From a virus: DNA of 64,000 nt. Below are positions 1 to 64,000 of this stretch, one piece after another. Every line of letters starts with the position of its first letter. Positions within the stretch are counted from its first letter, which is position 1. Made by a program: the position numbers and the translations under genes. The stretch spans positions 40,028 to 104,027 of the IMG/VR virus record IMGVR_UViG_3300042731_009849; one strand, 5' to 3'. The notes under the pieces are model-generated. The model was not told the DNA's origin, searched no databases, and saw nothing but the letters and a program-made list of their open reading frames with translations.

Positions 1-1
1 T

Positions 2-2437
2 TATGTAGATCCGTATGTCTCTGATAACGGTACTGTAAATGTCAATCAGCAGGGCAGCAGATGGTCTGTTGACATAGATCTCCCAGGAGAAGATGCATTA
101 TATCCTTTAGGCGGGAAGTCTTTAGATCCTGCCACTCTTCAGAGCCTGGTGGAGCGGTTGGCATACAAGTCACCTCAAGAGATTTATCAGACTCTTGCAG
201 GTATGACCGATGATTCCGGTAATCCTCTGGTATTGAATGCAGATGATGCACTGACTCTGAGTCAGAGACTGGAAGGACTGCGTCTGGTTTCTGACAGACC
301 TATAACAGACAGCGGTCTCTTTGATGTTCTGTCTACTGAGATGGATGTACCTTTTGGGGTAAAACAGGCAGTTGTCTCCAGTAAAATGAAGAACACTGTA
401 CATATTGTTCCTGATAATAGGAATTACGATGCTCTGACGTATGAAGACAAATTAATTTATGAATACCCAATGAGTGCAGGTGACTGTATCTTTAATTCAA
501 ATGATCCTGTAAGGGTGGCATTAAGAGATCCTTTCAATCCTCAAATTTGGTACTGGAGCTTTACAGGATTCCTTGATACGTTTACAGAGTATTCTGGAGT
601 TAATAAGGAATCAACCTTAACGCTGTCTTTTACTGACGTAACAAAGATGGCCCGCTATGCTACTATAGGTATAGGAACAGGTATTACAGAGGCGTCTGAG
701 GCTCCTATAGCGTCAATTGAAGGGGCTCAGACTGCAACCAACCAAGGGGTTATTGTAGACAAGGAACTATTCAGCAATCTTCCAGTGTATTCTATTGTTG
801 AGTCAATATTTTTCGGTTCTAAATCTGCAGCAAATATTTCAGATTCTGCCACTTCAGTTTTGATTGAGAATTTAAAAGACCTATCCAAAGAAGAGTTGGA
901 TAGGTACCTCCTTGAGAGTGATAAAATGACCTTGGAGGACTGGTACAGATCCATTTCAGCAAGTACTGAGTCTGCTCAAATTAACTCACGAGTAAAGCTG
1001 GTGGAAGGCTCTACTGACTATGAAGTGGCAAAGAACAAAGTTCTTGATGATTTGAGGGTTAAAAGGCGTGGTAAGTTAAATTCTCTGGATTACCCAGGTG
1101 TTACCTCTCCTCGTCATATTGCGTTTAAGCGTAATGGTAACTACAGTGGGATCTATCATTATGTTTATGGAGATCCTGATTCAGCAGATAACAGCGTTGG
1201 TGCTATTCCTATCAAGGATTTGCGGGATTGGAATGAGGTAGTGCATCACAGGGTGCGTGTTTCTGATTTGCAGACTATGCATGTTGATGCAGTTAATCTG
1301 GTTGAGCCTGGCAAGGACATTACTCTGGATCAGGCAATCTGGAAGATTGGTACGAATATAAAGGACTACCCTGTTGGTGGTGGTAGAGTTTTCTACATGG
1401 CTCCTGCAGGGCTGACTTCAGTAATAGGGTTGAATGCTCTTGATCGTGCGTTCGGCGGAGCAGGGTCTGTATATTCATCTTTCAAGGACAGACTTTCATA
1501 CTTGTATGATCTGGCGGACGCTATTGACTGGCGTTGCTATGCTACTCCAAAAGGTGACTTTGTTTTTGAAATGCCTTTTTATGATTACAACCCTTCAGAT
1601 TTTTGGGCAAACAAGTCAGTTATTGCAAAACCTGCTGACAAGAACCTTGATCAGATTAGCAGCATAACTACCAGTGCTTTTTTTGGAAGAGGTGATGCAG
1701 TATTTTCCAACGTTAATTCTGCAGACACTGCCAGCTGGAATTTGCTTTATGATGAGCTCTCTTTATATTCCGGGGCGTTTAACCTGTATAATACAGAAAA
1801 GCCTGATATACCTTATGACTATTCGTCATGCTTTTCAATACAACCTTACGAACAATCGGATTATTCAAACACTAATACTGATAATGGGGTTATTACGAGT
1901 TATCGTACTAAGGTGAATTGGGTTGAGGGTAGATCTGATGCGAACAGTGGGTACAGAAAAGAAGTTGTTGTATATGATCCTACTCTGTTTCCAACACTGG
2001 GGTATCGTCAGTCTGAAGGTGAAGAGATGTGGTACTTTATAGACTCCAACGAAGAAGCGGCAGTATTTTCAGCATTGCAGCTCAATAAGATAAATTCCAA
2101 TGCACGTAATCTGTCCATAACGACTACTCCCAAGTTTGGTTTAATGGTAAACAGGCCTTTATATTGGGGACACCGTAATTACTATTGTACCACGGTTTCA
2201 ATGTCTCATTCTATGACCTGGAACAGTGAAATTTCTACCTCAGTAAATCTGAATAATGTACGTACATGGTCAGGAGAAATAGATCCTGATACCGGACAGT
2301 TGGTATACAGGCATTTTGGAGACAGCAGAAGACCTTTCAACTTGGCAACACTTTTCAAGGAGCTTAATGAAAAACGAAAAGGATCTGTATCAGATTCTTC
2401 CAAAGACAACCAGAACTACAAGTTCTACTTTCAATAG
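2..2437 (+). CDS. Baseplate hub-like tail protein (5' end outside window)
   Basis: The reading frame is open from the left edge, so the GTG at 149 is probably internal and the true start lies upstream of the window. At least 811 residues are visible. The C-terminal third resembles gp27/gpD-type tail hubs: a region describing a module start (DLADAIDWRCYATPKGDF, about 1515-1560), then a segment with YWGHRNYYCTTVSMSHS and alternating beta strands ending in a short tail. It lies immediately upstream of an OB-fold spike gene, the usual order for hub and spike. The family call rests on pattern and context, not on a catalytic motif; it could be another baseplate structural protein. Confidence 0.5.
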   Translation, partial: YVDPYVSDNGTVNVNQQGSRWSVDIDLPGEDALYPLGGKSLDPATLQSLVERLAYKSPQEIYQTLAGMTDDSGNPLVLNADDALTLSQRLEGLRLVSDRPITDSGLFDVLSTEMDVPFGVKQAVVSSKMKNTVHIVPDNRNYDALTYEDKLIYEYPMSAGDCIFNSNDPVRVALRDPFNPQIWYWSFTGFLDTFTEYSGVNKESTLTLSFTDVTKMARYATIGIGTGITEASEAPIASIEGAQTATNQGVIVDKELFSNLPVYSIVESIFFGSKSAANISDSATSVLIENLKDLSKEELDRYLLESDKMTLEDWYRSISASTESAQINSRVKLVEGSTDYEVAKNKVLDDLRVKRRGKLNSLDYPGVTSPRHIAFKRNGNYSGIYHYVYGDPDSADNSVGAIPIKDLRDWNEVVHHRVRVSDLQTMHVDAVNLVEPGKDITLDQAIWKIGTNIKDYPVGGGRVFYMAPAGLTSVIGLNALDRAFGGAGSVYSSFKDRLSYLYDLADAIDWRCYATPKGDFVFEMPFYDYNPSDFWANKSVIAKPADKNLDQISSITTSAFFGRGDAVFSNVNSADTASWNLLYDELSLYSGAFNLYNTEKPDIPYDYSSCFSIQPYEQSDYSNTNTDNGVITSYRTKVNWVEGRSDANSGYRKEVVVYDPTLFPTLGYRQSEGEEMWYFIDSNEEAAVFSALQLNKINSNARNLSITTTPKFGLMVNRPLYWGHRNYYCTTVSMSHSMTWNSEISTSVNLNNVRTWSGEIDPDTGQLVYRHFGDSRRPFNLATLFKELNEKRKGSVSDSSKDNQNYKFYFQ

Positions 2438-2446
2438 GTGATACTC

Positions 2447-3736
2447 ATGGGAATGAACACAGTACTTCCGAATAGGAGTTCTTTTGAGCAGAGAGAACAT
2501 GCTCAATCGCTGTCCACCTCTTCCATACAACGAGCTAGAGTATCTGAAGTACATATCTCCAGAGGCACTGTTTCATTGAACATGGAAAGTACTTCAGGTA
2601 CTGCTGAAGCACTGTTTCCTTTGCTGGGATTGTCCGCTCCTTTGGAAGGCGATTCTGCCAACTACAACAAGGCATCCTGGGGGAGGTACATTCCTCAGGT
2701 TGGGGATATGGTTCTCGTTGGGATAGCTCCTAATCGCAAGGTGCACATTTTAGGATATTCTGCTGTATACTACAAAGACTTTGACATACAGGATGAAGAC
2801 AGTATTGACGTAGGGGGTATTGGGTGGGGTACTGTTGCTGGTAGGGAAGTGAAGCCTGGAGATTGGGATTTTAAATCCTCCAGAGGATCCTATTTATACC
2901 TGGGTGATCGTGCTGTTATAGGATCCACCAGTTGCAAGTCTATATACAATCAAAGTACCAACGATATTACCAATACTGCGTTGATAATTGTAAACAATGC
3001 GTCTGCCTCAGATATTCGATATGGTGCTGTCCGTCGTAAGCAATTGCCTACAGACAGGGAAGAGAGTCTTATTATTTCATCCAGAGGTACTGCTGCCCAG
3101 GAGTATACTGCAGCAACTCGCTGGAACCCTGGTACAGGACCTGTTGACCTTGCTTACATTTCTCAGGGAGATGTTGTTGAAGAGCAAGGTGGTGCATCTT
3201 TCATTAAATTATCTCCTTCAGCTCTACCTGTCAGACGTTGGGAGTATTCACAGGATATTACGGGGCTCTTAACTACTCATGATAAAGTTATTGACAGTAA
3301 TGGAAACAGTTTCGTAACAGCTGCATTGGCTTCTGTCTTCTCTTTTTCGACACCTTTGGCAGCCTGGTCAATAACCAACCTAAGCACAACAATCACGTCT
3401 TCAGGAGCAACCACTCATTCTGCGGGAGGAGCGTACAACATAACTGCTCCTACAATAACTGCCACAGCTGCCTCTGCGGCTAATGTTTTAGCTCCCATGG
3501 TATCTCTTGGCAATACTGTAGGCAGCTTACCTTTCGTTAAAATTACTCCTACCTTGGCTACTGTCTGGACAACCTACTTTACTTCAGCAGCGGCTGCGTG
3601 GACAAAACTGTCCACTAATCCTACAGTAAGCCCAGACCCTGCCACTGCGACTATATACACTACTGCAGCAGCAGGGGCTACAGCAATGGCAGCAGCCTTA
3701 TCCAGTTCTGCAACAGTCCAGGTGAAAGGGGTTTAA
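2447..3736 (+). CDS. Baseplate spike / gpV-gp5 OB-fold-like protein
   Basis: 429 residues from the ATG at 2447, which has AGGTGAT six bases upstream; a GTG at 2438 would add three residues. The N-terminal part carries an OB-fold-like segment (SWGRYIPQVGDMVLVGI, then a V-H-I-L-G-Y strand, about residues 80-108) as in gp5/gpV proteins that bind the hub. The C-terminal 120 residues are very rich in Ala, Thr and Ser with short repeats, as in spike or needle domains that trimerise. No lysozyme domain is visible. The position directly after the hub-like gene supports the call. Confidence 0.5.
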   Translation: MGMNTVLPNRSSFEQREHAQSLSTSSIQRARVSEVHISRGTVSLNMESTSGTAEALFPLLGLSAPLEGDSANYNKASWGRYIPQVGDMVLVGIAPNRKVHILGYSAVYYKDFDIQDEDSIDVGGIGWGTVAGREVKPGDWDFKSSRGSYLYLGDRAVIGSTSCKSIYNQSTNDITNTALIIVNNASASDIRYGAVRRKQLPTDREESLIISSRGTAAQEYTAATRWNPGTGPVDLAYISQGDVVEEQGGASFIKLSPSALPVRRWEYSQDITGLLTTHDKVIDSNGNSFVTAALASVFSFSTPLAAWSITNLSTTITSSGATTHSAGGAYNITAPTITATAASAANVLAPMVSLGNTVGSLPFVKITPTLATVWTTYFTSAAAAWTKLSTNPTVSPDPATATIYTTAAAGATAMAAALSSSATVQVKGV

Positions 3737-3739
3737 CAC

Positions 3740-4237
3740 ATGGCAACACCACTTCAACCTCTTGCAAAATGTATTTTAAATTACATCTACTCCATTACTT
3801 CAGAGCTTTTATCAAAACTAAGGGCTATTGTAGAAAAGGCGTTGTTTTTCATTGATGCAAAGATTTTACAGCTTCGTGCATTTTTAGCTCAGTATGATCT
3901 GATTAAAAAATATGCAGAGCTGGTCAATGATCAGGTACAGGCTATTATTGATGAAATTAAATCCGCACTTCTCAGTGGGGTTCCAGGTCCAATAGATGAT
4001 GCGTGCCCTGAGTTCTATGCTTACATAACTGATCCTTTGATTGGGTTGATCGATGCATCCTTATCTGCGTATACTCCTTATACTGATCAGTGGATGAGTA
4101 CTGTATCTGTTGTTCATTATTATGATCAGCTCATTGCGTACTGGGTAGGTATTCGTACGTTCCTGTTAGCTATATTGGATGTTATTGACGATGCAGCATA
4201 CATTCAAACACAGAAAGCGGGAAATTTAATCCCATGA
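3740..4237 (+). CDS. Hypothetical tail-module protein
   Basis: 165 residues, start ATG preceded by an AAAGGGG ribosome site. I do not recognise the family. It is mostly helical in appearance, with an amphipathic N-terminal half rich in Ile/Leu and a Tyr-rich C-terminal half, no signal peptide and no obvious metal site. It sits between the spike and the gp25-like gene with 3- and 8-base gaps, so a baseplate or baseplate-assembly role is likely from context only. Confidence 0.6.
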   Translation: MATPLQPLAKCILNYIYSITSELLSKLRAIVEKALFFIDAKILQLRAFLAQYDLIKKYAELVNDQVQAIIDEIKSALLSGVPGPIDDACPEFYAYITDPLIGLIDASLSAYTPYTDQWMSTVSVVHYYDQLIAYWVGIRTFLLAILDVIDDAAYIQTQKAGNLIP

Positions 4238-4245
4238 GGTTTTAA

Positions 4246-4680
4246 ATGTCAACAACTTTACAGTTTTCCAATGGTGATATGGTACGATTAGACGGCGGTA
4301 CAGGTTATTCTTACGTATCCGGCAAAAGCAAAGTGAAGCAGGACGTCGAGTGCGTAATTACAACAGATATCAGGAAATCTACCGGTTTAGGGTGTGGTCT
4401 CAGGCAGATAATTGGAGAGGATACCATGATGTATACTTCTTCCTACACTCAATATCCTGCAGTTTTTGATTTTCAAAGAAACCTGTACAACGGTCTTAGC
4501 AGGCTTAAGAGTGCACAGAAATTTTACCAGTATGATACACGTACTCCTGATGAGCTTATTTTTGATTTTTCCACTGTCAAGGTCTGGTATTCGGACCAGG
4601 ATCCTCGGAATTATGAATGGAGTATAAATGTGTTTACTGAAGACAGACGCAGCAACTTTACAGTAGGCGGTACGGCGTGA
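4246..4680 (+). CDS. gp25/gpW-like baseplate wedge protein (probable)
   Basis: 144 residues, start ATG with GAGGT upstream. Size and position, between the spike gene and the J-like gene, match the gp25/W wedge subunit of contractile tails. The N-terminal half has a run of residues around the short motif TDIRKSTGLGCGLRQIIG, and the C-terminal half has beta-like segments (VKVWYSDQDPRNYEWSINV). Sequence similarity to gp25 is weak by eye, so the name rests mainly on synteny and length. The 3' end overlaps the next gene by four bases (GTGA). Confidence 0.45.
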   Translation: MSTTLQFSNGDMVRLDGGTGYSYVSGKSKVKQDVECVITTDIRKSTGLGCGLRQIIGEDTMMYTSSYTQYPAVFDFQRNLYNGLSRLKSAQKFYQYDTRTPDELIFDFSTVKVWYSDQDPRNYEWSINVFTEDRRSNFTVGGTA

Positions 4681-6101
4681 CAATAGAACGATTGACATCT
4701 GACGATTTTGCTACATTCCTGAGCAATGCGGTCAATGAGCGTGACAGGACATTGGATACGCGCATAGGACCCTACCGGGATATTTTTATTGATCCACAAG
4801 CAGGAGTTCTGCAAAATCAGAATGATCGTGTTTATTATCTCAATAAGCTGATTAGTTTAAAAAATGCCGATCAACTGGTACCTGATGATGTGGACGATCT
4901 GGTGTACAATGACAATATTATCCGCTTTGGATCGGTAAGATCCTCTACAGTGGTAACTTTCAGCAGGTCAACTCCTCCAGTATCTGATATCACTGTACCT
5001 ATTTCCTTTCCTGTGTCAACTAAAATAAGCGCTGCTACAGGTAGGAGTATTCTGTTTAAGACTTCTGAAGAGAAGACAATGTATGCAGCTTCTGCGAGCC
5101 AGTATTATAACAGCGATACAGGTAAGTATGAATTGGATGTTTCTGTAGTAAGTACTTCACAGGGATCCAATACAGCAGTTCCTGCTTTTAATATTACAGA
5201 AATGCGAAGGGCGCTTCCTGAGTTTGATGAGGTCTTCAACAGATCTGCGGCAACTGATGGCAGTGGTATTGAAACTAATGATAAGCTGGCAAAAAGGTAT
5301 TTGCTTCATGTGACAGGCTCTCAGATAAGTACTCCTGATGGTCTAAAAAGTTTTGTTTTGGATAATTTCTCAAGTGTTACTGATATAGCTGTTGTTTATG
5401 ACGGGGATACCATCTTTACAAGGTCTGATGAGGATCCTGGTGCAGTTGATGCCTGGGTGCTTGGTGATTCTTCTTTGACAAGATCCTATACAACAGAGTA
5501 TTATGGCGTTTACACTACCAACATTCTGGACAAGCAGCCTGTGGTATCTGTCTCTTCAGTAACTTCAGTTGCTGCTGCGGCTTCTTATTTTGAAGGAACT
5601 GATTATGAGGTTGTTACTGGAGACTCTGTGTATTCTTACAGTGTTCGTGGATCTGATGGTATAAGGTGGTTGAGCGGTGGTAATCATCCTGATATCGGAG
5701 ATGACCTCACTATTACGTATGTATATAATTCTTTAATTGCACAGCTTCAATCATTTTTCGGTCAGATCTCTAAAAAATCTCGTGGATCTGATGTTTTGTT
5801 TAAGGCTGCCATACGCGTACCTGTAACCTTGGAGGCTACTTTAACGGTAAATGCAGGATCTCCTACAAATGTCCTTGCCAACGTTAGAAGTGCCATAAAA
5901 ACGTACATCAACTCATTGATGCTCGGCGACAATTTGGAGGAATTTGATATTGACAGGGAGGTTGGTAGGATTTATGGTGTTGATAACTTTGTGTACACCG
6001 TTTTAGATTACCAGGGTGGTACAGGTATTGGAGATTTAGTGATTGATAAAAACCAATATGCCAGAATAGAAGAAGCTGATCTGGTTATTAATCTGGCTTA
6101 G
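4677..6101 (+). CDS. Baseplate J-like protein (gp6/gpJ family)
   Basis: 474 residues from a GTG that overlaps the upstream stop. The C-terminal third has the typical J/gp6/Mu gp47 layout: a strand-rich region (IRVPVTLEATLTVNAG), then the helix ANVRSAIKTYINSLMLGDNL, then DREVGRIYGVDNFVYTVLDY. In contractile tails this protein builds the wedge ring of the baseplate and interacts with gp25 and the fibre-attachment proteins. It is the most securely identified structural protein in the window and anchors the neighbouring baseplate calls. Confidence 0.8.
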   Translation: MTIERLTSDDFATFLSNAVNERDRTLDTRIGPYRDIFIDPQAGVLQNQNDRVYYLNKLISLKNADQLVPDDVDDLVYNDNIIRFGSVRSSTVVTFSRSTPPVSDITVPISFPVSTKISAATGRSILFKTSEEKTMYAASASQYYNSDTGKYELDVSVVSTSQGSNTAVPAFNITEMRRALPEFDEVFNRSAATDGSGIETNDKLAKRYLLHVTGSQISTPDGLKSFVLDNFSSVTDIAVVYDGDTIFTRSDEDPGAVDAWVLGDSSLTRSYTTEYYGVYTTNILDKQPVVSVSSVTSVAAAASYFEGTDYEVVTGDSVYSYSVRGSDGIRWLSGGNHPDIGDDLTITYVYNSLIAQLQSFFGQISKKSRGSDVLFKAAIRVPVTLEATLTVNAGSPTNVLANVRSAIKTYINSLMLGDNLEEFDIDREVGRIYGVDNFVYTVLDYQGGTGIGDLVIDKNQYARIEEADLVINLA

Positions 6102-6102
6102 T

Positions 6103-7116
6103 ATGGGACTTTATTCAGACTTTTTATATGCAGGTACTTATGCGGCAGGTGGTGATGTCTACGGTTTTGATACTGTCCTCAGCAGTATTTCTGTAGAATC
6201 CGGTCCTTCTACGGGCGGCCAGCGTTTTGTACTAACTGGGGAGAGTTTTGGTTATGAAGGGTATGATGATACCTGGACCAATGCCACACTTGACGCTGCC
6301 AAATGGTCTGATATATCTTCGGGATCTGGATCCATATCTGTAGCTTCTCCTAATCTTTTACTGAACACAGGGGCAACCTCTGGAAGTGTTTCCGGGGTAT
6401 CCTCTGTATCCTCTGTATCAAACTTTCAATTCGAGACACGGGTTAGCATACCTTCCGTAAGTGTATACCCTTCATCCTCTGTCAATTTATTTACATATGA
6501 AGCATACGTGGATTCTTCAAACTACTGTTCATTTGCAGTAACTCAGGGAACTTCCAGTGGTACGACTGAGCTTACTGCCTCTGTTGTTGTCAATGGTCGT
6601 GTGGTTGATACCTGGAGTTCTTCCTGGACAACTGGTGTGTCAGTTTTCCGGATGTTGAGATTTGGTACCTCAGTGTATTTTTATGGAAACGGATCATTGT
6701 TCTTCAGTTCGAAAAGATTCGTCACAACAAGTGCTACTATACGCTACTATTCTGCAAATAATTCTGCATCCTATGCAGTAGCTGGTGTAAATGTATTACA
6801 TTCTCTTTTAAAGACTTTTGTGGTATTTGGTGAGCAGGTAGTGTTTGATCCTATCATAGTCTCAGCATACCGTTTAAGAGGTCTTACTCCTCCTTCCAGA
6901 GATGGTAGAGATCAGTTGGCTGCATACAGTGGTTATGTGGACGTATCTGTGGTATCAGGAGGGACAGTTACACGCCCCAATTTTTATGAATACTACTTTG
7001 AGGATAATTTAGTCATACTAAACTCGCCTCAGTTTAATGTTAAGATGACTATACCTGATGATACTACTGTTCGTACTCCTGTTCTGGAATCTCAGGGGTT
7101 GGGTGGAGGTAAATAG
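6103..7116 (+). CDS. Tail protein with IPT/TIG domain interrupted by a lectin-like domain
   Basis: 337 residues. After a short N terminus, residues about 25-47 read as the first half of an IPT/TIG Ig-like fold (SISVESGPSTGGQRFVLTGE). This is followed by roughly 180 Ser/Val-rich, beta-only residues that look like a concanavalin-type (LamG-like) sandwich starting near WTNATLDAAKW, and then by the second half of the IPT pattern (FVVFGEQVVFDPIIVSAY ... LRGLTPPS). The ribosome site is weak, suggesting coupling to the J gene, which ends one base upstream. The lectin-like insert suggests glycan contact at the tail tip. Confidence 0.5.
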   Translation: MGLYSDFLYAGTYAAGGDVYGFDTVLSSISVESGPSTGGQRFVLTGESFGYEGYDDTWTNATLDAAKWSDISSGSGSISVASPNLLLNTGATSGSVSGVSSVSSVSNFQFETRVSIPSVSVYPSSSVNLFTYEAYVDSSNYCSFAVTQGTSSGTTELTASVVVNGRVVDTWSSSWTTGVSVFRMLRFGTSVYFYGNGSLFFSSKRFVTTSATIRYYSANNSASYAVAGVNVLHSLLKTFVVFGEQVVFDPIIVSAYRLRGLTPPSRDGRDQLAAYSGYVDVSVVSGGTVTRPNFYEYYFEDNLVILNSPQFNVKMTIPDDTTVRTPVLESQGLGGGK

Positions 7117-7120
7117 ATAT

Positions 7121-10100
7121 ATGACGTTCCCTGTAATTGACAGATACTCTCAGATGGTTCGCAGTATTGTTGGAGGCCCTTTTTATGAGTCCCTTGGTGT
7201 AGTAGTACCGTTAAGATCTGGAACAACTCCATTACGATTGGAGACCACAGAACCTAATACAGAATTTGGTATCTACATAAATGATAATTTCTCAGGTATA
7301 GCTAAAAGCAACTCTGGAGGATCTGTTACCTTCTCCAGAAAGATACCCCAAGGTGAAGTTATCATTTCCTGCAGGTCTAATCAAACCGGAAGAGTATATA
7401 AGGCATACCTTACTGTACGGGATTGGGCAATATGGTTGGCAGCATATGCGTACTGTCTGGAGATTATTGACGATAATATTTCTCAGGTAAGATCAAATAT
7501 CTCAATAAATACAGCAAATGCTACATCTCTTCAGGAAATCTATGGAGAGCCTTTATCTTTTTACAGGGATACTGGTCAAGGGGTTGACTCCTACCGAGAT
7601 CAGGTGTATCAGCTGAGAGCTTCCTATCGCAATTTTGGAGGCGTCTATAAAGGACTTAATGAGGCAGTAGCTGTTATTACTCAAGTGGAGCCTATGAGCT
7701 ATTCTCGTAAGTTCTGGGGTCCTAATTGGGTGCTGGATCAGTCCATGTTGGTTAATCACAGGTTCCTGGACAGATCTTCTGTTCTTACCTCTACAGGAAA
7801 TATAACTGGAGTAACGCTGGTTAAAGCTGATCCAGATGTTCTTAGCAGTCCTTCTGTACCACATAGCTTGACGTACAATCCTTCTACAGGTAATCTGGAG
7901 TGGAGTCCTGACGGAGGTGTAGGTCAAACTGTCTACGCAGGTGACGGAGAGGTTTTTTTAGCAGGCCCTTTAAAATTTAGCAATGTAACAATTACAGGAA
8001 GAGATGTTTCAACATACTCCTACTCTATAGTATCAGGTGTCGATAAGACATTGTACCTGGACTTGAACTCACGAGGAGTGATTTCTATAGACATTCCTTC
8101 AGGTACTCCTTCTGTGGCTACTGTGGTAAGTGCTATCAATACAGCCCTTTCTTCAGATATTAGATACGGTGCTCCATACACTACCACTGCTTCAGTATAT
8201 GGAGGCAGGTTGCTACTGCGTGCAACGAATTCGATAAAAGTGGAAAGTGGTCAGTACAATGCAGCTTCTGAGTTGCTGGGTGTGGATGGTGGAGATCTTT
8301 ACCTGGGTACATCCTCTCTTTTTAACAATGCAGTACAGGTTTTGGAGATCAATGGTGGGGCGAAAGGGTATATACATGACGTTAATGAGGCAAGAGTAAG
8401 GTATATCTATAACTCTACTTTTGATGTTTTCGAGTTCTACGGGAAAGCTTCAGTCTCTGCATCCTTTGGGGGTATGTATACTGTGTCAGAATCGGGGTAT
8501 TATGCGATAACTGATGCAGATGGTCATGTCATTAACGTTTACGTGGATGTTGATTTGCTTGTACAAACAGCACTGGCTGAAGAAACCATCTCTGTATCTT
8601 TTCATAAACTGGTGGAAAACACTGTGAGATCTCAGGGGTTGTTGGTGTCTGTAAACAGAGAACTTCTACCCTCGACTACTCAGGTTGATACGGTAATTGT
8701 TTATGATGATATTACGGATGGGTACGTAGAGACTCCTGACTACTGGAGAGTTAGTCCGATAACTGGTACGTCTTCCTCAGAATTTTATCCATCTTTTATT
8801 TTGACAGATAAGCATGATTCATATGACGTTACTCCTGCTTTTGCTTACAGGTTTACTGATTCTGCTGCTACGTCTGTTACATTGAGTGGAAGGTCTTTGC
8901 AATCCTCTGCTATAGATTCTTCCGTACGTATTCCTGATGGGGTTCTTGGTGTACCTGGAGGCATTGCTGATTATGAGGGCTATGACTTAAAAATCTCAGG
9001 ATGGTTTCTGAGTCTCAATTCAGGCACTTTGGAAGCAACTTTGAGAGTGTCCTTTGATGGCGGGTCTTCATGGATAGCAGGTACTCCTTCAGTTGTCAAT
9101 ACGGACACTGGCGGGTTGTTTGCAGCAGATTTTACTTATATTGAGTTTGTCACTCCGATACAGCCTTGTACAGGTGATGTTCTGGTATCTGTTCTGTTTG
9201 AGAAGCTTACTGGCAATATAGATGTAATAACTGATTGTGTCAATGCCCAGGTAAAATATATATCTTCAGGTTTTTTGGGAAATGCTACAGTTCCCCGAAG
9301 CCTTCATAGTCAGTATATGGAAGATTTAACTTTTGTCTGGTCAAAAGATCCATTGTCACTTAATGAGAAAAAATACTTAGGGCTTCCTCACAAGATAGTC
9401 AATAAAACAACTCCTTATGCAGGAGTCTCAATAACTCATGTGTCTTTAGATACCCCTGCAGGTAATGGTACCATGGAGTATGAATACACTTCTTTGTCCA
9501 CTATTAAAAAATTGCGTTGGACTCCTTACGGTACTGTTTGGGGGTCTGGTGTTGGTTATGTTACTGTTACTGCTGATGGTGTATATACACTTACTGCTCC
9601 GGATGGTAGTTACCTACAGGTAAACTGCACATACAATATTCTACCTACAGATAGTAGGAGCAGAGTTCTTGTTATCTCAGATGAAACCACATACAGAGGG
9701 CAGACAAGAGAGATAAGCCCTTGTTATACTTCTTTGTCTATTCATGATGTTTCAGAGTATGGCACTGGTGGGTTGTGCAAGAATTTAATAGGAGTGATTG
9801 GAGAAGATGACTTTTCTCTATGCGGGTTGGTCAATTGTGATATCTCTCCTAGAGATCCTTTCAAGTATGCATTTGTCTATCCAGAATTTGAAAGTCCAGT
9901 CAGAGGGGAGCAACTAACTTTTTCTCTGGTAGGTTTGAGCTATGAGGCTACGCTGTCCTATTACAGTAATTCAGATCAGGTTGAGGCTACTCTTTACGAA
10001 AATGGCATACCTGTTCCAAATACCTGGTGGAGTTTTTCCGCAGGTAACACTGTCAGTATACCTGCATCTGTTATTACTGCGGGGCATTTAAGTATTTCTT

Positions 10101-10750
10101 CTTCTTACACTATAGACTACCACCTAATTTATCAGGTTACTTCAACGGTTCTGGATATGCCTATTGTAAATGCTTCCTGGCATGATTATGCATGGTGGGT
10201 TGATTATAGCATATACGAAAGGTACGACAGTGTTCAGGGAGAATTCGATGCCACTTCTCAGTTGTTTTTTAATCAGGATACTGGGAGAGCTGTTCTGGAT
10301 AAGAGATCTGCGGCAAATAAAAGTAGAAGTAATTTACTGCTGCAACAGGCGGAAATCCAAAGAGAGATCCCGAAGTCTTATTGGCGTTTTGTGGATGATA
10401 CTACTGTAGAGATTGATTTAAACTATCTCGTTAACGGCCAGTACTTTTTACAGCATCAGGAATCTCGTGTATATGAGCAGAGTAGGTTAAACATTACTTT
10501 TGAGCACAGGTCAGGAGCTACCGCTGTTGATTGTGTTTCTGCTGCATGGTCCACTGTAAGTAAGAATTCTATTGTAGATATTTATCAGACAACTCCTCAT
10601 GGATACCATCAGCTAAGGTTGAGTATTTCAGGTATACGTGATCTTAGGGATTTTAAAATGAGATCAATGTCTATTAAAGGTCTCAGTATGTCAGGAGGTG
10701 TATCTGCAATTCCGGGGTTGACCTCTACAACTACATGGATAGGTTCCTGA
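7121..10750 (+). CDS. Large beta-rich baseplate/tail-fibre protein
   Basis: 1209 residues from the ATG at 7121, preceded by GGTGGAGGT; an in-frame ATG at 7058 inside the upstream gene lacks a ribosome site. The first 200 residues contain a helical block (SLQEIYGEPLSFYRD, SYRDQVYQLRASYRNFGG) resembling tail proteins that attach near the J ring. The rest is almost entirely beta strands, with several related modules. One, near 9430-9690 (LRWTPYGTVWGSG, VTADGVYTLTAPDGSYL), recurs in the downstream fibre protein. No enzymatic motif seen. Probably a structural connector or receptor-contact protein. Confidence 0.55.
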   Translation: MTFPVIDRYSQMVRSIVGGPFYESLGVVVPLRSGTTPLRLETTEPNTEFGIYINDNFSGIAKSNSGGSVTFSRKIPQGEVIISCRSNQTGRVYKAYLTVRDWAIWLAAYAYCLEIIDDNISQVRSNISINTANATSLQEIYGEPLSFYRDTGQGVDSYRDQVYQLRASYRNFGGVYKGLNEAVAVITQVEPMSYSRKFWGPNWVLDQSMLVNHRFLDRSSVLTSTGNITGVTLVKADPDVLSSPSVPHSLTYNPSTGNLEWSPDGGVGQTVYAGDGEVFLAGPLKFSNVTITGRDVSTYSYSIVSGVDKTLYLDLNSRGVISIDIPSGTPSVATVVSAINTALSSDIRYGAPYTTTASVYGGRLLLRATNSIKVESGQYNAASELLGVDGGDLYLGTSSLFNNAVQVLEINGGAKGYIHDVNEARVRYIYNSTFDVFEFYGKASVSASFGGMYTVSESGYYAITDADGHVINVYVDVDLLVQTALAEETISVSFHKLVENTVRSQGLLVSVNRELLPSTTQVDTVIVYDDITDGYVETPDYWRVSPITGTSSSEFYPSFILTDKHDSYDVTPAFAYRFTDSAATSVTLSGRSLQSSAIDSSVRIPDGVLGVPGGIADYEGYDLKISGWFLSLNSGTLEATLRVSFDGGSSWIAGTPSVVNTDTGGLFAADFTYIEFVTPIQPCTGDVLVSVLFEKLTGNIDVITDCVNAQVKYISSGFLGNATVPRSLHSQYMEDLTFVWSKDPLSLNEKKYLGLPHKIVNKTTPYAGVSITHVSLDTPAGNGTMEYEYTSLSTIKKLRWTPYGTVWGSGVGYVTVTADGVYTLTAPDGSYLQVNCTYNILPTDSRSRVLVISDETTYRGQTREISPCYTSLSIHDVSEYGTGGLCKNLIGVIGEDDFSLCGLVNCDISPRDPFKYAFVYPEFESPVRGEQLTFSLVGLSYEATLSYYSNSDQVEATLYENGIPVPNTWWSFSAGNTVSIPASVITAGHLSISSSYTIDYHLIYQVTSTVLDMPIVNASWHDYAWWVDYSIYERYDSVQGEFDATSQLFFNQDTGRAVLDKRSAANKSRSNLLLQQAEIQREIPKSYWRFVDDTTVEIDLNYLVNGQYFLQHQESRVYEQSRLNITFEHRSGATAVDCVSAAWSTVSKNSIVDIYQTTPHGYHQLRLSISGIRDLRDFKMRSMSIKGLSMSGGVSAIPGLTSTTTWIGS

Positions 10751-10753
10751 TTA

Positions 10754-10779
10754 TTTTTTCGTGGTTTGCTGATTATAGT
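10754..10779 (+). promoter_or_regulatory. Candidate promoter before the fibre gene
   Basis: TTTTTTCG at 10754-10761 is followed after 11 bases by a TGA triplet and then TTATAG/TATAGT at 10773-10779. This resembles the TTTCG-N10-TGn-TAnnnT pattern found at 48.5, 50.2 and 61.8 kb. It lies in a 90-base gap upstream of the fibre gene. Two weak inverted repeats (GTGGT...ACCAC around 10762-10788; ACCC...GGGT around 10802-10820) are also present but neither is a convincing terminator. Confidence 0.35.
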
Positions 10780-10840
10780 AAGACCACTTGTTTATTTAAA
10801 ATACCCTCGTATTTGCGGGTGAGCTCTTTAAGGAGATATA

Positions 10841-13800
10841 ATGGAAGGTACTAATTTTAAAAATGGCGTGTTGGTGACCGAGGTTGACCTTGATCGCAGT
10901 GAAGCTGCCAAAGGTTCTCAGATACTGCGTACTAGGTATGACCTGGCGTCTCGTGGTGTTGTTAGTGGTGGTTCTATAACTGTAAATGCTCTTAATACGG
11001 ATAGGGTTGATATTGCTGCGTTCTCTGGTTATACTCCTAGAGGTGATTATGTCAGCGCTACTGCTGCTACAAACAATGTACCACTCTCCAGCAGCGTTGC
11101 AGGCACTCGTAACTACGTTCTTGCGATATATACGGAAATTCTTACAGGCAGCAAGCCTCATGAGTCTAACGGGTTGACTTATTCTACTCATATAAACGCT
11201 TCATACAGGATCGTAGTGCTGACAGAAGCAGAGTATAACAATCCTTCAGAGATCTCACCTTCTGACAATAACTTAGCTAACAATGCTGTTGACAGAGCGC
11301 TTTTGTTGGGTATAGTAACTGCGACAGGAGGATCTCTGACTGCTGCCAATATTGAAGGGCCTATCCCTTTTAACAATCTTTTGTATACCAATCCTGTAGA
11401 TATCCCTTCTATGGCAGGTGTGAATATTCAATTTGTAGATGTTCTTACGGAAACAGGCACAGGAACTCTTGAGTATCAGTACACATTATCCGGTTATCAG
11501 TTGAGGTGGGCATCACCTGGTAATGTTGCAGGTGCTTGGGTGAATTGGACTGTGGATGGGGAAAAAACAGTAACAGATGCATCAGGTAGATACATATCCG
11601 TTTATATGGCAATCTCTCAAATGAGCACCACTGGAACCTTTCCTTTTGTTGAGTTAATTGAGATTGTAGATTTATATAAACAAGATGTCCCTAGAAATAC
11701 AGCAGAGGATTGGCTTCATAGGAAATTACGTGGTACAGGTATCGTTTCTGAAAAGAATCCTCACGGATCCAGTCTGAATGATTTATCTGGAGAGTCTTTG
11801 TTTTTACTGGATGAGCATCAGGATGTAATGCATTGCAACGGAGTATGGAAAGGCTCTACGAGTACAGTACTTCTACCTTATGTTATCCCTTCGTCACCTT
11901 ATGATACTCTTGGCATAAACGTTCCTGCAACAGGTGATCTTTATTATATTAATGGAAAAAAATTAACAGATCTAGATGCTTCATCTTTTGCATTTACTCC
12001 TGCTACTGCTGGTGTTGTCAGCTCCATGTGGGAGGTGTATGCTACAGATGAAGGTGGTGCAGATGTTAATAAAAAAATGGAATATCCTCCAGCGCGTCTG
12101 CTTAGAGGGACTTGGATAGTTAATTCCTCGGATAACTACCCTGCAGGGTCTTATTTACTAAAAGTTGTTGTATCAGGAACATCCCCGTTAAGCTTCTTTT
12201 TTTCGTGGGATGGTGGTCCTAGCGTTCTTATAAAAGAAGGATCAGCAGATCAGGTAATACGTCTTTACTCAGCAAACGGTTATCAGTACATTGATATATG
12301 GGTTCGCACAGCTTCTTCCGGGATAACTGATGCATATCTCCCTTCCTCACCAGGAACCTATCAAGATTCTATTACGGTATATGACTCTCCTTCGTGGAAT
12401 GATAATCTTTTGCTGGGAAATATTCCATACTGGTATGACGCAGTTACTTTACAAACTTTTGTCGGTTATGCTCCGTATTCTGTGGCCAGATCTGTTGTAG
12501 ATAGAAGGGTATTTGGTAATATTTGTGCTGATAATATTAGTGATTCTTTTCTTCAGGATTACATTTATCACGCAAACGATGAGTTAAGTGCTTCAGGGGT
12601 ACTTCTGGAGAGGGACTCTAAAGGGTATCACAGTTTTTCCTATGTGAACACCACTGGTTTTTCTGTTTCAGTAAAAGGAGGCAGCTCTTATTGTAGAGGA
12701 AAAAGACTATCTTCAGAAGATACTGTACTAACACTCTTGGCTAATAAAGAGTTTATGACATATGTTGAGGCGGGTACAGGATCTTTGCAGTATTTGAATA
12801 TAACAGATGATTTTGCAGGATCTCGATTGGAGGCTTTGAGGTATCTCGTAGGAGATGGATCTTTTAGGCCTAATGTTTCTTCCGATTATACTGCTACAGC
12901 TGTGTATGCAGGGCAGGGTAGTCCTGAAAGAGGTGTACCTCTTCATATATTTACCACAGATTCATCCTCATTAGACGTTACTGCTACAATAGAACTGGTG
13001 AGAAATGTTAATGAGGTTTCGGATATCTGGAGTGTAGGGTCTTCTTTTAAAACTGCATTTACTTCTCTGGAGGCTGCCTTTCTTTATGCAAACCTTTATG
13101 ATGGATCTTGTGTAGAGATTAAGGTACTGGGAGATGTTGTTGTCAAAGAAGAAATCACCCAACCTTCTCACGTTACAGTGTCCGGTACCTCCGCAGACGC
13201 TTCAGTGTCATTTGCTAATTATGGAACATGGACTCCTTCTAATTATGTGTGGCGTTTATCTAGCGGTAGTATTGTAAAAGATTTGTCAATATCTTCTACT
13301 GTGAGTAACGTTGAGTACATTTTCGGGATAAATACAAAGGTTTCTATTCAAAACTGTGTCATATCTTGTACTTATGATACTTTTGTGTTTAACGGAGCTT
13401 CAGTCGCTACTGTAGATAGCGTTCGTTTTGTTAATAATACCGTTGAAGCACAGGGGTTGGTAAATCCAAACACTTTTTCTCCCAGCAAGGCGGATTATTG
13501 GGTTGTCTCTGGAAATACTTTTTACACATCTAATACAGGTTTTACTGTTCAATATGCAGGGTTGGTTGCAGGACCTTTTTCCAACTCAACTATTTCCAAC
13601 AATACGTTTTTTGTTGAAGGTAAGGGTAGTTTTGTAGGAGGTGCAATATCTCTGTACACATCATCAAATGTCAGCATTACAGGGAATACTATTGAAATAG
13701 ATGAGAGTTCTGGTTCTGTCGAAGAGCCTGCTATAATACTGAAGGAAACAACCTCAGTAAATATCAGCGGGAATGTTGTAAGCAGGTACTCTTCCAGTAC

Positions 13801-15508
13801 TACTCGTGCAGCTATAGGCGTTTATGCTTATGATACTTCTGATATTACGGATTTATCGATTACAGGAAACACTTTCCGAGGGTTGCATACTGGTGTATTG
13901 TTTGAGTACGATGCAGCGCTGTATAATGTATCTATCTCTTCAAATAATTTTAGAGAGATGTACGGTAGTATGGTAAACGTAGCTGCGATCACTTGTTCAG
14001 GTGTTTCTATCTCGAACAACACCGCAAGCGATTTCAGGTACAGCTCCTCTTCATTATCTTCCTACCCTTATATAGCAGGAATAAGAGTGGCAGTTGGGGG
14101 GGTTGGTTCTTCCGTTGATGGGTTGGTTATATCAGGGAACAACCTGTCAGATTTCCAGTCATCTGATGTGTCCTTAGGCGGTATACTCATCAACTGCAGT
14201 TCCCAATGTAATACTAGGTCAATAACAATAAACAGTAATGTTTTTGATTCTTTTGAGTATACCTCTTCTTCAAAACTTCCTTTATATGGAATTTCGGCAG
14301 CGATAAATGGAGTTAATATTTATAATGTAGATATTTCTAAAAATATATTTTCCGGGTTCTTTTCTACAAATTATCATGTAACTATGATGAATCTGTTAAG
14401 CAACCCTTCGTCAGGTACAAAATCAACGTTTACAGTGGAAGGTAATTCTATTGGGTACACTATATTCAATGACACTGGAGCAGACAGTGTTCAGTCATAT
14501 GGCATTTCGTTAGCAGGTAATTCAAGTGCAGGGAAGGCGGTTGTTCAAGGGAATACAATAAATGTTAAATCTTCCTATGTAGATACTTCTTCTGCATCAT
14601 ACAAGCCTGTTGCATTAAAGCTTTCTGGCTTTTTGGAATTTCTTTTGGCAGATAATGTTATAGATTACCTGGACTCAGGATCTTATTATGCTTTGAGTGG
14701 GGGCGGTATTGTAATTGAAGAAGCCTTGGCTACAGGAGAGATCAGAGGAAACTCTATAAAAGCTCATCAGTGGGGTATTACGTTAAATGAGTGTAATGGT
14801 GTGCGGGTTCTTTCTAATAAAATACAGAGCAGTACTTCAGGGATATTTGCGTCTTTCAATACAGGTTTTGTTGAAGTATGTGATAACGATGTAGCGCTTA
14901 TTCCGAGGGCAGATTACCCTTCTGCTGGTTTGAATAATGTACCTAACGGAGCGTGGTGTATTGGAGTATTCTCTCGGGGAGGTTTTAATATTTCTCGTAA
15001 TCATACATCTACTACAGATACTGTTGAGCGTATAGGAGGTAACCTTCCAACGGCTACGTACAAAGCATATCATATTATTGCAGAGATTGGTGATTCTGTA
15101 TCCGCTTCTGTAGGACGAATGTATGTAGTCGATAATAATTATTTAGATATGGTCAGTCAGGGTACCAACTCAGGAAACTATTCCATGTCCGGTATTTATT
15201 TTACAGTAGGTGCCTACTACAATTCAGCAAGAACTCATGCAATTTCGGTACAAGGGAATACTATTGTAGGAGGAAATTATGTAGGTGGTTCTTTGCCTGT
15301 TTTATACAACTCTGCCAACGAGCCTACTGTTATCTATTTCGCGGATCTTCCACTTCCTTCAGCAGGTACGGCCAGATATGTGATTTCCAATAATATTACT
15401 CATCAGACAGAAGTAATTGGGTCCTCACATGTTGCAGTGGTTAGTGATTATAGTTCAATATTCTCTCTAGGTACTAATACTGATGCAGTTTTAGTAGCTC
15501 CCTGGTAA
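10841..15508 (+). CDS. Tail fibre / tailspike with right-handed beta-helix
   Basis: 1555 residues, start ATG with an ideal AAGGAGATATA ribosome site. Residues 1-190 form an N-terminal attachment module of a kind common in phage fibres (AAFSGYTPRGDYVSA; VLAIYTEI). About residues 190-260 repeat a beta module shared with the upstream protein. From about residue 750 to the C terminus there are many NosD/pectate-lyase-like rungs (SITGNTIEI, SISNNT, VSGNTFYTS), characteristic of a right-handed parallel beta-helix as in tailspikes. A glycan-binding or -depolymerising role is inferred from that fold; no catalytic residues can be assigned by eye. Confidence 0.7.
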   Translation: MEGTNFKNGVLVTEVDLDRSEAAKGSQILRTRYDLASRGVVSGGSITVNALNTDRVDIAAFSGYTPRGDYVSATAATNNVPLSSSVAGTRNYVLAIYTEILTGSKPHESNGLTYSTHINASYRIVVLTEAEYNNPSEISPSDNNLANNAVDRALLLGIVTATGGSLTAANIEGPIPFNNLLYTNPVDIPSMAGVNIQFVDVLTETGTGTLEYQYTLSGYQLRWASPGNVAGAWVNWTVDGEKTVTDASGRYISVYMAISQMSTTGTFPFVELIEIVDLYKQDVPRNTAEDWLHRKLRGTGIVSEKNPHGSSLNDLSGESLFLLDEHQDVMHCNGVWKGSTSTVLLPYVIPSSPYDTLGINVPATGDLYYINGKKLTDLDASSFAFTPATAGVVSSMWEVYATDEGGADVNKKMEYPPARLLRGTWIVNSSDNYPAGSYLLKVVVSGTSPLSFFFSWDGGPSVLIKEGSADQVIRLYSANGYQYIDIWVRTASSGITDAYLPSSPGTYQDSITVYDSPSWNDNLLLGNIPYWYDAVTLQTFVGYAPYSVARSVVDRRVFGNICADNISDSFLQDYIYHANDELSASGVLLERDSKGYHSFSYVNTTGFSVSVKGGSSYCRGKRLSSEDTVLTLLANKEFMTYVEAGTGSLQYLNITDDFAGSRLEALRYLVGDGSFRPNVSSDYTATAVYAGQGSPERGVPLHIFTTDSSSLDVTATIELVRNVNEVSDIWSVGSSFKTAFTSLEAAFLYANLYDGSCVEIKVLGDVVVKEEITQPSHVTVSGTSADASVSFANYGTWTPSNYVWRLSSGSIVKDLSISSTVSNVEYIFGINTKVSIQNCVISCTYDTFVFNGASVATVDSVRFVNNTVEAQGLVNPNTFSPSKADYWVVSGNTFYTSNTGFTVQYAGLVAGPFSNSTISNNTFFVEGKGSFVGGAISLYTSSNVSITGNTIEIDESSGSVEEPAIILKETTSVNISGNVVSRYSSSTTRAAIGVYAYDTSDITDLSITGNTFRGLHTGVLFEYDAALYNVSISSNNFREMYGSMVNVAAITCSGVSISNNTASDFRYSSSSLSSYPYIAGIRVAVGGVGSSVDGLVISGNNLSDFQSSDVSLGGILINCSSQCNTRSITINSNVFDSFEYTSSSKLPLYGISAAINGVNIYNVDISKNIFSGFFSTNYHVTMMNLLSNPSSGTKSTFTVEGNSIGYTIFNDTGADSVQSYGISLAGNSSAGKAVVQGNTINVKSSYVDTSSASYKPVALKLSGFLEFLLADNVIDYLDSGSYYALSGGGIVIEEALATGEIRGNSIKAHQWGITLNECNGVRVLSNKIQSSTSGIFASFNTGFVEVCDNDVALIPRADYPSAGLNNVPNGAWCIGVFSRGGFNISRNHTSTTDTVERIGGNLPTATYKAYHIIAEIGDSVSASVGRMYVVDNNYLDMVSQGTNSGNYSMSGIYFTVGAYYNSARTHAISVQGNTIVGGNYVGGSLPVLYNSANEPTVIYFADLPLPSAGTARYVISNNITHQTEVIGSSHVAVVSDYSSIFSLGTNTDAVLVAPW

Positions 15509-15523
15509 TCTTTTTTAAAACTC

Positions 15524-15551
15524 TTGACATTTTTTGTGTAGTGGTTAAGCT
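15524..15551 (+). promoter_or_regulatory. Candidate sigma70-type promoter
   Basis: A perfect TTGACA at 15524-15529 is followed after 16 bases by TAAGCT (15546-15551), within the 69-base gap between the fibre gene and the C2H2-finger gene. It would head the long replication gene series. The -10 is a poor match, so the exact element is uncertain; a run of T at 15511-15516 just after the fibre stop has no strong hairpin before it. Confidence 0.4.
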
Positions 15552-15577
15552 TTAACAGCTTAAGGAGGTCTATCGTT

Positions 15578-16804
15578 TTGCGAAAAGCTAAAGATAAAAA
15601 CAAAAAACTGACAAAATGGGAAAAGGAATTTTTGACGTGCAAGAGCTGCGGCAGCACTTATTCAACAGAAGGAGGCCTTCAGAGGCACAAAACACGTGCA
15701 CATCATTGGTCTGCTAAACCAGATAAAGCGATGCAGGAAAGGGTAGAGGCAGCCCGTAAGGAAGCTTTTAAGCAGCTCATTGCCCCAGATCTGCCATCTA
15801 CTGTTGAAGTGGAGTCCAGTGCTGCTTCAGTGCAGCCGGAGTCTCCCAATACTGAGAAAGTTCTGAAAAAGATGGTGGATAAGGCGATGAAGGATAGACA
15901 TCGTAATATCTATTTGAAGACTCAGGAGCTGGAGACCGTTGCGAGGCTTGCGGAGAAAATACCAGTTTTATCTGAAGAAGACAAGTCAGAACTAAGGAAA
16001 GAGCTGTACATTTCTGATTTGGTTGAGAAAGAAAAGAAAGAGACTTTTATAGATCCTGTTGTTTGTGGCATTAAAGCCGTTCACCCAGGTACTGTTCTCA
16101 GGCTGCTGGGGAGGGTGTTGGTGAAGTCTCCCGATAACTCATTTACTTATACAGATATTGATTCCCCTACTGTCGGACTGGTTTCCAGGAGATGGGCAGA
16201 CGCTCAGGATGTTATTTACCTGGACGTGTCTACAGACGACGGGGTTTTTGTTGTCAGTGAGTTGCTGGTGATACCTGTTTTTGGGGAGTCACAGATAAAG
16301 ATTCTTCAGTATGGTGAGCATAAGGATCTGTATACTAAAAAATCAATTGGGACCGATGCAGAGTCTCTTAAGTTCTATAATGCATTGAATCATTATTATG
16401 AGGCTCAGGATCGATATGAGTCAGCAAAGAAACATTGGGATTGGGTGAAATATCAGACAGGTTATATTATAAAAGATTACCTGGAAGAGTACGGGCTGCC
16501 TCTGGCAGAAGGTGGTAAAGATCGCCTGATTAAAGACTCAGGCTTTGAAGCCTATTATTCATATGAAGAAGGTCGTACCAAGCCTATGGTTAGAACTGAC
16601 GCATTAATTGCAACTTTAAAAAATAAAGGCTTGCGTCATTTGATGAAGACAGAGTATGTTGTTGATGAGCAGCTCTGGAGAGATTTGAAGAAGCGGGGAG
16701 TCTTTACAGAGGACGAAATTGAAATGCTTGAATATAAAAAGACACTAAAGCCTGTTCGTGATCTTACTGTGAAACGGATAGATGCTGTGAAGGAGGGTGA
16801 ATGA
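15578..16804 (+). CDS. C2H2 zinc-finger-containing protein of unknown function
   Basis: 408 residues from a TTG start with AAGGAGG ten bases upstream. Residues about 24-46 carry a classical C-x2-C...H-x4-H finger (CKSCGSTYS, QRHKTRAH), unusual in phage proteins and suggesting nucleic-acid or protein binding. Then follow a charged helical region (about 50-150), a beta-rich domain (about 155-260) and a helical C-terminal part with YESAKKHWDWVKYQTG and RHLMKTEYVVDEQLW. I do not recognise the family. It is the first gene of the replication block and overlaps the nuclease gene by four bases, so a DNA-transaction role is plausible. Confidence 0.6.
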   Translation: MRKAKDKNKKLTKWEKEFLTCKSCGSTYSTEGGLQRHKTRAHHWSAKPDKAMQERVEAARKEAFKQLIAPDLPSTVEVESSAASVQPESPNTEKVLKKMVDKAMKDRHRNIYLKTQELETVARLAEKIPVLSEEDKSELRKELYISDLVEKEKKETFIDPVVCGIKAVHPGTVLRLLGRVLVKSPDNSFTYTDIDSPTVGLVSRRWADAQDVIYLDVSTDDGVFVVSELLVIPVFGESQIKILQYGEHKDLYTKKSIGTDAESLKFYNALNHYYEAQDRYESAKKHWDWVKYQTGYIIKDYLEEYGLPLAEGGKDRLIKDSGFEAYYSYEEGRTKPMVRTDALIATLKNKGLRHLMKTEYVVDEQLWRDLKKRGVFTEDEIEMLEYKKTLKPVRDLTVKRIDAVKEGE

Positions 16805-18282
16805 AGCGAATAGTGTTGGTTGATGGCAACCCTTTAATGTGGAGAGCTGCATATTCCAAAGGGGTTTCTACGGTTACTGAGAACATCCTGAAGTATTTTT
16901 TCAATATAGTAGGTACTTTTTCTGACTTTGAGTTTATCGTATTTTGGGATGAGGGTAAATCTCGTTGGAGATCTGATCATTATACGCAGTACAAGGAGCA
17001 CAGGGAGGAGACCAAGAAAAACTTTGATATGGCAGAGCTTAAGAGGCAGAAAAACGATGCCAGGAAGTATCTGGAGTACTTTGGTTTACGCAATCTCTGC
17101 GTAAATGGTGTGGAGGCGGATGACGTAATAGCAGTACTTTCAGAGTACTTTTCCAAATGTTTGAATTATGATCAGGTTATTATCGCATCAAAGGATCACG
17201 ATCTGTGGCAGCTGGTAACAGGATCGGTATCTCTTTACGATCCAATGGGGAGATCTTATACAGATCTGAATGGGGTCCATGAATACTTTTCAGCAGGACC
17301 TGAGGAGATTGGAAGCATCAAAGCCCTTGTGGGAGATCCGTCAGACAACATTAAAGGCGTCAAAGGGATCGGGGAGAAAACAGCAGGTAAACTTCTTCAG
17401 GATTTTGGTGGTCTGGAGGGTCTTATGTCAGCAGAGAATGCCAAGGAACTGAAGAAGAGAAAGACAACTGAAAAGATTCTCAACCTGTCGGAGGATATGG
17501 AGCTCTCCTATCAATTGGTAAAATTACCAAATCTGTATAATTTCTCTTATTACCTCAACGATGAAGAATTGGATTCCTTGAAAGATCAATGTACCAGGGT
17601 TCTATCGAAGGATTTAATCAGAGCTCGTACAGAAGCGGACCTTCTTGGAATCTCAATGGGCAATTGTCCCCGAGATGGTTTTAGTGGTCTTGATGCAGAA
17701 CTGCAGGAGTTCTCCAAAACCTGGTTGAATCCTTTTAGGGTTTACATAGATCTCCTTTTGAAGGACCTTGACAGATGTATTGCTTCCTGCCAACGGTGCA
17801 TGACAGGTGTTAAACCTGTTCTTCCTGAAGGTCGTGTAGGCGCTGATTTTATGGTTGTAACACGCTCATCTTCCTCAGACAGGTCTATGGTGCAGAAAGT
17901 TCTTGACGGGCTTGAGATAGCTCCTGAGAGGGTTTGGTGGACGTATGTCAGTAAATGCCCTGGAAAGCTACCTTTGACTTACGGAAGAATGAAGTGCTGT
18001 TCAGATTTTTTGATGACGGAAATCCACAGCATTAAACCTAAGATGATTTTTGCTCTGGGGTTGGAAGCTATGTCAGTGCTCACTCCTTTGAAAGGAAGGC
18101 CTTCAAAGCACTCCGGTGAGATCCTTGACAGGCCTGAAGGAATCTTTGGAAAGGTTGACAGTATTGTTTCAGTGCTTATAGATCCTGATCTGGCATTGAG
18201 GAGTGATCAGCGAAGGGTTGATTGGATGTTTGGTGTGCAGAAGGTTATGGAATTTTTTAGAAAGAAAAGGGAGCAGCAATGA
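16801..18282 (+). CDS. 5'-3' exonuclease (FEN) fused to a family-4 UDG-like domain
   Basis: 493 residues. Residues 1-270 are a FEN/PolI-type 5' nuclease: VLVDGNPLMWRA at the N terminus, VEADDVIAVLSEYF near 104, ASKDHDLWQL near 130 and the H3TH segment GDPSDNIKGVKGIGEKTAG near 178. Such nucleases remove RNA primers and flaps. Residues about 320-485 match the iron-sulfur UDG-4 superfamily: C-x2-C at about 330/333, SKCPG near 386, CCSDFL near 398 and IKPKMIFALGLEAM. The catalytic GEAPG-type motif is replaced by TRSSSSD and the HPS-type motif by IDPDLAL, so glycosylase activity is doubtful; DNA or cofactor binding is more likely. Confidence 0.75.
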   Translation: MKRIVLVDGNPLMWRAAYSKGVSTVTENILKYFFNIVGTFSDFEFIVFWDEGKSRWRSDHYTQYKEHREETKKNFDMAELKRQKNDARKYLEYFGLRNLCVNGVEADDVIAVLSEYFSKCLNYDQVIIASKDHDLWQLVTGSVSLYDPMGRSYTDLNGVHEYFSAGPEEIGSIKALVGDPSDNIKGVKGIGEKTAGKLLQDFGGLEGLMSAENAKELKKRKTTEKILNLSEDMELSYQLVKLPNLYNFSYYLNDEELDSLKDQCTRVLSKDLIRARTEADLLGISMGNCPRDGFSGLDAELQEFSKTWLNPFRVYIDLLLKDLDRCIASCQRCMTGVKPVLPEGRVGADFMVVTRSSSSDRSMVQKVLDGLEIAPERVWWTYVSKCPGKLPLTYGRMKCCSDFLMTEIHSIKPKMIFALGLEAMSVLTPLKGRPSKHSGEILDRPEGIFGKVDSIVSVLIDPDLALRSDQRRVDWMFGVQKVMEFFRKKREQQ

Positions 18283-19076
18283 GTGAAGATTTGGTAAAAG
18301 ATGTAACATTAACGGGTGATGAGTTTTTCATACTTAATAGAGCTTTTGAGGGAACTTACGGAAGTTTTAAGTCAGAGGATCAAAGGTTTGATGAGGTGAA
18401 ATCTTTAGCGCAAAAAGGGCTTGTTTATTGGAGGAGAGGTTTGAGACGGTGTTCTGTAGTTGAATATTTTATCCACCCTGAGTATGTTTTTTTAGTAGGG
18501 AGGGTTGCTTCGCTAGTGCGCAAGTGGTTATCTGGAAAACAACTTAAAGAATTACATTCCATTAAATTTTCCCATAAGGATGGTGTTTTGGAAAGTTTGT
18601 CGGTAAGCTATCCTTGGGACGGTAGTACTACTTTTCATATAGATACATCAGAGCCTTCTTCGACAGATCATGCAAACACTCATGATACTTCATGTAGAGA
18701 TGAGTTAATCTGTGACGTTTGTGGGGGAAATCCAATTTCTGAGAAAAAGGAGGATGGTGTCATTAAAGAAAGCGTAGTAGAAGTACTTCCATACGAGCTT
18801 GAATCTCCTACCCAGGTATCTGACAATCATTACAGGAAAATGAATATTCAGGCCACTGATATTGCTGAGCAGATAATGGAGAACAATGTGGATGTTCCTG
18901 TAAAGTCTCGGTATCTCGTCTGCATGGGTATTAAACACTTAATCAGACTTGGTCTTAAAAAAGACAACGATTGGGAGAAGGAGCTGAAGAAGGCTATTAA
19001 TTATTTTGTCAGAGCTTTGACAGGTAAGTGGGTTTGGCAGGTAGACTTGAATGAATTGTTTGAGAGGGTAAAATGA
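18279..19076 (+). CDS. DUF3310-domain protein
   Basis: 265 residues, translationally coupled (ATGA) to the nuclease gene. The C-terminal 70 residues resemble DUF3310: NHYRKMNIQATDIAEQIM, then CMGIKHLIRLGLKK, then WEKELKKAINYF. That family includes T7 gp1.7-type nucleotide kinases and many small phage proteins near replication genes. The N-terminal 190 residues are unfamiliar and include a lone C-x2-C (CDVCGG) near residue 147. It precedes thyX, which fits a nucleotide-metabolism role, but activity cannot be judged from sequence alone. Confidence 0.5.
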   Translation: MSEDLVKDVTLTGDEFFILNRAFEGTYGSFKSEDQRFDEVKSLAQKGLVYWRRGLRRCSVVEYFIHPEYVFLVGRVASLVRKWLSGKQLKELHSIKFSHKDGVLESLSVSYPWDGSTTFHIDTSEPSSTDHANTHDTSCRDELICDVCGGNPISEKKEDGVIKESVVEVLPYELESPTQVSDNHYRKMNIQATDIAEQIMENNVDVPVKSRYLVCMGIKHLIRLGLKKDNDWEKELKKAINYFVRALTGKWVWQVDLNELFERVK

Positions 19077-19723
19077 GTGTTGAATTAATTTATAACAGTC
19101 CTGTTTATTTGGTTGCCAGAGCTGTACGGCTCTGTACTGGTACTTTGAGTAAAATGGATTCTACAGTCGATTACTTAGGTCTGAAGGATCGAAAAGTAAT
19201 TGAGGAAAGAATTCTGCAGAGAGGTAAAGACTTCGATCCTCTCAATCCTCCTCATGAATCAGTGCTTGAACATGCTGTTTACACATTTGGTATGGATTTT
19301 TCACGTGCAGTACTTCAGCAGCTGGCAAAACATCGTATAGCGTCTCCTAGTGTGGAGAGTACCAGGTGGGCATTAAAGCGAGTACTTAAAAACGCTTCTC
19401 CCGACAAACTGGATGCTTTCTTTACTCATACCGGAGATGCTGAGATAGATGAATCAGTAAGGTCTCAGATTTGGCAAATAGCCAAATGGTCGAATGCTGA
19501 AAAGTGGGATCGTAAACCTAATGATATTATTAAATATGCACTGCCCGAAGCTTTTAAAACGCAGGTGCAATGGACAGTAAATGCCAGAAGTCTCCGGAAC
19601 TGGTTTTGCCTACGGACTTCAAACAGAGCCCTGTGGGAGATTCGCGATATTGCTTATGAAATGGTAGACATGCTGCCTGAGGATCATAAGTTTTTGTTCT
19701 CTGACAGAATTCATGAACGGTAG
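19073..19723 (+). CDS. thyX: Flavin-dependent thymidylate synthase ThyX
   Basis: 216 residues, overlapping the previous gene by four bases. ThyX makes dTMP from dUMP with methylene-THF, FAD and NADPH. Landmarks: HESVLEHAVYTF (about 62-73), the signature region AKHRIASPSVESTRW (about 87-101), matching RHRxxSxxxxSxR with Lys in place of the first Arg, and SLRNWFCLRTSNRALWEIRDIA (about 180-201). Length is typical. Together with the dUTPase at 61 kb and the anaerobic reductase it forms the phage dNTP supply. Confidence 0.9.
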   Translation: MSVELIYNSPVYLVARAVRLCTGTLSKMDSTVDYLGLKDRKVIEERILQRGKDFDPLNPPHESVLEHAVYTFGMDFSRAVLQQLAKHRIASPSVESTRWALKRVLKNASPDKLDAFFTHTGDAEIDESVRSQIWQIAKWSNAEKWDRKPNDIIKYALPEAFKTQVQWTVNARSLRNWFCLRTSNRALWEIRDIAYEMVDMLPEDHKFLFSDRIHER

Positions 19724-19729
19724 TTTGCA

Positions 19730-20152
19730 ATGACTAAAATTATCGTACAAATAGGAAGCGAAAGGTCGAGAAAACGGACTCAGATTGTGGAAGCTTTTGT
19801 AAATGATGAACCGGTTTCCTGGGACTCCGGTGAAGGGAAATTCATAACATCTTTTGCAGAAGCTCAGCAGAGAGGTCTTCGTTGGTATATGTCAAAGTTT
19901 GATTTGGAAGACGGGGATCAGATTAAACTAGTTGTTAAAACGTTCATTACTGATGCGGGGAAAGATGAAGACTTGACGTTTGAGAATGTATATTATGTCA
20001 ACTCTTCAGTGGATGTAGAGGAGATCTCTAACCCGAAAGTGGGTAAACGGGGTTATCCTCTTCTTAAAGGTAGGTTGCAGGAGGTGTATTCCTTCAGTGC
20101 AGCAGATGAGCGCGAACAGGAAATTGAAGATTTTTTAAATGAGGGGTTCTAG
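19730..20152 (+). CDS. Hypothetical acidic protein
   Basis: 140 residues. Not recognised. The N-terminal half is beta-rich (KIIVQIGSERSRK; QIKLVVKTFI), the C terminus is acidic and helical (DEREQEIEDFLNEGF). No Cys, no membrane segment. The ribosome site is weak and the stop overlaps the GTG of the helicase gene, so it is probably expressed as part of the thyX-helicase unit. Confidence 0.55.
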   Translation: MTKIIVQIGSERSRKRTQIVEAFVNDEPVSWDSGEGKFITSFAEAQQRGLRWYMSKFDLEDGDQIKLVVKTFITDAGKDEDLTFENVYYVNSSVDVEEISNPKVGKRGYPLLKGRLQEVYSFSAADEREQEIEDFLNEGF

Positions 20153-21951
20153 TGCTGCAAACCAGAACTGACGGGAAATTTTTTCTTGTAAAAATTGATC
20201 CTGCTGATCCTAATTACAGGACCTGTTACATGATTATACGATCACTGTTATCGACGTATGAGAATGTAACAGGTGAGTGGGTAGTGGATTATGCGGATTT
20301 TAAAGTACTGAAACGAAAACTTGATGAAGCTGGTCTGGTTGAAGGTCGTACAGCTTCCTCTGAGGCATTTGCATTGCTGAAGCATTATTCCAAGATGGAA
20401 GCTTTCAACCAGAGATTAAAGCATGGAGAGTACAACGGTAAGGTTCTGGAACTGCTTGACGGTAAGCTAAAAACCGTACCTTATGAGGATCAGCTATCAG
20501 GTATTGCTTTCCTGTACAAAAATCCTAGAAGCATGCTTATGGATTCAATGGGTATTGGTAAGACTCTACAAGCCCTGGCAGTATCTGCTATAGTATCCTC
20601 AGAGTCATCCAGGACGCTTGTAGTAGCCCCTCTGCCGGTACTTCTGGGTTTTGAGAAGGAAGTACTAGAGCATACCTATTTGAAACCTTACGTAGTACCT
20701 TCAGGGCGCAAGGCAGCTGCTAAAGCTCTCAAGAAGAACTTAAAAGGTGACTGGAATGTGCTGCTTGTTCATCCTGAAAATATCATAGGGTATAAAAAAG
20801 AACTTGAGAGTGAACTTACCGGTATTATTTGCAGGATTCCTTTTGAGACAGTACTGATAGACGAGTTCCATTGGTATAAAAATACTGATGCAAAGAGATC
20901 GAAAGTTCTGTCAAGCATGCTCAGGCGCATAAAGACTTTGGAAGGTAAACCTCCCAGGGTGCATCCTATGACAGGTACTCTTGTGTCTGAGAATCCATTG
21001 AATGCATACTTTGCTCTTCAGATTATGGGTAACGGTAACCTTCCGACACAGGTAAAGTACGAGAAGTATTTTAATATTATTAAGGAAATACAGGTACCTC
21101 GTATGGATCCTAAGACAGGCAAGACCTACAAGATCAGTATACCTAAAGTGGTTGGCTACAAAAATCTTGATATTCTCAGAGAGAGGTTGGAGTCCTGCTC
21201 TATCCGGAGAACCAAAGCAGATCTGAAAGGTTTCCCTGACAAGACAATGCAGACAAGAACTGTAATACTCTCAGGAAGGCAGAAAACCTTGTACAAGGAT
21301 CTGTCTGATGGCGTTAAAAGCTCCTTGACAGATCGGGAAGATCTGGATACGTTTTTTTCTGTCAATAATGCAGGGATCAGGTTGATACAGCTGCTTAACC
21401 ATCCAAGGTTAATCGGTGAAGCTACGAAGTCCGCCAAATATGAAGCCTTGTCTGAGATCCTGGAGGAGGTCCTTTCAGATCCTGATCAGAAGATAATACT
21501 GTGGACAGAATACAGAGCTGCGGTAGATCTGATTCATGAGCTGTGGAATGATCAGTATGGTGTAATGAAGCTGTACGGTGGAGTTGACATCGATGAGGAT
21601 CTTGAGAAAAAGTTTGTATACGGTAATGAGATTAGGATTGCGGCAGCACTTCCTAAGAAAGCAGGTACAGGTGTGGATTTTCTGGCAAGAGCTCGTACAA
21701 GCGTTTTTATAGACTATATCAGGTCTTCAACAGAGAAGAACCAGTCTATTGACAGGATTCACAGAAGAGTGAAAACAGAGGGAGAGTTGACCTGGTTGGA
21801 CAAGATGCGAGCACAACCTTGTACCATTATTCAGCTGCAGGCTAAAGGTACTGTGGATGAGTACATTGCTGAGAGAATGAGGGAGAAGGATTCGATGTCT
21901 GAAACAGTAACGCCTTCAATATCCAAAAAATCAATTTCTAAATTTCTGTAG
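20152..21951 (+). CDS. SNF2-family superfamily 2 helicase/ATPase
   Basis: 599 residues from a GTG that shares its G with the upstream stop. Helicase motifs in order: Q-like and Walker A (MDSMGIGKTLQALA, about 129-142), Walker B as DEFH (VLIDEFHWYKN, about 233-243), motif III (HPMTGTLVSENPLNAY, about 265-280), then the second RecA lobe with KIILWTEYRAAVDLI and motif VI QSIDRIHRR. SNF2-type ATPases translocate on duplex DNA; in phages they accompany replication or repair genes. The usual DEMGLGKT is slightly altered to DSMGIGKT but the Lys and Thr are kept. Confidence 0.85.
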   Translation: MLQTRTDGKFFLVKIDPADPNYRTCYMIIRSLLSTYENVTGEWVVDYADFKVLKRKLDEAGLVEGRTASSEAFALLKHYSKMEAFNQRLKHGEYNGKVLELLDGKLKTVPYEDQLSGIAFLYKNPRSMLMDSMGIGKTLQALAVSAIVSSESSRTLVVAPLPVLLGFEKEVLEHTYLKPYVVPSGRKAAAKALKKNLKGDWNVLLVHPENIIGYKKELESELTGIICRIPFETVLIDEFHWYKNTDAKRSKVLSSMLRRIKTLEGKPPRVHPMTGTLVSENPLNAYFALQIMGNGNLPTQVKYEKYFNIIKEIQVPRMDPKTGKTYKISIPKVVGYKNLDILRERLESCSIRRTKADLKGFPDKTMQTRTVILSGRQKTLYKDLSDGVKSSLTDREDLDTFFSVNNAGIRLIQLLNHPRLIGEATKSAKYEALSEILEEVLSDPDQKIILWTEYRAAVDLIHELWNDQYGVMKLYGGVDIDEDLEKKFVYGNEIRIAAALPKKAGTGVDFLARARTSVFIDYIRSSTEKNQSIDRIHRRVKTEGELTWLDKMRAQPCTIIQLQAKGTVDEYIAERMREKDSMSETVTPSISKKSISKFL

Positions 21952-21959
21952 GAGGATCT

Positions 21960-23000
21960 GTGGACAGTTATCAACAAATAATGACAGGAATATCAAGGAC
22001 AATGTACACATTGCTGCGGGGATCTGCAAAAGGTTCTGGGTGGCATGACAAGGCTGAATACCACTTTAACCAAACCCAGTACAAAAAGCATATAGGAGAG
22101 TTCTATCAGTATCTGTCTGATCATGATCTTGATCTACCTTCCTACTGTATACTGGCATGCACTCTGGCACGTTCCGAGCACTTTCGCAGCCCTATGAGGC
22201 TTTACGGAAGAGTAGACCTTATGGAACAGTTAAAAGGGCTCAGGGAGTATTGTGGGAGCTCTGAGAGCTTTGTTGAAGTTGCTGGATTAATTTACCATCT
22301 ATTGGAGTATCAAGGGAACCTTCCACCAGGTGATCATAAATCAGTGTTTTTTACGTTCAATAACCTGCTGAAGGATGTTGATGTCTTCCTGGGAAGTAAC
22401 TCTGAAAGAGGAGCAAAGTATCTTCAGACATATTACACGCTTGTTGACAGGATTTCTGATCTGAAGGAGGATCGGGTTGACCCTAAATTGTGGATCGTTG
22501 CTAAATACGAAAAATGTATCAAAGCATTTAAGGATAATATAGCATTTTCAGTACTTGCTAATAACAATTCGCTTGAACCTGATATGAAAAAGTTGAAGCT
22601 GGAAGCCAATGATGCATGGAGAGGTGTTCGACAGTTTTTAGGGGTGTCTTTGTCTTGTGAATTTCCTGATGGAACTGTCCCAAAAGGCTGGAGACCTGCA
22701 TCAGGTGACAGAGATAAGATTGAGGATATTGTCAAAATAACAAAGGATGGTTATTACTATTACCCTGATGGTTCGCAAAGGAGGGGTAAGAGACATTATA
22801 TGAATAACGCTTATATGGTAATAAACTGCACTCCTGAAAACTTTGAAGAATTTAAAGGCTCATGGGATGATCCACGTCTGTTGGCTAAAATGCCAACCTG
22901 GGAAGAGTATTCAAAATATGGTCCTGAAGATAAATACTGGGCTGAAGACGGATCCAGTATAAACGAGAGAGGAAAACCTGTTACATGGAGAAAGAAATGA
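21960..23000 (+). CDS. Hypothetical protein
   Basis: 346 residues, GTG start directly after GGAGGATCT. Mostly helical for the first 240 residues; the last 80 are polar with aromatic clusters (DGYYYYPDGSQRRGKRHYM; MPTWEEYSKYGPEDKYW). I do not recognise it. It lies between the SNF2 helicase and the helicase-loader genes and overlaps the next start (ATGA), so it is part of the replication series. Confidence 0.55.
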   Translation: MDSYQQIMTGISRTMYTLLRGSAKGSGWHDKAEYHFNQTQYKKHIGEFYQYLSDHDLDLPSYCILACTLARSEHFRSPMRLYGRVDLMEQLKGLREYCGSSESFVEVAGLIYHLLEYQGNLPPGDHKSVFFTFNNLLKDVDVFLGSNSERGAKYLQTYYTLVDRISDLKEDRVDPKLWIVAKYEKCIKAFKDNIAFSVLANNNSLEPDMKKLKLEANDAWRGVRQFLGVSLSCEFPDGTVPKGWRPASGDRDKIEDIVKITKDGYYYYPDGSQRRGKRHYMNNAYMVINCTPENFEEFKGSWDDPRLLAKMPTWEEYSKYGPEDKYWAEDGSSINERGKPVTWRKK

Positions 23001-23653
23001 AAAATTTGGATTTGGTGCTTGGTTTTGATGGTAAGTTTATGACAGGTTTCTTCGACATGGAAAGAACTGAGAATATATATTTTACAGGTTGCTCCAGGGA
23101 CATTAATTACTTTAAGTATATAACTACGCATGCATATTTCATGGACAGAACTTTTGCAGAAAAGGAGTTAGAGTTCAAGCAGTTTGTTCCTTACTTGGTA
23201 CTGAATTATGGAGACTTGTATGCAATTCATTCGGTTGAAAAGTCTACCAGTCGTAATTACGGGAAAATTTCCATAGGCATCTCCTGCCATGTAACAGATC
23301 TTGATAAGATGCCTGGAAATCGTGACATGTACTCCTATATAACCAATGCAGTTTACCGCAGGTTCTCTAATGAGTTTTCAATAAAGGATAGTGTACCTTT
23401 TGATGATTTAATGATGAAGGCAAATTTTAGACACCCTACTTGTTTTATTTATTCGGATTTTGCTGCAGATGGTTCTTTTGATGCATCCAATCATTTAGGC
23501 ATCGTCTACTTGATAAAAGTAAGTGAAGACATTAAGAGACGCATTGATTTTTCTTCAGACAGCAAAACTCTTGAGTGGTTCTGTCGGGAGGATCTTTTGA
23601 AATCTCCTGATTCCTTAACAGATTGGTCAAAGCTGTACCTGGAGTCTCTCTAA
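22997..23653 (+). CDS. Hypothetical protein
   Basis: 218 residues from the ATG at 22997, chosen because GGAG lies six bases upstream and the start overlaps the previous stop as ATGA; an ATG at 22985 would add four residues but has no clear ribosome site. No recognisable domain. The sequence alternates beta and helical stretches with several aromatics (MERTENIYFTGCSRDINYF). It is coupled to the downstream loader gene (TAATG). Confidence 0.5.
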   Translation: MKNLDLVLGFDGKFMTGFFDMERTENIYFTGCSRDINYFKYITTHAYFMDRTFAEKELEFKQFVPYLVLNYGDLYAIHSVEKSTSRNYGKISIGISCHVTDLDKMPGNRDMYSYITNAVYRRFSNEFSIKDSVPFDDLMMKANFRHPTCFIYSDFAADGSFDASNHLGIVYLIKVSEDIKRRIDFSSDSKTLEWFCREDLLKSPDSLTDWSKLYLESL

Positions 23654-24375
23654 TGAGCTTAAAGGATGAAATTGTAGGAGCCTGCACTAAGTGCTCGGAC
23701 GGGTTCATTGACAGACTTGTACCTTGTGAGTGCATGAAGCGCTTCAGGGTGTACAACCGTCTTATTGATGGTGGTTTCTACAAGAACTCGCTGGATATTG
23801 TCTACGATAACTATGAGTGGCCTGAGATTGAGTCTGGAGAGAATTTTGTAAAGTATTTTTTGAACAATATCGTTGAAGTTGATAAAAAGGGTCTGAGTCT
23901 GTACATTTACTCTAAAGATCGTGGTAGAGGTAAAACAACTCTGGCACATTTCATTATGAGTAAAGTGGTAGGATGTTTTTCAAACTTGTCTCTGTACAGT
24001 TCCCATAGAAGTTATGCGTTTGAAGATGCTCATTCATTTTTGGTTAATTCCAGGGATGAGTCAGGTGACAAACCCTTTCATGCAGTATGGTATGTTTTGG
24101 ATGACCTGGGGAACGAGCCTTCCACTCCTGCCTGGAAGAAGGATCAGATGATTTCAGAACTTCAGAAGATGCTGCAGTATAGAAGGAACCATCAGCTTCC
24201 TACGGTAATTACTTCCAACTATTCACCAGGTGATCTGAGCGGTAGGTATGAAGGAGTCCTTGACAGCCTGTTGGAGATACAGCCTTCCGGGGATATGGGT
24301 GGACAGTATTACAGAGCTGTTAAAGTGTCTGGTGCTGAAGATTTGAGACTGTCCTTGTCACAGTGGGAGGTTTAA
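23653..24375 (+). CDS. DnaC/IstB-type AAA+ helicase loader
   Basis: 240 residues from the ATG at 23653 (TAATG overlap, GGAG eight bases upstream). The N terminus has a small Cys cluster, CTKCSDGFIDRLVPCEC, typical of phage helicase loaders. Walker A is SKDRGRGKTTLAHF (about 88-101), Walker B VLDDLGNE (about 148-155), sensor 1 PTVITSNYSP (about 195-204). Such proteins deliver the replicative helicase to single-stranded DNA; the DnaB-like gene follows immediately, the expected partnership. Confidence 0.8.
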   Translation: MSLKDEIVGACTKCSDGFIDRLVPCECMKRFRVYNRLIDGGFYKNSLDIVYDNYEWPEIESGENFVKYFLNNIVEVDKKGLSLYIYSKDRGRGKTTLAHFIMSKVVGCFSNLSLYSSHRSYAFEDAHSFLVNSRDESGDKPFHAVWYVLDDLGNEPSTPAWKKDQMISELQKMLQYRRNHQLPTVITSNYSPGDLSGRYEGVLDSLLEIQPSGDMGGQYYRAVKVSGAEDLRLSLSQWEV

Positions 24376-24376
24376 T

Positions 24377-25744
24377 TTGCTTCATGTAAATATTCAATCA
24401 GAGATCCTGGCAGCTGTTTTAAAAGGTGACTTCTCTGACAGAGATGTTCTCTCTCATGTAGAGCCTGGTTTTTTTAATGTGGATTCTTATAAATGGCTTG
24501 TGAAGATTCTAAAAGATCGTAAGTGGCAGCCTGTTGTCTGGGAGTATGTAGATCCGTTGCTGGTTGAGTCTTTTAAAGAGGATGAAGACAAACTGGAAGT
24601 CTACAGAAATCAGATATGGAATCTGTATGGAAGAGAACTTACTTTCAAGGAAGATGCAGTACGGGATTTTGTTCAGTTTGTTGCAGTCTCAAAAGTAAAG
24701 GCAGGTATCAAGGATTCCTTTGATTCCTTCGAGAAATCAAACAGAGCTGATTTTCTGTTTCATGGAATCAATAAGGAGTTGGCAAGTGGTAGATCTATTC
24801 TTGAGGGATCTGGAATAGAAGTGGTGGATTATGCGGATGGTTTTGATGAGCGTCAGAAAGAGCGTTTGTATTTGCGGGATAACCCTGATGTGAATCCCGT
24901 TGTTAAAATGGGTTTTAGAGAAATGGATGACCAGTTTGAGATAAAAGGTGCTGTAATTGTCAACTTTCTGGCACCGTTCAAATCATACAAGTCCATATTT
25001 CTCAATGATATCAGTGCTGCGGCTCTTATGCAGGGGTTCAACGTTGTTCACATAATTCTCGAAAACTCTGTTGAGATGACTCAGAACAGATATGATGCGT
25101 ATTTCAATCAGATTAACTACGATAGGTTGAAGGCAGGTGCTTTGACTCCTGATGAGCTGGGTACGCTGAAAGAGCGTATGGGTTGGGTGAACAGCTGGTC
25201 AAACCGGCTGAAGATCATTAAAGGCGTTTCCAAGAAAACCAATATTTATGATATTGAAGACAGATTGGCACGTCTTGAGGAGAAGGAAGGATTTGTACCT
25301 GACGTGGTAACTCTTGACTATGCGAACATTCTTGCATGTTCAGATAGATCCATACGTGAGGAAAACCTGAAGCAGGGGCAGATTCTGTGGGACATTAAAT
25401 ACCTGGTTGAGAAAAGGAAGTGTCCATTCTTTACAGCGACTCAGACAAACCAGGAAGGGAATAAGGCAGTACGTCAGATTTCCAAAAATGAGCTGACCAA
25501 AAAGCGTGTTGACTCTACTCACCAGGGAAAGGCTATTGATATTTCCCAGGCAGTGGATTATACTTTTGCCATTAATCAGACTCCTCAGGAGAAAGAGGAG
25601 CAGATAATCATGCTTGAGGCGTTGCTTGTGCGTGATGGTGATATTAAACAGCGAGAAGTTTATTTGGACTGTGACATTCCAAAGATGATGGTCTCCCGAG
25701 ATGTTGATTACCTGTGGGAGATAGCAAAGGAAGTACATATATGA
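24377..25744 (+). CDS. DnaB-like replicative helicase with altered P-loop
   Basis: 455 residues from a TTG start with GGGAGG upstream. N-terminal 150 residues are helical, like the DnaB N-terminal domain. The RecA-like core starts near residue 175 (VVKMGFREMDDQFE), with the Walker A region LAPFKSYKSIF (about 197-207), in which the Gly normally before the Lys is Tyr. ILENSVEMTQNRYDAYF follows, then Walker B LDYANIL (about 313-319) and FTATQTNQEGNKAV. Position directly after the loader gene and before primase supports replicative helicase. Whether it hydrolyses ATP normally is open because of the P-loop change. Confidence 0.75.
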   Translation: MLHVNIQSEILAAVLKGDFSDRDVLSHVEPGFFNVDSYKWLVKILKDRKWQPVVWEYVDPLLVESFKEDEDKLEVYRNQIWNLYGRELTFKEDAVRDFVQFVAVSKVKAGIKDSFDSFEKSNRADFLFHGINKELASGRSILEGSGIEVVDYADGFDERQKERLYLRDNPDVNPVVKMGFREMDDQFEIKGAVIVNFLAPFKSYKSIFLNDISAAALMQGFNVVHIILENSVEMTQNRYDAYFNQINYDRLKAGALTPDELGTLKERMGWVNSWSNRLKIIKGVSKKTNIYDIEDRLARLEEKEGFVPDVVTLDYANILACSDRSIREENLKQGQILWDIKYLVEKRKCPFFTATQTNQEGNKAVRQISKNELTKKRVDSTHQGKAIDISQAVDYTFAINQTPQEKEEQIIMLEALLVRDGDIKQREVYLDCDIPKMMVSRDVDYLWEIAKEVHI

Positions 25745-26211
25745 TACATGAAGAAGTTACTGAATATTCAGAAGTAAGAGGCAATACTACCAGGATGCTT
25801 ATTGATGTGCTGAGTCTCCTGCCGGAGGGTATAGAGGAGTATCCAATTCTTGTGATCGCTCATTCTGACCATTATGCCAAGGATCTTGCTATGAGGTTTT
25901 TAGGATTGTGTAAAGGCCATGAGTTTCCTAATCTTGATATACCTGGTGTAGGTACGTCAAGGTGGTTCTGGGGCGTTAATGCTCAGAAAGAACCTTGTGG
26001 TCACTGCATTTATGTGCCTATAATGTCTGGAGGGTCTTTCGATAACCATACTAAGGTTATTTTTTCCACATGGTCAAGAAACTTAGTAGGTTACAACTTC
26101 AGAGAAATATTCATAGACCATTTTGCTCAAGAGCAGGAATATTACAGGAAAGAATATAACAGTAAAGCCGGTACTGTCCGCGTGCATACCGATCCTATTA
26201 AATTTTTATAA
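25741..26211 (+). CDS. Short P-loop-like protein, function unknown
   Basis: 156 residues from the ATG overlapping the helicase stop (ATGA). The N terminus has VRGNTTRMLIDVL, followed by a strand (YPILVIAHSDHYAKDLAMRF) and, near residue 135, REIFIDHFAQEQ. This order resembles a group of small phage proteins that carry a Lys-less GRTTR-type loop and an IDH strand, a shape like the first half of a P-loop ATPase. The family assignment is from memory of the pattern. Located between helicase and primase genes. Confidence 0.4.
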   Translation: MIHEEVTEYSEVRGNTTRMLIDVLSLLPEGIEEYPILVIAHSDHYAKDLAMRFLGLCKGHEFPNLDIPGVGTSRWFWGVNAQKEPCGHCIYVPIMSGGSFDNHTKVIFSTWSRNLVGYNFREIFIDHFAQEQEYYRKEYNSKAGTVRVHTDPIKFL

Positions 26212-26228
26212 GCAGAAGAGGTAAATAG

Positions 26229-26654
26229 ATGGAAAAGCTACAGTTCGTTAATGAAAGAGATAACCTTAGATATCGCGTAATTTGCTTTAATGCAGGTTTA
26301 GAGGATAAATATTACCTTCAGAGAAAGACCTTGTTCCTGTGGCAGACAATGTGTGGGTATAATAGAGGTACGGAGGGTTATTATTCATATGATTATGACT
26401 ATTGTGCTAACCCTTTTGCTCAGGTAGAGCATAATTTGTTTGATATTTTACAAGAAGAATCACAGCATACTATAAATTGTTTTAACCGTTTTGTATGGTG
26501 GTTAAAGCGACCTCCTTGTCTTAAGGAGAAGTATATTAAGGAGGTGTATCAACCCAACGATTTAATTGAGGCTATTAACGTACATAGAAGTTCTGGTTAC
26601 CTTGTAACAAACCCTTATCCTCGACTATCTAGTATTATTAAACATGAGCGTTGA
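26229..26654 (+). CDS. Hypothetical aromatic-rich protein
   Basis: 141 residues, ATG with AGAGGT upstream. Rich in Tyr, Trp, Phe and Cys (GYYSYDYDYCANPF; NCFNRFVWWLKRPPC). No known motif. Codon choice looks more AT-rich and less uniform than its neighbours, hinting at later acquisition. It sits between the P-loop-like gene and the primase gene, overlapping the primase start by 11 bases. Confidence 0.5.
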   Translation: MEKLQFVNERDNLRYRVICFNAGLEDKYYLQRKTLFLWQTMCGYNRGTEGYYSYDYDYCANPFAQVEHNLFDILQEESQHTINCFNRFVWWLKRPPCLKEKYIKEVYQPNDLIEAINVHRSSGYLVTNPYPRLSSIIKHER

Positions 26655-27579
26655 CATCTCTTCATACATTATCTCCAAGTTTCCTGATGCTTCTCCAAAC
26701 CACAGTGGGAAGATTCACACGTACTGCCCTTTTCATAATGACAGTCGTCCGTCATTCTCCATAAATGTTGATGATGGTCTGTTTATCTGCGGATCAAGCT
26801 CCTGTGGAGTCCGTGGAACTTTCCCTCTGTTTTACAAACTGTCAGAGAACCTGTCCAACTGGCGGGAGGTTTTTGACAGGCTCAAGGAGACCTCCACAGA
26901 TTTTAAATTCGAAGATCTGTTTGGAGCTAAAAAAGGCTTCAGAAAATCTGACAAGATCATCAATGAGTTCCCTAATCAGGCCTGTCTGGAGCCTTTGTCA
27001 GTAGTAAAGTATCTTGCTGACAGAGGTCTTGATGAGAACATTATTCGTGAGTTCGGTCTGCAGTACGGGAAAGGCGGAAGGTATGGTGAGATCGGTGAGC
27101 ATAAAGGGATAAGTCTTTGGCAGACTATAGTAGCACCTGTTTGGGATATTGACGGAGAGTACAGAACTTTTCAGTTAAGGTGCATATCTGAAAAGGCATA
27201 TGTCAGATGGAAGAATCCTGAAGAATCGCCTATACAAGATTTACTTTACGGGGGTTGGCTTATCTCGGAAGGTGGTTATCTTTTTGTTGTGGAAGGCGCT
27301 TCCGACACCTGGAAAGTTGCTTCTCTGGGAGGACAAGCGGTGGGACTGAATACCAAAGAAGCTTCCCCAGGACAGATGAAGCGCCTTCTAACTCTTTGCA
27401 GACTGTATCACAAGGTGCCTGTAGTTTGTCTCGACTCAGATGCATGGGAAGCTGCACAGAAATTATATTATGAGATTGAGGCGATGGGTCTTGGTCCTAA
27501 AATAGTCAGGCTTGAAACAGGTGATCCTGGAGACCTTACTCATGATCAGTTTCAGCAAATACTAAAGGAGCTCTTGTGA
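26644..27579 (+). CDS. DnaG-type primase (CHC2 zinc finger + Toprim)
   Basis: 311 residues, shorter than bacterial DnaG because the C-terminal helicase-binding domain is absent or reduced. The N-terminal zinc motif is CPFHNDSRPSFSI (about 28-40) plus C-x5-C (ICGSSSCGVRG). The Toprim domain includes VVEGASDTWKV (acidic Glu near 215) and VVCLDSDAW (D-x-D, near 262). Makes RNA primers; partners are the helicase and loader genes just upstream. A degenerate overlap with the preceding gene and a coupled GTG downstream keep it in the replication unit. Confidence 0.85.
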   Translation: MSVDISSYIISKFPDASPNHSGKIHTYCPFHNDSRPSFSINVDDGLFICGSSSCGVRGTFPLFYKLSENLSNWREVFDRLKETSTDFKFEDLFGAKKGFRKSDKIINEFPNQACLEPLSVVKYLADRGLDENIIREFGLQYGKGGRYGEIGEHKGISLWQTIVAPVWDIDGEYRTFQLRCISEKAYVRWKNPEESPIQDLLYGGWLISEGGYLFVVEGASDTWKVASLGGQAVGLNTKEASPGQMKRLLTLCRLYHKVPVVCLDSDAWEAAQKLYYEIEAMGLGPKIVRLETGDPGDLTHDQFQQILKELL

Positions 27580-28391
27580 AATTTTCAGAAGATTTATTGT
27601 CCCGGATGGCATCATATCTTAAAGCCATCTCAAAATCAAAAGACTTTGATGATTCCTTCCGTAAGGCGGTTATGGAGCATCAGAAGGTTATGGTTAAAAA
27701 AGCACTTATAACTGCTCGTCAGTTCAAAACAGATCCTGATGAGATACTGCAGTACCTTGTAATACGTCTGTGGGAGGATATGGGCGGTTTTTACGACAAG
27801 AACGTGCTGGTGGATGGTGTGGTTTGTCGGAAGCTTGGAGAGACTCCTGAGGGTGTTTACGTGCAGCATCACAAGATTAAGAGCATTGTACCAAAGGATC
27901 AGGTTTTTCCTGCTACCTGGAAAATATATGTTGCATTCTTTTATCGACGTATTGGTCAGATGTGTGCAGATTATGCAGCATACTGTAACAGGGAAAAAAG
28001 AGGTTCAAAGGTTGACATCTACTCATTGGACACCAGTTCCTGTTCAGACGATGATGACGGTTACACTTTAATGGATGTAACACAGGGTGACAAAGGGGAT
28101 CCTGAGAGCATCCTGATCTGTGAAGAGATCCGGGAAAAATTATATCAACGTTTGTCAAATAAAGCTAAAAGGTACCTTGACATGATTGAATACCTTCCAC
28201 CAGGTCCTCTTGAGGGTTGGTCAAAACCATCAAAGCTTTACATGAAGGAACTGCGGCACGCTGAAGCGGAAGTGCACAGAGTATTCAACAAAGTGATGTT
28301 TTCAGATGTTGACAATGATCAAAAAGAACTTATGGTTGGTCTGGGAGGAAGGTCTCCTGTATTTTTCAACACGGATACGGTGCTGAGATGA
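27576..28391 (+). CDS. Sigma-factor-like protein (probable)
   Basis: 271 residues from a GTG overlapping the primase stop. Two blocks resemble sigma region 2: ITARQFKTDPDEILQYLVIRLWEDM (split here as ITARQFKTDPDEILQ and YLVIRLWEDM, about 45-69) and FFYRRIGQMCADYAAYC (about 122-138) followed by NREKRGSKVDIYSLD. A later block, ICEEIREKLYQRLSNKAKRY, resembles region 4.1. A roughly 55-residue insert lies between the region-2 blocks. If correct, it could direct host RNA polymerase to phage promoters such as those in the 48-62 kb part. Similarity is by pattern only. Confidence 0.4.
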   Translation: MKFSEDLLSRMASYLKAISKSKDFDDSFRKAVMEHQKVMVKKALITARQFKTDPDEILQYLVIRLWEDMGGFYDKNVLVDGVVCRKLGETPEGVYVQHHKIKSIVPKDQVFPATWKIYVAFFYRRIGQMCADYAAYCNREKRGSKVDIYSLDTSSCSDDDDGYTLMDVTQGDKGDPESILICEEIREKLYQRLSNKAKRYLDMIEYLPPGPLEGWSKPSKLYMKELRHAEAEVHRVFNKVMFSDVDNDQKELMVGLGGRSPVFFNTDTVLR

Positions 28392-29548
28392 GTTTAGTTA
28401 TTGCTGATAAAAAGATAAAAGGGTCATTCGATTTCTTTTCAGATTTCTTCAAAGCTGTGGATACCTCCATTGCTGACAAAGGAATTGTTTACATATCAGT
28501 TGAAGACAACACTCTTTCAATGTACTCTGAAGACAAGATTGACGGAATCTCTGCAGGAGTATCTGTATCTTTGAATACCAAAGTACCTGCAGCATGTGAG
28601 CCTTTTTACTTTGGAGTGGATGCAGAGCGTGTTGTTGCATTTTTTAAAAAACTGTATCCAGGTGAAGTCACTATTACTCTGAAAAACAACAAAAAAGGCA
28701 ATACGGTAGAATTTAAGGAAGACAACATAAAAGCATCTTTTGTGGTTGTGGCGAAAAAGAGAAGAATTAGATTACCTGAGCTCAATAGGATTGAAGGAGA
28801 TTCCTGTCAATGGATAGTTGAAGGTGTTGGAGATTGTTTGTCTGCCATTTCCGAGACTTCAAAAAAGGGATCTGTCAATAAATTTGCAGGAATTCTTGTG
28901 GATACTAAAGGGGGTGTCAGCAGGATCTGTAAATTCTCTCAAATATCCTTTTATCTTAAAACAGGAAATGCATTATTTACTGGGGATTCTCGGTTTATTC
29001 TTCCTGATACGTTGGCAAAGGTGTGCAGATCTTTTAAAAAGTCTGTAAAGAGCATAGTGCTTTCTTCCTCCACCAATATTGCCGGAGTTGAGCTCACCAA
29101 TGGTACTTTGATAACTCTACCTGTTCCTCATGATTCATACCCGTTGGAATATGCAAGCCATTTCTCACTAACCAACAATTCACGTTTGCAGGAGCTAAGA
29201 GAGTGCTACAAACTGGACGCTTCAGCATTGGCTTCAGCAGTTGATTTGGTCACTTCTTCATTAGGTCCTACTGATTCCTGGATAACTTTTAAGATACTCG
29301 GACAATCCGGTGACAGTCTTGTGTGGGAGATTTCAGGAAAATCTCACAAAGGTGTGGAGGTTTCAGAGAAAATACTGAGCTCTCACGGGAAGGTTGTTGA
29401 AGGGTTTATGTTAAACAAGGAAAGGCTGTCAAAGGCTTTAAACCTGTTTAAGGATGAAATATATTTATGTGATCTAAACTCCTCTGTAGCGGCTTTTACT
29501 GATGCGGAAGGGTACAGGGTCTCATTACTCGTAAAGGCGGCAATATGA
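28388..29548 (+). CDS. DNA polymerase sliding clamp (beta/DnaN-like)
   Basis: 386 residues, close to DnaN length, ATGA-coupled to the upstream gene. Three similar-sized segments alternate strands as in beta clamps; the middle segment has FAGILVDTKGG ... FILPDTLAKVC, matching the DnaN pattern for the second domain, and the C terminus ends in a strand (GYRVSLLVKAAI) like the DnaN tail. It would tether the family A polymerase encoded downstream and be loaded by the DnaX-like protein at 34.8 kb. No subunit-specific residues can be checked by eye. Confidence 0.7.
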   Translation: MSLVIADKKIKGSFDFFSDFFKAVDTSIADKGIVYISVEDNTLSMYSEDKIDGISAGVSVSLNTKVPAACEPFYFGVDAERVVAFFKKLYPGEVTITLKNNKKGNTVEFKEDNIKASFVVVAKKRRIRLPELNRIEGDSCQWIVEGVGDCLSAISETSKKGSVNKFAGILVDTKGGVSRICKFSQISFYLKTGNALFTGDSRFILPDTLAKVCRSFKKSVKSIVLSSSTNIAGVELTNGTLITLPVPHDSYPLEYASHFSLTNNSRLQELRECYKLDASALASAVDLVTSSLGPTDSWITFKILGQSGDSLVWEISGKSHKGVEVSEKILSSHGKVVEGFMLNKERLSKALNLFKDEIYLCDLNSSVAAFTDAEGYRVSLLVKAAI

Positions 29549-30228
29549 CAGAACCTACTACAAAGCAAATAATTAAAATGGCTCCGGATATCCTAAAAAG
29601 AATTGTGGCATACTACAAGCTTAAAAAAGATCCTTTTGAGAGTCCTGACTTCAAACCCTGCAATCTTTTTTCTGAGCCAGCATTGGAGCAGCATGCCTGC
29701 AATTCAAGAGTGATGCTCCCAGGAAACCGACAGTGTTCAGAATGTCGTGGTAACGTGGATGTGCCTTGTGCAATTTCCTGTGATGTTCAGACCTTTTGCT
29801 TGGCTACTTATGCATACAGGTTGGGAATTGGAGGAGAGGATTTTGAAAAAGCCTTGCACAGGAATCTGTATAAGAGAACTCCTGAACAGTTGTATGATGA
29901 AGTAACTCTGGTGCTTTCCTGTGGTATAGATGCACTTCCTAAAAGCAGTGGGCTGGCAGAGTTTGTTCAGGAGGTTTTGAGTGAGACTGCTCCTGAAGAA
30001 GTGAAAGAGCCTGTTGAAGAAGATGTGCCTGAAGAGAAAACCTCTAGTGAAGATCCGATTACATTATGGAAAGCCGGTATTCAGGAGAGTATCTCTTATC
30101 CAACGATGAAAAAAGCTTCTAAGGATGGGCGGATCGCTACTACAGTGGAGTCAGACGGTAAGGAGTATGTAACTCAGGAAGAACTGAAGAAGTTTTGTTC
30201 AACTTTTAAAAGACGGGGGAAAAAATGA
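29545..30228 (+). CDS. Cys-rich protein with MerR/excisionase-like C terminus
   Basis: 227 residues. Residues about 35-90 contain eight Cys (FKPCNLF, CSECRGNVDVPCAISC), suggesting metal binding. A very acidic linker follows (EEVKEPVEEDVPEEKTSSED). The last 45 residues (SYPTMKKASKDGRI, EYVTQEELKKF) look like a small winged helix of the excisionase/HTH_17 type. Not recognised as a named family. Coupled by ATGA on both sides, between clamp and kinase genes, so a DNA-binding accessory role is a reasonable guess. Confidence 0.5.
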   Translation: MTEPTTKQIIKMAPDILKRIVAYYKLKKDPFESPDFKPCNLFSEPALEQHACNSRVMLPGNRQCSECRGNVDVPCAISCDVQTFCLATYAYRLGIGGEDFEKALHRNLYKRTPEQLYDEVTLVLSCGIDALPKSSGLAEFVQEVLSETAPEEVKEPVEEDVPEEKTSSEDPITLWKAGIQESISYPTMKKASKDGRIATTVESDGKEYVTQEELKKFCSTFKRRGKK

Positions 30229-30698
30229 AACAGAAACTTATTTTGATGATGGGAGTTCCTGGATCTGGAAAATCCACACATGCCAAAAAATATCTTGACG
30301 AGAATACCGTTATTATCAGCAGAGATTCCTTGAGAGAAATGATCCGTGGTGAATATGTGTTTGATGACAAGTATGAGCCTTTCATTAAGGATCTTGACAG
30401 GTACGCAATCAAAAAAGCTCTGGAGGATGGATTTAGTGTTATTGTGGATGAAACGAACGTGTTTGAGTCCTCCCGTCTTTCTCTGGTAGCCGTTGCTGAA
30501 GAAATGGGTGTGGAGTCCTGGCTTATTTGGGTTATTACTGACATTGATACTGCCAAGGATCGTAGAAGAGATGAGCCGAGAGTTTATGAGCCTGGTACAT
30601 GGGATGTGATAATTGATAAGCATAATGAAATTCTTCAGGAACCTCAGGATGATGAAATTTCAAAATATGCTTTCTTCAAAATTATCAGAAATTCATGA
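30225..30698 (+). CDS. P-loop kinase (polynucleotide-kinase-like)
   Basis: 157 residues. Walker A GVPGSGKSTHAKKYL (about 8-22), then ISRDSLREMIRG, and VIVDETNVFESSRL, with an RRRDEPR lid-like stretch near residue 118. This layout matches the AAA_33 / T4 PNK kinase family, which phosphorylates 5' ends of nucleic acids or small substrates. No phosphatase domain follows. It sits between the clamp-proximal gene and the polymerase gene. Substrate cannot be told from sequence. Confidence 0.75.
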   Translation: MKQKLILMMGVPGSGKSTHAKKYLDENTVIISRDSLREMIRGEYVFDDKYEPFIKDLDRYAIKKALEDGFSVIVDETNVFESSRLSLVAVAEEMGVESWLIWVITDIDTAKDRRRDEPRVYEPGTWDVIIDKHNEILQEPQDDEISKYAFFKIIRNS

Positions 30699-32887
30699 AT
30701 TTTTTTAACAAACTAAAGATCCCTAAGAGTTACCATCTTGTCGACACGCCAAAGAAGCTGTCATGGATGTACAATACTCTATTGAAGACTCCTTACATGG
30801 CGTATGATATTGAAACAACACATCCAACAGTTAAGAGTAAGGATAAAAAACAGGATTATGTTTCGGGAACTCCTGTTAGAGTTGCTGGTGTGGCGTTTTC
30901 ATGGGGAAGAACCTCTGTAAGTACTCCCTGGGAGCCTGGTACAGGGGCTTATTTACCTTTAATACGTATGGATGAATCTCCTTTCTGGCGTTCTAATCAA
31001 AAGAACGTTGATAAGGCCTTAAAAGGTATTTTGGAGAGTCCTGTTGCAAAGGTGGCTCATAATGGGAAATTCGACTCTAGGGAACTGCTCAGAAAAAAAG
31101 GCATTGAGGTTCAGAATTTTAAGTTTGACACAATGCTTGCACATGCTCTCCTGGACGAAGAGCGCAGAGAGTGCTCACATGCTTTGAAATCAGATTTTGC
31201 CCCTGATGGAAAAGTAACCAAATTGGGAATGGCGGATAAGTACCTGGATTTAGGCGCTTCAGCGTTTAAAGAAGATCTTCAGGATGCTTTGGTTCATTTT
31301 GATCCTGATCTGAAGAGGTATCACAAAGTTCCTTTGGAGGTTTTGTATCCATATGCTTGCGCAGATGCTGATTTGACATTGTCTCTGATGTTCATTATGC
31401 GTCCTCGTCTTATTGAGGAGAAGACTTACTGGGTGTTTAATAACATTTCTCTTCCTTTGTCTGACGCTTTGGTGCGTATGGAGTCCAAAGGAATGCCTCT
31501 AAATATTCAAAAGGCCAGGGAAGTGGAATCAAACATGCTTCGAGATATGAAGAGTCTTGAGGCAGAAATCTGGGAGCTGACAGGACAGGAGTTCAAGGTT
31601 TCTTCCAATCCTCAGCTCGGTAAGGTTCTGTTTGAGGACTTGCAGCTTCCTGGTGGACGGCGTAATAAACATGGTTGGGTTGTGGATGATTCCGTTCTGA
31701 AGGAGCTGGAACATCCTGTCAAAGAGCCTCTGTCCAAATACAGAAGAGCTCAACAGATTCAGTCTACATACGCTTCACCTGCTATTGTAAAGGTTGATGA
31801 AGTCTCAGATGGTGGAAAGGTTGGATGGGTGCATCCTTCTGTGTTTATGGATTCTCTGACAGGCCGGTTGAAAGGTAGTGATCCAAACCTGATGAATCTT
31901 CCCCGGAAAGAGAACGGAGGAAAGATCGTTAAAGGTATGTGGGAGTGTCCGGATGACTATGTTTTTATTTTCAGTGACTTTTCGCAGATGGAGTTGCGGG
32001 TAGCTGCTCATGTATCTCAGGAGCCTGTGTGGATTGATTCATTTAATCGTGGTGAAGATATGCACTCAGCTACAGCAAAATCTGTATTCAAGCTTGATTG
32101 TGATGTTGCAGAGGTCCCCAGTCACTTGAGAAGCCGTGCAAAAACTATTAACTTTGGTATTATTTACGGAGAGAGCGTATGGTCTTTGTCAAAGTCTCTT
32201 GATATGGAGATAGAGGAAGCTGAAAAGCTTGTAAATGTGGACTATTTTGGAAACGCGCCTGTGCTGAAAGAATGGATTGATTACATTCATTCTTTCGTTC
32301 AGGAAAACGGATATGTAGTCAATATGTTCGGCAGACGTAGACACCTGCCCACAGCACAGCTACAGGTACCTCATTACAGGAGTATGCCAAAGTACAATGA
32401 TCGCCCTGAGTGCTACAAATTCTGCATCAAACCTATGGATATCGGGTTGAGCCAGAACGATGCGTACGAAGTTGATCTTGACAGTTTGAAAAGAATGATT
32501 AAATCTTCCGGGAAGCCTCACTACTTTAAGTGTGCAGACTGTCAGTACCTGGGAAGTTGTTTTCCAAACTCGGAGACTCGTTACATTGACCAAACGAAGA
32601 AGCATGCACTCAGACAGTCAGTTAATACAATTGTACAGGGATCTGCTTCAGACATGGCGGCATTATCTTTGATTAAAATTGATGAACAGATTAGGAAAGA
32701 GAAGCTGAGATCTGCGGTAGGTAATATTGTGCATGACGAAATTTGCTGCATTACTCATAAGGATGAGGTTGAGAGGGTTGGTCAGATAATGCAGTACTAC
32801 ATGACAGACTGGCTCAGAGATTTTACAGGGTTTTCAGTTCCTCTTATTGCAGATCTGGAAGTTCACAAATGCTGGGGTGATAAATGA
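30695..32887 (+). CDS. Family A DNA polymerase with 3'-5' exonuclease and a Cys-rich insert
   Basis: 730 residues; 5' nuclease is encoded separately at 16.8 kb. Exonuclease motifs: YDIETTHP (about 36-43), VAHNGKFDSREL (about 120-131), YACADADLTLSL (about 218-229). Polymerase motifs: A, SDFSQMELR (about 427-435); B, RAKTINFGIIYG (about 482-493); C, VHDEICC (about 681-687). Between motif B/GRRRHLP and the conserved NTIVQGSASD an insert of about 75 residues (roughly 557-635) carries five Cys (ECYKFC and KCADCQYLGSC), absent from PolI of Escherichia coli. All catalytic residues appear present. Confidence 0.92.
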   Translation: MNFFNKLKIPKSYHLVDTPKKLSWMYNTLLKTPYMAYDIETTHPTVKSKDKKQDYVSGTPVRVAGVAFSWGRTSVSTPWEPGTGAYLPLIRMDESPFWRSNQKNVDKALKGILESPVAKVAHNGKFDSRELLRKKGIEVQNFKFDTMLAHALLDEERRECSHALKSDFAPDGKVTKLGMADKYLDLGASAFKEDLQDALVHFDPDLKRYHKVPLEVLYPYACADADLTLSLMFIMRPRLIEEKTYWVFNNISLPLSDALVRMESKGMPLNIQKAREVESNMLRDMKSLEAEIWELTGQEFKVSSNPQLGKVLFEDLQLPGGRRNKHGWVVDDSVLKELEHPVKEPLSKYRRAQQIQSTYASPAIVKVDEVSDGGKVGWVHPSVFMDSLTGRLKGSDPNLMNLPRKENGGKIVKGMWECPDDYVFIFSDFSQMELRVAAHVSQEPVWIDSFNRGEDMHSATAKSVFKLDCDVAEVPSHLRSRAKTINFGIIYGESVWSLSKSLDMEIEEAEKLVNVDYFGNAPVLKEWIDYIHSFVQENGYVVNMFGRRRHLPTAQLQVPHYRSMPKYNDRPECYKFCIKPMDIGLSQNDAYEVDLDSLKRMIKSSGKPHYFKCADCQYLGSCFPNSETRYIDQTKKHALRQSVNTIVQGSASDMAALSLIKIDEQIRKEKLRSAVGNIVHDEICCITHKDEVERVGQIMQYYMTDWLRDFTGFSVPLIADLEVHKCWGDK

Positions 32888-33660
32888 GGTTTTTAATTCA
32901 ATGCGATACTGATGGATTACCTATGTTTGATTGGCAGGTGGAGCTTATTAATTCTATTAAGTATCAGAATAGAGTATATGATGGTGCGCTTACTTCTTAC
33001 AAGGAGAAGGTGTGGGAGTTGTGTATAGCTCCTGAAAAAGTGGAAGATGTCTGCAGTAGTGTGCCTGTAGGATCTGTTGAATTTGTTCACAGGTTTTTTG
33101 AGTTAAACGATATACCTGTACCTTCTCCTGTAAATGTTCCTAAAGCTCTTTATCTTTATGGTTTGAATCCTTATATTGCTGTGAAAGATATCTCTGTGTT
33201 TAACCAGCAGGATGTGCCTCTATGTGGATATAGTGCTCCTGTGTTTATTAAGTCTATGGAGAAGATAAAACATCCTTTAAATGGAGTGTCTGTTGACATT
33301 CCTGCAGGAAGATGGCAGGTAACAGAATACTTGCCTTCAGGTTTTGATGCAGAGTATCGATGTTTTATTTTTAACGGTTTACTTTTGGACATAAAGCAGT
33401 ATGAAGGAGAACTGTTTAAACAGGCTTGTGATATTCAGGCTTTTGCACGTGAATGTGATCGTGAATACGAGAAGGTAAAGCCTACAGAATATCCTTCTGC
33501 GTACACTTTAGATATAGGAGTTTACAATGGGAATCTGTATGTTATAGAAGTTCATAATTTTTACTCCTGTGGTCTTTATGGTTTTTCTAAACCTCATCTG
33601 TATCCACAAATGTTGAGTCAGTGGTATGTGTGGTGGTTGTGGTCTAATGAAATATTTTAA
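32884..33660 (+). CDS. ATP-grasp protein (R2K-clade-like)
   Basis: 258 residues, ATGA-coupled to polymerase. The second half shows the ATP-grasp pattern of phage R2K proteins: FDAEYRCFIFNGLLLDIKQY (about 155-174), a helix, YPSAYTLDIGVYNGNLYVIE (about 200-219) and VHNFYSCGLYGF. The conserved Arg, the D-x-G strand and the E-V-x-N/H end of the fold are all visible. R2K proteins have been proposed to ligate amino groups to peptides or proteins, often in phage-host conflict. The substrate here is unknown. AT-richer codon use than its neighbours. Confidence 0.6.
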   Translation: MRFLIQCDTDGLPMFDWQVELINSIKYQNRVYDGALTSYKEKVWELCIAPEKVEDVCSSVPVGSVEFVHRFFELNDIPVPSPVNVPKALYLYGLNPYIAVKDISVFNQQDVPLCGYSAPVFIKSMEKIKHPLNGVSVDIPAGRWQVTEYLPSGFDAEYRCFIFNGLLLDIKQYEGELFKQACDIQAFARECDREYEKVKPTEYPSAYTLDIGVYNGNLYVIEVHNFYSCGLYGFSKPHLYPQMLSQWYVWWLWSNEIF

Positions 33661-33681
33661 CATTTTGAGAAGGAATTTTAC

Positions 33682-34545
33682 ATGAAAAAAGAATTAAATG
33701 AGAAGTTTGTATCCTTTACAGGAGAGCCTTTTAATCGTGACAATGCTATTTGTGTGAATGGCGTTTATTACGACATTGGTACAAAAGTTCTTAAATGGGA
33801 TGATGCAATGGGTTTGAACAGTTATGATACGTCTAAACGTGTCTGGTATGAAGACTGTCGAAAAACAGGAAAACGCATTAAGCATTCAATTAAGGGAAAG
33901 CGCTACAGTAAGCGAAAAGGTGGTCTTGCAGCCATCAAACAGATAGTCCAGCACCATACTGGAGGCTTCACTGCTCGTCAGGCCTTTAATACACTGCATT
34001 TCGAAAGAAAGTTATCTGTTCAGTTTTTGACAGATGATAAAGGGGTTATTTATCAGCCTCTTGATGCAGTAGAATGTGCCTGGCATGCCGGAGATCTTAA
34101 CAGGACTTCAATAGGAATTGAGAATGCTCTGTACCCAAGTGCTGCTACAAAACCTGAAGCATACTCGGAAGAGCGCTGTAAAAGGCTTGGTTTGGATCCT
34201 CATGAAGTTGGTAAGGTGTATATTCAGGGAAGCACTCATAAAGTATTTCTACTGACTGAGAAGCAGCTTGAATGCCTGATTAAGTTGACAGCAGGTATCT
34301 GGGCAGCTCTGGCTTATGAAGATATTCTGAACTTCAAAGATCCGGTACCTCCGTATTTCATGAGAAATCCTTCAGGAAATGGATCAGTCTTGAAGGACTT
34401 CTCACCAGACTACAAGCATCATGAGGGTCAGCTTCTTCATGCAAATTCCAAAAAATCAAAGTGGGATCTTGCAGGTATTCAGGATCTGGAAAAATTCCAA
34501 ACTGATGTTGCTAATCAGTTTTACAAATTTGTGGAGAAATTCTAA
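33682..34545 (+). CDS. N-acetylmuramoyl-L-alanine amidase (endolysin-like)
   Basis: 287 residues, AGAAGG ribosome site, no signal peptide. An Amidase_2 (T7-lysozyme-like) domain covers about residues 85-260: QIVQHHTGGF, CAWHAGDLNRTSIGIEN, and a C-terminal catalytic stretch LLHANSKKSKWDLAG in place of the usual GHxD...K-x-D. The two zinc His and the final Lys region are kept; one acidic ligand is changed. It would cut the peptidoglycan stem at lysis. Its place in the replication block rather than a lysis cassette is unusual. Confidence 0.8.
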   Translation: MKKELNEKFVSFTGEPFNRDNAICVNGVYYDIGTKVLKWDDAMGLNSYDTSKRVWYEDCRKTGKRIKHSIKGKRYSKRKGGLAAIKQIVQHHTGGFTARQAFNTLHFERKLSVQFLTDDKGVIYQPLDAVECAWHAGDLNRTSIGIENALYPSAATKPEAYSEERCKRLGLDPHEVGKVYIQGSTHKVFLLTEKQLECLIKLTAGIWAALAYEDILNFKDPVPPYFMRNPSGNGSVLKDFSPDYKHHEGQLLHANSKKSKWDLAGIQDLEKFQTDVANQFYKFVEKF

Positions 34546-34814
34546 TGAGTGGAAAACAGTTTGATAAGTTACAGAGACTCTTATATACAGCTCTTGATGC
34601 TGCAGGAGCTTCTTATGAAGTTCTGGAGCTGGGTGCACAACCTAATAATTTTTACCTGAAGGTTCTTGTTGATCTTGATGGGGAACAGGGCATTTATGAG
34701 CTGACTGAGTTCTGTGACCTTGAAGAAGAGTCTGACGAGTGCTCCTGTGGAGGTTGCTGTAAGGAACTGACAGAGGCTCAAACAAGAATCAATAGAGAGC
34801 ACGTGAGGTATTAG
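34545..34814 (+). CDS. Small Cys-rich hypothetical protein
   Basis: 89 residues, TAATG-coupled to the amidase gene. Near the C terminus is a cluster ESDECSCGGCCKELTE with four Cys in seven residues, suggesting metal binding. No other domain recognised. It ends three bases before the clamp-loader gene. Confidence 0.55.
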   Translation: MSGKQFDKLQRLLYTALDAAGASYEVLELGAQPNNFYLKVLVDLDGEQGIYELTEFCDLEEESDECSCGGCCKELTEAQTRINREHVRY

Positions 34815-34816
34815 AA

Positions 34817-35908
34817 GTGTCTTATCAGGTTCTTGCCAGGAAGTATAGGCCACAGGTATATTCAGAGGTAATCGGGCAGGATGTCTCAGTTACCATTATG
34901 AAGAACTCCATTAAAATGGGCAGAGTTCCTTCAGGTATGCTTATCTCAGGGGTACGTGGTACAGGTAAGACGACTCTGGCAAGAATTTACGCAAAGTCAT
35001 TAAACTGCCAGAGTTCTCCTCCTGGGGAAGATCCTTGCAGAACCTGCCCGTCTTGTATAGATGCTGAAAACGACACTCATCCGGATATTTTTGAGTTTGA
35101 TGCAGCCTCAAACAACGGGGTTGATTTTGTCCGATCCTTCGAGGATTACGTGTTACGTGTCAAGACCTACAACAGGAAAGTGTTTATTTTCGATGAAGTG
35201 CACATGTTCACTCCTCAGGCTCAGGCAGCTTTCCTGAAACTGCTTGAAGAGCCGCCTCAGGGTGTTACTTTCATTCTGGTAACCACAGATCCTGAAAAGC
35301 TTGTCAGAACAGTGCGTTCCAGGTGTCTGTCCATGCCTTTAACTCCTCTTACGGTGGAAGGTGTGGCAGAATCAGTAAAAAGAATTCTTCAGAGTGAAAA
35401 TATCCCCTTTACAGATTCTTTTATCTCTGACATATCTTTACTGAGTGACGGATCTTTAAGGGACGTCCAGCAATATCTTGATCAGGTTATTCTGGCATCG
35501 AACGGGGATACTTTGGATTCTGGTTTGTTGGAGAGTATGTTTGGTATTCTCTCAGGAAGTGTTTACAGGGATCTGGCAGGGGTTCTTAATTTTTGGAACG
35601 TTAAGTACGCATTGCAAACTCTGGAGAACTGGTATTCAAATGGGGTTGATCTGCAGAAGTTGTATCTTGACGGAATTCCTAACTTGCTGAGAGACATGTT
35701 GCTTTATTTGAACGGTTTTGATGGGAAGGCTCCTCCTTTTTTGTCAGGAATTCCTGTGGAATCTTTTAGGAAGAAGATGAAATTAAACGCTGATCATATC
35801 AAGTATTTAACAAATGTATGGAAGGAGTTCTCTTCTATGATGGAAGAATCTGGTTACCCAAAAAGTATTTTCACCATGTTTTTTGCTGCTGCATTTGGTA
35901 ACAATTAG
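34817..35908 (+). CDS. dnaX: DNA polymerase III gamma/tau-like clamp loader (DnaX)
   Basis: 363 residues from a GTG start. AAA+ features: Walker A GVRGTGKTTLARIYAK (about 45-60), zinc-binding block CRTCPSCIDAE (about 74-84, plus upstream C), DEVHMFTPQAQ (about 125-135), sensor FILVTTDPEKL, and SRC arginine-finger region VRTVRSRC. The length is that of the gamma form without tau extension. It loads the beta-like clamp encoded at 28.4 kb. Delta and delta-prime genes are not obvious; the downstream 128-residue protein could be an accessory subunit, but that is a guess. Confidence 0.9.
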   Translation: MSYQVLARKYRPQVYSEVIGQDVSVTIMKNSIKMGRVPSGMLISGVRGTGKTTLARIYAKSLNCQSSPPGEDPCRTCPSCIDAENDTHPDIFEFDAASNNGVDFVRSFEDYVLRVKTYNRKVFIFDEVHMFTPQAQAAFLKLLEEPPQGVTFILVTTDPEKLVRTVRSRCLSMPLTPLTVEGVAESVKRILQSENIPFTDSFISDISLLSDGSLRDVQQYLDQVILASNGDTLDSGLLESMFGILSGSVYRDLAGVLNFWNVKYALQTLENWYSNGVDLQKLYLDGIPNLLRDMLLYLNGFDGKAPPFLSGIPVESFRKKMKLNADHIKYLTNVWKEFSSMMEESGYPKSIFTMFFAAAFGNN

Positions 35909-36295
35909 ATGTTGTCTCTGATAGTAAAAGGATCTGATATTAAGAATATGCGCAGTACCAATTTTGATGAGATAAACGGAGTCATGCTGGATACTGGAGA
36001 TGTTTCACTTTTTCTGAGTTACGAAGTTGTGGATCGGCTTGTTGACTTTCAAAAAGACATGCTTACTTTTGTTTCGCAGGTTGACTCTGAGAGGATGCTT
36101 GTAGAGCTGAAAGCTTTAATGGACAGGACTACATCAGTTACTGTGCAGGACAGGGCGTTTCTGCTAAGGTGTCAGGAAGATCTGCGAAGAAAGACAGATT
36201 TTTCAGGTCCTCAGAAGAAAACGTTGAAAATAATATTTGAGAAATATATTGGCTCAAAAGAGTCATTTACAGAAGAGGATAGTATTCCTTTCTAG
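35909..36295 (+). CDS. Hypothetical protein adjacent to clamp loader
   Basis: 128 residues, start ATG immediately after the DnaX stop. Helical, no Cys pairs, no recognised domain; the C terminus is acidic and Phe-ended (TEEDSIPF), a shape sometimes seen in proteins that touch SSB or clamp partners. Context, directly downstream of dnaX, suggests a replication accessory. Confidence 0.5.
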   Translation: MLSLIVKGSDIKNMRSTNFDEINGVMLDTGDVSLFLSYEVVDRLVDFQKDMLTFVSQVDSERMLVELKALMDRTTSVTVQDRAFLLRCQEDLRRKTDFSGPQKKTLKIIFEKYIGSKESFTEEDSIPF

Positions 36296-36306
36296 GAGGT
36301 TTGGTT

Positions 36307-36822
36307 ATGAAAGATATCGATAAATCAGGGGCAGTTTGGGAAGTTGACATGGGTCTGAAAAACCGTGCAAGGCAGCTGCAGCAGGATACTGACTACATTG
36401 ATCTGATCAGTCATGTGGATCTGGATCAGGTGATCTTTGTCAGAATTAGCAACACTAAAGCAAAATGGATGGGTAAATGCTTCTACTTTGGTAAAGCTCC
36501 TATGACACTTATCTCAAAGTACGTCATAGGTTTCCTGGCTCAAAACAACATGTTGAATCTTTCAGCGGTATCTAATGTGGATGAGGATTTGTTTGATTTG
36601 CGTTTTCTCATTGCATTGAATGATGACAAGTTGAACATGGTACAGGACAACCCTGATCAGGTGGAGGATCTGACACTGGTACACGAGCTGATGCATATCG
36701 ATCCAAGCGGTGATAAGCTTGTACCTCATGATCTGGAGGATTTTTCAGTACTGGTTAATCGTTTTGGGCCTTATTGGACTGCTGGAGCTATTTCCGATAT
36801 GATAATGGAGGAATCTGACTGA
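36307..36822 (+). CDS. Putative phage metallopeptidase-like protein (HELMH)
   Basis: 171 residues from the ATG at 36307 (AGGAGG eight bases upstream; an in-frame TTG at 36301 is less likely). Residues about 122-134 read DLTLVHELMHIDP, a HExxH zinc motif, followed by VPHDLEDFSVLV, the downstream His/Asp pattern of the small phage family sometimes listed as putative phage metallopeptidase. It may be an anti-host or regulatory protease, or a fold that has lost activity. Neighbours are clamp-loader and recombination genes. Confidence 0.6.
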   Translation: MKDIDKSGAVWEVDMGLKNRARQLQQDTDYIDLISHVDLDQVIFVRISNTKAKWMGKCFYFGKAPMTLISKYVIGFLAQNNMLNLSAVSNVDEDLFDLRFLIALNDDKLNMVQDNPDQVEDLTLVHELMHIDPSGDKLVPHDLEDFSVLVNRFGPYWTAGAISDMIMEESD

Positions 36823-37487
36823 TGAGCAACTTCCGTGTAGCAATCACTAATGGGATATTCTCTTTAGTGTCTGAAGAGGAAGTCCCTGAGACGGATATCA
36901 TCGATCTGCTTGAGTTTGATGAAACTCAGATAGAGTCTCTGTACAAGACTCATGCAGCTGTCCAGGCACGTTGGGAGCAACTGGCAATCAATTATAACAA
37001 CCGCTATGACCTTTTTAAAAACGAATTTGAGAAGAGCTGGTGGGCACATAATAAGAAATTTGCTAAATTGCTGTCTCTAGCGTATGGTGAGAAGACTCCT
37101 ACGATGGAATCTATTAAAGACAACGTAATCATGATTTATTCAGAGAATACTGCAGAGTCTTTGAGACAGAAGTATGCCATGCTTGCATACGATGCTTACT
37201 CCAAGCGTGGTGGAGTGCATCATGATACTTTTGAGGATTTCTCTGAAGACATGTATAAGTATGTGTCCGGTACTTCTGTCTGGTATTATGAAGCTTTGGT
37301 GAGATCCTTGTCAGAGATGAAGAAGCAGGTGGAAACTCTTCAGAATATAGCAAAGCGTCTGGAAGCCAGATCTTTCCACATGAAGGATTTGAAAGAATTG
37401 GTAATGGAAAAGCACGGAAATGTAGGACCTATGTCAGATGTTGATCGTGCACAATCGATGCAGTCTTTTGCACCGAAGATGAGGTAA
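36822..37487 (+). CDS. Hypothetical coiled/helical protein
   Basis: 221 residues, one-base overlap with the upstream gene. Highly helical, with a possible coiled coil near the C terminus (SLSEMKKQVETLQNIAKRLEA). Position two genes before an SSB-like gene and recA would suit a recombination mediator, but no UvsY-type signature is clear to me. Confidence 0.5.
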   Translation: MSNFRVAITNGIFSLVSEEEVPETDIIDLLEFDETQIESLYKTHAAVQARWEQLAINYNNRYDLFKNEFEKSWWAHNKKFAKLLSLAYGEKTPTMESIKDNVIMIYSENTAESLRQKYAMLAYDAYSKRGGVHHDTFEDFSEDMYKYVSGTSVWYYEALVRSLSEMKKQVETLQNIAKRLEARSFHMKDLKELVMEKHGNVGPMSDVDRAQSMQSFAPKMR

Positions 37488-37491
37488 TGTA

Positions 37492-38136
37492 ATGAAAGAA
37501 AACAAACCAGTGTATGTTTTAAGGACCTGCAATGAGGACTTGACATCTTATAACGGTTTCCAATGGCCTTCCTACGGTTACGTGGAAGCTCCTGACTGGG
37601 ATCCTGAACCCATCTTCGGTAAAGGTCTCCACGGATTGTTGTGGGGCTCTGGTGCAGGTGTAGCATTAGACTGGTCTCCTAACGCTAAGTGGGTGGTTGT
37701 TCGTGTGGATGGCGGTGTTGTAGGTCTGAATGGTATGGTAAAATTTAAATCAGGTTATGTAGAGTTCTGCGGGGACCGCAAAGCTGCCACAGATTTTATT
37801 ATCGAGAAAGGGGCTGACCCTGCCAATGTTGCAGGTGCAATAATTGCTGTTGCAGATAACCAAACAGCTGTTGTAGGTTATGGGGGGTTTGCAACAGCTG
37901 GGTTTGGAGGGGTTGCTAAAGCGGGGTTCTATGGGTTTGCTACAGCGGGGTTAGGTGGATCTGTTTCTGCTGGGTGGAGGGGGATGGTTTCTATTGTATA
38001 TGCAGATTATGAGGAAGGTCGTTACCGGTTAAAGACAGGGTATATCGGAGAGAACGGACTTCTCCCTAATGTACTATACAAACTGAATGAAGAAAATGAT
38101 TTCATTCCTGTAGAAAATGAGGTAAACAATGGCTAA
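37492..38136 (+). CDS. Phage protein with Gly-rich beta-roll-like repeats
   Basis: 214 residues. The N terminus (KPVYVLRTCNEDLTSYNGF; GLHGLLWGSGAG) belongs to a phage family I recognise by pattern but cannot name with certainty (DUF7666-like). Residues about 120-165 consist of repeating Gly/Ala/Phe/Val units (YGGFATAGFGGVAKAGFYG, FATAGLGGSV), resembling a short beta-roll or solenoid. No catalytic motif. Located between helical protein and a small PGDYI-type protein gene. Confidence 0.5.
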   Translation: MKENKPVYVLRTCNEDLTSYNGFQWPSYGYVEAPDWDPEPIFGKGLHGLLWGSGAGVALDWSPNAKWVVVRVDGGVVGLNGMVKFKSGYVEFCGDRKAATDFIIEKGADPANVAGAIIAVADNQTAVVGYGGFATAGFGGVAKAGFYGFATAGLGGSVSAGWRGMVSIVYADYEEGRYRLKTGYIGENGLLPNVLYKLNEENDFIPVENEVNNG

Positions 38137-38404
38137 GTACAGAAAGAAGCCTGTAGAAGTTGATGCAATAAAATTAAACACTCATAATGTTGAGGATGTC
38201 CTTGATTTTATGGGAGTGAAAGGCTTGGGAGCTTTTCATGAATGTGGTTACGGAATTGATCCTGCGGATGGTCAGTTTAAGATTACCACTCTGGAAGGGG
38301 TAATGGTTGCATCTATTGGTGATTATATAATTAAAGGTGTACAGGGTGAATTCTATCCCTGCAAGCCTGACATTTTTGAACAAACCTATGACAAGGTTAT
38401 CTAA
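38129..38404 (+). CDS. Small conserved phage protein (GDYIIKG family)
   Basis: 91 residues, overlapping the upstream gene by eight bases with GAGGT upstream. The pattern YRKKPVEVDAIKL ... TLEGVMVASIGDYIIKGVQG-EFYPCKPDIFEQTY is that of a widespread small phage protein of unknown function. No activity can be assigned. Confidence 0.65.
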   Translation: MAKYRKKPVEVDAIKLNTHNVEDVLDFMGVKGLGAFHECGYGIDPADGQFKITTLEGVMVASIGDYIIKGVQGEFYPCKPDIFEQTYDKVI

Positions 38405-38416
38405 AAGGAGTATTTT

Positions 38417-39751
38417 ATGAAAATAACTTACAACGCACCTGCGGCAGCACGTACTGAAGTTGAAGGTACTTCCTCCGCAACAAAACTGACCAGAATGTAT
38501 AAACCCCTGCCCCATCAGACGGGTAAATCATTCACCAATGAACTGTATATTCCTCTGTATCAACCGGATATGTGGAAGATCTTTAACAAGACACCTGAAG
38601 AGGCGGAAGCACTGGGCCTTGTTGCAGGAAACCCACTGGCACCTCGTCAGGGAGAGGATCCTGTCTACACCTATCACTTCAAGATTCCTGTACACTCCAT
38701 TGACAAGTACGAGCGTGAGGACGGGTCTACAGGTTTCCATACTTTCATTTGTCCCAATGAGTTCAACAAGTACCTTACTCAGGTCTGGGGAAAATCCAAG
38801 ATGTTCAAGGACGGGTCCTGCCCGTTCTGTAAAGCACGTAAACAGGCCTGGGATGATCACAATGAGCGCTGGACACAGGTACTGGAGGATCGTGGACTGA
38901 TAGAGAAGCCTAAAGGAAAGGCTTACAAATCCATTGTTGATTCTGATCCGATTCTCAGTGAGACTTTTATCGCTGCTACCAGGACGTATGAAGTATCTGA
39001 CAAGTATATTACTCAGGTAGTTGACTACGGACGAATCAAAGGAACTGTTCAGATCCCTGAGGGGGAAGATGCAGGCTATCAGTACTGGATTACTCCTACA
39101 AGCATTGTTAAAATGCTTAACAAGTTTTATGAGAAAGCAGCTGATAAAGGCCATCTTCCGTTTTTTGTTTTTGATGATCCAGAAGGGTTGCGTTTGATTG
39201 AAGTAGATAAGGATACAACCAAATGCAGCAATAATAATTTCAGAGATACTGATTATACAGTAACTCTCGGGGATTATGTGCAACCTGAAGAGGCTTGGAA
39301 GACCTATATGACAAGCCTTTCCAACATGGCTGATCCTTCAGAGATTATTAGCATCCTCACTGCTGAAGAAATGCAGCAGTACATTGGGGGGTCTTCTTCG
39401 TCTGCCAACGTTCCTGCCCAGAGTATGAACGCGTATATCCCTAAACAGGCAGCTGTGGCAGCTCCTGCAGCACCTCCTATGGTTCCAGGTATGACAGCAC
39501 CTCCTGTAGCTCAGACAGCACCTCCTGTAGCTCAAACAGCTCCTCCTGTAGCTCAGACAGCTCCTCCTGTAGCTCAAACAGCTCCTCCTGTAGCTCAGAC
39601 AGCTCCTCCTGTAGCTCAGACAGCTCCTCCTGTAGCTCAGACAGCTCCTCCTATGGTTCCCAGTGTTCCTGGAATGTCTGCAGACGCTGAGCCTGATGTG
39701 TTTGATCTTCCTGACAGGGGTGAAGCAGGCGACCAGCCTGAAAAATGGTAA
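38417..39751 (+). CDS. gp32-like single-stranded DNA-binding protein
   Basis: 444 residues, strong AAAAGGAG site. A zinc site like that of T4 gp32 is visible as H-x3-C ... C-x2-C: FHTFICPNEF (about 108-117) and GSCPFCKARKQAW (about 133-145). The central part is the expected OB-fold length. After residue 350 comes an Ala/Pro linker containing seven tandem APPVAQT copies, ending in an acidic tail (DVFDLPDRGEAGDQPEKW), the place where SSBs bind partner proteins. It coats replication-fork ssDNA for the polymerase, helicase and RecA encoded nearby. Confidence 0.7.
   Translation: MKITYNAPAAARTEVEGTSSATKLTRMYKPLPHQTGKSFTNELYIPLYQPDMWKIFNKTPEEAEALGLVAGNPLAPRQGEDPVYTYHFKIPVHSIDKYEREDGSTGFHTFICPNEFNKYLTQVWGKSKMFKDGSCPFCKARKQAWDDHNERWTQVLEDRGLIEKPKGKAYKSIVDSDPILSETFIAATRTYEVSDKYITQVVDYGRIKGTVQIPEGEDAGYQYWITPTSIVKMLNKFYEKAADKGHLPFFVFDDPEGLRLIEVDKDTTKCSNNNFRDTDYTVTLGDYVQPEEAWKTYMTSLSNMADPSEIISILTAEEMQQYIGGSSSSANVPAQSMNAYIPKQAAVAAPAAPPMVPGMTAPPVAQTAPPVAQTAPPVAQTAPPVAQTAPPVAQTAPPVAQTAPPVAQTAPPMVPSVPGMSADAEPDVFDLPDRGEAGDQPEKW
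39494..39640 (+). repeat. Seven tandem 21-bp repeats in the SSB gene
   Basis: Seven in-frame 21-bp units encode T-A-P-P-V-A-Q. Units differ only at synonymous third positions (CAG/CAA, GCA/GCT), so the array expanded recently or is kept uniform. It lengthens the flexible linker before the acidic tail. Confidence 0.95.
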
Positions 39752-39769
39752 TTTTTCAATAAAATAATG

Positions 39770-39818
39770 CAGGTCTTTTGGTACTAACTCAATAGGTACC
39801 TCAAGACCTGTGTTTTTC
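39770..39818 (+). terminator. Rho-independent terminator before recA
   Basis: CAGGTCTT (39770-39777) pairs with AAGACCTG (39803-39810), a 2x2 internal loop follows, then GGTAC (39780-39784) pairs with GTACC (39796-39800), leaving an 11-base loop. TGTTTTTCC follows. It separates the SSB unit from recA, whose AGGAGG lies just downstream. Confidence 0.7.
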
Positions 39819-39834
39819 CTTTCAGGAGGTCTTT

Positions 39835-40842
39835 ATGGCTAAGAAAAAGAGTGAAAAAGTTGCAACACGATCTGTACAGGATATTTTGCAGCAGTTCAAT
39901 AAGTTGAATAAAACAGAGATTATGGTAATGGATGAGACGGATATTAAAAATGAAGTCCCGCACACCTCTTTCGGATCTCTGAAACTGGATATTGCATCAG
40001 GAATCGGTGGAGCACCTCATGGGAGGATGGTGGAGATCTTTGGACCGGAGAGTTCAGGGAAAAGCACAATCTGTATCCAGACCTGTGCAGAAGTGCAAAA
40101 GAAAGGTGGGATGGTTTTTTACTGCGATTTCGAGCATGCTTTGGATCCTTCCTACTGTTCCAATCTCGGGTTTGATTTAAGCAAAGCGTTACTCCTTCAG
40201 CCTGATTCAGGTGAGCAGGGCTTGAACTCTGTTGAGGATATGTGCAAGGTTTTTGGTGAAGGTGATATTATTGTGATTGATTCTGTTGCAGCTATTACTC
40301 CTGTCTCTGAAATTAATGGGGAGATGGGTGATGCTCAAATGGGTGCGCAGGCACGGTTGATGTCCCAGGCATGCAGAAAGCTCAATTCCATTGTTGGCAG
40401 TTCTGGTGTGATTCTTTTATGGGTTAATCAGATTAGAAGTAAGCTAGGGGTTACGTACGGAAGTAATGAAACAACCTCTGGGGGAAATGCTCTTAAGTTT
40501 TTTGCTTCTATGCGGTTGGATATTCGAAGAACCAAAACACATAAGGACAAGGACGGTATTGCTACCCATAATGACGTACGTGTTAAGTTTATCAAAAACA
40601 AATTGGCACCTCCATTCAGGGAAGCTTCGACTATTGTCAGGTACGGGGAAGGTATTCCTTATGAAGAGGAGATTGTTGATCTTGCTGAAGGGCTTGATTT
40701 AGTAAGTAAAAGTGGTGGTGGTTGGTATTCCTATGGGGAGTTGAAAGCACAGGGTTTGGGTAATTTTGTTGAAGCGCTAAAAGAGGCTCCTGAAGTGTTT
40801 GCAGTGCTTGAAAAGGGCGTAAAAGAGCACTACGGCTTTTAA
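39835..40842 (+). CDS. recA: RecA/UvsX recombinase
   Basis: 335 residues, bacterial RecA-like. Walker A GPESSGKSTICIQ (about 69-81), the FYCDFEHALDPSY stretch (about 95-107), Walker B IIVIDSVAAITP, the MGDAQMGAQARLMSQ region (loop L1 area), WVNQIRSKLGV and GGNALKFFASMRLDIRR (L2 area). Catalyses strand exchange and recombination-dependent replication with the gp46/47-like pair and SSB. It starts a new transcription unit after the terminator at 39.8 kb. Confidence 0.92.
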   Translation: MAKKKSEKVATRSVQDILQQFNKLNKTEIMVMDETDIKNEVPHTSFGSLKLDIASGIGGAPHGRMVEIFGPESSGKSTICIQTCAEVQKKGGMVFYCDFEHALDPSYCSNLGFDLSKALLLQPDSGEQGLNSVEDMCKVFGEGDIIVIDSVAAITPVSEINGEMGDAQMGAQARLMSQACRKLNSIVGSSGVILLWVNQIRSKLGVTYGSNETTSGGNALKFFASMRLDIRRTKTHKDKDGIATHNDVRVKFIKNKLAPPFREASTIVRYGEGIPYEEEIVDLAEGLDLVSKSGGGWYSYGELKAQGLGNFVEALKEAPEVFAVLEKGVKEHYGF

Positions 40843-40856
40843 GGAGGGGCTACGCA

Positions 40857-41138
40857 ATGATTAAGCTGAAAAACATAGAGAAGGCTTCTGGAGAGATCTT
40901 ACGCCTGGATTATGAAGTGCTGCATACTAATGACGACAATACTCTTAGTCAGGACATGTCTTTAAAGATTTATGGTCATTACTGCGAAAAGCCTTGTGTA
41001 AAAGCTGAGCTGCATATTACTGAGTGTGAGAAGCCTACAACAAAAGAAGCTATGCTTAAGCTTTCAGAGTGGTGTTACAGGCTAGCGGAGTCTTTGGAAA
41101 AAGATGCTGAAAAATGTAGCATGGATATAGTGTTTTAA
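40857..41138 (+). CDS. Small hypothetical protein
   Basis: 93 residues with a strong AAGGAGG site. Contains several Cys (HYCEKPCVKAELHITEC, EKCSMDIVF) without a clear ribbon pattern. Not recognised. It lies between recA and the SbcD-like gene. Confidence 0.55.
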   Translation: MIKLKNIEKASGEILRLDYEVLHTNDDNTLSQDMSLKIYGHYCEKPCVKAELHITECEKPTTKEAMLKLSEWCYRLAESLEKDAEKCSMDIVF

Positions 41139-41152
41139 GGAGGTTCTGTTTT

Positions 41153-42253
41153 ATGGAATGCTATAAGTTTATAGCCTGGTCAGATATACACCATGATGAA
41201 AACGGGGCTAAGTGTATTACTATCAATGACACAGTTGCACTGGAAACCGCCATCTTCAACAGAGCCAGGGAATGGGGAGCTGATTTTACACTCTTTCCAG
41301 GTGATCGGTATCTAAAAAGAGAGCCTCATGATGAAGTTAAGGTGAGAGCTGATAGAGTCATTGAAGAGAACGTGCATACTGGAAAGATCCCTCATTACCA
41401 TCTGATCGGTAACCATGACTGGGTGGATGCCACAATGCGCTGGCATACTTCAGAGTCTCTTAAGAGCTACAACAATGTAGTGGTAATGGATGAATCAAAG
41501 ACGTATCCTTTTAAGAATATAAGGATTCATGCACTTCCTGCAGATTTCAGGATGGACAAGTCTGCATATGAAATTGATCTGGATTGCTTCAATCTGTTCA
41601 CTTTTCATGATTCCTTAAGAGGTTGCTTCTTTGATGAAGATCATGTTAGATCCTCTGATGGAGGTCTTGATCCATCTTTAATAGATCTGCCTGAGTTTGA
41701 TCTTGTTCTGGCAGGTGATATTCATATCCGTCAGGTGCTTAACTTAAACAATACTAAAGGCAGGTATTTAGGGTCTGCAATACAGCGCAATAAAGCGGAT
41801 GCCAATGTTGAAAGAGGTTGGACAGAGTATACTATCACAAGAAAAACACCAGGAAGCACATGGGAAATAGAAGAACGTTTTCAGCCTATTCGAAATTTCT
41901 TCACCAAGGTCTCTTTTGACGTAACTGCCGCTACTGCTATAACAGATCTGACCATACCTGATGATCAGGTGGTGGATCAGCTGGTTGAGGTTCGTCTATA
42001 TGGAGATAAAAGCGATGTTGACAGATTGGCAGATGATGATTATTGGAATAAGCTAAGCAGGCAGTTAAATGCCCGTAGAGTGGATGTCCTTCGTGGATAC
42101 TCTGCTCAGAGATATGAATCAGTGTGTGATTTGGAAAAAGACGGGTCTCCTGAAGATGATGTTGAAAGATACATTGATAGTAATTTTTCCTGTATAGGCA
42201 GCTTGTCTAAAGTCGCTATTATTGAAAAAGTTATAGAATTGAAAAAATCGTAG
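41153..42253 (+). CDS. SbcD/gp47-like (Mre11-type) nuclease
   Basis: 366 residues, AAGGAGG start site. Metallophosphoesterase motifs: WSDIHHDENG (about 9-18), LFPGDRYL (about 46-53), LIGNHDWVDA (about 81-90), FTFHDSLRG (about 147-155), and AGDIHIRQVLNL, where the usual GHxH is GDIH, as is common in phage gp47 proteins. Works with the SbcC-like ATPase downstream to resect or process DNA ends. Confidence 0.85.
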   Translation: MECYKFIAWSDIHHDENGAKCITINDTVALETAIFNRAREWGADFTLFPGDRYLKREPHDEVKVRADRVIEENVHTGKIPHYHLIGNHDWVDATMRWHTSESLKSYNNVVVMDESKTYPFKNIRIHALPADFRMDKSAYEIDLDCFNLFTFHDSLRGCFFDEDHVRSSDGGLDPSLIDLPEFDLVLAGDIHIRQVLNLNNTKGRYLGSAIQRNKADANVERGWTEYTITRKTPGSTWEIEERFQPIRNFFTKVSFDVTAATAITDLTIPDDQVVDQLVEVRLYGDKSDVDRLADDDYWNKLSRQLNARRVDVLRGYSAQRYESVCDLEKDGSPEDDVERYIDSNFSCIGSLSKVAIIEKVIELKKS

Positions 42254-42271
42254 AATTGAGAGGTTAATAAG

Positions 42272-42451
42272 ATGGCAAAGCTTGTGGAATATTTTTGTCT
42301 TGAATGCTCCAATCCTGTGGAGGAAATCTACAACGACACAGAGGTGCCTGCAGAGCATCTGGACAGGCGTTGTGAGAAGTGTGGAGGAGTACTTCAAAAA
42401 GGTCTTAATGTCAAGAACAACTGCCAACGAGAGCGCTGGAGAGACGCATGA
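42272..42451 (+). CDS. 59-residue zinc-ribbon protein
   Basis: A 59-residue frame from ATG 42272 (GAGAGGT upstream) to TGA 42451, overlapping the SbcC-like start by four bases (ATGA). It has two C-x2-C pairs, YFCLECSNPV and RRCEKCGGVL, spaced like a small zinc ribbon. Fits tightly between the gp47- and gp46-like genes, so it is probably a real gene. Confidence 0.7.
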   Translation: MAKLVEYFCLECSNPVEEIYNDTEVPAEHLDRRCEKCGGVLQKGLNVKNNCQRERWRDA

Positions 42452-44547
42452 GTGTACTAACCATTCATGCAGTAAACCCAACCGGGATGTTTTCCTACGG
42501 ACTCTGCCCACAACCTGTTCATTTGATGAACAAGGGTTTGATTCATCTTCAGGGAGTGAATGATGATAAAGGTGGTGACAGCAACGGATCCGGGAAGTCT
42601 TCTCTGTTCTATGCAATATGTGAAATGCTGTTTCAGGACAATCCCACAGAAATGAAAGGTGACGATGTCATTAATTCTGTTTGGGGTCAGGGTATGGCAG
42701 GAAGGTTGTTGTTTACTACTACAGATCAAACGCACTGGAGGATCACATACACCAGGAAGTGGAAAAAGGCTTTTTACGAAGTTGATAATGATACTTCAAC
42801 CAATTATGTAGGAACCGGTCTATACCTTGACAGATTTGATTCAGAGGCTCGTCAGTGGATTGATTGCAGAGGATCCGGCATGCCTCAAACAAAAGAGAAG
42901 ATCAAGGAGATTATTGGGATTTCTTATGCAAATTTTCTGGCTATCTCTTTTCTGTCTCCCAGAGTGGGTTCCAGGTTCTTAAGAGGAACCAATAAGGAGC
43001 GAATGACACTTCTTTCAGGTATTACTGGAGTGGAAGAATGGGATTCAATACAGGACAAGGCCAGAAAAAGCCGAAAACAGCTGCAGGATCAGATCACTCA
43101 GTTAAATCTGAAGATTTCTCATGAGCAGGGATCTGTCGACACTCTTAAATCTCAACTGGAGTCATTAAGATCTCTTGACTATGTAGGTAAGTTGTCCGAG
43201 GCGAAAAAGGAACTGCAGGATCTCCGTGATGAGTATGCAGCAGGAGAGACTTTGCTGAAGAGCAAAAAAGCTGCTTATACAGATTTGGAGGAGAAGCGCA
43301 AATCCACTTTAAATGTGGACATCATTAATCAGCTTAATCAGGAAGAGCTTTCAATCAAGACAGATCTGGCAGGCGTTGAGAGATCGATGGTATCCCGTCC
43401 TGTAAGTGCTGATCCTAATCTGCAAAAAGAGTTGAATGACCTTACCAGAGATCTGCACCGCACCCAGGGAACTCTGAATTCTGCTTTGCATGAAGGAGAT
43501 AACATCCTGTCAATAGATACCTGTCCAGTGTGTGCACAGGGTATCTCTTCCGACAAGAAGCAGTCAATACTAAATGAGCGTCAGACTCGTGTGGAAGCTT
43601 ATCAGGAAAGGATCAATCAGCTTAATGAGGAGATTGCAAAAAAGCAGACCTGTATGCAGCAGGATCTTGATAAGAAAACCTCGGAAGAAGAGTCTCGGGT
43701 TAATTCGCTGTACTTGCGTGCTCAGGAGCTGAGAGGATCTCTTCAGGATCTGGGTAAAAGACTTACCAGTGAGTACGAAGCTTATTCTGCATATGATGGA
43801 GTTATTAGAGAGGCTGGAGAGGCTGTCCAGGAAGCTCAGGAGGATCTGGGTAGGATTCGTCAGCTGGGATCCAACAAAAAATCTGAAGTGGTTTTGATAG
43901 AGCAAAAGATCAATGACATAAATTCTCTTGAGATACAGATTCAGGAAAGAGGAAAAGGAATTAAGCAGCACAAGGGATCCATGCAGGAGCTGTTGAAGGA
44001 AGTTGCGCTGTATGAGTGGCTTATCTCCAACATACCTTCAATAAAGCTGCTGAAGCTGTCTGAATCCATGAAGGATATTACAGATCTGGCCAATGAGTTT
44101 CTGTCAAATATGGGGGATTCGATGAGAGTCAATGTTTCAGCATTTAATGAGAAGTCCTCTTCCAGGAATGCAGCTTCCACCATGGATCTGTTGAAGAATG
44201 AAGTAAAGCTGGAGATCTATGATGGTAAGAAGAATATCCATCCCAAGTTGTATTCTGAAGGGGAGATTGCCAAAGTGTCTCTTGCGGTTGCCAAGGCTAT
44301 GTATGAGATGGCAAGGAAGTCCGGTCAGGGCTGTAATTTGATGCTGCTTGATGAGATCTTTGGCTACATGGATGGGAATAATGCTCAGAGGGTTGCACAG
44401 AGTCTTCAGGCAATGCTTACCAAAGGTACTGTGTTTTTGACAGACAACAGTGACAAGGTTCGAGATCTGGTTACGTTTAATGGTACCTGGACAGCTCGTA
44501 AGTCCAATGGATGTACTCAGATAGAAATTGGATCAGCTGTACAGTAA
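42448..44547 (+). CDS. SbcC/gp46-like ATPase (Rad50 family)
   Basis: 699 residues. Walker A GGDSNGSGKSSLFYAI (about 44-59), long coiled coil broken by a zinc-hook CPVC (about 358-361: TCPVCAQGI), signature-like EGEIAKVSLAVAKAM near 612 and Walker B/D-loop LMLLDEIFGYMDGNNAQ (about 631-647). Forms the DNA-end-processing complex with the gp47-like protein. Length is less than E. coli SbcC, as is normal for phage gp46 proteins. Confidence 0.88.
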   Translation: MSVLTIHAVNPTGMFSYGLCPQPVHLMNKGLIHLQGVNDDKGGDSNGSGKSSLFYAICEMLFQDNPTEMKGDDVINSVWGQGMAGRLLFTTTDQTHWRITYTRKWKKAFYEVDNDTSTNYVGTGLYLDRFDSEARQWIDCRGSGMPQTKEKIKEIIGISYANFLAISFLSPRVGSRFLRGTNKERMTLLSGITGVEEWDSIQDKARKSRKQLQDQITQLNLKISHEQGSVDTLKSQLESLRSLDYVGKLSEAKKELQDLRDEYAAGETLLKSKKAAYTDLEEKRKSTLNVDIINQLNQEELSIKTDLAGVERSMVSRPVSADPNLQKELNDLTRDLHRTQGTLNSALHEGDNILSIDTCPVCAQGISSDKKQSILNERQTRVEAYQERINQLNEEIAKKQTCMQQDLDKKTSEEESRVNSLYLRAQELRGSLQDLGKRLTSEYEAYSAYDGVIREAGEAVQEAQEDLGRIRQLGSNKKSEVVLIEQKINDINSLEIQIQERGKGIKQHKGSMQELLKEVALYEWLISNIPSIKLLKLSESMKDITDLANEFLSNMGDSMRVNVSAFNEKSSSRNAASTMDLLKNEVKLEIYDGKKNIHPKLYSEGEIAKVSLAVAKAMYEMARKSGQGCNLMLLDEIFGYMDGNNAQRVAQSLQAMLTKGTVFLTDNSDKVRDLVTFNGTWTARKSNGCTQIEIGSAVQ

Positions 44548-44575
44548 AGTGTACGTTAGTTGAAAGGTGAATATT

Positions 44576-45121
44576 ATGGATGATAAAGTTAGTGAGATGT
44601 TGAGACGATATGAAGAAAGAACTGCTGCAGCTGCCAGTAAAGCTCAGGCAGCTCCTTCCAAGGAAAGTAGTACATACTCCTTCAAAGAGTCAAATATAGG
44701 GCCTGGTGACAGTTCTGAATCAGACTCTAAGGATTCTTCCCTGCTTGAAGATGCTCTTTTGTTTGAAGGTTGTCCTGTTCTGTTTGGTAAGTCTGAAGGA
44801 GTTGATTACCTGGCGTGTCTGACTGAAGAGAGTGGTTACTACAAATACCCAATGCTGTATATTGAATGGGTTGAGTCTTCAGCAGTTCCTTCAGAAGGTC
44901 CTTCCTTGCAGGTAGCAATTACCACTATTCATAAGGCAGGTTTTTTGTTTGAAGAAGTGTTTATTGATTTCGATTTTCTGTACATGCTCAGAAGATCCAG
45001 TCAGGATGATTTAAAGTTGTATGAATCCTATGTGAACAGCTTGGTGGAGGTAAGAACTCGAAAGAGTGGTTTGGTAACACCATCTTCTTCTGACATGGCA
45101 ACGATTCACAGTGGAAAATAA
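44576..45121 (+). CDS. Hypothetical protein with Ser-rich linker
   Basis: 181 residues from ATG 44576 (AAAGGTGA upstream; an earlier in-frame GTG at 44567 overlaps that site). Basic/acidic N-terminal helix, a Ser-rich linker (SDSKDSSLLEDALLFEG), then a beta-rich domain (YLACLTEESGYYKYPMLYI). Not recognised. Ends inside the start of the next gene. Confidence 0.5.
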   Translation: MDDKVSEMLRRYEERTAAAASKAQAAPSKESSTYSFKESNIGPGDSSESDSKDSSLLEDALLFEGCPVLFGKSEGVDYLACLTEESGYYKYPMLYIEWVESSAVPSEGPSLQVAITTIHKAGFLFEEVFIDFDFLYMLRRSSQDDLKLYESYVNSLVEVRTRKSGLVTPSSSDMATIHSGK

Positions 45122-45359
45122 ACCAACATATAATCACGAAGCACACAAGCGTGCACAGGCGGCTGGACAGTCTAAATCCAAGACTGCCTACAGGTACATT
45201 GATGGTGATATTGTTATTATTACAGGTCCTTATACAGATCGTAAGATAACGGATCTTTGGAAAAACGGTACTGCTGATGATCGTGATTTTTTGTTTAAGG
45301 AGTTTTGGAAAAAAGACCCTGCTGCCAGGGAGATTTTAGTAAGGTGTTGTGCAAAATGA
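45111..45359 (+). CDS. Small hypothetical protein
   Basis: 82 residues from a GTG inside the upstream gene, ending at the start of the first of three tandem paralogues. Basic N terminus (KRAQAAGQSKSKTAYRY), then an acidic/aromatic part (DFLFKEFWKKDPAAREI). No recognised domain; ribosome site weak, so translation may depend on coupling. Confidence 0.45.
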   Translation: MENKPTYNHEAHKRAQAAGQSKSKTAYRYIDGDIVIITGPYTDRKITDLWKNGTADDRDFLFKEFWKKDPAAREILVRCCAK

Positions 45360-45616
45360 AAAAGTTGAGTGTTTGGGTGTGTGCAGTGGGAGTTGTGGCA
45401 GCTTACAGCGAGGATGATGCTCTGTCTTTATGGGAAGGTTTATTCAGAGGTAAGTACGATTTGTTTGACGGTAAAGTTAAGTACGTTTTTACTGAAGTTG
45501 CAGATAGTGTAGATTTGTCAATTTTTGACAGAAATACAAAAGAAGAGGTTACGATGAAAGCTTATGAATGGGTTGCTCTGAACGGTCGTGGTCTTCTTTG
45601 CATCTCGGAGTTTTAG
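45356..45616 (+). CDS. Tandem paralogue A (MKKLSVW family)
   Basis: 86 residues. Shares MKKLSVW, a -AAYSEDDALSLWEGLF- core and the C-terminal WVALNGRGLLCISEF with the two genes that follow. Function unknown; a single compact alpha/beta domain is likely. The start overlaps the previous stop (ATGA) inside the 34-bp repeat. It differs from B and C mostly in the central segment. Confidence 0.7.
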   Translation: MKKLSVWVCAVGVVAAYSEDDALSLWEGLFRGKYDLFDGKVKYVFTEVADSVDLSIFDRNTKEEVTMKAYEWVALNGRGLLCISEF

Positions 45617-45632
45617 AAGGGTGTTGTGCAAA

Positions 45633-45893
45633 ATGAAAAAGTTGAGTGTTTGGAAAAGTGAAATGGATAGTATTGTCGCGTACAGTGCAGAAGATGCATT
45701 AACTGTATGGTGTGATTTCTTTGGTGAGGACTTTATTGCGTTCGAAGGAAGGATAGGTTATGTATTTTCTGAAGTACCTGATGATCAAGAGATTACAATT
45801 ATGGATCTTGATACGGAAGGGAGAACTACCATGAAAGCTTGTGAGTGGGTAGGTTTAAACGGCAGAGGTATTCTTTGTACCTCGGAGTTTTAG
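45633..45893 (+). CDS. Tandem paralogue B (MKKLSVW family)
   Basis: 86 residues, second copy. Core -VAYSAEDALTVWCDFFGEDF- and tail WVGLNGRGILCTSEF. Closer to C than to A in the core, so the order of duplication is probably A first, then B/C. No known domain. Confidence 0.7.
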   Translation: MKKLSVWKSEMDSIVAYSAEDALTVWCDFFGEDFIAFEGRIGYVFSEVPDDQEITIMDLDTEGRTTMKACEWVGLNGRGILCTSEF

Positions 45894-45909
45894 AAAGGTG
45901 TTGTGCAAA

Positions 45910-46185
45910 ATGAAAAAGTTGAGTGTTTGGTCTAATGTTTGGAATACTGTAATAGCGTATAGTGCGGAAGATGCATTAAAGGTATGGTGTGATTTTTTTG
46001 GGGAGGATTTTAAAGAATGCAGAGAAACAAAAGGTAATGCTTCTTTTATGTTCTCTAAAGTTGATGATAGCGTAGATATTATCTTTATGGATCCTGCTGG
46101 TAAAAAGCTGACTACAAAGAAAGCTCCGGAGTGGGCAGCTTTGTACGGCAGAGGTCTTCTCTGTACCTCAGAGATTCCACAATGA
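45910..46185 (+). CDS. Tandem paralogue C (MKKLSVW family)
   Basis: 91 residues, third copy, with a short insert (ECRETKGNASFMF) and an extra two residues at the end (SEIPQ). Core -IAYSAEDALKVWCDFFGEDF-, tail LYGRGLLCTSEI. ATGA-coupled to the resolvase gene. Divergence in the middle with conserved ends suggests selection for surface variation. Confidence 0.7.
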   Translation: MKKLSVWSNVWNTVIAYSAEDALKVWCDFFGEDFKECRETKGNASFMFSKVDDSVDIIFMDPAGKKLTTKKAPEWAALYGRGLLCTSEIPQ

Positions 46186-46685
46186 AAGATCGAGTTTACA
46201 AGTTCGTAGTATACGGAAGACCGCTCTCTCAAAAGAATAATATCAAGGTTCAGAAGAGAGGAAAACATTATGCGGTAGGGCATTCTTCAGACTTTACCAA
46301 GAGACGTGATGAGATCTGTGCAGATATTCACCAACAGTTCCTTGAGCAGGGTGGTGAAGCTCCTATTGACTACCTGGTTGAGATCTGGTATAAATTCTAC
46401 CACAGACGGCAGTGGGAGCCGGATCTGGACAATCTTCCTGCAGTGCTTCTGGATGCCATGCAAGGAAGGAAGGTTAAACGGAAGGAGAATAACAGACTTG
46501 TGAAGGATGAAAATGGTAAACAGGTATATGATGTTCTGGACAAGACTTTGATGGATGACAAACTTGTACGTTTTCAGATGGAGGAAAAAATAGTAAAAGG
46601 GGATGAGAAGTGGGATGATGAGGAGAGATCAGAGTTTATAATACGGCCGTATGATCCGACAAAGGATTATTTTCAGGAGGACTAA
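46182..46685 (+). CDS. RusA-like Holliday junction resolvase
   Basis: 167 residues from the ATG at 46182 (ATGA overlap). RusA pattern: YGRPLSQKNNIKV (about 8-20), EPDLDNLPAVLLDAMQG (about 86-102) with the catalytic Asp residues, and later LMDDKLVRF. Cuts four-way junctions made by RecA-driven recombination before packaging. An insert of about 20 charged residues lies between the two acidic motifs. Confidence 0.75.
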   Translation: MKDRVYKFVVYGRPLSQKNNIKVQKRGKHYAVGHSSDFTKRRDEICADIHQQFLEQGGEAPIDYLVEIWYKFYHRRQWEPDLDNLPAVLLDAMQGRKVKRKENNRLVKDENGKQVYDVLDKTLMDDKLVRFQMEEKIVKGDEKWDDEERSEFIIRPYDPTKDYFQED

Positions 46686-47821
46686 TGGAAAAAAGAGGCA
46701 TTAAATACACACCTAAGGCAACACCTTACCACTTCACTGTACCTGTGAAGAAAGAGGAGATCACTAAAGTTTGTGATGAGGTGTGGGAACAGCACAAGGA
46801 ACATTTGACAAAAGCTGCCAAGTACAAAGGTAAAAAAGGTAAAGGTGGTAAGGTTAATTACTCTCAGGCACGTGGAGCGGTTGAAAAGGCTTTGGGTTTC
46901 TACCAGGTGTATGGATCTGAATTGGCAATGTACGGCAGCTCTCTTATTGAGGAAAGCACAGATACTCGTGTAATGCTTGTAAATACTTGCAGGTTGCAGG
47001 GAGAAGATACAGAGTCTCCTTATCTGAGTATGGAAGTGTTTGCCTGGCCTGAGTGCAGGCTGTCTGAGGCTAATGCAGATCTGTTGAAGTCCCTGAAAGC
47101 GGATGATTTGGATCTCCCCAGTTTGCAGGAGTCTCTGGATCAGCGTATTAAGGAATTGCAGGAAGAACATCCGATTCGTACAAGTGCTGAAGAGGTTACT
47201 GAAGACAGCGAAGTGGTATTTGATGTATATACTTCAGTGAACGGAGAGCGGTATGAGAAAGGTATGACAAAGCTGACCAGATGCCGTGTATCTGAAATCA
47301 CTCCGGCAGAGCTTAAAGAGAATGTTCCAGGATTGAAAGTGGATGAGTGTGTTATAGTACATTTTGATGAAGCTGTTGAAGGGAAAGAGTGCACGGTTAA
47401 AGCTGAAGTGACAATCCGTGGTATTTACTCGCTTCAGTACCTCGATCCTAATAAGGATGATCTATATATTAAAGCAGGTTTCAGTGATCGGGAGAGTTTT
47501 GTCAAATCTTTTGAGGATCAGTACTCAAGCTATACCAAAAATGCAATTGAAGGACACGTCTACGACACCGTAGTAAATTTCATTTTGAACAATGCTGAGA
47601 TGGATCCTATTCCTGAAAGATTTATTGATGTGAGCATTAACAAGATGCTGAGTGGGCAGCAGTCGGAAGATCCTGAATTGTTACGTTATGTAGGTCAACA
47701 GATCTATAAGCAGACGGTTGACATGATGGCAATGAGTTGTTATATAAATGTCTGGGGACTCTCTGCTGATATTAAGCATGAGGACCTGCTGAAGCATATG
47801 GTAGATAACGTATCACTTTAA
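46685..47821 (+). CDS. Trigger-factor-like chaperone
   Basis: 378 residues, directly after the resolvase (shared base). The N-terminal 110 residues resemble the ribosome-docking domain of trigger factor in layout (HFTVPVKKEEITKV; KKGKGGKVNYSQARGAVEKA) but the usual GFRxGxxP loop is a Lys/Gly run (YKGKKGKGGKV). The C-terminal half is close to trigger factor: FDEAVEGKECTVKAEVTI, then AGFSDRESFVKSFEDQ, YDTVVNFILNNAEMDPIPER. The central PPIase-like region is partly kept. If functional it would fold phage structural proteins. The match is by pattern. Confidence 0.55.
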   Translation: MEKRGIKYTPKATPYHFTVPVKKEEITKVCDEVWEQHKEHLTKAAKYKGKKGKGGKVNYSQARGAVEKALGFYQVYGSELAMYGSSLIEESTDTRVMLVNTCRLQGEDTESPYLSMEVFAWPECRLSEANADLLKSLKADDLDLPSLQESLDQRIKELQEEHPIRTSAEEVTEDSEVVFDVYTSVNGERYEKGMTKLTRCRVSEITPAELKENVPGLKVDECVIVHFDEAVEGKECTVKAEVTIRGIYSLQYLDPNKDDLYIKAGFSDRESFVKSFEDQYSSYTKNAIEGHVYDTVVNFILNNAEMDPIPERFIDVSINKMLSGQQSEDPELLRYVGQQIYKQTVDMMAMSCYINVWGLSADIKHEDLLKHMVDNVSL

Positions 47822-47831
47822 TTTTTCAATG

Positions 47832-47885
47832 AGGATCTCCTTACGTGGTAAGTCATGAGTAGAATATTTTTCATAAGGAGATCCT
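47832..47885 (+). promoter_or_regulatory. Hairpin covering the next gene's ribosome site
   Basis: A perfect 12-bp inverted repeat: AGGATCTCCTTA (47832-47843) and TAAGGAGATCCT (47874-47885). The right arm contains AAGGAG, the Shine-Dalgarno of the TTG at 47887. A competing small stem CTTAC-GTG-GTAAG (47840-47852) would break the long stem. TTTT follows the right arm, so it could also end the upstream transcript. Confidence 0.6.
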
Positions 47886-47886
47886 T

Positions 47887-48510
47887 TTGACTATCACATG
47901 CAACTCCCCAGGGTGCCTCAATACTTCCAACTTAAAATCTGTTGAAGATTATTATTTTTGCGAAGATTGCCGCAGCGCACATAGCAAGAACGTCCTCATG
48001 CTTCAGGTAGAGCATGAAAAACCTATCAGAGAGATTATTCTGGATTCCAGAATTTTTAAAAATGCCAACGGAATGGCTGATTACATCGGGGTTACTTTTG
48101 TGACCCTGTATGATTGGATCAGGAAGTATTTTTTGAATGAAGAGGGAGAGGGGATGACTTTTCAGGAGTTTCGCAGAGATTACATCTGCAAACCCAAGCG
48201 TTGCATTCTCTTGGACATTCGAAAGAGTACCTACCACAGACCTGATTACATTGTACGGAAGATTAGAAATAAAGGCAAATGCGCCTGCATCAATTCGATG
48301 AATTCTTCGTACATTATGACAAGTGCTACCATCAATGAACTGCGGGAGCTTCTTTCAGGAAGTCCTGAACTGAAAAAGATCTCTGATGGATATTATGCAA
48401 TGTCACCATCACCTGTGAAGTTTTTTCATGCAAAACCTGTTAGAATTATTAACTTTTCCAGCATAACTGTTGTACGGGGTTATACTCCTGTGCATTTTGA
48501 TCGGCTTTAG
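47887..48510 (+). CDS. Zinc/HTH-containing regulator-like protein
   Basis: 207 residues from a TTG start whose AAGGAG site lies in a hairpin. The N terminus has four Cys (CNSPGC ... YYFCEDC) like a small ribbon, followed by a helix-turn-helix-like segment (FKNANGMADYIGVTFVTLYD, about 58-77). The C-terminal half is basic. The pattern of short zinc site plus HTH suggests a DNA- or RNA-binding regulator; targets unknown. It opens the accessory region. Confidence 0.5.
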   Translation: MTITCNSPGCLNTSNLKSVEDYYFCEDCRSAHSKNVLMLQVEHEKPIREIILDSRIFKNANGMADYIGVTFVTLYDWIRKYFLNEEGEGMTFQEFRRDYICKPKRCILLDIRKSTYHRPDYIVRKIRNKGKCACINSMNSSYIMTSATINELRELLSGSPELKKISDGYYAMSPSPVKFFHAKPVRIINFSSITVVRGYTPVHFDRL

Positions 48511-48536
48511 TTTTTCGAAGCGCGGTGTGGTAAACT
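48511..48536 (+). promoter_or_regulatory. Candidate promoter, TTTTTCG + extended -10
   Basis: TTTTTCG (48511-48517), 13 bases, then TAAACT (48531-48536) with TGG in front (TGTGGTAAACT). A second -10-like TATACT abuts the next ATG (48539-48544). It starts right after the upstream stop codon TAG. Confidence 0.45.
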
Positions 48537-48544
48537 GGTATACT

Positions 48545-48868
48545 ATGGATAAATCATATTCAAAATTTTTAAGGAAAGTGGCAATTGAGAATGGTTGGGA
48601 AGATCTTCCTGCCAAAAAAGCTTTTATGAATCCTATGGAGAACGATATGCATGCTCGTTTGATTATGGGCGCTCTTAAGGGTCTTGAAATGGTAGCGTTG
48701 GCATCTTTCGACATTAAACTCACTGCCATCATCAAAATGCTGCAGGTCTGGGCTCAGGACAAGAAAAATGAGGCAGACAAGCAGAAGCAAATCACAGAGT
48801 ATGGGGCTGCTTCCTGGGATGATTCAGGTTATCCCAATAATGTGTACAACCCTGGTAATTTTTATTAA
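48545..48868 (+). CDS. Hypothetical protein
   Basis: 107 residues from ATG 48545. No Shine-Dalgarno is visible; the -10-like boxes just upstream could give a nearly leaderless mRNA, or the start may be further in (an in-frame GTG at 48578 follows AAGGAAA). Helical middle, then an acidic/aromatic tail (AASWDDSGYPNNVYNPG). Not recognised. Confidence 0.45.
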   Translation: MDKSYSKFLRKVAIENGWEDLPAKKAFMNPMENDMHARLIMGALKGLEMVALASFDIKLTAIIKMLQVWAQDKKNEADKQKQITEYGAASWDDSGYPNNVYNPGNFY

Positions 48869-48880
48869 TGGAGTAAAAAA

Positions 48881-49933
48881 ATGGTTAAAAGGCGTAAAAC
48901 AACTAAACAGTCTCATCATCTCTGGCAGTCGAATGCCACACGTGATGGAGACGTCATCGTTAATCGTACCAAGGCTGAGCGAGAGGATCTTGACGATCTG
49001 GAGCTGTATCAGGCAAAGGCTGCGGCAAGTCTTGGCATGTGGGGAGCTTCCATGACCGATCTGCGGCAGTTCTCTCGATTGCCTCACAATGCTTCCAAAC
49101 ATTATTCAAAAGTTGCTAAAGAGCTGCAGGATGCCGGAGAGACTGCTCCGAAGGTAATGTCCTGGGCAAAGCTGAGCAAGGCTTTTGGCGCGGATAAAGT
49201 AGCTTCTGTGAAGGAAAGCGTTGAGTTTGGTATGAAAGCTCGTTTGGCTTCCAAAGAACTGAACATTCCTTTTGTAATGGCGGCAGATCTGGTTGAAGAC
49301 TGGGAAAAGGTTGGGACAGCTGTTTTGAAGGAGATTGTTGATACAGTTAAAGAAGGTAAGACCTCTTCAGCACCTAAAGCACTTGTCAAAAAAGTAAGAC
49401 AGGTCCTGTCCAGCTCTATTCCGAAGATTGCTATTGATCAGGCTGCTGCAGAGTACTACAAGGCTTATTATGGGCCTTTTGGGGAGTCTCTGGTTAAGGA
49501 AGTCAAGAAGAGAGTTAAGGCAGATCTGGTGAAGCTGTGGATGGTTAAGCAGGGTGTAGATGAAGCTGCTGCAGAGTACTGGTCGGCTTATTATTCAGAT
49601 ACTGGTTACGGGGCAGATATGACCAAGGATGTTAAGGACCGTAAGAAAGCACAGTCTAAAAAAGCTCAAGAGGATTGGGAAACTCAGGAATATCAGGGCT
49701 GGACAAATTATGCTACATGGGCAGTAGCTTTGTGGATCAACAATGAGTATGAGATTTACAAGCAGGTACAGGGTGTTGCAGCTGAAGGAGATGTGCAGAG
49801 TCTTGCTGAGTATATAAAGTCTTTGTCAGAAGACAACTTCGGGGTATTGGAAGCCTTCTCTGATGCTATCAATGAAGAGTCTATCTCTGCGGTAAATTGG
49901 CAGGAAGTTGCCCAGGATTTCCTCACGGAGTAA
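48881..49933 (+). CDS. Modular protein: Ala-Tyr motif x2, KKAQ, WNYxTW domain
   Basis: 350 residues, GGAG start site. Basic N terminus; residues about 185-260 hold two copies of an A-A-E-Y-Y/W-x-A-Y-Y motif (AAAEYYKAYYGPFG; AAAEYWSAYYSDTG) whose DNA is almost identical, followed by DRKKAQSKKAQED, then a WNYxTW domain (YQGWTNYATWAVALWINN to VNWQEVAQDF). The last domain also occurs, at DNA-level similarity, in the gene at 62.6 kb. Function unknown; likely a virion or assembly protein. Confidence 0.6.
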   Translation: MVKRRKTTKQSHHLWQSNATRDGDVIVNRTKAEREDLDDLELYQAKAAASLGMWGASMTDLRQFSRLPHNASKHYSKVAKELQDAGETAPKVMSWAKLSKAFGADKVASVKESVEFGMKARLASKELNIPFVMAADLVEDWEKVGTAVLKEIVDTVKEGKTSSAPKALVKKVRQVLSSSIPKIAIDQAAAEYYKAYYGPFGESLVKEVKKRVKADLVKLWMVKQGVDEAAAEYWSAYYSDTGYGADMTKDVKDRKKAQSKKAQEDWETQEYQGWTNYATWAVALWINNEYEIYKQVQGVAAEGDVQSLAEYIKSLSEDNFGVLEAFSDAINEESISAVNWQEVAQDFLTE

Positions 49934-49935
49934 CA

Positions 49936-50224
49936 ATGAAAACTTTTAATGAAAAAGATCTGTTCAACCTGATTAAGCTTGATAAGGTCTGCTAAAGAGA
50001 TGACTGATTTCCCGGAAGAACTTGAACAGCTTGACCATGTTTTGACAGATCTCATGAAAAGATCTCAAAACAATGATCCCTGCGAGACAGAGGATTGTGG
50101 TGAGTTGCTTTCAAGGTGCTGTCAGAAATCAGTCAGTATTGTTCCAGGGACTGCACCTCTTCAAGTTGTGTGCAGTTCCTGTGGACAGCAATCCAGTCTT
50201 GTTGATTTGTTGAAGGCTTCTTAG
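49936..50224 (+). CDS. Small Cys-rich protein, apparently split by a +1 frameshift
   Basis: A start with a good site (CGGAGTAACA-ATG 49936) runs 19 codons to TAA 49993; a second frame from 49979 (TTG) or 50000 (ATG), with poor initiation signals, runs to 50224. Joining them by a +1 shift near 49990 gives about 96 residues with zinc-ribbon-like Cys (CETEDCGELLSRCC; VCSSCG). Could be a sequence error, a decayed start or programmed shifting (AAGGTC lies just before TGC TAA). Confidence 0.4.
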
Positions 50225-50250
50225 TTTTTCGTCAGTGATTGTGCTAGAAT
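50225..50250 (+). promoter_or_regulatory. Candidate promoter, TTTTTCG + extended -10
   Basis: TTTTTCG (50225-50231), 13 bases, then TAGAAT (50245-50250) with TGC in front (TGTGCTAGAAT). Same arrangement and same TTAGTTTTTCG start as at 48.5 kb. The next gene begins at 50285 with CGGAGAT. Confidence 0.55.
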
Positions 50251-50284
50251 TGTACAGGATTTTTTAATTTTACGGAGATAATAA

Positions 50285-51529
50285 ATGAAATCTGTTTTAA
50301 GTAAACTAAAGGAATATTCAGGAGAGTCTTTCGACCTTTTGGATTTTGGGAAATTGTCTCAGCATTATGCTTCTGACATCAAAGCTGCTGAAGAACGTGA
50401 TGAGGCTCGTATGAGATCTTATTATGAGCCTGACAACACAATGGACAAACTGTCCATGTTGCGGGAGAAGCTGGCTGAGCGGGTTGAGGAGGAGGCTTCT
50501 GAGATTGATGGAGATCTTCCGGTAGTATCCACCTTTGATCTGCATAATGCTGTGAAACAGGCTATGACAGCGGATAAGCGGGATGTGGGGCTGAAAGCTC
50601 TGTATGCTCATGTGAAGAAACTGTGGGAGAAGAATCGGACAGGTTCTGTGGATTATGCAACCTTTGCAGAGATTCGTGATCATTATAGTGCAAGATTCCC
50701 CAAATCTGCAGCAGTTGACTGCCTGGAGAATTCTGCAGCCAATGGGTACGTGAAGCTGGATATGACCAAACTGATGGGAATTGCTGCTTCCATTCATGAT
50801 CAGGATGATTTTGACTACATGATGCGTGTTAATGGTCTGTCGGTGAACAATCCTCAAAACAAGAAAGCTCGTGACTTTATTATTGAGATGGTAAACAAGC
50901 GTGCACAGATGGAAGGTTGGGATCCTGAGCAGTACGCAGAATGGGATTCTCCTGAAGAAGAGTCTACTCAGGATGATCTTGACTGGGCTCTTGTTGATGC
51001 GGTTAAGGATATGGATCTTGGCGCTGCAAAACGTTATCTGGATAGGGGTGCAGATCCTTCAGCAAATGGTGCAGAAGCTTTTATGACGATGTTTAAGATG
51101 CAAGACGCTTCTCAGGGTAGCTATCCCTATCCTTTTGATAAGTTTGTGTCTTTGTTTGAAGAGTACGGTTACTCAATGGCTGGTTTTGAAGAAGTTTATG
51201 GTAAAACTGGATCGTCTGACAAGAAAGCTCAAGGATGGGATGCGGACTGGGATGATGAGGATGGAGCTGAAGAAGGTCCTCCTAGTATAGAGATAGCACA
51301 TAAAACCCCTGAAGGAGATGTTTCCAGCTTCTGGTTAGACCTATCGGACATGAGCTTGGAAGAGGTTCAGAGTAAGATTGATGAAGTTGATGGGTCTATC
51401 TACGATGCAAGTGGTTTTGGAGAGTATGATTCAATAGAAGATCAGCCTTTGGAAGTTATTATGCAGGCAGTAGAGGCTATCAAAGAGTTTGGTGTAGAAG
51501 ATTACATAGAACGAGCAGAATATCTTTAA
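50285..51529 (+). CDS. Modular protein with ankyrin-like unit and KxAQ motifs
   Basis: 414 residues. Acidic. N-terminal helical domain (about 1-200), then NKRAQMEGWDPEQYAEW, an ankyrin-like unit (WALVDAVKDMDLGAAKRYL, DRGADPSANGAEAF; about 235-300) and SDKKAQGWDADWDDEDG. The GCACAGATGG-type stretch coding RAQMEGWD recurs in the gene at 62.6 kb along with the ankyrin-like unit. The C-terminal 100 residues are a separate acidic domain. Probably a virion/scaffold protein; function unknown. Confidence 0.6.
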   Translation: MKSVLSKLKEYSGESFDLLDFGKLSQHYASDIKAAEERDEARMRSYYEPDNTMDKLSMLREKLAERVEEEASEIDGDLPVVSTFDLHNAVKQAMTADKRDVGLKALYAHVKKLWEKNRTGSVDYATFAEIRDHYSARFPKSAAVDCLENSAANGYVKLDMTKLMGIAASIHDQDDFDYMMRVNGLSVNNPQNKKARDFIIEMVNKRAQMEGWDPEQYAEWDSPEEESTQDDLDWALVDAVKDMDLGAAKRYLDRGADPSANGAEAFMTMFKMQDASQGSYPYPFDKFVSLFEEYGYSMAGFEEVYGKTGSSDKKAQGWDADWDDEDGAEEGPPSIEIAHKTPEGDVSSFWLDLSDMSLEEVQSKIDEVDGSIYDASGFGEYDSIEDQPLEVIMQAVEAIKEFGVEDYIERAEYL

Positions 51530-51540
51530 AGGATACAGTA

Positions 51541-53937
51541 ATGAAAACATATAATACAGTAAAAAGTGATTTGCTTAAAGGCAACAAAGTCTCTCACAAC
51601 AAATGGTCAATTTCGGTCAATGCTGATGACCAGGTTGTTTTGACCGATCCTTCCGGAGCCTCCAGGAAATCTTCATTTTTCCATTTCGAGAGTTCTGTAA
51701 AAGACTTCTGCAAGGCTGCTGGAATCCCGGAGAAGACTCCCAAGCCTGTTACCTACCCAGCACCTCCTAAAGGCGTTCTGGGGCCTGACACAAGCACTGA
51801 CGAGGCTTTCAAGTCTCCCAAGGTTGACAAGGGTCCCAAAGCTGATCAGGTTTCTGTTGAAAAAGGAACTGGAGCAGATACCGGCAGTATTGTCTTCAAG
51901 AGTCCTGCAGTCAATAAGAATCCACAGACTTCAGTGGAGCGTGGTGGGTTTACTGATACAGATCTGGGGAGAGACAGTGATTCCCGAGAGATGAAGGCTT
52001 ACAGCAGGTTTGCTCAGGAAGACATGGATGACGAGTATGAGGAAGACTTCATTGAAGAGATGGAGGAGCACCTTGAGGACATGTATGAGCTGGTGGAAGA
52101 TTTTGAAGGTGTGGAGGATGAGGAAGATACAGATCCTTATGAAGAAGACGAAGAAGACGAAGAAGATGAGTCTCCTTTAACTGCCAAACGTTCTTCCTTA
52201 ATTGTAGACACTTTTGCGGCTCCTCGCAGAGGTATGTCTTATGACCAGAGAGTGGCTGCTGTACCGGATAACAAATATCTGGTCAATATCACAGATCCTG
52301 AATCATGGATGCTGGATCGTGTAGCAGAGATGATGGATTCCAAAAGTGATACAGTTTGTGACAAGGCATCTGTAGCACCTCCTGGAATGGAAGAACTGGT
52401 TAAGAAACTGAAAAAGGATCCTGATGTTGACAATCCTTATGCACTTGCCTGGGACACCTACAACAAGCAACAGGGTAAAACTTCAGTAAAGATCAAAGAG
52501 AATTGGGGAGACTCCGGTCAGTACATGAGGGACCTTGAAGCAGAGTCTGCAGAAGAGCTGTATCACCTGGTGAGATCGATGGGTACGGAAGATGACTATG
52601 ATTGGTCAAAACTTGCCCCAAGAATGCCTGGAGATGCTACGTCTGAGGAGATGGGTGAAGTACAGGCTAAAACAGCGCAGGTATATGATAGTTTGTCTAA
52701 TGATTCTACTAAAATAGTAGCTGCATGGGTTATGCATGATGATGATCTAAGACAGCGTGTCCAGAGTGCTGTTGAATCTGATGGGTCTCAGAGTATTGAG
52801 TTGAGTATACAGAATGCGGTAGTTGCTGCTGTGAGTGAAGGTGCTCCTGAATTGGAAGGTTTTTACGCAGACCTTGCGGAAAATTCTTTGGATTCTGTAA
52901 ACTGGAGTGAAGTTGCTCAGACTTATGGCATAACAGCCACTAAAACAGCTGCTGATGAGTTTGCCCAGGATTATTGGGCAGGTTATTTTGGGTGGTACGG
53001 TGAAGATCTGACGGATGACATGGGAGTAGATGTTTCAGCTCCTGATAAAGATGATTCGAACAAAGATGAGGATCGTGGTAATAAAGGTGAAGGAGATTCT
53101 GCCAAGGTTTATGAACCGGAGATTCAAACAACTCCTGAAACTCATGGTCAGCAGAAACTGCCCAAGAATCCTATTAAAGCTCAGGCAGCTCCTGCTGCAC
53201 CTCAGACACCTGCTCCTGCAGCTCCTGCAGCCCCTGCTGGTGGTGACAAGAAGACACCTGCTCCAAAGGCTCCTGCAGCTCCGGCAGCTCCTGCACCAAC
53301 CCCTGCGGCAGGTGCTGGTGATGAAGGTTTGAAGACTCTTGGGTGGACTGCGGAAGACATTATGGGGATGCAGCCTGATCAGAAACAGAAAATTATACAG
53401 ATTCAGTTGCAGAAACCTGGTACAGCTCCTGCAGGAAATGCTAAACCCGCACCTGTAACACCTGCTCCAAAGGCTCCCGCAGCACCTGCGGCACCTCAAG
53501 CGCCTGCTGCCCCGGCGGCTCCGGCAGCTCCTGCACAGCCTGCTCCAACAGCTGCCAGAGTTCTGCGTGAGGCTGCTGAAGCTCAGAAGAAGCGTAAAGC
53601 TTTTCAGAAACTGTTGAAGTCTGCACAGGAAGAAGTTGCTCCGGCAGCTCCTGCGGAAGCTCCTGCTGAAGCACCTGCGGAAGCTCCTGCTGCTCCGGCA
53701 GCTCCTGCGGCACCTGCTGCAGATCCTCTAGTAGATCCTAATTCGCAGGAAGGACAGGTTCTTAAGATATATAAAGACGTGGAAAGCGCGGATGTTCCCG
53801 CATCCAATGAGACAGAGATTGCTATGAGCAAAGCGTTGATGCTTTCTCAGCGAGTTCTATCTGAGGTTGGTATGCCTCCTGAAGAGCTGAAAAAGTTTCT
53901 GGGAAAAGATAATTTGGCTGATCTTTTTAAATCATAA
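51541..53937 (+). CDS. Large acidic/Ala-Pro-rich protein with shared modules
   Basis: 798 residues, AAAGGA site. Order: small N-terminal beta domain (to about 55), Pro/Lys linker, SRFAQED followed by an acidic run (about 160-220), a helical part, AKTAQVY and a diverged WNY-type domain (about 385-460, ending VNWSEVAQTYG), one Ala-Tyr motif (AADEFAQDYWAGYFGWYG, about 470-487), then a long Ala-Pro-rich region and a short helical C terminus. Probably a scaffold, internal head or multi-cleaved protein; no enzyme motif. Confidence 0.6.
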   Translation: MKTYNTVKSDLLKGNKVSHNKWSISVNADDQVVLTDPSGASRKSSFFHFESSVKDFCKAAGIPEKTPKPVTYPAPPKGVLGPDTSTDEAFKSPKVDKGPKADQVSVEKGTGADTGSIVFKSPAVNKNPQTSVERGGFTDTDLGRDSDSREMKAYSRFAQEDMDDEYEEDFIEEMEEHLEDMYELVEDFEGVEDEEDTDPYEEDEEDEEDESPLTAKRSSLIVDTFAAPRRGMSYDQRVAAVPDNKYLVNITDPESWMLDRVAEMMDSKSDTVCDKASVAPPGMEELVKKLKKDPDVDNPYALAWDTYNKQQGKTSVKIKENWGDSGQYMRDLEAESAEELYHLVRSMGTEDDYDWSKLAPRMPGDATSEEMGEVQAKTAQVYDSLSNDSTKIVAAWVMHDDDLRQRVQSAVESDGSQSIELSIQNAVVAAVSEGAPELEGFYADLAENSLDSVNWSEVAQTYGITATKTAADEFAQDYWAGYFGWYGEDLTDDMGVDVSAPDKDDSNKDEDRGNKGEGDSAKVYEPEIQTTPETHGQQKLPKNPIKAQAAPAAPQTPAPAAPAAPAGGDKKTPAPKAPAAPAAPAPTPAAGAGDEGLKTLGWTAEDIMGMQPDQKQKIIQIQLQKPGTAPAGNAKPAPVTPAPKAPAAPAAPQAPAAPAAPAAPAQPAPTAARVLREAAEAQKKRKAFQKLLKSAQEEVAPAAPAEAPAEAPAEAPAAPAAPAAPAADPLVDPNSQEGQVLKIYKDVESADVPASNETEIAMSKALMLSQRVLSEVGMPPEELKKFLGKDNLADLFKS
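53182..53720 (+). repeat. Ala-Pro low-complexity coding repeats
   Basis: GCTCCTGCA-type units recur irregularly and code for AP, AAP and APA runs, broken by a conserved-looking segment near 53320-53400 (LGWTAEDIMGMQPDQ). Such linkers are flexible, like those between domains of structural proteins. Confidence 0.85.
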
Positions 53938-53951
53938 ACAGGAGGTATTTT

Positions 53952-54620
53952 ATGAAAAAGGAAGCATTTGTAGTATTTAATCCAGGTAAAAAGAATCTTT
54001 CGCTTATTGTTAAAGAGATGACTAAAATCTTGCCAATACTTGAACAGTCATCTCACCACAGACGCAGATCTCTCAAAGGGAAGACTGCCAGCGTAACTGT
54101 TCCTGCTGTACATGCTGTTGATCTTGTCAAAGAGACTGGCTACACTGCTATGGACGTTCAGTTAAGTCCTGAGGTTCAGGCAGCTCTGAAGACCAACAAA
54201 CTGATAGTTGTCAATGAAGCTAACACTGAAAGGTTCAAGATCGGCGCACCTGGCACTTCAGTTCCTGTAGATGTACCTGAAGAGGTTAAAGAGGAAGTTG
54301 TACCCGTGGAAGCATCTGTAGAGCCAGTGGAAGCACCTGTAGAAGTTACTGTTGAAGTATCCACCAAGGATTCTGAAGAAGCTGATGCAGATCTCCTGGA
54401 TGCTATTTCAGGAATCAAGACTGCTCTGGAGGAGGCTGCTCCTGCCATTATTGAAGAAGAGTCTGTTGAACACCCTGATGCAGTAAGCTCCGAGGACGTT
54501 ATTGATGAGTCTGAGATTTTTGCAGATCTGGAAGATACTACTGAAAAGAAAGTAACACCGAAAAAGAAAGCTGTTACAAAGTCTCCTAAAAAATCCAAGA
54601 AGAAATACGGCAAAAGGTAG
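53952..54620 (+). CDS. Hypothetical protein, acidic middle and Lys-rich tail
   Basis: 222 residues, AGGAGG site. An N-terminal domain of about 95 residues, a Val/Glu/Pro-rich acidic region (EEVKEEVVPVEASVEPVEAP), then a strongly basic C terminus (KKVTPKKKAVTKSPKKSKK) that could bind nucleic acid. Not recognised; may be packaged with DNA. Confidence 0.55.
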   Translation: MKKEAFVVFNPGKKNLSLIVKEMTKILPILEQSSHHRRRSLKGKTASVTVPAVHAVDLVKETGYTAMDVQLSPEVQAALKTNKLIVVNEANTERFKIGAPGTSVPVDVPEEVKEEVVPVEASVEPVEAPVEVTVEVSTKDSEEADADLLDAISGIKTALEEAAPAIIEEESVEHPDAVSSEDVIDESEIFADLEDTTEKKVTPKKKAVTKSPKKSKKKYGKR

Positions 54621-55247
54621 ATGCTGTGTCGTCTTCAGGGAGATGGTAATGAAATTTATGCGTGGAAGGGCTCAGACAACTCCCTGTCCTTTTATGCGTA
54701 TACAGAAGATGAGATTAAATTGACATCACGTATGAGAAATAAACAAGCTAGAATGAAGCCTATTGAGCGTATGGTATGCTGGTGGGTTGACAAGGATGTT
54801 AAAATTGCTTGTGAAGTGGCTTATACTCACTCGGAAAAAATGGCAGGTCTTCAGAATACGCCGGAGCTTCCTGCAAACAGAGGGATGTATTTTCCGTATG
54901 CCCCCAGCGCTGATGTAACATTTCATCAAGGAAGCGTTTCTTATCCGCTTGACATTCTATTCATCAGGAATGATGAGGTTGTTAAGATTCAGGCGGATAC
55001 GAAGCCGGGCAGTTCTGATAAATGGTCCTGTTCATCCTGTGATGCAGTGGTGGAGGTTCAGGGAGGTTTTTGTCAGGTCAATGATGTACAGGTAGGAGAT
55101 ACAATTGCTTTTATTGGATTGACTGCCAAGGATATTGCAGATTTTGCAAAACAGAAACCAGTAGAGGAAGAAGAGTACTTCCAAACTGCCGCAGGCAAGG
55201 GCTACTGTCCTTCCATTACTTCAGAAGTGGATTATGAGCTGCTATGA
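54621..55247 (+). CDS. DUF192-domain protein
   Basis: 208 residues, start directly after the upstream stop. Residues about 55-165 match DUF192: CEVAYTHSEKMAGLQNTPEL, then GMYFPYAP and YPLDILFIRNDEVVKI, then CSSCDAVVEVQGGF. Family proteins are usually small exported bacterial or archaeal proteins of unknown function; here there is no signal peptide and a C-x2-C replaces part of the usual loop. Rare in phages as far as I know. Confidence 0.6.
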   Translation: MLCRLQGDGNEIYAWKGSDNSLSFYAYTEDEIKLTSRMRNKQARMKPIERMVCWWVDKDVKIACEVAYTHSEKMAGLQNTPELPANRGMYFPYAPSADVTFHQGSVSYPLDILFIRNDEVVKIQADTKPGSSDKWSCSSCDAVVEVQGGFCQVNDVQVGDTIAFIGLTAKDIADFAKQKPVEEEEYFQTAAGKGYCPSITSEVDYELL

Positions 55248-55591
55248 GTACTGTTAAACAGTTCATCAATGTTCCTCTGTACACATATCGAGTTTTCTGT
55301 GAAGGTGGTCATGTCTTTAAAGCTTTACTTCCTGAGAAGGATGATGTGGCAGCTTTTGATTTCGTAAAAACAGGGTTTCCTTCTTTCTGGTTGTTTACCG
55401 ATCATCAGAACAAAGTAAAATCTGCTGTAGTGGACTCCAGCAAAATTGTAGCGATTGATGCTCTATCCAAAGATCCGTTATTGATTGAAGATCGTAAGGG
55501 AGTACTGGTAGCATCCGTATTTAACGGCAACACTAAACCTGCTCAAGCTCCTCCTAAGAGTGTTGGGCGGTCTATTCGACGGGATAGGTAA
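55244..55591 (+). CDS. Hypothetical protein
   Basis: 115 residues, ATGA-coupled to the DUF192 gene. Beta-rich with a basic Arg-ended tail (SVGRSIRRDR). Not recognised. Confidence 0.5.
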   Translation: MSTVKQFINVPLYTYRVFCEGGHVFKALLPEKDDVAAFDFVKTGFPSFWLFTDHQNKVKSAVVDSSKIVAIDALSKDPLLIEDRKGVLVASVFNGNTKPAQAPPKSVGRSIRRDR

Positions 55592-55596
55592 ATATT

Positions 55597-57093
55597 ATGA
55601 AATTTGATAAACTAATTAAAGATAAGCGAGTAGCTTCTCATCCTCTTCTGGCAGGGTATTCCTCCTGGGAAGAGGAAAACTGGGAAGAAGCCGATGAGCT
55701 GACTGATATCTTTTCAGAGATGGGTAAGTCCTACGGTAAAAAGAAATCCAGAGATCTTCGCAGTGTTGTGGCAGATGCCACTTATGCAGTGCAGGATGCT
55801 TTTGCAGCCTTTGATCTGCCTACAATGCCTGAAGTACGATTCCTGAACAACAGAGACACCAGGTATGCTTCTCAGGGACAGATTGATTCAAGCACTCTGG
55901 ACTTTTCAGTAACCTTCCGCACTGCTACAAACGTTAAAAGGGTTGCTACAGTTCCTGTTACAGTTATTGATGGGGAAGTGACACCTCCTTCCGTTATGGA
56001 AGTGGATAACACAGTTTCAGTAATCTCTGCTCATGCCGTGGAAGGTATGCTGGAGAATGCAACATCCTATGTACTTCCTTCTGTACGAGAAGGATATGAG
56101 CTTCCTCTAAGATCTGATGAACGGGCTCTTGCTACTGAAGTGCGCAATGATACAGGCTGGAGACCTAACACCAGCAATTTCAAAAATTACATGAGCCGTA
56201 AGAATCAAAGCAAGGATCCTGAAAATGTCAAGCTTGCAGAGTTTTGGAGTGCTGATGATGAGAATCCCATTAACATTCCTGAGAACATTGATGCAATCAA
56301 GGAAAATCTCCAGGACTTTGCTCAGGGCTATGGCTTTACTCTAGGTGATGTTGATGTTCTCGATACGGATGAAGTAATCGTAACCACATCGGATGAATCC
56401 ACTGAGATAAAGCTGACTTCCACTCCTTCAGAGGTTGTTGCAGAACTGATGGATGTTGAAATGGGTCAGGAGCCTCTTGTAATGGAGACTCAGGTGGTTC
56501 TTACCAAGGATCAGCTGGATACCACTGATTACGAAGATTTGTATGAGCGTCAGTATCCTGTAAGAGGTAAGCGAGCAGCCAGAACTGCTCCTTCTGCTTA
56601 TGCAGCTGTAAAAGAGCTGCTTGAGAAGGCTGAAAAGGATGGTACAGATACTTTCCCTCGTCCCTGGATCCATATCCTGAGAAATTACGTCCTGAATGTT
56701 GTTAATACGGCTTCTCAGGATGCCTGGATGCCTCACTTGATTAATGAAGGTTTCTGCCTGAATCCCTATGGACAGAACCTGAGAACACGTAAGGCATCTT
56801 CTCTTCAGGAGCTGGACAGGTTTAAAAGAGCTCAGCAGATGGAGAAGGAAATTGAAATGGAGGTTTCTGAAGAACCTGTCAAACCTTCCCGTTTCTACCG
56901 AGATACAAAGACTCCTATAGAGCTTGAGGATGGTGTTCGTTTTGGTGAGCCTAAAAACCGGACTCGTGGAGTAATTGTGGAGATTGATGATGCCAATGAT
57001 TATCTCATCGTCAAATCAAAAGGGATGGAATATCGTGTTGAAGTTGATGCGGTAGACCCTCTCCCCAGCACGTTCAAGAAAATGTACAAGTAA
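55597..57093 (+). CDS. Hypothetical multi-domain protein
   Basis: 498 residues, GGTAAATATT before ATG. N-terminal acidic helices, a beta domain (LDFSVTFRTATNVKRVA), a helical stretch, and a C-terminal SH3/KOW-like strand set (GVIVEIDDANDYLIVKSKGM). No named family. Overlaps the next gene (TAATG); with it and the preceding genes forms a tight unit of likely virion proteins. Confidence 0.5.
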   Translation: MKFDKLIKDKRVASHPLLAGYSSWEEENWEEADELTDIFSEMGKSYGKKKSRDLRSVVADATYAVQDAFAAFDLPTMPEVRFLNNRDTRYASQGQIDSSTLDFSVTFRTATNVKRVATVPVTVIDGEVTPPSVMEVDNTVSVISAHAVEGMLENATSYVLPSVREGYELPLRSDERALATEVRNDTGWRPNTSNFKNYMSRKNQSKDPENVKLAEFWSADDENPINIPENIDAIKENLQDFAQGYGFTLGDVDVLDTDEVIVTTSDESTEIKLTSTPSEVVAELMDVEMGQEPLVMETQVVLTKDQLDTTDYEDLYERQYPVRGKRAARTAPSAYAAVKELLEKAEKDGTDTFPRPWIHILRNYVLNVVNTASQDAWMPHLINEGFCLNPYGQNLRTRKASSLQELDRFKRAQQMEKEIEMEVSEEPVKPSRFYRDTKTPIELEDGVRFGEPKNRTRGVIVEIDDANDYLIVKSKGMEYRVEVDAVDPLPSTFKKMYK

Positions 57094-58295
57094 TGGCAGG
57101 CTCATACACATACGATACAGACTACCAACTGCTTCTGAAAGGGTACAACGTAACCGTTAAACCTTCGGAAGAGAACCCTGAGTACTATTCAGTTATTCTG
57201 GAGGAAGGTGGGGCTCCTGTATTTAAAAGAGAAATTCCAAACTCGTCTGCAGATCCTGACGAAACAGAAGAGCAGATACTTGAAGATGTGGCACAGGCTG
57301 CCATAGACCTGTACGAAGCTGAGCGGGGTACTCTTGGAATGGGTGCTCAGGCTAAAAGGAAAAAGATGAAAAAGAAATCATATTTGGATTGTTTCGGAGA
57401 GGAGTGGTTCCTGAGTCTTAAAGGTACCCCTTACGAAGAACAGGCATACAACCTTCTAAACAGCTATCTTGATACAGAATATGAAGGTTTTTCAGGATCT
57501 GAGCTGAAGGATCTGTATAAGCAGAAGGATGAGATGGAGTACAAGCTGAAAAAACTCAATCTCGAAAGAATGAAAAACTCTCCGGTAGCTCCTCAGATAA
57601 TTGTTATCCAGGCTTTCAGCAAGTCTTCCAATATTTATGAAGCTGAAGACATTGCAGCATATTTGGACAAGTTTGAAGGATCTGCCCAGGAACCTGAAGC
57701 GGTTCGTCTCATTTCTGAGTATCTTGACATCTGTGAAGCTATCAATGTTCATGAAGAGTCTGCCGGAGATGTCTGGGACTCCCTGTCTGAGATTAAAGGA
57801 CAAATGAAAGCACTTTCTCTTGAATCTCTTCAGGCTGTTGTGGATGCCAAAATTCCTACGGAAGGGATGGAAGCGTTTCCTGGAATGGCTGTTGATGTTG
57901 CAGAGATGATGTCAGGCATCAGTTTGGGTTCTGAGCTCGTTCCTATGGCAGACGTACTGACAGCTTCAAAAACTACCAAAGAGGATGAGAAGGATGATTA
58001 CGTGCCTGTGGAGGAGCGTGTGGAGGAACTGGGTGAGTATACCGAAGGTCTTGACCCTGCAGAGGTCGAGTATCCTGAAGGAAAGTCCTGGAACAATGGT
58101 GACAAAGTGTCTTTAACCAAGGAAGTTATTGTCAGAGGCTGGGGTACTTCAAAGAAATTCCCTAAGGGTACCAAAGGGGTTGTTGATGATCTGTATGACA
58201 AGGCTAATCTTGTTTATCTTGTGAACCTGAAGGATGATAAAGGGAAGATGACTCTTACCAAGGTTCCTGGGAAGAGCTTGACAAAGTCAAAATAA
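57093..58295 (+). CDS. Hypothetical protein with KOW-like C terminus
   Basis: 400 residues. A Lys-rich patch (GAQAKRKKMKKKSYL, about 85-100) separates an N-terminal beta domain from a helical middle; the end (VSLTKEVIVRGWGTSKKF, GTKGVVDDLYDKANLVYL) resembles a KOW/SH3 barrel. Not recognised. Last gene before a strong hairpin. Confidence 0.5.
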   Translation: MAGSYTYDTDYQLLLKGYNVTVKPSEENPEYYSVILEEGGAPVFKREIPNSSADPDETEEQILEDVAQAAIDLYEAERGTLGMGAQAKRKKMKKKSYLDCFGEEWFLSLKGTPYEEQAYNLLNSYLDTEYEGFSGSELKDLYKQKDEMEYKLKKLNLERMKNSPVAPQIIVIQAFSKSSNIYEAEDIAAYLDKFEGSAQEPEAVRLISEYLDICEAINVHEESAGDVWDSLSEIKGQMKALSLESLQAVVDAKIPTEGMEAFPGMAVDVAEMMSGISLGSELVPMADVLTASKTTKEDEKDDYVPVEERVEELGEYTEGLDPAEVEYPEGKSWNNGDKVSLTKEVIVRGWGTSKKFPKGTKGVVDDLYDKANLVYLVNLKDDKGKMTLTKVPGKSLTKSK

Positions 58296-58321
58296 TATTT
58301 AAATAGATACTGTTAATTTTG

Positions 58322-58360
58322 CTTAAACAGATCTGTCAGTATGCGGCAGGTCTGTTTAAG
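58322..58360 (+). promoter_or_regulatory. Strong 14-bp hairpin upstream of the nrd genes
   Basis: CTTAAACAGATCTG (58322-58335) and CAGGTCTGTTTAAG (58347-58360) pair over 14 bp with one G-U and an 11-base loop. No T-run follows on either strand, so it is not a standard terminator; it may slow or regulate transcription into the glutaredoxin-nrdD-nrdG unit. Confidence 0.5.
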
Positions 58361-58362
58361 TC

Positions 58363-58373
58363 TGTGGTAGCGT
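58363..58373 (+). promoter_or_regulatory. Candidate extended -10 (TGTGGTAGCGT)
   Basis: TGTGGTA followed by GCGT, just after the hairpin. It shares the TGTGGTA core with the promoters at 48.5 and 61.8 kb but lacks the upstream TTTCG, so it is weaker evidence. Confidence 0.3.
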
Positions 58374-58397
58374 TTGCTCAATAGAAAGGTTTTTTTA

Positions 58398-58610
58398 ATG
58401 TCTGAAATAGTGCTGTACCATACAGGATGTCCAAAATGCAAAGTTCTGCAGGAGAAGCTGGATGCTGCTGAAGTGTCCTACACAGAAGTTACCGACAAGG
58501 ATTATTTAATATCGATAGGAGTAAAATCAGTACCGGTGCTGAACGTAAAAGGAGAGAGATTACTATTCAGAGATGCGGTTGCCTGGGTTGCTGCCAACGG
58601 GGGTAAATAA
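58398..58610 (+). CDS. Glutaredoxin-like protein
   Basis: 70 residues from the ATG at 58398 (AAAGG upstream). Active-site-like CPKC (YHTGCPKCKVLQEKLD, about 7-22) and the cis-Pro segment SVPVLNV (about 47-53). Directly upstream of nrdD, with which it overlaps. It would supply electrons or thiols for nucleotide reduction. Confidence 0.75.
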   Translation: MSEIVLYHTGCPKCKVLQEKLDAAEVSYTEVTDKDYLISIGVKSVPVLNVKGERLLFRDAVAWVAANGGK

Positions 58611-60529
58611 TGGACATTAAGTCTTTAAAATTATACAAGCCTTTTGTGACAGCTCTCAACAGAATGAAGGAGAAATACGGGGAAGACTTCGAGAGAATGA
58701 ATGGCTTCCATACAGAGAACTTAAACTTTACAGATTTCATAGATAATTTTATTGATGCTGATACAGTGGCAGACACTACCATTGATGCAAATGCAAACAG
58801 CAGTACGCACGACATTAGAACCCTTCTTTCAGATATGGTGAAGCCTCACACAAAACTGCTTTCTTTCAACAAGATTTTTTACGAAATATCAAAACTTTAC
58901 AGTTTGAAGAAGGCTGAGCAGTGGCTGGAAGAGGAATGGAACGGGTCTTTATATATTCACGATAGCTCAAATTCTTCAATGATTTCATACTGTTACGCGT
59001 ATGATCTTGATCAGGTTGTTGAGAAAGGACTGTTCTTTATGAACAATATGAAGACAGATCCTCCTCAACACCTAACAACTTTCAGCGATCATGTGCTGGA
59101 GTTTGTCAGCTGGACTGCAAACAGAACTGCCGGAGCTGTGGGTCTTCCCAGTTACCTGCTATACTCTTACTATTTCTGGCACAAGGACGTGTCTGAAGGA
59201 TTCTATCTGAAAGATCCTGAATACTATCGCAGACAGTGTTTCCAGAAGACTCTTTACGATCTGAATCAGGAATATTTGAGAGTAACTGAATGCGCCTTTA
59301 CGAATATCACAATTATGGACAGGGAGTATCTGACAGAGCTGTTTGGAGGCAGGAAGTTTCCAAACGGTGAGTACGTAATAGACCACATAGAAGGTATCAT
59401 TGAGCATCAGAAAGCTTTTATGGAGGTTGTTGCAGAAGTCCGCAGAAAACACATGTTTACGTTCCCTGTACTGACTTTTTCATTGCTCTATCAGGATGGT
59501 AAGTTTGTGGATGAAGAGTTTGCGAGATGGTGCAGTGATCACAATACTCTTTGGTACGATTCCAATTTCTATGTAGGAGAATCTGTCACCAGCTTAAGTT
59601 CCTGCTGCAGACTTACTACAGATCTCACGAAACTGGATGCATTCATTAACTCTATCGGCGGTACTTCTCTGTCAATTGGAAGCGTAAAGGTCAATACAAT
59701 CAACCTCAGGAGAATTGCACTGGAATCCAGATCTGAGGAAGCCTTCATCAGTATACTGAAAGATCGTTTGGACATCTGCATTACGGTTTTGGATGTTGTG
59801 CGAAATATCATCAGAAGAAATATTGAAAAGGGTCTTCTTCCAAATTATACTCACGGGTTGATAGAGTTGAGTAAGCAGTACAACACTATCGGTATTACTG
59901 CAATGTTTGAAGCGGTTGATCATTTTGGGTACATTGACACAGATCTGTTTGGCAACAAGTCTTATTCTGAAAAAGGTCTTGAGTTTGCTTCAAGGATTCT
60001 TGACACAATCAACCAGGTAAAGGACTCCTACACTTTTGATTATTCACTGAATGTTGAAGCGGTTCCTGCTGAAAGGGCTAACGTGGTTCTGTGCAGCAAA
60101 GACAACTGGTTATATCCTCAACACAATCAACATTTCATCTATTCAAACCAGTGGATACCTCTGATGGAGAAATGTACAATTGCTGAAAAGATCCGTTTAG
60201 GATCAATTCTTGACAGGAAGTGTGGAGGCGGGCAGATCTCTCACATTAATATTGACGGACCTTTTGCAGATACTGATCAGGCCTGGGAGATGCTCAATCA
60301 TGTTGCTGCTTCAGGTGTTATCTATCATGCATACAATACCAGGATTTCAGTCTGCGAAGCATCTCACGGATTCTTCGGGGAGATCTGTCCGGAATGCGGT
60401 AAGCCAAAGGTAGACACTTACTCACGGGTTGTAGGCTTTCTTGTACCTCAATCATCGTACTCGAAAGAGCGCAAGATTGAATTTGACAAGAGACAGTGGT
60501 ACTCCATAAAAGAGGACTTCTTTAAATGA
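58610..60529 (+). CDS. nrdD: Anaerobic ribonucleoside-triphosphate reductase NrdD
   Basis: 639 residues. Class III reductase: core region (SLYIHDSSNSSMISYCYAYD; NRTAGAVGLPSYLLYSYYF) and the C-terminal glycyl-radical stretch RVVGFLVPQ with Gly about 609. The zinc site before it is C-x3-H ... C-x2-C (VCEASHGFFGEICPECG), a variant with His in place of one Cys. Reduces NTPs without oxygen; needs the activase encoded next. Overlaps nrdG by four bases. Confidence 0.92.
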   Translation: MDIKSLKLYKPFVTALNRMKEKYGEDFERMNGFHTENLNFTDFIDNFIDADTVADTTIDANANSSTHDIRTLLSDMVKPHTKLLSFNKIFYEISKLYSLKKAEQWLEEEWNGSLYIHDSSNSSMISYCYAYDLDQVVEKGLFFMNNMKTDPPQHLTTFSDHVLEFVSWTANRTAGAVGLPSYLLYSYYFWHKDVSEGFYLKDPEYYRRQCFQKTLYDLNQEYLRVTECAFTNITIMDREYLTELFGGRKFPNGEYVIDHIEGIIEHQKAFMEVVAEVRRKHMFTFPVLTFSLLYQDGKFVDEEFARWCSDHNTLWYDSNFYVGESVTSLSSCCRLTTDLTKLDAFINSIGGTSLSIGSVKVNTINLRRIALESRSEEAFISILKDRLDICITVLDVVRNIIRRNIEKGLLPNYTHGLIELSKQYNTIGITAMFEAVDHFGYIDTDLFGNKSYSEKGLEFASRILDTINQVKDSYTFDYSLNVEAVPAERANVVLCSKDNWLYPQHNQHFIYSNQWIPLMEKCTIAEKIRLGSILDRKCGGGQISHINIDGPFADTDQAWEMLNHVAASGVIYHAYNTRISVCEASHGFFGEICPECGKPKVDTYSRVVGFLVPQSSYSKERKIEFDKRQWYSIKEDFFK

Positions 60530-61008
60530 GAGTTAAGCAGATAGTTGATGAAGTCTTCCAGGATTACAAAAAGACATCCATGCTGCTTGTCTCAATTGGT
60601 TGTACCTGGAAGTGCTGCAAAGAAGGAGGATTCCCTGTCGAGATCTGTCAGAACTCTCTTCAGGCACGTTTGAAGACTGTAAAGATCCCAAAGGAAGAGG
60701 TTCTGGAGAGGTACCTGTCCAACCCGTTGACACAGGCTGTTGTAGTTGGTGGGCTGGAGCCGTTTGATCAGTTCTGGGAAGTTCTGGATCTGTTGAGTTA
60801 CTTCAGATCTCAGGGAGTTTCTGATGATTTTGTAATTTATACAGGGTATACAGAATCTGAGGTAGATGCGATGCTAAAGCTCTTGACAGATTTTCCAAAC
60901 GTGGTTATTAAATTCGGGAGATATATTCCAGATACTGAATCAGTGTTTGATGAGGTTCTGGGTGTGCGTCTTGCATCAAAAAATCAGTATGCTGTAAAAG
61001 TTTCATAG
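60526..61008 (+). CDS. nrdG: NrdG-like radical SAM activating enzyme
   Basis: 160 residues, ATGA-coupled to nrdD. Cys near residue 26 are arranged as C-x3-C-C-x9-C (GCTWKCCKEGGFPVEICQN) instead of the usual C-x3-C-x2-C. The SAM-binding GGEP is VVGGLEPFDQ. It makes the glycyl radical on NrdD from SAM and a 4Fe-4S cluster. Similar Cys spacing exists in a subgroup of reductase activases, as far as I recall. Confidence 0.75.
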   Translation: MRVKQIVDEVFQDYKKTSMLLVSIGCTWKCCKEGGFPVEICQNSLQARLKTVKIPKEEVLERYLSNPLTQAVVVGGLEPFDQFWEVLDLLSYFRSQGVSDDFVIYTGYTESEVDAMLKLLTDFPNVVIKFGRYIPDTESVFDEVLGVRLASKNQYAVKVS

Positions 61009-61019
61009 AAAGGTTAAAA

Positions 61020-61520
61020 ATGTTAAAGTTTCATAAGGTTAGTGAAGAGCGGTGGTTGGAGGATTTAGAAAAGTTCCATGGATCGTACAGAGACCTCAAA
61101 CTGCCAAAAAGAGCTACTGCCGGAAGTGCTGGTTATGACTTCTTCATGCCCTATTCCATCTCTGTAGGGCCTAATCAGTCTGTAAAGATTCCTACAGGTA
61201 TACGGGTTGAGATGGATCCGGGATGGGTATTGCTGCTTTTTCCTCGTTCAAGTCTTGGCTTTAAGTACCGTATTCAACTTGATAACACAGTTGGTGTTAT
61301 AGATTCTGATTATTTCTACGCAGACAATGAGGGGCATATCTGGGCAAAGGTTACCAACGATACGAATGAAAGCAAGTTCCTGGAGTTGGAATGCGGTAAA
61401 GCATTTATGCAGGGAATCTTTCTTCAGTATGGTTTGGTGGAGGATGATGAAGTCTCGGAAGTACGTACTGGAGGTTTTGGCAGCACTGATGCAGAAACTG
61501 AAGAAGTCTCTGAAGAGTAA
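61020..61520 (+). CDS. dut: dUTPase
   Basis: 166 residues, AAAGG site. Trimeric dUTPase motifs: GSAGYDF (I), PRSSLGF (II), NTVGVIDSDYF (III), GKAFMQGIFLQ (IV), RTGGFGST (V). Hydrolyses dUTP to dUMP, feeding ThyX and keeping uracil out of DNA. Acidic C-terminal tail of about 12 residues. Confidence 0.92.
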   Translation: MLKFHKVSEERWLEDLEKFHGSYRDLKLPKRATAGSAGYDFFMPYSISVGPNQSVKIPTGIRVEMDPGWVLLLFPRSSLGFKYRIQLDNTVGVIDSDYFYADNEGHIWAKVTNDTNESKFLELECGKAFMQGIFLQYGLVEDDEVSEVRTGGFGSTDAETEEVSEE

Positions 61521-61571
61521 TCCTGTTTCAGGAAGGGTTTTTAACTGTCTCATGAGGGGATCCGAAAGGTT

Positions 61572-61811
61572 TTGCGTAAGAAATTTGAGATAGATCAGGC
61601 ACGGCGTGATCTTATCCACAAGGCTACCGCAGACTTTAACAAGATCTCCTGGAGAGAGCTGCAGGAGTACTGTATCAGCGTTGGCGGACACTTCTGGGCA
61701 GAGGCTACCTGGAAATGTATAGCCTTTGGAGTGGAGCTGTCAAAGATCTGTCAAGGCTGCGGGAAGACTGAGCAGCTGGATTTCGAGTCATATTTCAGAG
61801 AAAATGACTAA
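61572..61811 (+). CDS. Small hypothetical protein with C-x2-C
   Basis: 79 residues from a TTG at 61572 with GAGGGG further upstream; initiation signal is not ideal. Helical with ICQGCGKTEQ near the end. Unknown. Last gene before an intergenic promoter. Confidence 0.5.
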   Translation: MRKKFEIDQARRDLIHKATADFNKISWRELQEYCISVGGHFWAEATWKCIAFGVELSKICQGCGKTEQLDFESYFREND

Positions 61812-61830
61812 ACAGCTTATTTATTAAGTG

Positions 61831-61854
61831 TTTCGCATTGATTTGTGGTAGTAT
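61831..61854 (+). promoter_or_regulatory. Candidate promoter, TTTCG + extended -10
   Basis: TTTCG (61831-61835), 13 bases, then TAGTAT (61849-61854) with TGG in front (TGTGGTAGTAT). Matches the motif at 48.5 and 50.2 kb. The next gene starts at 61883 after AGGAGATAAA. Confidence 0.55.
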
Positions 61855-61882
61855 AAAAACATTGTCTTTTTTAGGAGATAAA

Positions 61883-62182
61883 ATGCAATTAACGGCGTCA
61901 AAAAACAAAAAATACACCTATAAAAGAACTGTTGCAGATGATGTATGCAGGACCTTTTTAGCCCAGCAGCAGACTGTAACAGATCCAAACATGGTGCAGC
62001 CTGGGCAGATTGTCACAGATCAGATGGGAAATCAGATGCAGGTTGTTGAAAATGAACCTACTGATCCCAACGTAGTCCTTGCTCCAGCCGGAGAAGAGGT
62101 TCCTGAGGGTACTACAGCAGTACCCAACCAGGAACTCAATCAGTACACTATAGATACACAGACACAGGAGGAAGTGCAGTAA
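61883..62182 (+). CDS. Gln/Pro-rich small protein
   Basis: 99 residues from the ATG at 61883, preceded by AGGAGATAAA. Basic N terminus (KNKKYTYKRT), then a low-complexity Gln/Val/Pro region (VQPGQIVTDQMGNQMQVV) and an acidic Gln-rich end. Not recognised; coupled to the next gene by TAATG. Confidence 0.5.
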   Translation: MQLTASKNKKYTYKRTVADDVCRTFLAQQQTVTDPNMVQPGQIVTDQMGNQMQVVENEPTDPNVVLAPAGEEVPEGTTAVPNQELNQYTIDTQTQEEVQ

Positions 62183-62625
62183 TGCCTGTCTTGACGGATA
62201 AAATACCAGGCGGCAAGGCGGATGGTAAGGATCTGTCAAAGTATGATCAGAAGCAGCTGTTGAAGGGTATTCTGGTGGAGTTTGAGCATACTGATGATGT
62301 TGAGACTGCTTTGGAGATTGCAACAGATCATCTGGAGGAGTTCTCAGATTACTATGACGGGTTGGAGCAGATGGAGGAGAAGTTGAAAATATCTGCTGAA
62401 ATCAATCTGGAGACCGGTGAAGGACTGGTGGATGTCCTGGAGAGTGAGATTCTTCAGTATGCACCTCCGGAGCTTGTACAGCAGCTGAGAGAGGAATACG
62501 GAGATCTGAATAAACTTTCTCAGGAAGAAATTATCGATTTGCTGGATGGTTTGCTTGACAGATCACTGCAGAGTAGTGTAAATGTGTTTAACAGGGTATA
62601 CAACAAGCCCTCAACAAAATTTTAA
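62182..62625 (+). CDS. DUF5661-like protein
   Basis: 147 residues. The N-terminal 65 residues follow a pattern seen in many phage genomes: GGKADGKDLSKYD, LLKGILVEFEHTDDVETALE, IATDHLEEFSDYY, which I associate with DUF5661. The rest is helical. Function unknown; may be structural. Confidence 0.55.
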   Translation: MPVLTDKIPGGKADGKDLSKYDQKQLLKGILVEFEHTDDVETALEIATDHLEEFSDYYDGLEQMEEKLKISAEINLETGEGLVDVLESEILQYAPPELVQQLREEYGDLNKLSQEEIIDLLDGLLDRSLQSSVNVFNRVYNKPSTKF

Positions 62626-62637
62626 GAGGTTTTAAAA

Positions 62638-63540
62638 ATGGATTACAGACAATTGAACAAACGTAAACCGCTGGGAGCTGATGCTATTCAGCGCATTGCA
62701 ACAGAAGCCGGGGAAGGGTATGCTCAGTATGGGGAAGATTCTCCTTATGCTAAGAAGGCTCAGGAAGAGGGTGGATCTTCTCTGTATCAGGCTTTACAGG
62801 AAGCAGGTATTGAGACAGATAATCATGAGAGTGATTTGTATGTAAAAGACAGTCCTGAAGCACGTGCTATAATTGAAGAGTTTGGGGATAGCTATGAGCC
62901 CTTCAATGCAGATGATGGATCCGGTAGGTGGTTGGATGTTCCTTTTGCGTATGCTCCTTTCTGGGAGAGTAAAGGTATGAGAGCCTCCCGCAGATCTGCA
63001 CAGGGTGCACCTACCAAGCTGGCACAGATGGAAGGTTGGGATCAGGGCAGTTATGATCAGTGGGGTTTGGATGACGAGCTTAAACAGGCTGTAGACTCAG
63101 GAGATGCTGCACAGGTGGCTTCTCTGCTTTCTCAAGGGGCAGATCCTACCGTTGATGACGCGGAGGCAATGCGGTTGGCAATTGATTCAGGTAATCCTGA
63201 AGTACTGTCAGCTCTGGAAGAAGCCGGGTATTCTTCGAGCGATTACGCTCAAGCTTATGGTCTGGTTGCCTCCCGCAGATCTGCTCAAGAGTACCAGGGT
63301 TGGTCGAATTATTCCACATGGGCGGTAGCTTTGTGGATCAGTAATGATCAAGGCTTGTATGATATGGTACAGGAAGCTGCTGCAGAATCAGAAGATGCTT
63401 ATGCTCTGGGACAGTACATTGAGTCTATGTTTGATGAGATGGCTCCTGAACTTGATGGTGTTTATGCAGACCTTATGAGAGGTGCTGTTTCTGAGGTAAA
63501 CTGGCAGGAAGTTGCCCAGGATTTCCTGGAAGCATGGTAA
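62638..63540 (+). CDS. Modular protein: RxAQ motifs, ankyrin-like unit, WNYxTW domain
   Basis: 300 residues. Order: N-terminal domain with AKKAQEE, ASRRSAQGAPTKLAQMEGWD, an ankyrin-like unit (ELKQAVDSGDAAQVASLL, SQGADPTVDDAEAM; about 145-205), ASRRSAQEYQGW and a C-terminal WNYxTW domain (WSNYSTWAVALWISN to VNWQEVAQDF). It is thus a hybrid of the modules seen at 48.9 kb and 50.3 kb, with DNA-level identity at both joints. The two ASRRSAQ motifs are coded by the same 17-base stretch. Confidence 0.65.
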   Translation: MDYRQLNKRKPLGADAIQRIATEAGEGYAQYGEDSPYAKKAQEEGGSSLYQALQEAGIETDNHESDLYVKDSPEARAIIEEFGDSYEPFNADDGSGRWLDVPFAYAPFWESKGMRASRRSAQGAPTKLAQMEGWDQGSYDQWGLDDELKQAVDSGDAAQVASLLSQGADPTVDDAEAMRLAIDSGNPEVLSALEEAGYSSSDYAQAYGLVASRRSAQEYQGWSNYSTWAVALWISNDQGLYDMVQEAAAESEDAYALGQYIESMFDEMAPELDGVYADLMRGAVSEVNWQEVAQDFLEAW

Positions 63541-63734
63541 GAACCATGTCCGCCTCAACCAGATCTGCCCAGACTTCCCGAGAATCCTATCCTGTGGTAA
63601 AATCGTTCATTCTTAAAATGATTGATGCAGGATTGGAGGATCTTGACATACTTGTAGCAGCCAATGAAAAGTTTGAGTCTCGTGAGCTTGTTCAACAGGT
63701 TTTGGCAGATCTGCGCAAAAAAGGAATATTATGA
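63534..63734 (+). CDS. Small protein with STRSAQ motif
   Basis: 66 residues from an ATG overlapping the upstream end (a second ATG at 63546 is possible). MSASTRSAQTSRES lies near the start, like the [K/R]xAQ motif in neighbours. The rest is one helical domain (KMIDAGLEDLDILVAANEKF). Confidence 0.5.
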   Translation: MVRTMSASTRSAQTSRESYPVVKSFILKMIDAGLEDLDILVAANEKFESRELVQQVLADLRKKGIL

Positions 63735-63859
63735 TGAAATCTCTAGCCAACAAGATTGTAGTATTTCACAGGCACAGCCCGTTGACCAAGGTTTGGACAA
63801 GTCTTCTTTTTGCCCAGTTCCTGGTACTTGTTCTCGCATTTATCAAAACTCTCCCTTGA
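63731..63859 (+). CDS. 42-residue membrane protein
   Basis: ATG 63731 (AAGGAA upstream) overlaps the previous stop as ATGA and runs 42 codons to TGA 63859. After a basic start (KSLANKIVVFHRHSPLTK) comes one hydrophobic helix (VWTSLLFAQFLVLVLAFIK). Might be part of a holin/lysis set, but no motif proves it. Confidence 0.55.
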   Translation: MMKSLANKIVVFHRHSPLTKVWTSLLFAQFLVLVLAFIKTLP

Positions 63860-63884
63860 CAAGTCTTTAAACAATCCTTATATA
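63856..63884 (+). promoter_or_regulatory. Strong sigma70-type promoter
   Basis: TTGACA (63856-63861), 17 bases, then TATATA (63879-63884), close to the housekeeping consensus. It sits between two small membrane-protein genes; the next start is 63925. Confidence 0.7.
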
Positions 63885-63924
63885 AATAGTGTCGTATTAA
63901 TTGCTCTCAAACAGGAGGATTATC

Positions 63925-64000
63925 TTGGAGTATTTAATTGAATTAGTGAATAATTATCTGTCAGTGTTTGTTTTCATCGTTCTCATTATCAGTGAGATTG
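63925..64000 (+). CDS. Membrane protein, 3' end outside window
   Basis: TTG start with AGGAGG ten bases upstream and a strong promoter before it. The visible 25 residues include MEYLIELVNNYLSV followed by FVFIVLIISEI, a hydrophobic helix. The frame is open to the right edge. A holin or small envelope protein is possible. Confidence 0.55.
   Translation, partial: MEYLIELVNNYLSVFVFIVLIISEI

Follow-up and report, generated by a model that had tools for sequence, protein, structure and literature searches.

A phage FEN-type 5' nuclease joined to a degenerate UDG-4-like domain

The phage DNA analysed here (the window, 64,000 nucleotides of IMG/VR record IMGVR_UViG_3300042731_009849) encodes, as one protein, a FEN-type 5' nuclease followed by a degenerate UDG-4-like domain. 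Sequence and structure prediction together point to a fusion whose C-terminal part has a predicted UDG-4 fold, has lost three catalytic elements and has kept its four iron-sulfur (Fe-S) cysteines. FEN is the third, unrelated carrier enzyme for a UDG-like domain, after PolA and DnaE. A UDG-like appendage on a phage replication enzyme is of a known kind; FEN as its carrier is new as far as the searches reached. The existence of a third carrier, with the catalytic motifs gone and the Fe-S cysteines kept, argues that the domain is retained for something besides base excision, and the common ground of the three carriers, the replication fork, argues that it acts there.

The fusion gene and its nuclease part

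The fusion gene spans positions 16801-18282 of the plus strand and encodes 493 aa without an internal stop. It is preceded by AGGAGG (16791-16796) and shares ATGA overlaps with both its upstream and its downstream neighbour. The first-pass annotation had described one gene combining a FEN-type 5' nuclease with a C-terminal UDG-4-like domain, and this description holds, the ORF being uninterrupted and its parts being matched by Pfam and family-4 models. A second copy of the ORF is present in a 163-kb IMG/VR contig, which is identical to the window (100% DNA identity) across the 32.1 kb compared (10801-42884) and therefore represents the same lineage and not an independent case.

The FEN-type domain comprises about residues 1-260 (16801..17580, plus strand) and matches PF02739 (9.1e-25) and PF01367 (3.6e-21), both over the Pfam cut-offs. 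The best PDB match of the protein is Taq polymerase (6.8e-25, residues 3-242). Nine acidic residues (D8, D50, E105, D107, D108, D132, D134, D179 and D182) are invariant in an alignment of seven sequences, the window FEN and six relatives, and the metal ligands of FEN are presumably among them; the FEN, or Pol I-type, 5' nuclease part thus appears intact. Its 260 residues resemble the Pol I 5' nuclease domain and the phage 5'-3' exonucleases (SPO1 gp32.85, Taq Pol I), yet these nucleases, unlike the window protein, are without a UDG-like C-terminal domain. The nuclease is followed by a predicted linker of about residues 261-324 (17581..17772, plus strand), mostly helical and of low confidence: a model of the C-terminal part, which starts at residue 280, gives block pLDDT values of 36-68 for its residues 1-50 (protein residues 280-329).

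The C-terminal domain and its predicted fold

The UDG-4-like domain occupies about residues 325-493 (17773..18279, plus strand), and its similarity to known families is faint when judged by single-sequence scores. PF03167 (UDG) scores 21.4 bits on the whole protein against a cut-off of 24.3; in a six-frame search of the record the domain reaches 24.2 bits, or 24.3 (at the cut-off) when its neighbours are included. Taken alone, the domain matches TIGR00758 (UDG family 4) at 2.0e-6, with 27.6 bits against a cut-off of 125.3, and NF040953 at 1.4e-6, far under that model's own cut-off, so that it falls short of the curated score for family-4 UDGs. The whole protein alone finds UDG-4 chains in the PDB at E 0.29 and worse. 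A profile of the 38-row alignment described below picks up PDB entries of family-4 UDGs at 9.7e-44, a value owed to the alignment as a whole and not to the window sequence on its own.

For structure prediction, an initial set of 113 candidate domains was thinned to 37 at 80% identity; an intein-split locus (L126), the window gene's own copies and the named-phage loci L005-L008 and L129-L132 were left out. The model of the C-terminal 214 residues, built with these 37 relatives, has a mean pLDDT of 82.4 and a pTM of 0.79, with 117 of the 214 residues at pLDDT 90 or above. Block values are 86-96 from residue 340 onward, and 36-68 for residues 280-339, i.e. the first 60 of the model, which include the first cysteine pair. 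Since the modelling alignment contains intact UDGs, the model is favoured toward a UDG fold. A prediction of the whole protein made without an alignment had a mean pLDDT of 34 and was discarded.

In a Foldseek search with the model, the first 36 PDB rows, the best of them at E 1.1e-10, were all entries for UdgX or for UDGs of family-4 type. VIA-align superposed it on the family-4 UDG 4zbx with a Z of 19.4 (3.0 A over 172 residues), and gave Z values of 18.9 for 1ui1 and 17.1 for UdgX 6ioa. Among predicted viral proteins there were 29 matches at E 0.001 or below; most of those with a name are UDGs or DNA polymerases of phages. The first-pass annotation had staked its interpretation on the presence of a UDG fold in a predicted structure, and the C-terminal region came out as a UDG-4 fold (pLDDT 82, Z 19.4). 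A UDG-4 alpha/beta fold for the C-terminal part is accordingly supported at the level of prediction. The predicted fold and the four Fe-S cysteine positions are common to the window domain, the family-4 UDGs (4zbx, 1ui1) and UdgX (6ioa); the window domain differs from these enzymes in being without motif A, motif B, the TN element and the stretch adjacent to motif A, and in its fusion to FEN.

In PMC10359453, UdgX is defined by GEQPG and the KRRIH loop, and family 4 by motif A GE(A/G)PG and motif B HPS or HPA. Neither the GEQPG nor the KRRIH string occurs in the window protein, and identity as a UdgX was rejected. No clamp-binding C-terminal peptide is claimed either, because the stretch in question, QKVMEFF, is part of the last predicted helix.

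Retained cysteines and lost catalytic motifs

The catalytic and metal-binding positions of the domain, all encoded on the plus strand, were read from an alignment of 38 rows: the window domain, 9 PolA-attached domains, 3 unattached to a polymerase (one of which, L033, bears an N-terminal extension) and 25 of a DnaE class. All four Fe-S cysteines described in the first-pass annotation fall in family-4 columns: Cys330 and Cys333 form the first pair (C-x2-C; 17788..17799; block pLDDT 64), Cys386 (17956..17958) occupies the third position and Cys400 (17998..18000) the fourth. The replacement of the GEAPG and HPS motifs, also described there, is evident as well. Motif A is represented by TRSSS (residues 354-358, 17860..17874), after which the GxPFxGxAG stretch is missing, and motif B, HP[SA] in family 4, by DPD (residues 461-463, 18181..18189). 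A third element is lost too, the Asn of the TN in TNxVKC, where the window protein has TY (residues 381-382, 17941..17946). Of the family-4 hallmarks, the domain thus has the four cysteine positions and is without motif A, motif B and TN. Judged by these replacements, it would have lost glycosylase activity, and the cysteines suggest that it may still bind an Fe-S cluster.

The same positions vary by carrier. All four cysteines are kept in 9 of 9 PolA rows (a class assigned by reading the ORFs) and in all three unattached rows, and in none of the 25 DnaE-class rows, a class with a Pfam basis for L055 and L104 only, the others being included by membership of a DnaE-derived search; five of these 25 keep three cysteines. 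A strict motif A together with Asn and HP is found in 5 of the 9 PolA rows and 2 of the 3 unattached rows, with one further row of each kind deviating in motif A only. In the remaining three PolA rows motif A and Asn are gone and HP is kept, and all three catalytic elements are absent from the entire DnaE class (25/25). The window domain, which is 18-28% identical overall to the other rows, is the only one of the 38 to combine four cysteines with no catalytic element at all. The first-pass annotation had called fusion to FEN with lost catalysis unusual and a possible mark of a structural or DNA-sensing role. The FEN carrier is indeed unusual; the loss of motifs is common, being complete throughout the DnaE class and partial in three of nine PolA rows.

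UDG-like domains on phage polymerases

In a tblastn search of named phages with the UDG-like domain, the three best matches (5e-6 to 2e-5) include Lebethron, where the protein is annotated as DNA polymerase, and STP12, where it is a polymerase by ORF reading. At E values up to 10 the search returned 15 records, of which 11 are annotated as DNA polymerase, two are unannotated and none (0/15) is annotated as a nuclease. The tblastn matches and a common alignment indicate homology of the window domain to other UDG-like domains attached to replication enzymes; the profile match of the window domain (E 1.7e-32) comes from a profile that already includes the window sequence.

UDG-like domains on phage PolA of the SPO1 type are known, as the first-pass annotation had noted, and they were seen here as well: the domain lies at the N-terminus of PolA in many IMG/VR contigs and in Lebethron, STP12 and SPO1. 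SPO1 gp31 and Lebethron PolA resemble the window protein in bearing the domain on a replication enzyme with partly degenerate motifs. They differ in the carrier, PolA, in the N-terminal position of the domain, and in FEN: SPO1 encodes it in a gene of its own, and none was found in Lebethron.

A second arrangement, a UDG-like domain at the C-terminus of phage DnaE, surfaced during the search for FEN relatives (L055, L104). A search of named phages with this DnaE-type domain found 32 records, of which 21 carry the annotation DNA polymerase III alpha and 3 the annotation DNA polymerase; the annotation of the other 8 is uninformative. Among these eight, two are SPO1-like Bacillus phages, towards the weak end of the matches. 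The DnaE-attached domain was read directly in the records of SSU5, nickie, RHEph10 and BUCTxx99. Among the best 80 of 88 IMG/VR relatives, the domain ends within two residues of the ORF end in 80 of 80 loci, the ORF has at least 1100 aa in 52 (a hand count), and a FEN ORF is present in the same locus in 65. The phage DnaE proteins (SSU5, RHEph10, nickie; compare DnaEX in PMC3919608) are like the window protein in the C-terminal position of the domain and the loss of its catalytic elements; the carrier is DnaE, however, and none of the 25 domains has all four cysteines, unlike the window domain.

A tree of 41 rows, in which the window row lacked its first 36 residues and three named-phage domains were added, separated the DnaE-attached domains from the rest at a branch (99/94). 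The window domain stands alone, on a branch 2.88 changes per column long, next to the PolA and unattached side, yet the rows closest to it in path length are two DnaE-attached domains. Path distance and branch order thus disagree, and no particular polymerase is claimed as the source of the window domain. It is best read as belonging to a pool of UDG-like domains which phages appear to attach to replication enzymes, at the N-terminus of PolA or the C-terminus of DnaE or FEN, and within which a domain may have been transferred between polymerase and FEN.

Occurrence of the domain and of the fusion

The phage's own PolA (30695..32887, plus strand) contains a 3'-5' exonuclease and a polymerase, PF01612 and PF00476 only, and neither Pfam nor the profile search found a UDG-like domain in it. 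Both records of this phage contain a single UDG-like match each, which lies in the FEN gene. The other replication genes of the phage include a DnaX-like clamp loader (34817-35908), a DnaG-type zinc finger protein, RecA and a DnaB-like helicase (24377-25744), whose 26.5 bits fall slightly short of the cut-off of 27; the nucleotide genes are a dUTPase, an anaerobic RNR and ThyX. Two further products, neither of them matched by Pfam, resemble by eye a clamp (28388-29548) and an ssDNA-binding protein (38417-39751).

A profile search of 25 records chosen for having the domain (22 from IMG/VR and 3 named phages) found exactly one UDG-like match in each (25/25), a pattern that rests on a selected sample. 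Exactly one FEN was found in 24 of them, the exception being Lebethron, where none was found, and FEN and the UDG-like domain lie in different ORFs in 23 of these 24, the window phage being the exception. The control consisted of 23 FEN-bearing records (contigs of 49-198 kb) drawn from the 160 loci of the FEN searches without regard to UDG. Six of them have a UDG-like match, two of these weak, and in all six it lies near the N-terminus of an ORF of PolA type by reading. For L297 Pfam recognises the exonuclease and the polymerase, and for L294 and L295 the exonuclease part only; in L297 and L298, which gave the weak matches, the C-terminal half of the domain alone remains. In the other 17 of 23 no match was found, which argues that FEN does not need the domain.

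The search for further FEN-UDG fusions proposed in the first-pass annotation was carried out and, among the collections searched, yielded none besides the identical 163-kb contig. Two FEN scans, with at least 499 and at least 536 confirmed relatives, were followed up in the best 80 of each, i.e. 160 loci with 104 distinct FEN ORFs, many contigs being common to both scans. The only ORFs with both a FEN and a UDG-like domain in these loci were copies of the window gene; apart from these, no UDG-like domain was found in the same ORF as FEN, even at E 1, among the 104 FEN ORFs from the best 80 of each scan. Tails of at least 120 aa follow the FEN match in 20 of the 160 loci, and Pfam found UDG in none of 12 of these long FEN ORFs. 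Some of the 12 match RecT, over the Pfam cut-off in L091, L053 and L279, more weakly in L051, L061 and L220 (E 8e-4 to 0.022), and at 0.096 in L112.

None of the 1340 named-phage records found by tblastn with the whole protein matched more than 80% of its length, and plasmids gave no match. GTDB genomes gave 39 and 19 pattern matches, none of them a relative, in scans that rely on short conserved stretches and would overlook distant fusions. The phage's own polymerase, used as a query, returned the identical contig and no sister phage. The first-pass annotation had also asked whether the two parts are split in close relatives; beyond the identical contig, no close relative turned up in the collections searched. 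In print, no FEN-UDG fusion was found in the open-licence literature, which leaves its absence from print at large unproven. As far as these searches extend, FEN as a carrier is confined to this phage, one lineage seen in two contigs.

Discussion

In such systems FEN clears primers and flaps behind the polymerase, and in cells a clamp-binding tail at the C-terminus of FEN1 tethers it to the fork. The reading preferred here, to which about an even chance is given, is that the glycosylase fold borne by the intact-looking FEN of the window phage is catalytically dead and now serves as a module that binds DNA or the replisome, keeping the nuclease at the fork. Beyond the motif loss, the mechanism we infer would run as follows: the dead domain would bind DNA or a partner at the fork, the nuclease would thereby be held in place, and the removal of RNA primers and flaps would be coupled to the phage polymerase, which is itself without the domain; the Fe-S cysteines would be kept for the structure of the domain. 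A precedent is poxvirus D4, a UDG of the family-1 type. In PMC5682278, D4 and A20 form a processivity factor of the polymerase; D4 is thus likewise a UDG serving as part of a replisome, yet it is a separate protein and acts with A20 on a family-B polymerase. According to PMC3919608, the C-terminal tau-binding domain of DnaE keeps it at the fork, and in DnaEX the OB domain and the CTD are replaced by a UDG domain. In the open-licence literature consulted, no role was found for UDG-like domains on phage PolA or DnaE.

The binding-module reading is preferred because of the fold, the loss of motifs with the cysteines kept, the intact FEN acids, the occurrence of the same domain on PolA and DnaE, the single domain per chosen carrier record, the FEN ORF in 65 of the 80 DnaE loci, and the precedents of DnaEX and D4. 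Counting against it are the lack of a match in 17 of 23 control FEN records, the single lineage, the preselection of the carriers, the intact UDGs in the modelling alignment and the long branch of the window domain.

The strongest competitor, though an unlikely one, is that the domain is a decaying relic of a chance fusion and has no present role. The change of three catalytic elements and the deletion beside motif A speak for it, and stepwise decay does occur elsewhere, for example in the half-domains on the PolA ORFs L297 and L298. Four Fe-S cysteines have nevertheless stayed in place at only 18-28% identity, the core is predicted at block pLDDT 86-96, and phage genomes tend to shed useless stretches of 500 bp. 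Slightly less probable still is a sensor which would recognise damaged or deaminated bases without cutting, as a read-ahead or recruitment domain bringing FEN to lesions. Such a role would accord with the UDG-4 fold, the kept cysteines and the investment of this phage in thymidylate supply and the exclusion of uracil from its DNA (dUTPase, ThyX), yet none of the base-pocket elements is intact: motif A, the Asn and motif B, and likewise the stretch following motif A, are changed or missing. The same mismatches in motifs A, B and TN, with the adjacent deletion, make it very improbable that the domain is an active base-excision enzyme with an altered active site, coupled to the flap nuclease for long-patch repair, even though a glycosylase fold joined to a flap nuclease makes sense as a pathway and some UDG families rely on other catalytic residues. 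An erroneous joining of two separate genes in assembly, for which only the single known lineage speaks, can practically be set aside, since the frame is unbroken, the start and stop overlap the neighbours on both sides, and the same ORF recurs in a longer second contig, though this is identical and possibly derived from related data.

If the binding-module reading is extended beyond this phage, many phage replisomes may keep exactly one UDG-fold domain, often non-catalytic, as an architectural part and a counterpart of clamp- and tau-binding domains. Its position would be free: the N-terminus of PolA, the C-terminus of DnaE, where it would stand in for the OB and tau-binding domains, or the C-terminus of FEN, where it would replace the clamp-binding tail of FEN1. 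This generalisation is offered tentatively and is more doubtful than the reading on which it builds. The window protein hints that a repair fold may have been reused as part of a copying machine, and it is a small protein suited to testing, since its nuclease activity is easy to assay and the extra domain can be removed. A polymerase of the related kind has probably been solved already as a fusion. The PDB entry 9qhs_A was not among the first 60 matches listed for an SPO1-type polymerase query; it is described as a 'putative DNA-directed DNA polymerase I' of 1142 aa, and its residues 13-171 match the UDG-like profile at E 2.4e-13.

UDG-like domains on phage polymerases

Among the dnaE-class loci in which the UDG-like domain lies at the C-terminus (the best 80 of 88 IMG/VR relatives, L133-L212), 65 of the 80 carry a separate FEN ORF within the locus, which was taken with 4-kb flanks. 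In ten of these 80 best loci (L179, L180, L185, L188-L191, L201, L204 and L206), the UDG-like domain terminates a short ORF of 392-394 aa, and their kin have a single ORF of about 1174 aa; dnaE thus seems to be split at one spot in the ten short-ORF loci.

The profile of the UDG-like domain also matches residues 13-171 of PDB 9qhs_A, a chain of 1142 aa described as a "putative DNA-directed DNA polymerase I", and this entry is probably a solved structure of a fusion between the UDG-like domain and a polymerase. In one phage PolA (L126, 4783-8367), the N-terminal UDG domain is interrupted by an intein-like insert, which matches PF14890 below the Pfam cut-off (E 1.2e-6; 28.8 bits versus 35.8). 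Reading of the ORF places the insertion site exactly at an Fe-S cysteine of the UDG domain (KC / HN-CRPP). In two further PolA ORFs, L297 (1315-3186) and L298 (minus strand), the UDG-like domain is reduced to its C-terminal half. Motif B of L297, which is HPS or HPA in family-4 UDG, reads ILDPN, with Asp in place of His, a change that the window protein shares.

FEN fused to a RecT-like region

A RecT-like C-terminal region (PF03837) was detected by Pfam on four phage FEN ORFs, above the cut-off in L091, L053 and L279 and more weakly in L051. The RecT-like region is a further fusion partner of phage FEN.

Other genes of the window

Three small tandem paralogues (MKKLSVW..., 95-103 aa) were recognized by eye at 45305-46185, the first and third of which had no Pfam match at 0.01. 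The 408-aa upstream neighbour of the FEN-UDG gene (15578-16804) shows a weak N-terminal C2H2 zinc-finger match (E 0.018, below the Pfam cut-off), beyond which no Pfam family was matched. A repeat-rich protein of 1555 aa (10841-15508), with a weak Pfam match to the NosD beta-helix (0.0024, below the cut-off), is probably a tail protein.
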